28,545 nucleotides of DNA from a virus. A program made the translations under genes and the position numbers. Shown here one piece after another: positions 1 to 28,545 of the stretch. The first letter of the stretch is position 1. Each line of letters begins with the position of its first letter. The notes below the pieces were generated by a model. It was not told the origin of the DNA. It saw only the letters and a list, made by a program, of their open reading frames with translations, and made no database searches. The stretch spans positions 1 through 28,545 of IMG/VR virus record IMGVR_UViG_3300025789_000116; one strand, written 5' to 3'.

Positions 1-5
1 ATGGC

Positions 6-494
6 ATGAAACCCTATATTCGTTTTCGTGGTTTAACTGAATCTGATATTGTACCAATGATGCACGGTGAACGATATCATGATTTGAAGAACTATGTGGA
101 GAATATTACTGGAGATTTGTTGGCAGGTGATACATCGACCACCAGTAGGAAGCTAAGGACATTTACCAAGATTATAGCTTTAACTAAAGCAGCTTTAAAG
201 GGGAGTTCTGAAGGGGAGGCATTCCTTTTAACGATTGAGAACGCCAAAAAGTTGACAGAAAAGAAAAGATATTATACATCCGATTTTGGGTATAATAACT
301 CTATTGATTACATGAACTGTAAAACTGATACTTTGGTTCCTGGTCCTAACTATGAGAAACATGAGTTAAAGAACATCATCGAGTGGTGGCGGAGCAAGGC
401 TATAAATAGATACGAAACTCTCAAATCTGAGGGAAGATTAAGAACGGAACTTGAAGTATGGACTTCAGGTAAAGAAATTCAAATCATACGATAA
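6..494 (+). CDS. Hypothetical phage protein, 162 aa
   Basis: I do not recognise this protein. It is soluble-looking, with mixed charge, a lysine-rich middle (about residues 47-90) and a tryptophan pair near residues 127-128. No signal peptide, membrane segment or catalytic motif is visible. Its ATG forms an ATGA overlap with a TGA at 7-9, which probably ends a gene that starts before the window, so it likely belongs to an operon already running at the left edge. Only five bases precede the start, so the ribosome binding site cannot be judged. The next gene begins directly after its stop codon. An exact T4-like late promoter octamer lies inside it at 401-408. Confidence 0.75.
   Translation: MKPYIRFRGLTESDIVPMMHGERYHDLKNYVENITGDLLAGDTSTTSRKLRTFTKIIALTKAALKGSSEGEAFLLTIENAKKLTEKKRYYTSDFGYNNSIDYMNCKTDTLVPGPNYEKHELKNIIEWWRSKAINRYETLKSEGRLRTELEVWTSGKEIQIIR
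401..408 (+). promoter_or_regulatory. Possible T4-type late promoter inside a gene
   Basis: The octamer TATAAATA matches the T4 late promoter consensus exactly. It lies inside the first gene, 87 bases before the start of the next one. T4 late promoters often sit within the end of the upstream gene, but in an AT-rich genome such an octamer also arises by chance, and here it is also coding sequence. Confidence 0.3.
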
Positions 495-1784
495 ATGGCA
501 GATACCACAACACTAGCAGAGGCTTCGCAAGCACTCTTTTGTTCACTAGCGGACTATGTTTTATTAAAAAGAGAAAAATTAGATATAGTTTTTGATTTGG
601 ATAATGCTCCCACATATGCGGGATTTAAATTGCTTTGGGAAAATAATAAAAAATTAACCGATTCAATAGAGCAAGTATACAATAATCATACAGATACCCC
701 ACAAACAACTTTACCTGTTTTAGAAAAGTTTTTAGAAAAAAACGTTGATTGGTACGAATCTTCAGTTTTAATTGCAAAAAAACTTGTATCTGATATTGAT
801 AAAGTTTTGGGAAAATCAACAGGAATTAAAAAACCTAAAGCTACTGAAATTTGGTTTGTTCGTGGTGATGATACTGTAATGAAAAACATTCAAATTCTAT
901 TTGATAAAGCCAATGCAACAGCTAAAGCGATTAATAAAGTTGATGACATAGGTGCTAAAGGTATAGTATTTGGTGATATCAATAAATGGAGTCCGGCTGA
1001 TATTTACTTTGCTTCAGATAAAGCAAGAGATAAAATTCAAAAAACTGTGGATGCAAACTCTACTAAAACAGGATTCATTTTTTCAAGTTTAAATATTCTA
1101 ATAAGTGATTTGATTGAATCCGGCCAATTATTACCGTTATCTCTTAAAAAACAAACAAAACAAGTCACACTTCAAAAGGTGAATTTTAGTCGTCAAGATG
1201 AACTAAAAGTAATTTCAAAATATGAATACAATGGAACAAGTAATTGGAAACCATATAAGGTAAATCAACCACAAACTAGAGATATGAAAATTTATTTTAA
1301 TCCAACCAGTCCAAAGGATTATATAAAGGTTAAACATGATGTATCTGGTGGTGCTTTTAAGTGTGACGTAGTTTATGCCGGAGCTGAAGCAAGAGCCGGT
1401 TCTTTAGCATCTATTGATATATTCTCAGCGTTGGTTGCTGTGATCGATCCTAAATTTGCTATAGAGATTAAAAAAACATTTGAAGATGGAAATAAAAAAT
1501 ATAGAAAAGAATTGGCTGATTGGTTGAAGAAGTATGCTGGTGGTAAAAAGCCAGAACTTGAAAAAGATAGTAATACTGGTAAAAATAAAAAAAATCCATT
1601 AAGAGAAGCGTTTGAAAAAGAACGTGCAGAATTAAGTGCATTGAATGTGATTAATAAAATTATGCCAAAAATTAAAGCATGGTTAAACCAAGATAAAGAT
1701 AGAGCAGATAATTTTGTTCGTATTATCTATGAGTATTCAACTTCTAGAACAAAAGATTCTGGTAAATTTGTAATAGCAAAATAG
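495..1784 (+). CDS. Hypothetical protein, 429 aa
   Basis: A long lysine-rich protein without a recognised domain. Visible landmarks are IWFVRGDD (about residues 119-126), NKWSPADIYFA (about 163-173) and a glycine-rich stretch with GGAFKCDVVYAGAEARAGS (about 285-303). These look like conserved segments of a folded enzyme or structural protein, but I cannot assign a function. The C-terminal third is helical and charged. The start directly follows the stop of the preceding gene, and the Shine-Dalgarno sequence is weak. Its codon use is strongly AT-ended, unlike the GC-richer window around 12880-13080. Position before a conserved T4-like small protein suggests a core phage gene rather than a recent insertion, but this is inference. 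Confidence 0.8.
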   Translation: MADTTTLAEASQALFCSLADYVLLKREKLDIVFDLDNAPTYAGFKLLWENNKKLTDSIEQVYNNHTDTPQTTLPVLEKFLEKNVDWYESSVLIAKKLVSDIDKVLGKSTGIKKPKATEIWFVRGDDTVMKNIQILFDKANATAKAINKVDDIGAKGIVFGDINKWSPADIYFASDKARDKIQKTVDANSTKTGFIFSSLNILISDLIESGQLLPLSLKKQTKQVTLQKVNFSRQDELKVISKYEYNGTSNWKPYKVNQPQTRDMKIYFNPTSPKDYIKVKHDVSGGAFKCDVVYAGAEARAGSLASIDIFSALVAVIDPKFAIEIKKTFEDGNKKYRKELADWLKKYAGGKKPELEKDSNTGKNKKNPLREAFEKERAELSALNVINKIMPKIKAWLNQDKDRADNFVRIIYEYSTSRTKDSGKFVIAK

Positions 1785-1792
1785 GATAAATT

Positions 1793-2071
1793 ATGGCACT
1801 CATTGACTTTGACAAACTCTCTAAACAATACTCCGATGATAATGATTTTGGATTCTCTGCCGTATCGGAAGAAGAATACAATGCTGTCATCAATAATACC
1901 ACAAAAACTGCTGAGGACTACAAGGCACGGCTTGCCGAAGTAGAAAAGATTGTGATACCATTCCTTACAAAACTCCATTCTACTGGAGATAAAGAATACA
2001 TATATTGGCCGAATCGTAAACCTGTTATCGAAAAGCAAATTGAAAAGATACTGAAACTAACTAGAGATTAA
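1793..2071 (+). CDS. Conserved small T4-like phage protein, 92 aa
   Basis: A small acidic, mostly helical protein. From memory it resembles a family of short hypothetical proteins common in T4-like aquatic phages, with a segment like KLxEVExxxxPxL followed by YIYWPNR and a C-terminal EKQIEKILKLTR helix (here about residues 62-90). No function is known to me. It starts eight bases after the previous stop with a short AGGA-like ribosome binding site, and the first sugar gene begins two bases after its stop. It may mark the boundary between core genes and the accessory sugar cluster. Confidence 0.8.
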   Translation: MALIDFDKLSKQYSDDNDFGFSAVSEEEYNAVINNTTKTAEDYKARLAEVEKIVIPFLTKLHSTGDKEYIYWPNRKPVIEKQIEKILKLTRD

Positions 2072-2073
2072 TT

Positions 2074-2787
2074 ATGTCCGCTACTGTGATTATACCAACT
2101 ACTGGAGCACCAGAAGTTGTTGATGCTGTAAAGTCTGTACTAAATCAAACCTATCCTACCGATTGTTATGTCATCATTGATGGTGATGAACATATCGATA
2201 AAACTGCCGCATTGTTGAAACAGTTCGATGGTCATGACCGATTCCATATTACTGCACTGCCTGTCAATGTTGGTGCCAAAGGATTTTATGGTCACCGAAT
2301 CTATGCTGCTTTCACTCATTTAATTAACACCGATTATGTCATGTGGCTTGATCAGGATAATTGGTTAGGTGATCGTCATGTTCAAGAATGTGTTGATACA
2401 ATCGAATCAAGAAATTTAGATTGGTGTTATTCATTACGACAAATACATCATAAAGGCGGACAATTTGCTGCATTTGATGATTGTGAATCCTTAGGTAAAT
2501 GGCAGTCGTATCATGGAATAAATCATATAGATACTAATTGTTATTGTGTTAAAATAGATATTGCAACCAAAATTGCAAGTGTATGGCATGGTGGTTGGGG
2601 TCAAGATAGAGTATTCTTAGCAACTATTGCACAACACTTTCCAAAGTTTGATTGCACAAATGAATATACGGTACATTATCGTGTAGATGGTGGCAGAGGT
2701 TCTGTGACAGCAGAATTCTTTGAAAATGGAAATAAAATAATGAATGAAAAATATAATGGAGTTTACCCATGGCGCAAAAAGACCTAA
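2074..2787 (+). CDS. Family 2-like glycosyltransferase
   Basis: A 237-residue GT-A fold glycosyltransferase of the GT2 type, which transfers a sugar from a nucleotide-sugar donor in the cytoplasm. The N-terminus carries the typical nucleotide-binding strand VIIPTTG (5-11), then the SVLNQTYP segment (21-28) and IIDGDE (34-39). A DxD-like metal site follows in WLDQDN (D93, D95), preceded by NVGAKG (65-70). The acceptor half contains HGGWGQDR near residue 170. There is no membrane segment. It is short for GT2 but full length for phage versions. It is the first of ten overlapping sugar genes and overlaps the next gene by 19 bases. Confidence 0.85.
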   Translation: MSATVIIPTTGAPEVVDAVKSVLNQTYPTDCYVIIDGDEHIDKTAALLKQFDGHDRFHITALPVNVGAKGFYGHRIYAAFTHLINTDYVMWLDQDNWLGDRHVQECVDTIESRNLDWCYSLRQIHHKGGQFAAFDDCESLGKWQSYHGINHIDTNCYCVKIDIATKIASVWHGGWGQDRVFLATIAQHFPKFDCTNEYTVHYRVDGGRGSVTAEFFENGNKIMNEKYNGVYPWRKKT

Positions 2788-3623
2788 TCATTGGTGGTTT
2801 TACAGGATACAATTACAATCAACTAAAACCATGGGTCGAATCAATCGATGACTGTGGTTTCACCGGTGATAAAGTGATGGTCGTTGGTGACGCATCACAA
2901 GAAACACTTGGTGAACTAATCAAACGGAACTTTATTATTGTTCCAATGATGAGAATCAATGCTCCAATCCATGTGGCACGATTCCTATCAATCTACGATT
3001 TTCTCAAAGCACATTACAAACGATATCGTTATGTGGTTACCACAGATGTTAAGGATGTTTTCTTCCAAACTAATCCAATGGATTGGTTGCATTACAATCT
3101 CCGTGATTTAAAACTTGTTGCCGGTTCAGAAGGTATGTTATACAAAGATGAACCATGGGGTAACGAGAATCTAATGCAAGCTTACGGTCCAATTGTACAT
3201 GAAGAATTTAAAAATAACAAAATCTATAATGTTGGAACAATCGGTGGCCATGCGGAGTATGTTAAAGATATGGTGTTCAATATTTTCTGGAACGCAGTCA
3301 ACAGACCTATTCAAATTTGCGACCAAGCGGTGTATAATGTTCTGATTCAGACACAGCCATTTAAAGATAGAATATTTTTTGCTGAACAGTCAGATGCTTG
3401 GGCTTGTCAAGCAGGCACAACAGTAGACCCATCCAAAATTGAACAGTTTAGACCGTTCTTAACTGAAAAAGAACCAATCTTTGAAGATGGACTTGTAAAA
3501 ACTCATGACGGACATATATTTTCTATTGTTCACCAGTATGACCGAGTACCGGAATGGAAACAATTTATTCAAGAGAAGTATAATCAAGAACCACCAGAAT
3601 CATTTTTCACTTATAGGACATAA
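2769..3623 (+). CDS. Putative glycosyltransferase with DVKD metal motif
   Basis: A 284-residue protein with the look of a GT-A glycosyltransferase. A first strand IIGGFTGYN (7-15) is followed by VMVVGDA (36-42), an ARFLSIYDFL segment (70-79) and VVTTDVKDVFF (89-99), where D93/D96 would bind metal and nucleotide sugar. YNVGTIGGH (about 155-163) and an ICDQAVYN stretch resemble the acceptor-side motifs of family 8-like enzymes. The ATG at 2769 has GGAG seven bases upstream and lies inside the end of the previous gene, so the two are probably translationally coupled. Donor and acceptor cannot be told from sequence. Confidence 0.75.
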   Translation: MAQKDLIIGGFTGYNYNQLKPWVESIDDCGFTGDKVMVVGDASQETLGELIKRNFIIVPMMRINAPIHVARFLSIYDFLKAHYKRYRYVVTTDVKDVFFQTNPMDWLHYNLRDLKLVAGSEGMLYKDEPWGNENLMQAYGPIVHEEFKNNKIYNVGTIGGHAEYVKDMVFNIFWNAVNRPIQICDQAVYNVLIQTQPFKDRIFFAEQSDAWACQAGTTVDPSKIEQFRPFLTEKEPIFEDGLVKTHDGHIFSIVHQYDRVPEWKQFIQEKYNQEPPESFFTYRT

Positions 3624-3625
3624 TC

Positions 3626-4156
3626 ATGGATTTTGAACAATTATATCAAGAAGCTTGTGCCAAAGAAACTGACATTCACGAGCATCTACCGGTGTTGTCA
3701 GATTTGACTTCACAATGTAAACATGTTACCGAACTCGGTGTAGGTTGGGCTCAAAGTACTCGAGCATTTCTCCGTCACGATGTTGAATTACATAGCTATG
3801 AACTAATGCCACAACCTGGTATTGTTGAGTTCTTTGAACAAGCAAAAGCTGAAGGTCGAAATGTATATTTACATATTGATGATACCCGTAAAGTTGAAAT
3901 TGCACCTACAGAATTACTATTTGTAGATAGTTTACATATTTACGAACAGGTACAAAAAGAATTAGAATTACATGCTGACAAAGCAAGTAAGTATATTGTA
4001 TTTCATGATACCACATCTTATGCTGACCGTGGTGAGTTTGGTGGTCGTGGCATTTGGCCCGCTATTCAAGAGTTTATTGATACTCATCCTGAGTGGCAAA
4101 TGGTTGAACGCAGAACCAATAATAATGGATTAACTACTTTGAAACGAGTTGCATGA
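3626..4156 (+). CDS. Small class I methyltransferase-like protein
   Basis: A 176-residue Rossmann protein. [11 protein letters not shown] (35-45) is a good SAM-binding motif I, and [14 protein letters not shown] (about 92-105) followed by a FHDTTSY turn resembles the Methyltransf_24 and cephalosporin-hydroxylase-like group. In that group the conserved Asp/His residues can bind metal and the substrate is often a sugar or small metabolite. It sits between glycosyltransferases and a nucleotide-sugar decarboxylase, so O-methylation of a sugar is a reasonable guess, though unproven. AGGA lies seven bases before the ATG. Its stop overlaps the next start as ATGA. Confidence 0.75.
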
Positions 4157-5073
4157 AAAAAATATTAGTGACTGGTGGTGCCGGTTTTCTTGGTAGCCAC
4201 CTGTGTGAAAAATTGGTTTATCAGGGGCATCATGTTCTTTGTGTAGATAATTATTTTACAGGTTCATACAAGAACATTAGACACCTCTATGATGCTAAAA
4301 ACTTTGAAGTAATGCGTCAAGATATTTGTTTTCCACTTTATGTTGAAGTGGATGAAATTTATAATCTTGCTTGTCCAGCATCACCTGTACATTATCAACA
4401 TGACCCAATACAGACAATGAAAACCAGTATTTTAGGTGCATACAATATGTTGGGTTTAGCTAAACGAACTGGTGCTAAGATTCTACAAGCATCAACATCA
4501 GAAGTTTATGGCGATCCACTTGTACATCCACAAACAGAAGAATATTGGGGTAATGTAAATCCAATTGGTATTCGTTCTTGTTATGATGAAGGAAAGCGTG
4601 CAGCAGAAACTTTGTTTGTAGATTATAAACGCAAACATAATGTTGATGCCAAGATTATTCGCATCTTCAACACTTATGGTCCTAGAATGGCTGCAAATGA
4701 TGGTCGAGTAGTGAGTAACTTTATCACACAAGCATTAGAAGGTAAGGACATTACGATTTATGGTGATGGTTCACAAACAAGAAGTTTTTGTTTTGTCGGT
4801 GATTTAATTGATGGTATGATGAAAATGATGGATTCAAACATTATGGGCCCAATCAATTTAGGCAATCCAAATGAATTTACTATGTTAGCACTAGCTGAAA
4901 AGGTTATTGAATTAACAAATTCAAAAAGTAAAATTGTATTTTTAGAATTACCTGAAGATGATCCAAAACAAAGGCAACCTGATATTACAAAAGCAAAAGA
5001 GTTTTTAAATTGGAAACCACAAGTACATTTAAATTTGGGGTTAAAATTAACAATAGATTATTTTAAATCATGA
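4153..5073 (+). CDS. UDP-glucuronate decarboxylase (UDP-xylose synthase)
   Basis: An extended short-chain dehydrogenase of 306 residues, the usual length for bacterial UXS. It converts UDP-glucuronate to UDP-xylose using a tightly bound NAD. The NAD-binding GGAGFLGSH is at 8-16, the catalytic [10 protein letters not shown] block at 113-122 (Glu117), and the [12 protein letters not shown] block at 141-152 supplies Tyr144 and Lys148. The later [15 protein letters not shown] segment is characteristic of UXS rather than of generic epimerases. The phage would rely on host UDP-glucuronate unless a dehydrogenase is encoded elsewhere. It overlaps both neighbours by ATGA junctions. This is the best-defined donor-making enzyme in the cluster. 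Confidence 0.92.
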
Positions 5074-5801
5074 GTATATCTTTTTTTCACATAGCATCTG
5101 TATATCCTAAAGCAACAAAAGTGATGATTGAGAATGTTAGGAAACATCATCCTGATAGTTATTACTATTTGGCTGTCGATGGAGATAGAGATTATTTAAA
5201 CCTCGCATTAGAAAATAATTGCGATTTGCATGTTTATACCGAAGCAATAGGTGGACCTGTTCCTCCTTATGGTTATAATTTGAAACAAACTTTACAATTC
5301 TTGGAAAGATTTCATACTGCTTGTGAGAATTGTAACACAAATCATATTATGATGATGGAAGATGATGTTTTAATTATAAAACCAATAACAGTTGATCCTT
5401 ATTGGGACCATGCCGGCGCAGATACAAAAGTCGGCAACATATTGCCCAACTTTGTATTGGACTTAATTGAATCACATTCTGGTTCAAGACCTGATCCATT
5501 TCAGTATGGTGCCGGCGGCGGAACTATTTTCAACAAAAATGTTTTCTTAGTAAATTATACTAAAAATATAGAATGGTTTAAAAAACATTTCGATAATATA
5601 CAACAATATTATCCTACAATTGGTTACATTGATTGTTTTATGAATGTGTATTACTGGTTAGCAAGAAAACGTTATTGCGGTAATCCTTATCGTACAGACA
5701 CACACAATCATCAACCAGGATTTGATTATGAGGCCTTTATAAGTAATCTACCGAGTGAAATTGAAATTATCAACAACTACAAGAAATACTATTATGAATG
5801 A
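5070..5801 (+). CDS. Putative glycosyltransferase with EDD motif
   Basis: A 243-residue protein beginning [11 protein letters not shown], then [11 protein letters not shown] (31-41) and [14 protein letters not shown] (92-105). E97-D98-D99 fits the metal-binding acidic motif of a GT-A glycosyltransferase. A glycine-rich GAGGGTIFN segment (about 146-154) resembles the acceptor-site loop seen in such enzymes. No membrane segment is visible. I cannot name the family with confidence. It starts by an ATGA overlap with the UDP-xylose synthase gene, so it could be a user of that donor. Its last bases overlap the start of the next gene by eight bases. Confidence 0.7.
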
Positions 5802-6594
5802 ACTTACTATTGTAACGGCCTTCTTTGACATTGGCCGTGGTGATTGGACTCCAGATAAGGGTTTACCCTCATATCTTCAAAGAACAACCGACACATATTT
5901 TGAAAGATTTGGTCACATGGCCAAACTTGATAACCATATCATTGTCTATACATCAAAAGAATTTGTTGACCGAATTAAAGAAATTCGTGGCGACAAACCA
6001 ACAACAGTTCTTACAGTTGATTTTCAAAATTCTTTTCTTGAACTCCGTAAAGAAGTTAGTCGAGTACAAAAGAGTCCAGAATATCAAGCAAAAATAAATC
6101 CCATGCAAGTACGCAATCCAGAATATTGGAATGCTGACTACGTTATTGTCAATGCTTTAAAATCTTCTTTTGCAACACAAGCAATTCAACGAGGAATTGT
6201 TGAAACAGAAATGTTGGCTTGGTTAGATTTTGGTTATTGTCGTACAGAAGATACACTTAACGGTGTAGAATTGTGGCAGTATCCATTTGACAAAGAGAAA
6301 ATTCATTTCTTTAATATTAAAGACTTCAAAGAAGGAACTTTTATTCAAGATGTGATTGCTAATAACGATGTTCATATTACCGGTCCAATGATTGTTGCAA
6401 GTAAACAGAATTGGCCAGTATTAGAACAATTGGTTCACCATAGTGTTGGTGAATTATTGAAGAACGATTTAATTGATGATGACCAAACATTGTTATTAAT
6501 GTCGTACCTTCAGAAACCAGAATTATTTGAATTACATCCACTTAAAGACGAATGGTTTGTTGCTTTTAAGGAATATCATGTTGATATATGTTAG
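5794..6594 (+). CDS. HtrL/YibB-family (WlaTC-like) glycosyltransferase
   Basis: A 266-residue protein whose N-terminus carries IVTAFFDIGRGDW (6-18), the hallmark of the HtrL/YibB family found in lipopolysaccharide and capsule loci. An upstream in-frame ATG at 5755 would add 13 low-complexity residues. I chose 5794 because the family motif then begins near residue 6 and the start overlaps the previous stop, like its neighbours. Later family-like features are IIVYTSKEF (about 50-58) and a WLDFGYCR strand with an acidic residue (about 143-150). Members are presumed sugar transferases; biochemical proof is sparse. Confidence 0.82.
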   Translation: MNELTIVTAFFDIGRGDWTPDKGLPSYLQRTTDTYFERFGHMAKLDNHIIVYTSKEFVDRIKEIRGDKPTTVLTVDFQNSFLELRKEVSRVQKSPEYQAKINPMQVRNPEYWNADYVIVNALKSSFATQAIQRGIVETEMLAWLDFGYCRTEDTLNGVELWQYPFDKEKIHFFNIKDFKEGTFIQDVIANNDVHITGPMIVASKQNWPVLEQLVHHSVGELLKNDLIDDDQTLLLMSYLQKPELFELHPLKDEWFVAFKEYHVDIC

Positions 6595-7297
6595 TTGTAC
6601 CGATAATCTAGGAGATTTCTCTAACGCATTACCTGTCATTTCTGGCCTCTCGTTGTATGATAAGAGGCCAATTGATTTAGTCATTAAAAATGGTATGCGT
6701 AAGTTCAATGGCATCAAAGAACTTTTACTTCAACAACCTTGTATCAATTCGGTTGAGTTTGATGATGAAGTTTATTTCAATGGTGGTATTAATTTAAGTT
6801 CTTGGACTCGTATGGACCAAGATGATCCAAATCGACCAATTGAAACTTGCCGTTATGAAAATTGGGTAAGAGATAATTACAAATTAGATTTTAAGGTCGA
6901 TGATGATTTTGAACTTCAGTTTACTTCAATGGAAGTTGAAGATACAGGTGATAAAACAGTTATTGGTGACCGTTGGAATCATGCGACAATTGATACACGA
7001 AGAAAAACAAATGTGGTTGAACACGGAGCAAATCCTGATCCATCAAAGGTGTTTTATTTGGATTATACAAAACCAATTTGTTACAATTTGTCGATAATTA
7101 AAAATAGTCCTCGACATTTTGTTACAACCTTTACGGGTATTGGTATTCTTGCTGACTTAATGAATAAAGAAACCATCTGTTGTTGGGACGAAGATATGAG
7201 GATGTGGGACGGACATCCTGTTGAATATGATTTTATTCGACACTATTACGGTAATCGTAAATCAAAACTTGTTTATGTGAAAGATTTAGTAATATGA
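6578..7297 (+). CDS. Glycosyltransferase-like protein, possibly GT9-like
   Basis: A 239-residue protein starting MLIYVSCTDNLGDFSNALPV, which resembles the first Rossmann strand and GD-loop of heptosyltransferase-like (GT9) enzymes. A C-terminal HFVTTFTGIGILADLM segment resembles the donor-site end of the same fold. An in-frame ATG at 6527 would extend it far into the previous gene. The ATG at 6578 has AAGGA six bases upstream and is preferred. The family call is tentative because the middle of the protein is divergent. It is followed by another GT9-like gene through an ATGA overlap, and the two may be diverged relatives or partners. Confidence 0.65.
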   Translation: MLIYVSCTDNLGDFSNALPVISGLSLYDKRPIDLVIKNGMRKFNGIKELLLQQPCINSVEFDDEVYFNGGINLSSWTRMDQDDPNRPIETCRYENWVRDNYKLDFKVDDDFELQFTSMEVEDTGDKTVIGDRWNHATIDTRRKTNVVEHGANPDPSKVFYLDYTKPICYNLSIIKNSPRHFVTTFTGIGILADLMNKETICCWDEDMRMWDGHPVEYDFIRHYYGNRKSKLVYVKDLVI

Positions 7298-8001
7298 TTA
7301 TCAACATTCGAAAAGGTGTGTTTGGTGATTGCATCCGTGGTGGTGATTTAGTTGCTGTTGCAAATGTGGTTGAACATTTAAGAAAAGTTAATAACAATCC
7401 CAATATTCGTTTTTGGATTGATCCTGCAGCAACTAGTTCAGAAAGATATGTTCAAGATTTTCACACTTTCTTAATATTTGCAACAGATTATTTTTCTGTA
7501 CACGAAGGCCAAGAAGAATTGCCATGGCGCAGAGTTAATCTTTGGGATTTCCGTGATGTTTCGGGTGATGTGGTTAAAATACCAAATAACAAGCCGATGC
7601 AAAAGAAGATTGTTATATTTCCATTGACAGATGCTCCATATAATCAATGGCGTAACTGGCCCCCTAATTTGTTGCCATCTTTGATTCAAAAATATAATAC
7701 CGAACAATATAAAGATTATGTTAAAATTATTTGTTCCAAAAATTCAGCATATTATGGTGAAGAATGGACTTGTAGTACCGACATTACAGATAATCTAAAC
7801 CACATTATGGATGCCGAAATCTTTATTGGTGGTGACACAGGAACAACACATTTTGCATTTGCGCTTGACAGAGCACCTAAAGACCTGTTATACTATGGAT
7901 CCAGTCGAGCATTGGTACATACATTACCATTTTACCTATTACAAGGTAAAGGTAGAGTTACAAATTATTGGTTAGATTTTGAGAGAACAATATGGCAATA
8001 A
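7294..8001 (+). CDS. GT9-like glycosyltransferase
   Basis: A 235-residue protein with NIRKGVFGDCIRGGD (4-18) at the N-terminus, matching the GD-loop region of heptosyltransferase-like enzymes. EIFIGGDTGTTHFAFAL (175-191) matches the conserved D-[ST]-G-x-x-H-x-A block that binds the nucleotide-sugar donor. An IIVIFPLTDAP-like strand near 105-114 precedes the C-terminal Rossmann half. It is shorter than cellular heptosyltransferases (over 300 residues). The start overlaps the previous stop as ATGA and the end overlaps the next gene by ten bases. Confidence 0.75.
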   Translation: MIINIRKGVFGDCIRGGDLVAVANVVEHLRKVNNNPNIRFWIDPAATSSERYVQDFHTFLIFATDYFSVHEGQEELPWRRVNLWDFRDVSGDVVKIPNNKPMQKKIVIFPLTDAPYNQWRNWPPNLLPSLIQKYNTEQYKDYVKIICSKNSAYYGEEWTCSTDITDNLNHIMDAEIFIGGDTGTTHFAFALDRAPKDLLYYGSSRALVHTLPFYLLQGKGRVTNYWLDFERTIWQ

Positions 8002-8642
8002 ATGATACTGCAGCAATAGTTACCGCTTTTTTTGGCCCACACCAAACACAACAAAAAAAATATATGGCTAAAACCTTATGCCGTAATATTAAAGAAACCG
8101 GCCTATTTACTTGTTTAGCATCACATTCAACCATTGACGAGGAAACTCAAAGTGTTACAAACCTATCGGTTTATGACGCAGATAATAGTTTTCAAGTAAA
8201 CGGTTTACCAAAAGTAACACATAATCATGGTGTAGCAGAATTGACATCAATGCACAATGCAGTAAATGCTCTCAAACGGTTTGGATTTAAATATATTATT
8301 AAATTTCCATTTGATATACAACCAAGTTTAAATTTTCAACAAATTGTTAATGATTGCAAAGCTACTGGTAAAAGTTTGGTAACAGGAAGATGGGATAATG
8401 ATATCACTATTGGTACATTTTCATTCTTTGCCAATATTGATTTTTTCTTAGAAACATTTTCTCTTGATGAAGTATATCGTTGTGATAAAGATTTAGAATA
8501 TGCTTGGTTCGATTCTGTAAAAGAAAAAGGACTAATGGAACATGTACATTTTTGTAGTGGATATAATAACTTCATGGGAAACAATATGACTCAATACTCG
8601 GAAGGAGCTGGCACTAAAGTATTGGAGTATCCGTTCCAATGA
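7992..8642 (+). CDS. Putative glycosyltransferase
   Basis: A 216-residue protein beginning AAIVTAFFGPH (7-17), then a helical segment, and FKYIIKFPFDIQP (99-111), where Asp108 could be part of a metal or substrate motif. RWDNDITIGTFSFF (about 133-146) looks like a substrate loop. The start resembles that of the HtrL-like gene at 5794 (both contain IVTAFF), which hints at a distant common origin, but the downstream motifs differ. I cannot place it in a family. It is overlapped at both ends and is clearly part of the sugar operon. Confidence 0.65.
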   Translation: MAINDTAAIVTAFFGPHQTQQKKYMAKTLCRNIKETGLFTCLASHSTIDEETQSVTNLSVYDADNSFQVNGLPKVTHNHGVAELTSMHNAVNALKRFGFKYIIKFPFDIQPSLNFQQIVNDCKATGKSLVTGRWDNDITIGTFSFFANIDFFLETFSLDEVYRCDKDLEYAWFDSVKEKGLMEHVHFCSGYNNFMGNNMTQYSEGAGTKVLEYPFQ

Positions 8643-9334
8643 AAACATTCAGTATAACTTGTATTGATGCTCTTACATATACTCCTACAATTAAAGCTCT
8701 AAAGAAAACATTAGAAACTTTAAAAGGTTTAGTTGATGTTAAAACTGTTTATTGGTTTAGTGATATCGATTTTCCTGATACGGTAGATTGTAATGTTGTT
8801 TGGGTGAAGATTAACAGATTTAAAAAATTTACTGATGAACTCAATTATATTACACTTAAATTAGTACCACATCTATCAAGAGAAGATTATAATTTAATGG
8901 TACAAGGTGATGGCTTTGCCGTTAATCGTGATGCTTGGGATTCAGAGTTTTTAAACTATGACTATATTGGTGCTCGTTGGCAAGATGGTAGAGTTGGTAA
9001 CGGAGGTTTTAGTTTACGCAGTAAGAAATTACTCGATGCTTTTTTAGATGTAGATATTAAATATCAAACATCACAATTTTCTGAAGATATTATTAATAAT
9101 GTTGAGAATTATGTGTTTGATTATTGTGGTGATAAAGTCATACCAGAAGATAACATCATCTGCAAAGTATATCGACCAATACTAGAACAACAATATGGTA
9201 TCCGTTATGCAGAGGGAGATATAGCGGACAAGTTTAGTATTGAGTATAATATGAGTTCTCCGTGGCTAGGTAAAAGTTTAGGTTTTCATGGAAAACATGG
9301 AATCGCTAGTCATTATGGAATCTCGTTAGATTAA
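8639..9334 (+). CDS. DUF5672-like sugar-cluster protein
   Basis: A 231-residue protein with the features I associate with DUF5672, a family found in surface-polysaccharide loci and presumed to be a GT-A-like glycosyltransferase. They are YNLMVQGDGFAVN (84-96), the following YDYIGARW (107-114) and GNGGFSLRSKKLLD (120-133). The GDG turn occupies the place of a DxD motif. It begins through an ATGA overlap and ends the sugar operon. After it comes a 123-base gap with a weak hairpin and a late promoter, so it is probably the last gene of its transcription unit. Confidence 0.8.
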   Translation: MKTFSITCIDALTYTPTIKALKKTLETLKGLVDVKTVYWFSDIDFPDTVDCNVVWVKINRFKKFTDELNYITLKLVPHLSREDYNLMVQGDGFAVNRDAWDSEFLNYDYIGARWQDGRVGNGGFSLRSKKLLDAFLDVDIKYQTSQFSEDIINNVENYVFDYCGDKVIPEDNIICKVYRPILEQQYGIRYAEGDIADKFSIEYNMSSPWLGKSLGFHGKHGIASHYGISLD

Positions 9335-9367
9335 AAGCCAACAATTTGACGAGTATATATCTAACCC

Positions 9368-9382
9368 AACCTTTTAAAGGTT
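9368..9382 (+). terminator. Weak inverted repeat after the sugar operon
   Basis: AACCTTTTAAAGGTT is an inverted repeat lying 34 bases past the last sugar gene. The stem is AT-rich and no immediate U-run follows, though TTTT occurs some 12 bases later. It could be a poor terminator or chance. It is reported because it is one of two recognisable elements in this gap. Confidence 0.25.
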
Positions 9383-9405
9383 TGATGGTATAGTTTTAAA
9401 AGTTG

Positions 9406-9413
9406 TATAAATA
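9406..9413 (+). promoter_or_regulatory. T4-type late promoter
   Basis: TATAAATA, an exact match to the T4 late promoter consensus, lies in the only gap longer than 100 bases (9335-9457) and 44 bases before the ATG at 9458. In T4 this element is read by host polymerase with the sigma-like gp55 and the gp33/gp45 co-activators and needs no -35 box. Here it would drive the block of capsid-targeting-like genes from 9458 to about 17000. The rest of the gap holds a weak hairpin and the AGAAGGA ribosome binding site at 9446-9452; I see no gene or RNA in it. Confidence 0.8.
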
Positions 9414-9457
9414 AGCAATCGGCAACCAAAGTGTGTTGCAAATCTAGAAGGAAATTA

Positions 9458-10630
9458 ATGAGGTCTTTTACAAGCTTTCTTACCGAAGAAGTTGAGGGTG
9501 AAAAACTCAAGCATATAACTCATGCTGAAGATAGGCCATTACAACATGGTGTCAAAGGTTTTACTCACGCATATAATGCTATGCAACAAACCCACGACCA
9601 TATTAAATCTGGTGGAAATAGTTCTGCTTTAACCATGAAATATGATGGTTCTCCAGCGGTAGTATTTGGCCATCATCCAGAAAGTGGTAAGTTTTTTGTG
9701 GCAAGTAAATCAGCCTTCAATAAGAATCCAAAGTTGAACTACAACCATAATGATATCGTCAAGAACCATGGACACGCACCTGGACTCGTAGAAAAACTCC
9801 ACTCAGCATTGAATCATCTTAAAAAAATAGCACCTAAAAGTGGTGTATACCAAGGAGATTTGATGTATTCTGAGGGAGATAAAGAAGATACCAAAAAAGG
9901 TGTTTCTTTTACTCCAAATACCATTACCTATACCGCCAAAGGCGACCAAGCAGATAAGATTCGTAAATCCAAGTTAGGTATTATTGTACATACACAATAT
10001 CATGGTAATAACATTCAAACTATGGGTGCCGATCCTCATCCAGATTTACACAACTTTGCACAACATCCTGATGTATGGCACAAGTCTGCAAATCACGACA
10101 CAAAACAAATTCATTATTCTGAAGATCAACAAAATGAATTTAAAAAACATTTAGATGCGGCTAAAAAGATACATGACGAACATAAGAACACCATGTATAA
10201 AGCTACAGAAGCACACCGTGGTGAAGCAAGTCATTTAGAAACATACATTAACCATACTGTTAGAACAGATGAAACTCCTAGTTCTGAAGGATTAAAAAAA
10301 CATATTCAATCCAAATATGATAAGATGGCTTCTAAGTTAAAAACTCCTGCAGCACAAAGCAGAAAGAATACTGAAGCCAGATCGCACATGAATCATATCG
10401 ATGCCAATAAACAACACTATGATAACCTTTTAGCTATGCATAACCATTTACAGATGGCAAAAAATGTGTTAGTATCTACACTAAATCAACATGAAGGTGG
10501 ACTCGAACATCACATTGACGGCAAAAGGACTGGTCCTGAAGGATTTGTTGTTAATCATGCTGGAGAACCTACTAAATTAGTTGATAGAAAAGAGTTTGCA
10601 AAAGCTAATTTGTTAAAGGTGAGGAAATGA
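9458..10630 (+). CDS. Ligase-like nucleotidyltransferase candidate with capsid-targeting-like N-terminus
   Basis: A 390-residue protein. The start at 9458 is chosen over a GTG at 9431 because AGAAGGA lies six bases upstream and the N-terminus then reads MRSFTSFLTEE, like the T4 capsid targeting sequence with an LxE protease site. Motifs resembling the covalent nucleotidyltransferase (DNA/RNA ligase and capping) superfamily appear in order. These are KYDG (61-64, possible nucleophile Lys61), SKSAFNKN (83-90), GDLM (133-136), LGIIVHTQY (173-181) and, after a helical insert, EGFVV (361-365) and KLVDR (373-377). The domain call is inference. Related proteins occur in T4-like aquatic phages as uncharacterised proteins. 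It overlaps the next gene by ATGA. Confidence 0.85.
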   Translation: MRSFTSFLTEEVEGEKLKHITHAEDRPLQHGVKGFTHAYNAMQQTHDHIKSGGNSSALTMKYDGSPAVVFGHHPESGKFFVASKSAFNKNPKLNYNHNDIVKNHGHAPGLVEKLHSALNHLKKIAPKSGVYQGDLMYSEGDKEDTKKGVSFTPNTITYTAKGDQADKIRKSKLGIIVHTQYHGNNIQTMGADPHPDLHNFAQHPDVWHKSANHDTKQIHYSEDQQNEFKKHLDAAKKIHDEHKNTMYKATEAHRGEASHLETYINHTVRTDETPSSEGLKKHIQSKYDKMASKLKTPAAQSRKNTEARSHMNHIDANKQHYDNLLAMHNHLQMAKNVLVSTLNQHEGGLEHHIDGKRTGPEGFVVNHAGEPTKLVDRKEFAKANLLKVRK

Positions 10631-11628
10631 AAAATTTATTTGATGTGATTGGCCGTGAATTAATTATTGAAGCCGAAGGTCGTGGTTTCCTATCTGCATC
10701 AGGAATGGATTCTGAACGACAAGAAAAAAAGTATATTGATCCGCATGTTGGAAGCAAAGAATATACACATGAATTAGGTAAAGCGCATAAAGATATTCCT
10801 GTTGGTTCTAAGTTAAGATTGACAGGCAAAGAAAGAATAGAAGGTAAGTTGCATGTTCGTGCCATTAATGATGCAACAAGAGAAGAACATTTAATACCTG
10901 CATCCAAGATACATAAACCAGGCGAAGCACCAAAGAACAAAGGTTTGGATTATGAAACGCAAACTTTTGAACGGTTCCAAAAAGCAGGCATCACTCCTTT
11001 GAACGCAAAGAGTGCTGGTTCAACTGGCGGTACCGATGTTACCATTGTGAATAAAAAGAAAAAAACGACACATAAAGGTCGTATTAAGAATGCTGAAGAT
11101 TTGATTCACGGTGAAGTAAAAGAAGGCGTAACAGCAGCTATGGGTCAACTAACAATACATCACGATTCAAAACAAGGTTGGCACATTAAAGATGACAGAA
11201 GGAATTTAAGACCAAATTTTGCAAAATCGATTGAAGATGCTGGTATCATCAAAATGATGAATAGTAAATATAATCCAGACAAACACGAAATTCCTACAAC
11301 GGCTAGTGGTCGTGCTAAATCGATTAGTATTAAACATCCTAATTTGGATCCAGCAGTACATTACTTAAATGACCACCATGTTCATGTATTACATGTTGGT
11401 AGTGGTTACGGAACATATAAAGTGGGTCAAAAAGATCCTACAGACCACGGACTACCCGCCATCTCCGGTAAAGGCGAGTTTATAGTTCGTGAAAAACAAG
11501 CAGGTAACAAAAAGGCAAGAACTGTTATGTTCAAACCTGACGGAGTAAAAGGCTTAAATAAAAGCCATGTGAATCTAGATGATGACGAACATTTAGAAAA
11601 TTTTGCAAAAACATTAGGACATAGATGA
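10627..11628 (+). CDS. PD-(D/E)XK-like nuclease candidate, 333 aa
   Basis: A basic protein of 333 residues. Residues 108-174 show a pattern typical of the PD-(D/E)XK nuclease fold: a helix with Glu110 (LDYETQTFERFQKAG), the strand GGTDVTIV with Asp137, HGEVKEG giving Glu163-x-Lys165, and a following Gln174. This would be a metal-dependent DNA-cutting or DNA-binding core. The N-terminus MKNLFDVIGRELIIEAEG differs from the strict capsid-targeting pattern but includes an IxE site (IIE, 13-15). The C-terminal half is lysine- and histidine-rich. It starts at an ATGA overlap with a good AAGGTGAGG ribosome binding site. The nuclease call rests on spacing of residues only. Confidence 0.8.
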   Translation: MKNLFDVIGRELIIEAEGRGFLSASGMDSERQEKKYIDPHVGSKEYTHELGKAHKDIPVGSKLRLTGKERIEGKLHVRAINDATREEHLIPASKIHKPGEAPKNKGLDYETQTFERFQKAGITPLNAKSAGSTGGTDVTIVNKKKKTTHKGRIKNAEDLIHGEVKEGVTAAMGQLTIHHDSKQGWHIKDDRRNLRPNFAKSIEDAGIIKMMNSKYNPDKHEIPTTASGRAKSISIKHPNLDPAVHYLNDHHVHVLHVGSGYGTYKVGQKDPTDHGLPAISGKGEFIVREKQAGNKKARTVMFKPDGVKGLNKSHVNLDDDEHLENFAKTLGHR

Positions 11629-13505
11629 AATCATTCTTACAACTTATCGAAGAACAAGAAGCCACGAAGAAACCCGTGGTGATGGCCTTTGGTCGGATGA
11701 ATCCTCCGACTACAGGGCATTTGAAGTTAATTGATAAAGTTAAATCAACCGCAGAGAAAATGGGTGCAAAGCACACCGTTATACTTTCTCATTCGCAAGA
11801 TTCTAAAAAGAACCCTTTATCTACTGATCAAAAGATTAAACACCTCAAACGGTATTCACCAGGAACACATTTTGAGGCCGCATCTAAGGAACAACCAACA
11901 ATATTGCATCACGCTGCCCGTTTACACGGTGCTGGCCATGACCACTTGGTCGTAGTTGGTGGTTCAGACCGAGTTAAAGAAATGCACGATTTGTTACACA
12001 AATATAATGGTGTAGAAGGTCGACATGGGCATTTTAACTTTAAAAAGATAGAAGTTCGTTCTGCTGGCCATCGTGATCCTGACGCTGAAGGCGCAGAAGG
12101 TATGTCTGGCACCAAAATGAGAGAACACGCAAAAAATAAAGATTTCTCATCCTTCCGTCATGGCGTTCCAGCTCACGTTTCAGACCAACACGCTAAAGAA
12201 CTGATGCATGATGTTCGTAAAGGCATGGGATTAAATGAACAAGTAAACCGTGGTCAATTTAAAGCCATCTTTGTGACTGGTGGACCTGGTTCCGGTAAAG
12301 ATGTAATTATCCGTGAGGCCATTGCCGAATCTAAAGCCGTTGAAATTAACTCGGTACAAGCTTTTGAATATCTTGCTGATAAACAAAAATTATCAGAAAA
12401 ATCTGGTGATTTCCGTAGAGAGTCTATTCGTAATCGTGGTCCTTTGATTATTAATGGCCCAGCAGACGATAAAGATCGTATCCTATACATTAAAGAAGAA
12501 CTAGAAGATTTAGGTTACTCCACCTTAATGATATTTGTTGAGGCTTCCAATAAAGCCAGCCAAGAAAGAAATGCTAAGTTGTCAAGAATGATGGTTGAAT
12601 CCATACGCCAGGACAAATGGTTGAAATCTAAAGAAAACTTCAAGTTGTATAACCAATTGTTTGATAATTTCATCAGTTTTGATAACGATAAATCGATTGA
12701 ATATATAGAAGAAGATATCACAGAAACTTACCACAATATCAATGATTTTATTGATAATAAAGTAACAAATGAGATTGCTTTTGACTGGTTAGAAAAGCAC
12801 AATAGGTTAAATAAAGGTAATATCTTCAAGGAAGAAAAAAATGTTCAAAAAAGTAATCGGTTTCTTAAAATCAAAACTGGCGGCCCCAAAGCAGACGGTC
12901 CAACCTCCATTCCCGCTGACAACAGAGCAGGTAGCTCAAACGCAGACAACGTTAAGTGGGACGCAGGCAAAAGAACAAAAACCTACACCTTTGGCCAAAA
13001 CTCTGGCGTCTACGCCGAGGCCAAAGCGCCCACGCTCACCAAAAGACCAGAGCAAAAAGAGCCCAGCTTCCAGCAAGATAAAGAAAAACAAAAGCTAAAG
13101 AAACGTGGTGATAGAACAGTAAGTCCAGCTCGTGTTGGTCGACCAGATGGCCTTGGTCAAGAATATGACACACGAGCAGGTGGCCAAGGTGCTGCAGCAG
13201 GCGCCGGACTTGGCAATCAGACATATAGCGAAACAATAGAATTCAGTAATGCAAGTCAAAATGGTACAGCAATGCTTGGAGCTAAATTAGAACCAAATCC
13301 GTTGTCTGAGAAAAAACCGTTTAAAAAGTTTAGAACGAATATTAAAGAATATAGTGGATTTCAAAATGATACCGAATCTGGACTCGGTGGAGTATTAGGT
13401 GGCGCAAGCAATAAAGAAGGTATGGATTCATATAAAGATACATCGAGAAACATACAAAACGATTATGGTCTTAAAATAAAAAAGAAAAAAAAACAGGAGA
13501 AATAA
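11625..13505 (+). CDS. Bifunctional NMNAT-like nucleotidyltransferase / P-loop kinase with disordered tail
   Basis: A 626-residue multidomain protein. Residues 1-10 (MKSFLQLIEE) match the T4-like capsid targeting pattern. Residues 17-200 form a cytidylyltransferase-like domain with FGRMNPPTTGH (22-32) and SGTKMRE (161-167), the nucleotide-binding motifs of NMNAT and related enzymes. A P-loop domain follows (FVTGGPGSGKD, 216-226) and extends to about 405. This order resembles NadR, which joins NMN adenylyltransferase and nicotinamide riboside kinase, but the substrate is unknown. Residues 408-626 are low-complexity, with GGQGAAAGAGLG near 527-538. Codons ending in C dominate at 12880-13075, where a second reading frame is open. 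The protein may be packaged in the head, by inference from the N-terminus. Confidence 0.88.
   Translation: MKSFLQLIEEQEATKKPVVMAFGRMNPPTTGHLKLIDKVKSTAEKMGAKHTVILSHSQDSKKNPLSTDQKIKHLKRYSPGTHFEAASKEQPTILHHAARLHGAGHDHLVVVGGSDRVKEMHDLLHKYNGVEGRHGHFNFKKIEVRSAGHRDPDAEGAEGMSGTKMREHAKNKDFSSFRHGVPAHVSDQHAKELMHDVRKGMGLNEQVNRGQFKAIFVTGGPGSGKDVIIREAIAESKAVEINSVQAFEYLADKQKLSEKSGDFRRESIRNRGPLIINGPADDKDRILYIKEELEDLGYSTLMIFVEASNKASQERNAKLSRMMVESIRQDKWLKSKENFKLYNQLFDNFISFDNDKSIEYIEEDITETYHNINDFIDNKVTNEIAFDWLEKHNRLNKGNIFKEEKNVQKSNRFLKIKTGGPKADGPTSIPADNRAGSSNADNVKWDAGKRTKTYTFGQNSGVYAEAKAPTLTKRPEQKEPSFQQDKEKQKLKKRGDRTVSPARVGRPDGLGQEYDTRAGGQGAAAGAGLGNQTYSETIEFSNASQNGTAMLGAKLEPNPLSEKKPFKKFRTNIKEYSGFQNDTESGLGGVLGGASNKEGMDSYKDTSRNIQNDYGLKIKKKKKQEK
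12828..12834 (+). promoter_or_regulatory. Ribosome binding site for candidate overprinted gene
   Basis: AAGGAAG, with its AAGGA core ending eight bases before the ATG at 12841. It lies in the reading frame of the NMNAT/kinase gene, where it encodes part of FKEEKN, so it could be fortuitous. Good strength and spacing support internal initiation. Confidence 0.4.
12841..13098 (+). CDS. Candidate overprinted small basic protein, 85 aa
   Basis: An ORF entirely inside the NMNAT/kinase gene in the +1 frame. It starts with MFKKVIGFLKSKLA, a possible amphipathic helix, continues as a Pro/Thr/Ala/Gln-rich segment (about residues 15-58) and ends in a very basic tail (RPKRPRSPKDQSKK and on). Evidence for coding: an AAGGA site eight bases before the ATG, and a sharp local excess of C at third positions of the host frame over 12880-13075, which are second positions of this frame. 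The same signature appears in the Rz/Rz1 overlap at 20904-21101. I know no homologue. It could also be a compositional island without translation. Confidence 0.4.
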   Translation: MFKKVIGFLKSKLAAPKQTVQPPFPLTTEQVAQTQTTLSGTQAKEQKPTPLAKTLASTPRPKRPRSPKDQSKKSPASSKIKKNKS

Positions 13506-13507
13506 AA

Positions 13508-15400
13508 ATGTTTGGTCCGAAAAAAATATCTCAATCTTTGATTGATGCAGTTCTAAAGATAACCGAAGAAAAACCTGAAGTTACTCGTGCACCGCAGTTA
13601 TTAGACGAGGCAGATAAAGTTCCTACACCAACAGGAATGAAAGTGTATGGCAGCCGTTATGGAAATTCTGCCAAAGCTCGTAGAGACCAAACTAAGGCAG
13701 CTGTTGACACACTAAAAGGTCCTAAGGACAAAGAATTAATAAAAGATGATGAGATAGATGAAACTGGCTTTCATGCAGCTGCTCACGGTGCCAAGAAAGC
13801 AGGTCAAACTCATTTTGAGTTTCAAGGAAAAAAATATCCTGTTACAGCAAAATCTCATACTGAAGCAATTGAAGAAGAAGGCGACTGTGTAACTAAACCA
13901 GAAGCAAAGAAAATTGCTAAGAAAGAAGTTAGTCACCACAATGTAACAATGCACAAAGGTCAAAAGAATACCGTTAAAGAAGATGAAGAAGTTAAATCTT
14001 TCAAAGACCGTTTACTAGAGCGTGAAATGACTTCCGCCGAATCTCGTAAAAGAGAAAAGATTGTTATGTCCATGAAAGACAAACAAGAATACTTCAAAAA
14101 GAAATATGGTAAGCGTTGGAAAGAAGTAATGTACGCTACTGCTACCAAACAAGCAATGAAAGAAGATATCAATTCATCGGAAGATAATCAAGATGAATTA
14201 GACGAAGCATCATATACAACAAAAAGAAATCCTGATGGGTCAGTAAAATCTAGTGCAGTCGACCAATTCATTAAAGCTGGTGGTAAAGTTGATAAGTCAT
14301 ATTATACAACAGGTGGTAAGTCATCGAAAACTATAAGAAATCCAGACGGTTCAATTAAAAAGAGTGCGACTGCTGATTTTAAGTATCATAAAGAGGAAGT
14401 TAAGAAGTCTGATGTTCCTGCTTTCTTACGCAAAATGCGTGGCGATAAACCATTGACAATGAAAGATGTTAAGTCTGGCGATAAAGATTCTATTTCACAC
14501 AAAGATAATCTTGCTAAAGCTCGTAACGAAGAAATTGAATTATCTGAAAAGAATGAATCTCATACACATGCTGCTCATTATGAAAATGACAAGGGTGAGT
14601 GGACCGGTATGAATTTGTTTGTTGCTAAAGATGACGAAGATGCTATTCGCCAAGCACACGCAAAATGTAAAGATGGCTGCCGTTTATCTCGTGTTGAGCG
14701 TCATGTTGCAGTAAAAGAAGAAGTTCAATCATTAGATGAAATTGAAGCCTCTATCGAGAAACATAGTAGTGCAGATGCGACAACAGACATGTTGCGTGGT
14801 CGAGTAGTTGGTGGAACCGATAAAGAAAAAGGCGGTGCTGATAATTTCCGTAAATGGAAAATCAAACTTGCTGGTGATGGTGAAAACCGTCCAGGCAACC
14901 ACAATGATAATGTTACTGAACCTAATATGGACAATAAAGGTGAAACTCCTGAACGTCAAAAAATTACAACCAATCCAGGTCCAGTAGATATCAAATTTGA
15001 CGATAAATTGGGTAACACACCTCCACAAAAATATTTTTCAAAAGAAAAAGAACTTAGGAGTGAAGAAGTAAAGGGTGAATTAAAACATATTCGTTCAAAA
15101 GAAAAAGAGATGCGCAATAAAGAAGTTTCTGATTTTGCTTCTCATGCAAAAGCTTCTCAGAAAGAGAGTGTTGAAGAAGGTAAAAATCCACAAGTAGATG
15201 CTGCTAATGGTGCTCAACCTGATTTTGCAACTGAAAAAGTTATTGCTGGTACTCCTGGTTGGAAGAAAGTTGCTAAGAATGTAACAGACAAATCTGGTGC
15301 AGTTCACACACCAATGAGCCGTGCTAAAGACTTAGCTCGTCAAGCATTTAAAAAAGTTAAGAATGAAATGTTAGGTAAAGCTCCAGGAAACAACGGATAA
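13508..15400 (+). CDS. Long charged modular protein, probable virion internal or core protein, 630 aa
   Basis: A lysine/glutamate-rich protein without an enzyme motif. The N-terminus MFGPKKISQSLIDAVLKITE belongs, from memory, to a family common in T4-like aquatic phages. Modules are strung together: GMKVYGSRYGNSAKARRDQTK (about 43-63) near the start, GFHAAAHGAKKAG (about 86-98), EYFKKKYGKRWKEVMYATAT (about 196-215), two copies of RNPDGS[VI]K (from residues 240 and 277), HYENDKGEWTGMNLF, and a 19-residue repeat of SKEKE[LM]R. LxE or IxE sites, the T4 gp21 cleavage pattern, separate many modules (for example ITE at 18-20, LLDEAD, IELSEK, SLDEIE). A strong AGGAG lies upstream. The inferred role is a packaged or core protein cut during head maturation. 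Confidence 0.85.
   Translation: MFGPKKISQSLIDAVLKITEEKPEVTRAPQLLDEADKVPTPTGMKVYGSRYGNSAKARRDQTKAAVDTLKGPKDKELIKDDEIDETGFHAAAHGAKKAGQTHFEFQGKKYPVTAKSHTEAIEEEGDCVTKPEAKKIAKKEVSHHNVTMHKGQKNTVKEDEEVKSFKDRLLEREMTSAESRKREKIVMSMKDKQEYFKKKYGKRWKEVMYATATKQAMKEDINSSEDNQDELDEASYTTKRNPDGSVKSSAVDQFIKAGGKVDKSYYTTGGKSSKTIRNPDGSIKKSATADFKYHKEEVKKSDVPAFLRKMRGDKPLTMKDVKSGDKDSISHKDNLAKARNEEIELSEKNESHTHAAHYENDKGEWTGMNLFVAKDDEDAIRQAHAKCKDGCRLSRVERHVAVKEEVQSLDEIEASIEKHSSADATTDMLRGRVVGGTDKEKGGADNFRKWKIKLAGDGENRPGNHNDNVTEPNMDNKGETPERQKITTNPGPVDIKFDDKLGNTPPQKYFSKEKELRSEEVKGELKHIRSKEKEMRNKEVSDFASHAKASQKESVEEGKNPQVDAANGAQPDFATEKVIAGTPGWKKVAKNVTDKSGAVHTPMSRAKDLARQAFKKVKNEMLGKAPGNNG
14225..14363 (+). repeat. Imperfect protein repeat RNPDGS[VI]K
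   Basis: Two copies of a short coding repeat, one starting at 14225 (RNPDGSVKSSA) and one at 14336 (RNPDGSIKKSA), 37 codons apart. The nucleotides have diverged more than the residues, so the motif seems to be kept at protein level. Confidence 0.6.
15037..15108 (+). repeat. 15-bp direct repeat, 57-bp period
   Basis: TTCAAAAGAAAAAGA occurs at 15037-15051 and again at 15094-15108, in the same frame, encoding SKEKE twice within a 19-residue repeat unit (SKEKELRSEEV, SKEKEMRNKEV). This looks like a local duplication in the charged modular protein. Confidence 0.75.
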
Positions 15401-15405
15401 TTCAT

Positions 15406-16995
15406 ATGAAAAAGTTATCAGACACATTAAAACGTATTGTCAAGAATCCTGCTGGTAAAGAAACTTTTGGAACTGATCCAAAAGATCCTTGGTCACCAAA
15501 AGCAGGCCTTTCAGAAGGTTCACTTGAAACTTACTTAAAATCAAAAGGAATTAATCCTGAGTATGTAAGTAAGGACCAAAAAATTGCTCATGCTAAATCC
15601 ATGGCGTATTTGAAATGGAAATCTGAACACCAGTTTGAAGAAGTTGTTGTTGAAGAACCCATACATATTTCAGGTAAGAGTGGTGGAACCGCATCACAAA
15701 AATCTTCAATAGAAAAAAAACAACATTCTGATAAAATAATTAAAACACCTCGTGGTCCTGGTTTGCATAGGCAAGAGGGCAGTCAAATGACACAGTTGAC
15801 ACCAGAATCAACTGCCTTGGATAAGTTTCGTGCTGCTTCTGCTGAAAGAGAAAAGAAATACGATGAAATTGAAAAGAATCGTAAATCAGATGCAGCTCAA
15901 GGTAAAGAGAATATGAAAAGTGCCATTGATCGTTTAGAAAAGCACATGAAAAAAGAGGATATGAATCCTGATTCACCTAAAGCTGCTGCAGTTTCAAAAG
16001 AATTAAAAAATATCACAAAGCGTGGAGTTATTATGAAACCCACAAATGAAGAACAGATTGATGAAAATGAACACCTCAAAAAACTCCAAGCAGATATAGA
16101 TAAGTCTGCAGAACAAGAAGTTGCTCATGCTAAGAAACATGGCTGGAAAGTTCAAAAACAAACTTATGGTAGAACATATACACATCCAAAGCATGGTCAT
16201 ATAGATATGAATCGTTATGGCGAGTGGCAACATAGACCACAGTCAGGAATCATGCGTGGTAAAGGTAACTTGATTGCTCATGGAGAATTTAAAGATTTAG
16301 ATAAACACATATCTTCATTGAAAGAAGAAGTGGAATCTATTGATGAACTCAACAAAGATACATTAAAATCTTATAGAGATAAATCAATGGCTAGTATCAA
16401 GAATGCTCGTAAGAATCGTGATGCTGCTGAACCAGGTAAAAACATGTCCAAAGGTTTTGCCGATTTATTTGCAAAGTCTGATTCGATTGCTAAAAAACGT
16501 GCCAAAGGATTAGCTGGGTATCTACAACGCAAACATGGCATGAAACCTGGTTATTCAGATGAACGCAAAACAACTTCTGAAGCAGTTGGTGATAAAGAAG
16601 CTGCCGATCATGCAGATGGTTTAACTACTGCTGTTGACCAGATGCAAGCAGAAACAAAGCGTCAAATGTCTAAGTCTGCTCGTATGATTAAGGCATTATA
16701 TAAGAAACATAAAATGGTCAAAGAAGATTTGTATGACCATGAAAAAGAAGATAAATCAGTAGCTACCTATGGCAAGAAACCAAAGGAAGAAAAAGCTGAT
16801 AAAGATGCAAGCAAAGGTGAAAACAAACCACAAGCAGCATTAACCTTGTCTGGAGGTACAACATTGACTGGCAACAAAAGAGATACAGTCGAAATTGATC
16901 CAATGATGAGGAATCGTCCAGGTCAACCTGATCCAACAAAGAAGGATGACAAGAAAAAAGACGATAAAAAAGAAGATAAGAAGAAAGATAAATAG
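15406..16995 (+). CDS. Long charged modular protein, probable virion internal or core protein, 529 aa
   Basis: A second lysine-rich modular protein. The N-terminus MKKLSDTLKRIVKNPAGKE is followed by a small helical module with KGINPEYVSKDQKIAHAKSM (about 48-67), long coiled-coil-like segments, a KHGWKVQKQTYGRTY/HPKHGHIDMNRYG module, and EEVESIDELNKDTLKSYRDK (about 307-326). The last of these is, from memory, a recurring unit in T4-like aquatic phage proteins. IxE/LxE sites (QIDENE, SIDELN) again sit at module edges. The tail is almost purely Lys/Asp/Glu. No Shine-Dalgarno of note lies before the ATG at 15406. No enzyme motif is visible. Shared modules with the preceding protein suggest a common role in the head interior. 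Confidence 0.85.
   Translation: MKKLSDTLKRIVKNPAGKETFGTDPKDPWSPKAGLSEGSLETYLKSKGINPEYVSKDQKIAHAKSMAYLKWKSEHQFEEVVVEEPIHISGKSGGTASQKSSIEKKQHSDKIIKTPRGPGLHRQEGSQMTQLTPESTALDKFRAASAEREKKYDEIEKNRKSDAAQGKENMKSAIDRLEKHMKKEDMNPDSPKAAAVSKELKNITKRGVIMKPTNEEQIDENEHLKKLQADIDKSAEQEVAHAKKHGWKVQKQTYGRTYTHPKHGHIDMNRYGEWQHRPQSGIMRGKGNLIAHGEFKDLDKHISSLKEEVESIDELNKDTLKSYRDKSMASIKNARKNRDAAEPGKNMSKGFADLFAKSDSIAKKRAKGLAGYLQRKHGMKPGYSDERKTTSEAVGDKEAADHADGLTTAVDQMQAETKRQMSKSARMIKALYKKHKMVKEDLYDHEKEDKSVATYGKKPKEEKADKDASKGENKPQAALTLSGGTTLTGNKRDTVEIDPMMRNRPGQPDPTKKDDKKKDDKKEDKKKDK
16939..16995 (+). repeat. Lys/Asp-rich low-complexity tail
   Basis: A run of short purine-rich units (AAGA, AAGGATGAC, AAAGACGAT and variants) encodes the KKDDKKKDDKKEDKKKDK tail of the 529-residue protein. 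It is likely to vary in length between relatives. Confidence 0.6.
16987..16994 (+). promoter_or_regulatory. Possible variant late promoter GATAAATA
   Basis: GATAAATA differs by one base from the T4 late consensus and lies 34 bases before the start of the probable virion protein at 17028, overlapping the previous stop codon. A strongly expressed structural gene would be a natural client. The one mismatch and AT-rich context keep this tentative. Confidence 0.3.
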
Positions 16996-17015
16996 TAATA
17001 TAACCAAGGCTAATC

Positions 17016-17021
17016 AAGGAG
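17016..17021 (+). promoter_or_regulatory. Strong ribosome binding site
   Basis: AAGGAG, six bases before the ATG at 17028, is among the best Shine-Dalgarno matches in the window and suggests high expression of the downstream gene. Confidence 0.7.
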
Positions 17022-17027
17022 AAAAAA

Positions 17028-17651
17028 ATGCCAACATGGTCAAATATTGATACACCAGCATCAAAACCAAAGTTTGATGTTGAGCGTCAAGTAAGAGAAT
17101 ATGTACGTTTAAGTACTGCTAATACAACACCTGCAGGTAATACTGTAGTTACATTGGTGTACAACGATGGTGCACAGAACAACGTAGCTAACGTAGGTGT
17201 TGCTGTAGGACAATATGTTTATTTTGGTGCTGGTCTTGCCGGCAACGGATATCCAGGATTCTTCAGTTCAAATAACACAGTTGCGGCAATCAACGGAAAC
17301 AATGTTACTTTGACAGTTGCTACGTTTAACACTACTGCTCCAGGAACAGTTATTGAGTTCGACAAAGCAATTGCTTATAACGTTAACAAACCTGTAGAAG
17401 TTACCTACAATCCAGACACAATTTTGATGACTGCAACTCGTTGTGCAAATACTGCTACAAACTTGCCAACAGGTATTTCTGCTAATCAGATTGGTAACAT
17501 GGTTCAGGGTTGGAATCACGTTCAAAAGAAAACCAATAATGATGGTACAGTTCGTTACATTAAGGAGTGCATCGTTGCTTTAGCTAATCCTGTTGCTTCT
17601 AATGTATCTTCTGCTAATTGCAGTTTTGGTAACTTTATTGCTGGACTGTAA
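17028..17651 (+). CDS. Probable virion structural or decoration protein, 207 aa
   Basis: A 207-residue protein rich in Asn, Thr, Val, Ala and Gly with alternating beta-type patterns and few lysines, unlike the charged proteins before it. The start MPTWSNIDTPASKPKF resembles, from memory, small structural proteins of T4-like aquatic phages that begin with a TD..AxKPKF segment and end with a GW..x..x..G..RY.E... segment. Here the C-terminal part has MVQGWNHVQKKTN and RYIKECIVAL (about 159-187). A strong AAGGAG site and a near-consensus late promoter point to high late expression. It may be a capsid decoration or adhesin-like beta protein; the exact role is unknown. Confidence 0.8.
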   Translation: MPTWSNIDTPASKPKFDVERQVREYVRLSTANTTPAGNTVVTLVYNDGAQNNVANVGVAVGQYVYFGAGLAGNGYPGFFSSNNTVAAINGNNVTLTVATFNTTAPGTVIEFDKAIAYNVNKPVEVTYNPDTILMTATRCANTATNLPTGISANQIGNMVQGWNHVQKKTNNDGTVRYIKECIVALANPVASNVSSANCSFGNFIAGL

Positions 17652-17676
17652 TAACACATTATAAAGGTTTTTGATT

Positions 17677-18621
17677 ATGAAGGTGTTGTTTCATACACAC
17701 ACATTGAATTATCGTGGTACAACAGTAGCAATTTTAGATTATGCTCGTTACAACCAAGAAGTATTAGGTAATGAAAGCGTTGTTTCTTATTGGGCTGATG
17801 GTCCAGTAGGAAACGATGCTGGTAACGAAGCTCCAATGATAGAAAAGTTCAAAACGGAATTTGAATTACGACCAGCAACAGGTGGTGATTTAAATTCCGT
17901 TTGTCATGATATAGATGTAGCATACTTTATTCGGTCGGGAGAGGTAGAACCTCTTCCTAATGTTAAGACCGCAGTTCACGCTGTATTTGGACATAGAACA
18001 CCACATGGAGATTCATATGCTTATATCTCCGAATGGTTGGCAGAACATAGGTGCAAAGATTTAAATCTTCCTTATGTTCCACACATAGTTAATTTGCCGA
18101 AGCCTAATGCAGATTTTAGGCAACGATTAGGCATCAGCAAAGATAAAATTGTAGTAGGTAGATTAGGTGGTTATACCACTTTTGATATTGGCTGGGTACA
18201 TTCTGCCGTACGGAGAGTATTAGAATCGGATCCTAGATTTGTATTTGTGTTCTTAAATACTGCTAGATTCATGGATCACCCCAATATCATCTATTTGGAT
18301 CCAATCCATAACATGCAGGAGAAGTCAAACTGCATTGAGATGTGTGATGCCTTTCTCCATGCCAGATCGATTGGAGAGAGTTTTGGTTTGTCGGTTTGTG
18401 AACCATTATTTCACAATAAACCTACATTTGCTTTTAATGGTGGAGATGATAAACACCATATGATGGTATTAGATGGAACAGGTCTACTATATAATGATGA
18501 GAATGACCTGGTTACGAAATTGTTAAATTTGAATTCTTTTAATGGAGATTATCACTCATTAGTTGCCAAATTTAATCCTACCACGGTCATGGGTAAGTTT
18601 AAAGAAGTGTTTTTAACATAA
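17677..18621 (+). CDS. GT4-like glycosyltransferase
   Basis: A 314-residue GT-B glycosyltransferase. The N-terminal half starts MKVLFHTHTLNYRGTTVAIL. The C-terminal half has VVGRLGGYTTFD (159-170), a FVFVFLNTA strand (188-196) and ARSIGESFGLSVCEPL (229-244), whose E234 and E242 match the E-x7-E donor-binding motif of families GT4/GT5. The ATG at 17677 is preferred over a TTG two codons earlier. It lies between a probable virion protein and the capsid-targeting-like genes, about 8 kb from the main sugar cluster. It may therefore act on a neighbouring virion protein, but that is a guess from position. Confidence 0.85.
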   Translation: MKVLFHTHTLNYRGTTVAILDYARYNQEVLGNESVVSYWADGPVGNDAGNEAPMIEKFKTEFELRPATGGDLNSVCHDIDVAYFIRSGEVEPLPNVKTAVHAVFGHRTPHGDSYAYISEWLAEHRCKDLNLPYVPHIVNLPKPNADFRQRLGISKDKIVVGRLGGYTTFDIGWVHSAVRRVLESDPRFVFVFLNTARFMDHPNIIYLDPIHNMQEKSNCIEMCDAFLHARSIGESFGLSVCEPLFHNKPTFAFNGGDDKHHMMVLDGTGLLYNDENDLVTKLLNLNSFNGDYHSLVAKFNPTTVMGKFKEVFLT

Positions 18622-18624
18622 ATA
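18617..18624 (+). promoter_or_regulatory. Possible variant late promoter CATAAATA
   Basis: CATAAATA differs at one position from the T4 late consensus and spans the stop of the GT4 gene, ten bases before the ATG at 18634. Transcription from it would start almost at the start codon, giving no room for a ribosome binding site, so it would mainly serve the genes further on. Confidence 0.2.
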
Positions 18625-18633
18625 GGCCAATGG

Positions 18634-19020
18634 ATGCTTGATGATTTGAATGACGACAATTTCATGATATATGCAATGAAGTGTTATAATGCACCTAATT
18701 GTATTATGTCGGAATTTGAGAACGATATTAAAAGAACCAAATATCTAAAACGATTATTTCGTAGATACAAGGTTACAAAGAGTTTAAAAGAACGATTGAT
18801 ATTAAATCATATCATTCTATTGAATAATGTTTTTGGCCATCAGGCCGTAGCAAGAATTTTATTTTATAGAATTGATGAACGAGATTATGATGTATTAAAG
18901 ACGTTTTTGACGTATCTTAATATTATGCCGGATGTAATTTACGGTATCAGAGGAAAAACAATACACACCGCTGATATTCCCTTAGACGAAAATATTGTAG
19001 AGATATTGGTAAAAATATGA
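18634..19020 (+). CDS. Conserved small T4-like phage protein, 128 aa
   Basis: A 128-residue, mainly helical protein of unknown function. The segments YAMKCYNAPNC (13-23), KRTKYLKRLFRRY (about 33-45), RLILNHIILLNNVFG (about 54-68) and FLTYLNIMPD (about 91-100) match, from memory, a family kept in many T4-like aquatic phages close to the capsid-targeting-like genes. There is no signal peptide or catalytic motif. Its stop overlaps the next start as ATGA. Confidence 0.82.
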   Translation: MLDDLNDDNFMIYAMKCYNAPNCIMSEFENDIKRTKYLKRLFRRYKVTKSLKERLILNHIILLNNVFGHQAVARILFYRIDERDYDVLKTFLTYLNIMPDVIYGIRGKTIHTADIPLDENIVEILVKI

Positions 19021-19538
19021 TAACATTTAAACAATACTTAAACGAAGTCGCCAAGCCCACAGGAGATTTAAAGAAAGCCTGCTGGAAAGGATACACTGCT
19101 GTTGGCACTAAAGAAAAAAATGGTCGTACTGTTCCTAATTGTGTTCCAGAAGAAGTTGAACTCGAAGAACTCTTTGACATCATCGAAGAAGTTGTTATGG
19201 ACATGGCCGAAGAATGGAATGTTGACGAAGAAACCATTTGGGAAAATCTCGAAGATGTGTCAGACGAAGAATTATTTGAATCTGCTGCATGGCGCCGTAA
19301 AGAAGGCAAAAGTGCTTCTGGTGGTTTAAATCGTAAAGGCATTATGTCTTATCGTAGAGAAAATCCAGGTTCTAAACTAAAGATGGCAGTTACAGGTAAA
19401 GTAAAACCTGGATCTAAAGCAGCTAAACGCAGAAAATCATTTTGTGCTCGTATGTCTGGCATGAAAGGTGCAATGAAGAAACCTAATGGTGAACCTACAC
19501 GCAAAGCTTTAGCATTAAGAAAGTGGAAATGCAGATGA
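19017..19538 (+). CDS. Capsid-targeting-like protein with basic DUF6321-like C-terminus, 173 aa
   Basis: Three parts are visible. Residues 1-10, MITFKQYLNE, match the T4-like capsid targeting pattern and end in an LxE protease site. Residues 17-43 contain KKACWKGYTAVGTKEKNGR and a PNCVP turn, a small module that recurs in aquatic phage proteins. Residues 45-89 are very acidic. After an LFE site (86-88) the protein becomes strongly basic and resembles DUF6321 (AAWRRKEGK, GGLNRKGIMSYRRENPGSK, KKPNGEPTRKALALRKW). The basic half could bind DNA. The acidic-then-basic layout with a protease-type site at the border suggests cleavage during head maturation. This is inference; no function is established. 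Confidence 0.85.
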   Translation: MITFKQYLNEVAKPTGDLKKACWKGYTAVGTKEKNGRTVPNCVPEEVELEELFDIIEEVVMDMAEEWNVDEETIWENLEDVSDEELFESAAWRRKEGKSASGGLNRKGIMSYRRENPGSKLKMAVTGKVKPGSKAAKRRKSFCARMSGMKGAMKKPNGEPTRKALALRKWKCR

Positions 19539-19744
19539 AATCATTTAAACGATATATCGATGAAATGGGTGCTGGTGCCGCAGGTGGCGGTAGTGCAGGT
19601 CCAACCAATGTTGTTGGTGGTGGCGCAATTGCTGGTGCAGGTGTCGGTCCTCAAGGCGAACCGGGTGTTGATTTAAGAAAACGTAAGAAGAAAGTTGCAG
19701 ACCCACGCATGCCAATGGGTATGGGTAAACGAAAGGACTTTTAA
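19535..19744 (+). CDS. Small Gly-rich capsid-targeting-like protein, 69 aa
   Basis: A 69-residue protein starting MKSFKRYIDEMG, a close match to the T4 capsid targeting sequence with an IxE site (IDE, 8-10). The rest is a Gly/Ala/Val-rich linker including PTNVVGGGAIAGAGVGPQGE (about 23-42), then a basic RKRKKK patch and a Met/Gly-rich end. The ATG at 19535 overlaps the previous stop; an in-frame ATG four codons earlier would spoil the N-terminal motif. Similar small proteins occur in T4-like aquatic phages as hypothetical proteins. After cleavage it would be a short basic internal peptide. Confidence 0.8.
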   Translation: MKSFKRYIDEMGAGAAGGGSAGPTNVVGGGAIAGAGVGPQGEPGVDLRKRKKKVADPRMPMGMGKRKDF

Positions 19745-19993
19745 GTGAACGAAATCCAAGATAGTATTAGAGAAAAGTTTGGATTAGAAGCAGATGTAGT
19801 AGAAGCATCAAATGTTTTATTTCTGAGAGTTCAAGGTTTAGATAACGTATCACTTTCAGAATGGATTAAAAAAGAATTTAATGTATACACTAGTGTAAAG
19901 AACAGGAGAACATTTGAGTTCTCCGATGATGGGTGGATTAAAATAGAAAAAAATGATAACAGTAGAACAACTTCAGGTGATACTGCCGCATAA
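19745..19993 (+). CDS. Small hypothetical protein, 82 aa
   Basis: An 82-residue protein starting at a GTG directly after the preceding stop, with AAAGGA seven bases upstream, which supports the non-ATG start. The sequence alternates short beta-like and helical segments (VLFLRVQGL, SEWIKKEFNVY, FEFSDDGWIKIE) and may form a small compact domain. I recognise no family. Its last 41 bases overlap the start of the endolysin gene in another frame, so the two are probably translationally coupled. Confidence 0.65.
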   Translation: MNEIQDSIREKFGLEADVVEASNVLFLRVQGLDNVSLSEWIKKEFNVYTSVKNRRTFEFSDDGWIKIEKNDNSRTTSGDTAA

Positions 19994-20558
19994 TCCATCA
20001 CCTCATACACTAACATCAACATTAAATAATTTATTACCAAAATACGAAATTAATACTAAAAATCGTATTGCAGGATTTATAGCGCAGTGTGCTGTAGAGT
20101 CAGTTGAATTTACAGTATTGGAAGAAAATTTAAATTATGGTCCACAAAGTTTGATGAAAACTTGGCCAAAACTTTTCACCAATGCTGAGATAGCAAATCA
20201 ATACGCACATCAGCCAGAGAAGATCGCTAACCATGTTTATGCAAATAGGTATGGTAACGGAAACGAAGCAAGTGGTGATGGTTGGAAATATCGTGGTCGT
20301 GGAGCTATACAAACCACATTTCACGATAATTATAAAGTATTTGCTGTTTACATTGGTTTATCATTAGACCAAGCAGTTGCTTATTGTGAAACTCCGGTTG
20401 GCGCAATAGAGTCTGCTTGTTTTTATTGGAAGATGCATAAGATTAACGAAGATTGTGATGCTAATGATATTGAAAGCATGACACATAAAATTAATACTGG
20501 TTATCTTGGATTACCACAAAGAAAAATGTATTACGAGAAAGCGAAGTCAGTACTATGA
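19953..20558 (+). CDS. GH19 endolysin (chitinase/lysozyme-type muramidase)
   Basis: A 201-residue protein that probably cuts peptidoglycan sugar chains at the end of infection. It matches the single-domain GH19 lysozymes of phages: a helical N-terminus, AQCAVESVEF (44-53) with the likely catalytic Glu49, LEENLNYG (56-63), and the family block NRYGNGNEASGDGWKYRGRG (98-117) followed by AIQTTFHDNY. No signal peptide is seen, so export would need the holin. The Shine-Dalgarno is weak, fitting coupling to the overlapping upstream gene. It is followed by Rz/Rz1 and holin-like genes, forming a lysis cassette. Confidence 0.92.
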   Translation: MITVEQLQVILPHNPSPHTLTSTLNNLLPKYEINTKNRIAGFIAQCAVESVEFTVLEENLNYGPQSLMKTWPKLFTNAEIANQYAHQPEKIANHVYANRYGNGNEASGDGWKYRGRGAIQTTFHDNYKVFAVYIGLSLDQAVAYCETPVGAIESACFYWKMHKINEDCDANDIESMTHKINTGYLGLPQRKMYYEKAKSVL

Positions 20559-21160
20559 TGACATTATTACTTTGGTTGTTTAATTATATTCCAACATTAT
20601 TCATATATGTTGGTTTTGCGTTAGGCCTCGTACTATATCTTTTTTCTGAGTTAGCAACTATTCGTATTGCACAAGTAGTTGCATCAAGTTATTTGACGCC
20701 AGCTTTGGTTCGAATAATTGGTATTGTAATAATGGGAATAAGTATTTTTTTATTGGGTGTATCGTTTAGTGATACCGAATTTAAAAAAGAAATAGATAAA
20801 AAAAATGCTGAGATTGCAAAAATAAATGAAAATGCAAAAAACATTTCAGCTCAAGTAGTTACCAAGTATGTGTACAGGGATAGAATTATTAAGGAGAAGG
20901 GTGATGAAATCATTAAGTATGTTAGCACTAAAAACGATGCTGATTGTAACTTGCACAACTCTACTATCGAGTTGCTCAACGCTGCCGCAAAAAACGACCT
21001 TCCCAACCCCGCCAGAGCAATTGATGAGTCCAGCTCCGGAGTTAATCTTAGTGCCGTTGAAACAACAGTCATCGAAAACTACAACCAATACCACGAAGTA
21101 AAAAATAAATTAGATATGTTACAAGAGTGGGTAAGAGAACAACAAAAAAATAATGAATAA
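20555..21160 (+). CDS. Rz: i-spanin (Rz-like) with two membrane segments
   Basis: A 201-residue inner-membrane protein. Two hydrophobic segments (about 4-30 and 52-71) precede a charged, coiled-coil-like periplasmic part (about 73-122) and a C-terminal helix ending EWVREQQKNNE. Rz proteins link inner and outer membranes together with the lipoprotein Rz1, which is found here fully inside this gene. Typical Rz proteins have one N-terminal membrane segment, so the extra one is odd. It could set a different topology or reflect a fused holin- or antiholin-like segment. The start is one of two adjacent ATGs overlapping the endolysin stop. Third positions turn C-rich where Rz1 overlaps. Confidence 0.8.
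   Translation: MMTLLLWLFNYIPTLFIYVGFALGLVLYLFSELATIRIAQVVASSYLTPALVRIIGIVIMGISIFLLGVSFSDTEFKKEIDKKNAEIAKINENAKNISAQVVTKYVYRDRIIKEKGDEIIKYVSTKNDADCNLHNSTIELLNAAAKNDLPNPARAIDESSSGVNLSAVETTVIENYNQYHEVKNKLDMLQEWVREQQKNNE
20891..20896 (+). promoter_or_regulatory. Ribosome binding site of embedded Rz1
   Basis: AAGGAG, seven bases before the Rz1 ATG at 20904, inside the Rz coding frame. It fixes the Rz1 start at 20904 rather than at the ATG at 20868, which has no such site. Confidence 0.75.
20904..21101 (+). CDS. Rz1: o-spanin lipoprotein (Rz1), embedded in Rz
   Basis: A 65-residue lipoprotein read in the +1 frame entirely inside the Rz gene. A basic start (MKSLSMLALK) and hydrophobic core lead to the lipobox LSSC (21-24), where Cys24 would be lipid-modified and anchored in the outer membrane. 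The mature part is proline-rich (TTFPTPPEQ, SPAPELILVP), as usual for Rz1. An AAGGAG lies seven bases upstream. Full nesting is known for lambda Rz/Rz1. The hydrophobic signal, lipobox, Pro-rich mature part and position together make this call strong. Confidence 0.9.
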   Translation: MKSLSMLALKTMLIVTCTTLLSSCSTLPQKTTFPTPPEQLMSPAPELILVPLKQQSSKTTTNTTK

Positions 21161-21401
21161 AATATTAACCGATTTATTAACAGGTAAAGATGGCAAAACC
21201 CACGACATTGCTCGTTGGTCTTGGATGATTTCTATGCTTGCAATAATTGTCGGCGCAGGTATCGAATTGTATCAATCTGTTAATGTGAGTTTAAAAGATT
21301 TTGCAGAATCCGTAGGCATTATTGCTGGCGCACACGGCGCAGCTGTTATGATGAAAAAAGATGCTGAACCTCAACCAGAAGAAGATATAACAAATAAATA
21401 A
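21153..21401 (+). CDS. Putative holin, 82 aa
   Basis: An 82-residue membrane protein with hydrophobic segments at about 22-43 (WSWMISMLAIIVGAGIELY) and 49-66 (FAESVGIIAGAHGAAVMM), and a charged, acidic C-terminus (EPQPEED). Size, two membrane segments and position after endolysin and spanins fit a class II holin, which would open the inner membrane and time lysis. The glycine-rich second segment is only weakly hydrophobic. No family is recognised, so the call rests on topology and context. It overlaps the Rz end by eight bases. Confidence 0.6.
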   Translation: MNKILTDLLTGKDGKTHDIARWSWMISMLAIIVGAGIELYQSVNVSLKDFAESVGIIAGAHGAAVMMKKDAEPQPEEDITNK

Positions 21402-21410
21402 GAGAACACT

Positions 21411-21827
21411 ATGACAGACAATGTTACACAATTAAAAGTTGATGTGGAAGTACTAAAAACCCAAGTGGCCACATTAACTTCCCTCTGCACAAAGATGGAT
21501 ACGGTTATTGATAAACTTGTGGATCAACAAGAAAAATACACCGCACAAATTTATAAAGATATGGAAAATCGCAGAGTAGAAAAGAATGCCGAGATTAAAG
21601 AAATCCACGACCGCATTGATACTGTTATAGACAAAGTTCAAATTACCGAATTGCGCATTATGGATGAAATTAAGCAACTACGGGCAGAATTAACCAAACG
21701 GCAAGAAAAAGATTCTACCAAAGTGGATAGTTTATCACAATGGAAATGGATGATTGCCGGTGGTATTGTTGCTATATCTTTCATCATTACTCGTGTGGTT
21801 GAAATGCTAGGACACTTGACAAAGTAG
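21411..21827 (+). CDS. Coiled-coil protein with C-terminal membrane anchor, XhlA-like
   Basis: A 138-residue protein with a long heptad-rich coiled coil (about 5-100), then WKWMIAGGIVAISFIITRVVE (111-131) as a single membrane segment. This layout resembles the XhlA/haemolysin-type accessory lysis proteins that sit beside holins. It could help holin function or membrane disruption. It is the last gene of the lysis cassette. Its stop lies inside an 11-base tandem duplication, and a sigma70-like promoter for the next module overlaps its 3-prime end. Confidence 0.65.
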   Translation: MTDNVTQLKVDVEVLKTQVATLTSLCTKMDTVIDKLVDQQEKYTAQIYKDMENRRVEKNAEIKEIHDRIDTVIDKVQITELRIMDEIKQLRAELTKRQEKDSTKVDSLSQWKWMIAGGIVAISFIITRVVEMLGHLTK

Positions 21828-21844
21828 TATTATTGTAGTATTAT
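21816..21844 (+). promoter_or_regulatory. Sigma70-type promoter before the primase gene
   Basis: TTGACA at 21816-21821 is a perfect -35 box; 17 bases later TATTAT (21839-21844) matches the -10 consensus at five of six positions. Transcription would begin around 21850-21852, a few bases before the primase ATG at 21855, giving a nearly leaderless mRNA. No Shine-Dalgarno precedes that ATG, consistent with this. The site marks the switch from late lysis genes to DNA metabolism genes and could be an early promoter. Confidence 0.65.
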
Positions 21845-21845
21845 T
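21824..21845 (+). repeat. Perfect 11-bp tandem duplication
   Basis: GTAGTATTATT occurs twice head to tail (21824-21834 and 21835-21845). It covers the stop of the preceding gene and contains the -10 box of the sigma70-like promoter in the second copy. The duplication sets the 17-base spacer, so it may have created or tuned the promoter. Confidence 0.85.
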
Positions 21846-21854
21846 ACATACATT

Positions 21855-22865
21855 ATGAGTATATACATTGATAGAGCATTTTTGCTTCGGGTATCCCCCA
21901 AACTCCCACGATTCACGCAGAAGAAGGAAGACCTTTATAACTTCCGTTGTCCTCTTTGCGGTGATTCTCAAAAGAATAAAACTAAGGCACGAGGATTTGT
22001 TTTTCGTAAGAAAGATAATTACTTCTATATGTGCCATAATTGTGGTGTATCTACCACATTTTATAACTTTCTAGATAAAGTCGATCCAACATTAACCAAA
22101 GAGTATGCTTTAGAACGGTATAAAAATGGAACACAAAATGCCAACACACCAACCCCTAAATTTGAACAAACTAAAGCGGAAAAACCGACCTTTCGAAAAA
22201 AATTATCATTGGAATCAATTGACTCGTTATCAGAAGAACATTTTGCTAAGGCATATGTTCAATCGAGAAGAATTCCCAAAGATTTTTATTCGCAATTATA
22301 CTTTGCGCCAGATTTCCGTAAATTTATCCAAGAATTTAATGTCGAACAAGAAGGCCTTAAAGAAAACGACCAAAGGCTCATTATTCCATTCTATGATGCG
22401 GAGAAAAACCTCGTTGCGGTACAAGGGAGGGCTCTCGGTGAGTCCAAACTCCGTTATATCACAATCAAGGTTAATGAAGATGTTTCCAAAGTCTATGGAT
22501 TAGATAGGATCGACCAGGACAAGATGATCTATGTGATGGAAGGTCCTATTGACAGCATGTTTATTGACAATGCTGTAGCCACTGCGGATTCTAACTTGGA
22601 ATCAATCATAAGTATATTTGACAAATCTAAAGTTACTTTGGTATTTGATAATGAACCAAGAAATAAAGAGATTGTCAAAAAAATTGAACACGCCATCGAC
22701 AACCATTTTAATATTGTTATTTGGCCAGAATTTATTGAAGAAAAAGATATCAATGATATGATCCTGTCCGGTTTTTCGCAGGATGAAATACAAGATATTA
22801 TACATAAAAATACCTTTCTCAATTTGAGAGCAAAAATGGAATTCATTAAGTGGAAAAAGATATAA
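21855..22865 (+). CDS. 61: DNA primase, T4 gp61-type
   Basis: A 336-residue primase of the T4 gp61 kind, which makes RNA primers for lagging-strand synthesis together with the gp41-like helicase. The zinc-binding domain has CPLCGD (32-37) and CHNCG (60-64), so Cys32, Cys35, Cys60 and Cys63 are the likely ligands. The TOPRIM-like catalytic part shows IYVMEGPIDSMF (225-236) with Glu229 and Asp233, and LVFDNEPRNKE (262-272) with Asp265 and Glu267. Length is close to T4 gp61. A sigma70-like promoter sits directly upstream, with a very short or absent leader. Its 3-prime end overlaps the next gene by 16 bases. Confidence 0.93.
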   Translation: MSIYIDRAFLLRVSPKLPRFTQKKEDLYNFRCPLCGDSQKNKTKARGFVFRKKDNYFYMCHNCGVSTTFYNFLDKVDPTLTKEYALERYKNGTQNANTPTPKFEQTKAEKPTFRKKLSLESIDSLSEEHFAKAYVQSRRIPKDFYSQLYFAPDFRKFIQEFNVEQEGLKENDQRLIIPFYDAEKNLVAVQGRALGESKLRYITIKVNEDVSKVYGLDRIDQDKMIYVMEGPIDSMFIDNAVATADSNLESIISIFDKSKVTLVFDNEPRNKEIVKKIEHAIDNHFNIVIWPEFIEEKDINDMILSGFSQDEIQDIIHKNTFLNLRAKMEFIKWKKI

Positions 22866-23320
22866 TTGAGTGGGTAAAACGAATTTCCAAAAAGCGTAAT
22901 GAACTTGGTGGATTTGCTATTTGTCCTTTTGCGCAAAAGGCACTTAAAGAAAAAAAAATATTTTGGTCATTCATAGGTTATGAACCATCAGCTTACATAA
23001 GTAGGTATATGGAGATGATGAATGAAGATTATGAAGTGGTGCTATTTTATAATCTGAAAAAAAACTTAACCAATGAGGACTGTATTGAATTAATCAACAA
23101 TCTAAACAAAAAATTCCCCAATATAGTATTTTTAAAAGACCATCCTGATAATCCTGGATTTATCAATGGCGTCAACACCAGTAATGGTGAATATCCGGTA
23201 ATTATTGCTCAACCGAAAGGAAAACTAAAAGATGCTAGGCTTGCTTTAGAGAAAACAAAATATTATGATGTATGGAGTGAAGAATATAAAAAAGAAATTT
23301 TGAGTTACGGCAACGAATAA
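22850..23320 (+). CDS. Conserved hypothetical protein, 156 aa
   Basis: A 156-residue protein starting at a GTG inside the primase gene; no ATG start is available before residue 34. The segment GGFAICPFAQKAL (20-32) with a CPF turn resembles a motif shared by some uncharacterised phage and bacterial proteins (DUF1415-like in flavour), and a late PVIIAQPKGKL strand follows. Cys25 is the only obvious reactive residue. It sits between primase and ribonucleotide reductase, a typical place for a small DNA- or nucleotide-metabolism accessory protein. Function is unknown, and the ribosome binding site is weak. Confidence 0.7.
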   Translation: MEKDIIEWVKRISKKRNELGGFAICPFAQKALKEKKIFWSFIGYEPSAYISRYMEMMNEDYEVVLFYNLKKNLTNEDCIELINNLNKKFPNIVFLKDHPDNPGFINGVNTSNGEYPVIIAQPKGKLKDARLALEKTKYYDVWSEEYKKEILSYGNE

Positions 23321-23340
23321 CAATAAGAAAGCGAAACAGC

Positions 23341-25128
23341 ATGGAATACCTAGGTATTAATATAGATTTAGAAAGAGATAAACTGTTTGATGAATTAGGC
23401 ATCAGACGATTAAAAGAAAGTTACATGAAAGAAGATGAAGAAAGTCCACAACACAGATTTGCATTCGTCAGCAAAACGTTCAGTTCCAATCCAGAGCATG
23501 CCCAAAGATTATATGATTATAGCAGTCAACATTGGCTTTCTTATTCTACTCCCATTTTATCTTTTGGTCGTAGTAAGCGTGGCATGCCTATATCATGCTT
23601 TCTCAATTATATCGAAGATACTGCGGAGGGTTTAGTTGATAACCTATCAGAAACTAACTGGCTCTCTATGCTTGGTGGCGGTGTTGGTATTGGTTTTGGC
23701 ATTCGGTCTGCCGATGATAAGTCTACTGGCGTTATGCCACATCTTAAAATTTATGATGCGAGTTCTCTTGCTTATCGCCAAGGTCGCACTCGGCGTGGCT
23801 CTTATGCCGCTTATCTTAGTATATCTCATCCTGATATCATTCCGTTCCTCGAAATGAGAAAGCCAACAGGCGACCCCAATGTTCGTTGCCTGAATCTGCA
23901 TCACGGTATTAATATCACCGATGACTTCATGCACATACTTGAAAAATGTATGTTGGATCCTGAAGCAGATGATTCTTGGGAACTAAAAGATCCACACACA
24001 GGTGAAGTTCGTGAAGTTGTATCCGCAAAACATCTTTGGCAACAAATTTTAGAATTGCGTATGCATACAGGTGAACCATACATTCACTACATTGATACAA
24101 GCAATCGTGAACTGCCAAAATTTCTAAGTGAAAAAGGTTTGAGAATTCACCAATCAAATCTTTGTTCTGAAATTATATTACCAACCAATGAACAACGCAC
24201 AGCAGTATGTTGTTTATCTTCTTTGAATTTGGAGAATTATGATGAATGGAAAAACAATAAGTTATTTCTCAAAGATGTTGCTGAAATGCTTGATAACGTG
24301 CTCAATTACTTTATTGCTAACGCTCCCGATGCTATCTCTCGTGCTAGATATTCAGCTGAGCGAGAGCGTTCCATTGGCATTGGTGCTCTCGGCTTTCATG
24401 CTTATCTACAGCGTAACGGAATTGCTTTTGAAGGAGTTATGGCCAAAGTTGCAAACAATAGAATTTTCAAAACTATTCGAGAGGGATTAGACGATGCCAA
24501 TTATGAATTGGGTAAAGAAAGAGGTGAAGCCCCTGATGCAATTGGTACTGGTCGTAGGTTTAGTCATGTTATGGCTGTTGCTCCCAATGCTTCTTCTTCC
24601 ATTATCATGGGGAATACTAGTCCTTCTATTGAACCTTATCGTGCCAACGCTTATCGGCAGGATACTCTTTCGGGTTCTTTCTTAAATAAGAATCGTTGGT
24701 TGGATAAAATCATCAAGGAGAAAACAAATGGTGATGAACAAGATTACGCTGATGCTTGGAGCTCTATTATTGCTAACGATGGGAGCTGTCAGCACCTTGA
24801 TATACTCTCTGATGCAGAACGAGATACTTTCAAAACCTCAATGGAAATCGATCAAAGGTGGGTTATTGAATTGGCTGCAGACCGTCAAGCATATATTGAC
24901 CAAGCGCAATCATTAAATCTGTTCTTTAGACCAGATGCACACATCAAATATATTCATGCTATTCATTTCATGGCATGGAAAAAAGGATTGAAAACTTTAT
25001 ACTATTGCCGTTCAGAGAAGATTGGTAAAGCCGATAAAGTATCTAAACGTATTGAACGCCAAGTTATTAAAGAACTTGATATGGAGCAAATTGCTCAAGG
25101 TAACGACTGCATAGCTTGCGAAGGATAA
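23341..25128 (+). CDS. nrdA: Ribonucleotide reductase large subunit, class I (NrdA)
   Basis: A 595-residue catalytic subunit that reduces ribonucleoside diphosphates to deoxy forms for phage DNA synthesis. Active-site residues are in place: Cys86 in GMPISCFL, Asn273-Cys275-Glu277 in SNLCSEI, the partner cysteine in AVCCLSS (290-291), the radical-transfer tyrosines in LYYCRSEK, and a C-terminal CIAC redox pair. It is much shorter than E. coli or T4 NrdA (about 750 residues) because the N-terminal ATP-cone is absent, so feedback inhibition by dATP is probably lost. The gene lies two bases before nrdB, forming a clear operon. Confidence 0.95.
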   Translation: MEYLGINIDLERDKLFDELGIRRLKESYMKEDEESPQHRFAFVSKTFSSNPEHAQRLYDYSSQHWLSYSTPILSFGRSKRGMPISCFLNYIEDTAEGLVDNLSETNWLSMLGGGVGIGFGIRSADDKSTGVMPHLKIYDASSLAYRQGRTRRGSYAAYLSISHPDIIPFLEMRKPTGDPNVRCLNLHHGINITDDFMHILEKCMLDPEADDSWELKDPHTGEVREVVSAKHLWQQILELRMHTGEPYIHYIDTSNRELPKFLSEKGLRIHQSNLCSEIILPTNEQRTAVCCLSSLNLENYDEWKNNKLFLKDVAEMLDNVLNYFIANAPDAISRARYSAERERSIGIGALGFHAYLQRNGIAFEGVMAKVANNRIFKTIREGLDDANYELGKERGEAPDAIGTGRRFSHVMAVAPNASSSIIMGNTSPSIEPYRANAYRQDTLSGSFLNKNRWLDKIIKEKTNGDEQDYADAWSSIIANDGSCQHLDILSDAERDTFKTSMEIDQRWVIELAADRQAYIDQAQSLNLFFRPDAHIKYIHAIHFMAWKKGLKTLYYCRSEKIGKADKVSKRIERQVIKELDMEQIAQGNDCIACEG

Positions 25129-25129
25129 A

Positions 25130-26116
25130 ATGATTAAAAAACACGAAACACAATTAACAGACGAAAGATCATATTTCAAACCATTCAATTATGCTTGGGC
25201 ATATGATGCTTGGTTGAAGCATGAGCAATCACATTGGTTGCACACAGAAGTTCCAATGCTGGATGATGTTAAAGATTGGAAAAAGAAACTTACAAAAGAA
25301 GAAAAACAATTTCTGACACATATCTTCCGATTCTTTACACAAGGTGACATTGATGTTGCTGGTGGATATGTTAAGAATTATCTTCCTTATTTCCCACAAC
25401 CTGAAATTCGTATGATGCTCTTGGGGTTTGCGGCAAGGGAAGCATTACACATTGCTGCTTATTCTCACCTCATTGAAACCTTAGGTCTTCCAGACACAAC
25501 CTACAATGAGTTTATGGAGTATGCTCAGATGAAAGAAAAACATGACTACATTATGGACATCAGTAGTAAAAATACTACAAAAGAGAACACTGCAACTCAT
25601 ATTGCTGTATTCTCGGCATTTACCGAAGGTATGCAGTTGTTTAGCTCTTTTATTATGTTACTTAATTTTCCACGACATGGCAAAATGAAAGGCATGGGCC
25701 AAATTGTTACTTGGTCAATCGTTGATGAAACACAGCACACCGAAAACATGGTGAAATTGTTCCGAACATATATACAAGAAAATAATGAGATTTGGAATGA
25801 TGAACTTAAATCTAGACTTTATACCATTGCAGAACGAATGGTAGAATTAGAAGATAAATTCATTGACCTAGCATTTAAGATGGGTGCAATGGAAGATTTA
25901 TCTGCCGAAGATGTTAAGAAGTATATTCGTTATATTGCAGACCGCCGTCTAATCTCATTGGGATTAAAAGGTGTGTTTAAAGTGAAAAGAAATCCTTTAC
26001 CATGGGTGGAGGAAATGATCAACGCACCAACACATACTAATTTCTTTGAGAACCGAGCAACCGATTATGCAAAGGGTGCTTTATCTGGAGATTGGGGTGA
26101 TGTATGGGCCAAATAA
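25130..26116 (+). CDS. nrdB: Ribonucleotide reductase small subunit, class I (NrdB)
   Basis: A 328-residue ferritin-like subunit that carries the di-metal centre and tyrosyl radical. Metal ligands are visible in AAREALHIAAY (101-111: Glu104, His107), FTEGMQLF (Glu166) and IVDETQHTEN (Glu200, His203), with a further Asp in GDIDV. Tyr111, four residues after His107, sits where the radical tyrosine of class Ia enzymes lies, so it is a tyrosyl-radical type. The gene follows nrdA directly. Length is slightly below E. coli NrdB (376). Confidence 0.95.
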   Translation: MIKKHETQLTDERSYFKPFNYAWAYDAWLKHEQSHWLHTEVPMLDDVKDWKKKLTKEEKQFLTHIFRFFTQGDIDVAGGYVKNYLPYFPQPEIRMMLLGFAAREALHIAAYSHLIETLGLPDTTYNEFMEYAQMKEKHDYIMDISSKNTTKENTATHIAVFSAFTEGMQLFSSFIMLLNFPRHGKMKGMGQIVTWSIVDETQHTENMVKLFRTYIQENNEIWNDELKSRLYTIAERMVELEDKFIDLAFKMGAMEDLSAEDVKKYIRYIADRRLISLGLKGVFKVKRNPLPWVEEMINAPTHTNFFENRATDYAKGALSGDWGDVWAK

Positions 26117-26125
26117 AGGTTAAAA

Positions 26126-26311
26126 ATGACACAAAAACAATTATCAGGAGATTGCTCCAATTGTGAATCAACATATAGCATAGCATTTATGGAAGAATTA
26201 GTATCTCAAGATTTGCCAGAGCATTGCCCATTCTGTGGTGAAATTATCGAAGAATTATCGGAAGACTATATAGAGGAAGATGATAATTTGGATGATGGAG
26301 AATGGGAATAA
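26126..26311 (+). CDS. Small zinc-ribbon protein, 61 aa
   Basis: A 61-residue protein with two CxxC pairs, Cys10/Cys13 (GDCSNCES) and Cys34/Cys37 (EHCPFCGE), which would bind one zinc ion, followed by an acidic tail (EEDDNLDDGEWE). Small zinc ribbons in T4-like phages may bind DNA, RNA or a polymerase, but no partner is visible here. It starts ten bases after nrdB and overlaps the next gene by ten bases. A glutaredoxin-like role is unlikely because there are two separated pairs and no thioredoxin fold. Confidence 0.8.
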   Translation: MTQKQLSGDCSNCESTYSIAFMEELVSQDLPEHCPFCGEIIEELSEDYIEEDDNLDDGEWE

Positions 26312-26748
26312 CTTGGCAATACAATGATAAAGATTTTACTGAAGATTTGATTGGTGATAATTACGGGTTCGTGTATCAGATAACTAATCTGACGAATGGT
26401 AGAAAATATATTGGGAAGAAATTTTTTTATTCTTCCAAAACCAAACAAGTCAAAGGTAAAAAGAAAAGATACAAAGCACCGAGTGATTGGCAAACTTACT
26501 ATGGAAGTAGTGCCGAACTAGCTAAAGATGTGTTACAATTGGGTCATGAACATTTCAAACGTGAAATTTTACATCTTTGCCAGTCCAAAGGCGAATGTGG
26601 TTATCTCGAAGCAAAAGAGCAATTTATCCGTGGCGTTATGGAAACGGATGAATACTACAACACTTGGATTATGGTAAGGGTGAGAAAATCACACATCAAG
26701 GACTATAATGCTCGACTTTCTCAAGATTTACAAGGACCAAAAAATTGA
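26302..26748 (+). CDS. GIY-YIG-like endonuclease domain protein, 148 aa
   Basis: The N-terminal part carries YGFVYQITNL (21-30) and GRKYIGKKFF (33-42), which correspond to the GIY and YIG strands of this nuclease fold, followed by a very basic loop (KTKQVKGKKKRYK) and SDWQTYYGSS. CGYLEAKEQF (about 99-108) could supply the catalytic glutamate. Similar stand-alone proteins are common in T4-like phages and may be nucleases in DNA metabolism or relics of homing endonucleases. There is no intron or interrupted gene beside it, which argues against an active homing role here. Its end overlaps the next gene by 41 bases. Confidence 0.85.
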   Translation: MGITWQYNDKDFTEDLIGDNYGFVYQITNLTNGRKYIGKKFFYSSKTKQVKGKKKRYKAPSDWQTYYGSSAELAKDVLQLGHEHFKREILHLCQSKGECGYLEAKEQFIRGVMETDEYYNTWIMVRVRKSHIKDYNARLSQDLQGPKN

Positions 26749-27055
26749 TTTCATGACTTTCTTTGAAGGCAATAAAGAAGATGAAATTTCAATTATGGGT
26801 CAAGAATATGCAAACTCAGGTGAACCTGTAGGTGCAAGTAGTATGGGTGAAGCATATCACATCATTCTGTTTAGAAGTCATGAAACGGAAGATAGATATA
26901 CCGATCTGGATTATTTCCAAGCCATTCTTTGTGACCCATTAGAATATATCTCAGGACTAATACCACAAGGCTGGTATGGTGTAATTGCTCGAAAAACAAC
27001 AACATCCGAACCCATTATTACGAAACTGCTTGCCAGATGTCGTGAATCCATGTAA
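26708..27055 (+). CDS. Hypothetical phage protein, 115 aa
   Basis: A 115-residue acidic protein without recognised domain. The C-terminal half (about residues 63-105) has a hydrophobic core with LDYFQAILCDPLEYISGLIPQ followed by GWYGVIARKTT. The ATG at 26708 has AAGGA five bases upstream and is favoured over the ATG at 26753, whose nearest Shine-Dalgarno is too far. The choice means a 41-base overlap with the GIY-YIG gene and probable translational coupling. It precedes RNase H after a 31-base gap. Confidence 0.7.
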   Translation: MLDFLKIYKDQKIDFMTFFEGNKEDEISIMGQEYANSGEPVGASSMGEAYHIILFRSHETEDRYTDLDYFQAILCDPLEYISGLIPQGWYGVIARKTTTSEPIITKLLARCRESM

Positions 27056-27068
27056 AATGTAATTTTTG

Positions 27069-27083
27069 AAACTTTGAAAGTTT
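27069..27083 (+). repeat. Inverted repeat in the leader of RNase H
   Basis: AAACTTTGAAAGTTT, a 7-base inverted repeat with a one-base centre, lies three bases before the ATG at 27087. It is too tight for a stable RNA hairpin but could be a protein-binding palindrome. It occupies the place where a Shine-Dalgarno would be expected, and none is seen. Confidence 0.35.
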
Positions 27084-27086
27084 GTT

Positions 27087-27929
27087 ATGATTTTAGTTGA
27101 CTTAAACCAAGTATTGCTTGCCGGGCTTATGGCACAAATTGCCAATCAAAAAGGCAAATTAGATGAACACCTAATTCGACACATGGTGTTAAATATTATC
27201 CGTAATCACATCAAGAATTTTAAAGGCGAATATGGTGAAGTAGTATTGTGTTGTGATAATCGTAAATATTGGCGCAAAGAATATTTCCCATTCTATAAAG
27301 CAAATCGTAAAAAGAACCGTGATAAGTCGGATTTAGATTGGCATTTAATCTTTGACATGCTTGCCAAATTTAAACAAGAACTCAAAGATAATTTCCCGTA
27401 CAAAGTGTTAGATATTGAAGGTGCTGAAGCGGATGATATTATTGGCACATTAGTACCACGAGTAAAAACGGACGAGAAGGTTTTGATTTTATCGAGTGAT
27501 GGTGATTTCTTACAATTACAAAAATATAGAAATGTAAAGCAATATAATCCGTCACAAAAGAAATTTGTAAAGTCCGAAAATCCAGCTCTAGAACTTAAAG
27601 AAAAGATTATTCGTGGTGATAAAGGTGATGGCATACCAAATATGTTTTCACCTTCCGATTGTTTTGTCCGTGATTTGCGTCAAAAACCAATCACACAAAA
27701 AACTTTAGAAAAATATTTGGTTGAGCAAGTCGATAACTATAACGAAAGTGATAAGGCAAACTTCTTCCGTAACCAAACATTAATTGACTTATCTTTTATT
27801 CCATCTGAGATTAAACAAAAGATCATAAATACTTATGATGAAGTAAAACCAGCATCGAGAAATAAGTTGTTAAATTATTTTATTGAACATAAACTTAAAA
27901 ATCTAATGGAAGTGATTGAGGAATTCTAA
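27087..27929 (+). CDS. rnh: RNase H / 5-prime exonuclease, T4 Rnh-type
   Basis: A 280-residue member of the FEN/5-prime nuclease family. It would remove RNA primers and adjacent DNA from lagging-strand fragments, working with the primase encoded upstream. Acidic metal ligands appear in order: Asp5 (ILVDLN), Asp57 (LCCDNR), the EGAEADD block (111-117), SSDGD (136-140) and RGDKGDGIPN (176-185), the helix-hairpin DNA-binding motif. YWRKEYFPFYKANR (61-74) matches the family helical arch region. Length is near that of T4 RNase H (305). The stop overlaps the next start. Confidence 0.93.
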   Translation: MILVDLNQVLLAGLMAQIANQKGKLDEHLIRHMVLNIIRNHIKNFKGEYGEVVLCCDNRKYWRKEYFPFYKANRKKNRDKSDLDWHLIFDMLAKFKQELKDNFPYKVLDIEGAEADDIIGTLVPRVKTDEKVLILSSDGDFLQLQKYRNVKQYNPSQKKFVKSENPALELKEKIIRGDKGDGIPNMFSPSDCFVRDLRQKPITQKTLEKYLVEQVDNYNESDKANFFRNQTLIDLSFIPSEIKQKIINTYDEVKPASRNKLLNYFIEHKLKNLMEVIEEF

Positions 27930-28351
27930 TGAAAAATATTTATGAAGTATTTGATGAGTTTGAACAAGCATCAAATAAAAAAGAAAGAATGGCAGTAATA
28001 CAAAAAAATCTATCTAAGCCCTTAGTAAAAGTGTTAGAATATACATATCACCCCGGTTATCAATGGAAGGTAAATGACCTTCCTGACAACTATCAACTAA
28101 AACCAATTCCGCAAGGAATGTCCTATTGTCAACTTGGTACAGAGTTGCGTAAGATTTATATGTTTCAACAAGGTCATCCTACGGCCGAAGCTTTAACCAA
28201 AAGAAAACAAGAAGAATTATTAATTCAATTACTCGAATCAATCGAGCCTCGTGAAGCTGAAGTTGTTATGGGAATTTTTCGAAAAAACCAAGGTGTAATT
28301 GGTCTAGATTATAAATTTGTAAAAGAGGCATTTCCCGATCTTTTACCCTAA
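27929..28351 (+). CDS. DUF6433-like conserved T4-like phage protein, 140 aa
   Basis: A 140-residue, mostly helical protein. Landmarks are IYEVFDEFEQASNKKER (3-19), a central LEYTYHPGYQWKV segment and a C-terminal part with LLESIEPREAEVV and a GIFRKNQGVIGLDYKFVKEAFP-like end. From memory it belongs to a family (DUF6433) kept next to replication genes in T4-like phages. No enzymatic motif is visible. It starts on the last base of the RNase H stop and ends on the first base of the next start, so co-translation is likely. Confidence 0.85.
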   Translation: MKNIYEVFDEFEQASNKKERMAVIQKNLSKPLVKVLEYTYHPGYQWKVNDLPDNYQLKPIPQGMSYCQLGTELRKIYMFQQGHPTAEALTKRKQEELLIQLLESIEPREAEVVMGIFRKNQGVIGLDYKFVKEAFPDLLP

Positions 28352-28545
28352 TGAATAAAAAAGAAAAAATAATAGTAATAACCGGTGAATTTGATCCTCT
28401 CGATAAAAGAGAATTAGATTTCATAAAAAAATGTAAACGTAAAGGTGATTGGTTAGCTGTCGGCATACATTCAGATTGGTGGATGATGTATTCTCGTGGC
28501 GGGTTTATGCAAAGTTATCAAACTCGCAGAGAAATATTATCCAAT
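28351..28545 (+). CDS. Cytidylyltransferase-like protein, N-terminal fragment cut by window end
   Basis: Sixty-five residues are visible; the gene runs off the right edge. IIVITGEFDPLDKRELDFI (7-25) has the GxFDPL strand-loop of the cytidylyltransferase-like fold, followed by GDWLAVGIHSDWW and a GGFMQSYQTRREIL segment (50-63) like the nucleotide-recognition part of glycerol-3-phosphate cytidylyltransferases. The HxGH motif that normally follows GxFDPL is replaced by DKRE, so nucleotidyl transfer may be lost or altered. Relatives in T4-like aquatic phages appear, from memory, to share this change. Confidence 0.8.
   Translation, partial: MNKKEKIIVITGEFDPLDKRELDFIKKCKRKGDWLAVGIHSDWWMMYSRGGFMQSYQTRREILSN

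Follow-up and report, generated by a model that had tools for sequence, protein, structure and literature searches.

Four proteins encoded by a 28.5-kb fragment of viral DNA (hereafter the window) begin with a short peptide, and the evidence from the window and its relatives supports the interpretation, first given in the original prediction, that it acts as a capsid targeting sequence of the T4 type. The phage is T4-like and comes from an aquatic environment. The enzymes of the gene block that bears the peptide probably travel in the head alongside the DNA and reach the host when it is infected.

A Shared N-terminal Peptide at the Starts of Unrelated Proteins

The four N-termini originally listed were confirmed (Table 1). 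They place the strict pattern M-x-[ST]-F-x-x-[FYL]-[IL]-x-E at the starts of 4 of the 37 window genes (9458, 11625, 19017 and 19535), where amino-acid composition predicts 0.0018 matches. The binomial probability is about 3e-13, or 2e-12 when N-terminal composition is used. Both values overstate the case because the pattern was derived from these very genes, and for this reason independent tests of the peptide were run. The four proteins also pass a membership test that demands aromatic residues at positions 4 and 7, a hydrophobic residue at 8 and glutamate at 10 within the N-terminal 10-19 residues.

Table 1. Features of the putatively packaged block and its flank, in window coordinates
Feature	Position	Strand	Basis
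Capsid targeting sequence MRSFTSFLTE	9458..9487	+	Strict pattern; predicted gp21 cut after E10 (codon 9485-9487)
DUF6267 protein, 390 aa, predicted ligase-superfamily nucleotidyltransferase (cargo)	9458..10630	+	PF19782 E=5e-98
Basic protein, 333 aa, degenerate targeting peptide (MKNLFDVIGRELIIE), SH3-like N-terminal domain, possible PD-(D/E)XK nuclease core	10627..11628	+	Homolog starts, invariant residues
Capsid targeting sequence MKSFLQLIEE	11625..11654	+	Strict pattern
NMNAT/cytidyltransferase-like domain (~14-203), P-loop kinase-like domain (~205-396), low-complexity tail (cargo)	11625..13505	+	Family matches
Lys/Glu-rich protein, 630 aa, different conserved N-terminus MFxKxKVSQSMIDAVNKVLGE	13508..15400	+	N-terminus conserved in relatives
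Basic protein, 529 aa, net charge +26	15406..16995	+	Charge, place in block
Virion-structural candidate, 207 aa, family N-terminus MxxWGxTD...KP	17028..17651	+	Relatives MPTWGNTD..., MPLWGNTD...
Capsid targeting sequence MITFKQYLNE	19017..19046	+	Strict pattern
CWxGY-motif and DUF6321 protein, 173 aa, basic (cargo)	19017..19538	+	PF19846 E=1e-21
Capsid targeting sequence MKSFKRYIDE	19535..19564	+	Strict pattern; homologs MKTFKEFVTE, MKTFKQFNED
Gly-rich protein, 69 aa, basic tail (cargo)	19535..19744	+	phrog_3286 E=1.5e-4
Synteny marker: gp61-type primase (21855), then large and small ribonucleotide reductase subunits (23341, 25130)	21855..26116	+	phrog_47 DNA primase E=1e-84

Across 152 related loci, 199 matches to the broader pattern M.[STN][FY]..[FYLI][ILVM].E fall no more than 40 residues from open reading frame starts, against only 6 at the 15,333 same-strand internal methionines. 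A DNA-level version of the pattern yields 103 matches in IMG/VR, of which 102 lie at reading frame starts and none within a longer frame. In five long relatives and HTVC008M the pattern appears 0-2 times per genome and is nearly confined to genes of this block. Had it been equally common at the starts of unrelated early genes, the original prediction would have been refuted; these counts, and those for virion and undetected proteins of S-CREM2 given below, do not show this. HTVC008M contains no convincing gene with the strict pattern, although several of its block proteins carry partial forms (MKSFKDFQNVNE, MKTFTDFSTD). A position-weight matrix derived from the strict hits missed forms shifted by one residue (MRFRQFIIEA) and scored T4 IPI poorly, and its use was therefore limited to genome-wide specificity.

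Conservation was judged only in sets selected by the protein body, because selection by motif itself fixes residues; residue frequencies in motif-selected hits were left out for this reason. In a set of 43 proteins related to the 9458 product and picked for the similarity of their bodies alone, glutamate occupies position 10 in all 43, leucine or isoleucine position 8 in 42, and phenylalanine or tyrosine positions 7 and 4 in 40 and 38, respectively, while positions 2, 3, 5, 6, 9 and 11-15 vary. These are the positions that matter in T4, where residues 4 and 7 govern head targeting and residues 8 and 10 govern processing (PMC9026906).

The peptide is also portable. It precedes the domain in 83 of 120 distinct NMNAT-like relatives, and matches 1 of their 1,312 internal methionines. 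The 294 peptide-bearing proteins fall into 37 unrelated groups, which meets the portability test. (A first set of cargo gave 23 clusters; the first cargo clustering fused three families through fusion proteins.) Groups found behind the peptide include adenylate kinase, SAM lyase and lysozyme, and in one related locus, L118, an ADP-ribosyltransferase domain, the enzyme class of T4 Alt. DUF6267 proteins lack the peptide in some cyanophages (S-SZBM1, P-TIM40 and S-CRM01), so the function of this family cannot always need packaging.

RegA-type repressors act at the start codon, as is well established for T4, and a shared gene start could in principle be a site of this kind, reflecting RNA-level or translational control rather than a protein signal. 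The signal does lie at the start codon, and RegA is present in these phages. Nevertheless, different synonymous codons encode the conserved residues (TCN or AGY for serine, TTA or CTN for leucine), which means that selection acts on the protein, and the conservation is spaced by amino acid rather than along contiguous bases. This explanation is already largely refuted, and we reject it as having almost no chance of being correct.

Predicted Cargo of the Gene Block

The 9458 gene has an AAGGA-type ribosome site immediately upstream of its ATG, and the SFLTE of its peptide matches part of the T4 gp23 stretch FGSFLTE-AEIGG. An AlphaFold model of the protein (pLDDT 90.5) leaves residues 1-14 disordered. 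When this model is compared with known structures, RNA and DNA ligases fill the best 50 matches (Z up to 9.1, rmsd 3.7, 184 residues); with Foldseek alone the ligase hits are weak (E 0.04). K61-x-D63-G64, E361-G362 and K373 are invariant in the 43 DUF6267 sequences and fit motif I (KxDG) and motifs IV/V, an assignment made by sequence order. The initial guess of a ligase-like domain therefore finds support in the structural comparison. On the basis of the model, we predict that the protein adopts the covalent nucleotidyltransferase (RNA/DNA ligase) superfamily fold; ligation or adenylation activity is inferred only.

Likewise, the proposal that the 11625 gene encodes an NMNAT-like/kinase fusion is borne out. 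For the NMNAT-like part, two family models exceed their cut-offs: PF01467 (26.3 bits, cut-off 21) and TIGR00125 (29.6 bits, cut-off 27.7). The protein also matches phrog_3041 (E=9e-65) and phrog_12810 (E=2e-16) and contains the (H/T)xGH signature as FGRMNPPTTGH. A phmmer search of the kinase-like domain against the PDB gave just marginal adenylate kinase hits. The order of domains, nucleotidyltransferase and then P-loop kinase, is that of NadR, which joins NMN adenylyltransferase and ribosylnicotinamide kinase. However, the protein falls far short of the NadR equivalog model TIGR01526 (14.4 against a cut-off of 341 bits), and its substrate is not established. The fusion could make NAD+, although this enzyme job is inferred.

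The looser version of the motif noted earlier at the 10627 gene is present as a degenerate N-terminus (MKNLFDVIGRELIIEA), possibly cut after E15 (codon 10669-10671), and four homologs carry the full form (MKTFRSFLLE, MISFKSFLLE, MKSFRGFLIE and MKTFKTYLSE). D137, E163-x-K165 and Q174 are invariant in the family. The structure model is too weak for a fold call (pLDDT 70.6), and its sole fold match is an SH3-like domain. A PD-(D/E)XK nuclease core is possible, a suggestion that comes from the D137...E163-x-K165 pattern alone.

Among the remaining genes, 13508 occupies the same position as S-SCSM1 gene 92, which is flagged as a virion protein; its product is possibly an internal head protein, judging by position and composition, as is that of 15406, judging by charge and block position. 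The 17028 product is a candidate virion-structural protein through its resemblance to S-SCSM1 gene 95 and S-SZBM1_136, virion proteins with similar N-termini. The peptide of the 19017 gene can be compared with a stretch, YLNE-AGSP, in the gp23 propeptide region of a related phage (G004), and CWxGY-type proteins have been detected in virions (S-CREM2 gp160 and S-SZBM1 139). The 19535 start overlaps the preceding stop as ATGA.

The block lies directly upstream of gp61/nrdA, and the order is the same in S-SCSM1, S-SM1, S-SM2 and S-SZBM1. The reductase genes of the window were assigned from gene order and sequence, without a family search.

Family searches found no recognised enzyme domain in the products of 13508, 15406, 19017 and 19535. 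The packaged proteins might simply be parts of the core or scaffold that remain inside the head, like the remnants of T4 gp67, in which case the peptide would be a cleavable anchor without a role in delivery. The T4 internal proteins do belong to the prohead core, with IPII and IPIII given as non-essential (PMC9026906), and the podovirus HTVC022P carries its DUF6321 gene between the scaffold and capsid genes. Several cargo families nonetheless have enzyme domains and vary freely among phages, which is a better fit to delivered effectors, and we regard a purely architectural role as unlikely, though not negligible.

Tagged Proteins in Cyanophage Virions

The expectation that tagged proteins reside in virions agrees with published mass spectrometry, which finds peptide-bearing homologs in purified particles (PMC10665884, PMC9146016, PMC9602691, PMC3037559). 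The NMNAT-like proteins reported from virions begin MKNFSSFLTEA (S-CREM2), MKSFLQFLKEA (S-SCSM1), MKKFSAFLNEA (S-SM1) and MRFRQFIIEA (S-SZBM1). A kinase of S-CRM01 is reported from virions, and a kinase-like protein of this phage begins MISFDQFLSEK. In S-CREM2, the anchored motif occurs in 3 of 42 proteins detected by mass spectrometry, all three enzymes, versus none of 158 others (p=0.009); for the unanchored core the counts are 6 of 42 and 1 of 158 (p=4e-4). The test covers a single phage and the counts are small, and the unanchored pattern was fixed after gp12 and gp13 had been seen. The annotation of gp12 as Cas9 is not accepted here; no Pfam match was found.

Seven genes of the syntenic block in S-SCSM1 are flagged as virion proteins. 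The peptide is missing from several block proteins detected in virions (S-SCSM1 genes 89, 90, 92, 93, 95 and 97; S-CREM2 gp155, 156 and 160). Either proteins can enter the virion by other means as well, or the block encodes structural proteins in addition to cargo.

The S-CREM2 authors considered that such enzymes might be co-purified contaminants (PMC10665884). If so, the peptide could be a docking tag for another assembly, such as the sliding clamp or a replication/repair complex, and the proteins would have cellular roles in nucleic acid and NAD metabolism. The replication genes that flank the block (the gp41/mazG side and the gp61/nrdAB side) would suit such a role, as would its ligase-like, NMNAT-like and kinase-like products. 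Yet replication proteins of the same phages are generally absent from virion lists that include the tagged ones, this reading explains neither why E10 is invariant nor why the peptide matches the gp21 site, and a replication tag is not expected on lysozyme, ADP-ribosyltransferase or SAM lyase. We consider this alternative improbable.

The Prohead Protease and a Model for Packaging

The original prediction called for a gp21-type protease elsewhere in the genome. Such a protease was found in complete relatives, and none was found in the window, which is a fragment. Specifically, gp21 is present in all six complete isolates checked that have full or partial forms of the peptide, in five of six long relatives, and together with the packaged block on a single contig (G012). 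Further tagged contigs (25-96 kb) carry it in 6 of 14 cases, which is uninformative because the contigs are fragments. The gp23 and gp21 proteins of relatives have [FL][LIV]xE sites near their own N-termini.

Given these findings, we think it likely that T4-type capsid targeting loads the block proteins into the prohead, that gp21 removes the peptide, and that the cargo and the DNA pass into the host together. Late in infection, aromatic residues 4 and 7 would dock the proteins on the prohead scaffold core, and the forming shell would trap them inside the head. The gp21-type protease would then cut after [LIV]-x-E (residues 8-10), and the mature enzymes freed in this way would stay beside the packaged DNA and be transferred as infection of the next host begins. 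As cargo, this phage would carry an RNA/DNA-ligase-like enzyme, the NMNAT-kinase fusion, small basic proteins and possibly a nuclease-like protein. The presence of the block proteins in virions of this phage, their cleavage, their ejection and the jobs of the enzymes are inferences, and there are no N-terminal peptide data for a cut after E10.

Cyanophage virion proteomes repeatedly list non-structural enzymes that their authors could not assign to cargo or contamination. Packaging driven by the peptide would account for their recurrence, and a short cleavable tag would supply both a mechanism and a way to predict from sequence the proteins injected by marine and freshwater T4-like phages. The first-acting effectors against abundant aquatic bacteria could then be listed from metagenomes, and DUF6267, DUF6321 and other unknown families could be named as packaged proteins with testable roles.

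A broader hypothesis, which we hold only slightly above even, is that aquatic T4-like phages (Kyanoviridae and kin) use the targeting sequence generally to export enzymes. The tagged enzymes would form a large set, open to exchange, that arrives with the genome and is active before any phage gene is expressed. Ligase-like, NMNAT-kinase, adenylate kinase, SAM lyase, protein kinase, ADP-ribosyltransferase, lysozyme, nuclease-like and other proteins would belong to this set. If true, the delivered enzymes might, for example, replenish NAD+, stop methylation-based defence or mend cleaved RNA, and the motif would allow the proteins that uncultured phages inject to be predicted from their sequence alone.

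Comparison with Known Packaging Systems

The published virion reports of S-CREM2, S-SCSM1, S-SZBM1, S-SM1 and S-CRM01 (NMNAT, kinase and SAM hydrolase) concern homologous proteins or a homologous block, with the peptide present. In the parts of these reports available to us, no packaging mechanism is given and the peptide is not mentioned. A limited literature search, which is not proof of absence, found nothing that links capsid targeting sequences with cyanophage virion enzymes.

The head-carried ADP-ribosyltransferase Alt of T4, which gp21 cuts and which is ejected, offers a precedent for an enzyme as cargo, matched by the domain at locus L118. Alt is cut after ITE-6 and again at its C-terminus (PMC5694885), cyanomyoviruses are reviewed as lacking alt (PMC2984593), and the window has no ADP-ribosyltransferase domain. 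In the phiKZ-like phage SPN3US, the prohead protease removes N-terminal propeptides from inner-body/ejection proteins after glutamate, as proposed here, but these propeptides mostly exceed 100 residues and use the motif S/A-x-E (PMC5694885, PMC9026906).

The closest likeness is to T4 IPI, IPII and IPIII, which are basic proteins with a peptide of 10 N-terminal residues, Phe/Tyr at 4 and 7, Ile/Leu at 8 and Glu at 10, and a gp21-type protease is likewise present in the phage group of the window. The start MKTYQEFIAEA, earlier attributed to the T4 internal proteins in general, holds for IPII and IPIII; IPI begins MKTFKEFTSTTTPVSTITEA. No window protein matched the T4 internal proteins in the searches made. 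Those proteins are small and have no known enzyme activity, whereas the cargo here consists mostly of enzyme-like families in a conserved block adjoining gp61/nrdA.

A probable T4-type targeting peptide heads four proteins of the block

The best explanation for the peptide at the head of four window proteins is that it is a capsid targeting sequence of the T4 type. The four had been noticed to share the start pattern M-x-[ST]-F-x-x-[FYL]-[IL]-x-E, and they are the only proteins to fit it among 37 window genes, where amino-acid composition leads one to expect 0.002 occurrences. Because the pattern was drawn from these same four genes, this expectation alone is not decisive. Across 152 related loci, located by means of the bodies of two block proteins, the pattern lies no more than 40 residues from an ORF start in 199 cases and at an internal methionine in 6 of 15,333. 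The signal resides in the protein, since the conserved residues are encoded by varying synonymous codons. A motif search of relatives yields zero to two occurrences per whole or long genome, nearly all in the homologous block.

Tagged genes and other features named by position
Feature	Location	Description
MRSFTSFLTE	9458	start of gene
MKSFLQLIEE	11625	start of gene
MITFKQYLNE	19017	start of gene
MKSFKRYIDE	19535	start of gene
gp61-type primase	21855	followed by two ribonucleotide reductase genes (window)
ADP-ribosyltransferase domain behind targeting peptide	L118:2819-3520	PF03496, E=4e-12; aquatic T4-like contig

The 9458 protein belongs to the DUF6267 family, of which 43 members were chosen by whole-protein tblastn score without use of the motif. 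Their N-termini carry Glu at position 10 in all 43, Leu or Ile at position 8 in 42, and Phe or Tyr at positions 7 (40 of 43) and 4 (38 of 43), with free variation between these positions. In the NMNAT-like family the peptide precedes the domain in 83 of 120 distinct proteins, versus 1 of 1,312 internal methionines.

The T4 prohead protease gp21 cuts gp23 at its FLTE site. The gp23 sequence includes FGSFLTEAEIGG (genome record); its FLTE is identical to the 9458 protein at residues 7-10. The T4 internal proteins IPII and IPIII both start MKTYQEFIAEA (T4 genome record). Suppressor studies of IPIII assigned targeting to residues 4 and 7 and gp21 processing to residues 8 and 10 (PMC9026906). Thus, the conserved DUF6267 positions coincide with those mapped experimentally in T4, being 4, 7, 8 and 10 in both.

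Tagged proteins in purified virions

Fifty-two proteins were detected in purified virions of S-CREM2 (PMC10665884 Table 3). Our test took in 200 genes, 42 virion-detected and 158 others, and the anchored motif is present in 3 of the 42 versus none of the 158 (p=0.009): SAM lyase gp6, APH-like kinase gp14 and NMNAT-like gp154. A looser core is present in 6 of 42 versus 1 of 158 (p=4e-4), with gp13 and gp12 among the additions, although it was picked after these two had been seen. Peptide-bearing NMNAT-like proteins are also reported from virions of S-SZBM1 (PMC9146016), S-SCSM1 (PMC9602691) and S-SM1 (PMC3037559). For S-CRM01, whose block includes a kinase-like gene starting MISFDQFLSEK, a kinase is reported from virions (cited in PMC10665884).

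The DUF6267 protein of S-SZBM1 lacks the peptide (N-terminus MAKNTHLEHLED) and is not among the 30 virion proteins detected, which include the adjoining tagged NMNAT-like protein (PMC9146016). The S-SCSM1 block has seven genes flagged as virion proteins, with the peptide only on the NMNAT-like one. Because the other six lack it, either proteins can also enter the virion in another way or some of those in the block are structural.

A portable tag on unrelated proteins

For a search of IMG/VR the peptide was written as a degenerate DNA pattern; 102 of the 103 matches read lie at an ORF start and none inside a longer ORF. Together with the first set, these give 294 tagged proteins in 37 groups, with no sequence similarity detected behind the peptide. 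Recognizable domains include DUF6267, NMNAT-like, DUF6321, adenylate kinase, SAM lyase, phage lysozyme and ADP-ribosyltransferase. In some proteins DUF6267 is fused to NMNAT, and only one peptide is present, ahead of both.

The ligase-like domain predicted for the 9458 cargo is upheld by its model (pLDDT 90.5; residues 1-14 disordered), whose best structural matches are RNA ligases, followed by DNA ligases (Naegleria RNA ligase, Z 9.1; T4 RNA ligase 2, Z 7.9), and by a KxDG motif invariant in the 43-member alignment. The model supports a ligase-type nucleotidyltransferase fold; with Z near 9 and 10% identity, no particular activity is implied. The 11625 protein is, as proposed, an NMNAT-like domain followed by a P-loop kinase-like domain. 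This is the domain order of NadR, an identity ruled out by family score. The conserved D...ExK pattern of the 10627 protein would be consistent with a PD-(D/E)XK nuclease, a possibility only, given the weakness of the structure model. The 19017 protein has a DUF6321 domain; in a podovirus, a DUF6321 gene sits between scaffold and capsid genes.

Several further cargo features were observed. A possible second ligase-like family, carrying EKTDGS and unrelated to DUF6267 by Pfam, follows the peptide in L275:6248-7192 and L284. A repeated short module, LGLxSDGHGSYxDxxGxxVAxT, follows it in several different proteins (L222:7704-10313, L005:10761-11987, L213:10379-10930). The first of these, S-CREM2 gp12, matches no Pfam family, and its annotation as Cas9 looks doubtful. 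The cytidyltransferase gene of phage C48C1 (L215:7998-9407) is annotated with a start placed too far downstream. A GTG at 7998, which is in frame and overlaps the stop codon of the preceding gene, yields targeting peptide MIKNFSQYLLEEE.

Gene order, protease and related sites

In the window, a 28,545-base fragment of an uncultured virus, gene order (gp61-type primase, then two ribonucleotide reductase genes) matches that of T4-like phages of aquatic bacteria (Kyanoviridae), such as S-SM1, S-SM2, S-SZBM1, S-SCSM1 and pelagiphage HTVC008M; in those phages, as in the window, the block lies directly upstream of the primase gene. Ahead of the window block, 2074-9334 holds about ten genes resembling glycosyltransferases, a nucleotide-sugar epimerase and similar enzymes; another glycosyltransferase-like gene, 17677, lies inside the block.

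The window, being a fragment, holds no gp21, but a Peptidase_S77 (gp21-type protease) gene is present in five of six long relatives, and in all six complete isolates examined (HTVC008M, S-CREM2, S-CRM01, Melnitz-3, C48C1 and DLP_6), HTVC008M having the peptide in partial forms only. One contig, G012, carries both block and gp21. Podovirus HTVC022P lacks gp21, and the peptide is missing from its DUF6321 protein. Sites like that of the peptide occur in the propeptide region of relatives' gp23 (e.g. LLNE-AIP, YLNE-AGS).

Small virion-associated proteins starting like the mature gp23 N-terminus (GFTG...GPxAGxDP) occur at L221:38121-38303, L004:18342-19235, L302, L231 and L282, and in some uncultured phages the peptide is set in front. 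At window 13508-13570 the Lys/Glu-rich protein has another N-terminus, MFxKxKVSQSMIDAVNKVLGE, that is conserved among its relatives, likewise ends in an LxE site and might represent a second kind of targeting propeptide.

Implications and comparison with T4

The peptide would target tagged proteins to the prohead core, where gp21 would cut after Glu10, leaving the cargo to be stored in the head with the DNA and ejected into the host. Each step is inferred, without measurement for the window phage: packaging by means of this peptide is very probable, its cleavage likely, and delivery to the host somewhat less so, albeit still favored. An early-infection role (NAD+ supply, RNA or DNA end joining, or defense evasion) is plausible by inference from established phage biology.

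The T4 targeting sequence and its use on foreign proteins are already known, and it has been suggested that T4-like phages carry varied proteins by this means (PMC9026906). NMNAT-like proteins, kinases and SAM hydrolase are likewise known from cyanophage virions. A literature search of limited scope found no prior paper joining the tag to these enzymes. What seems new is this link, across many families and environments, such that the tag forecasts virion content.

A review of marine T4-like phages describes cyanomyoviruses as lacking alt and is silent on internal proteins (PMC2984593). The tagged ADP-ribosyltransferase of the aquatic contig is like T4 Alt in kind. Judged from sequence, a second resemblance to Alt may lie in a DUF3008 protein and its relative, whose C-terminal ends look like the targeting peptide: KKRTFKEFLEYIE in S-SCSM1 gene 93 (L221:36626-36832), flagged as a virion protein, and KTLKEFLENI in its relative, S-SM2 gene 163 (L005:13404-13877). 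Such ends would be comparable to the C-terminal processing of T4 Alt.
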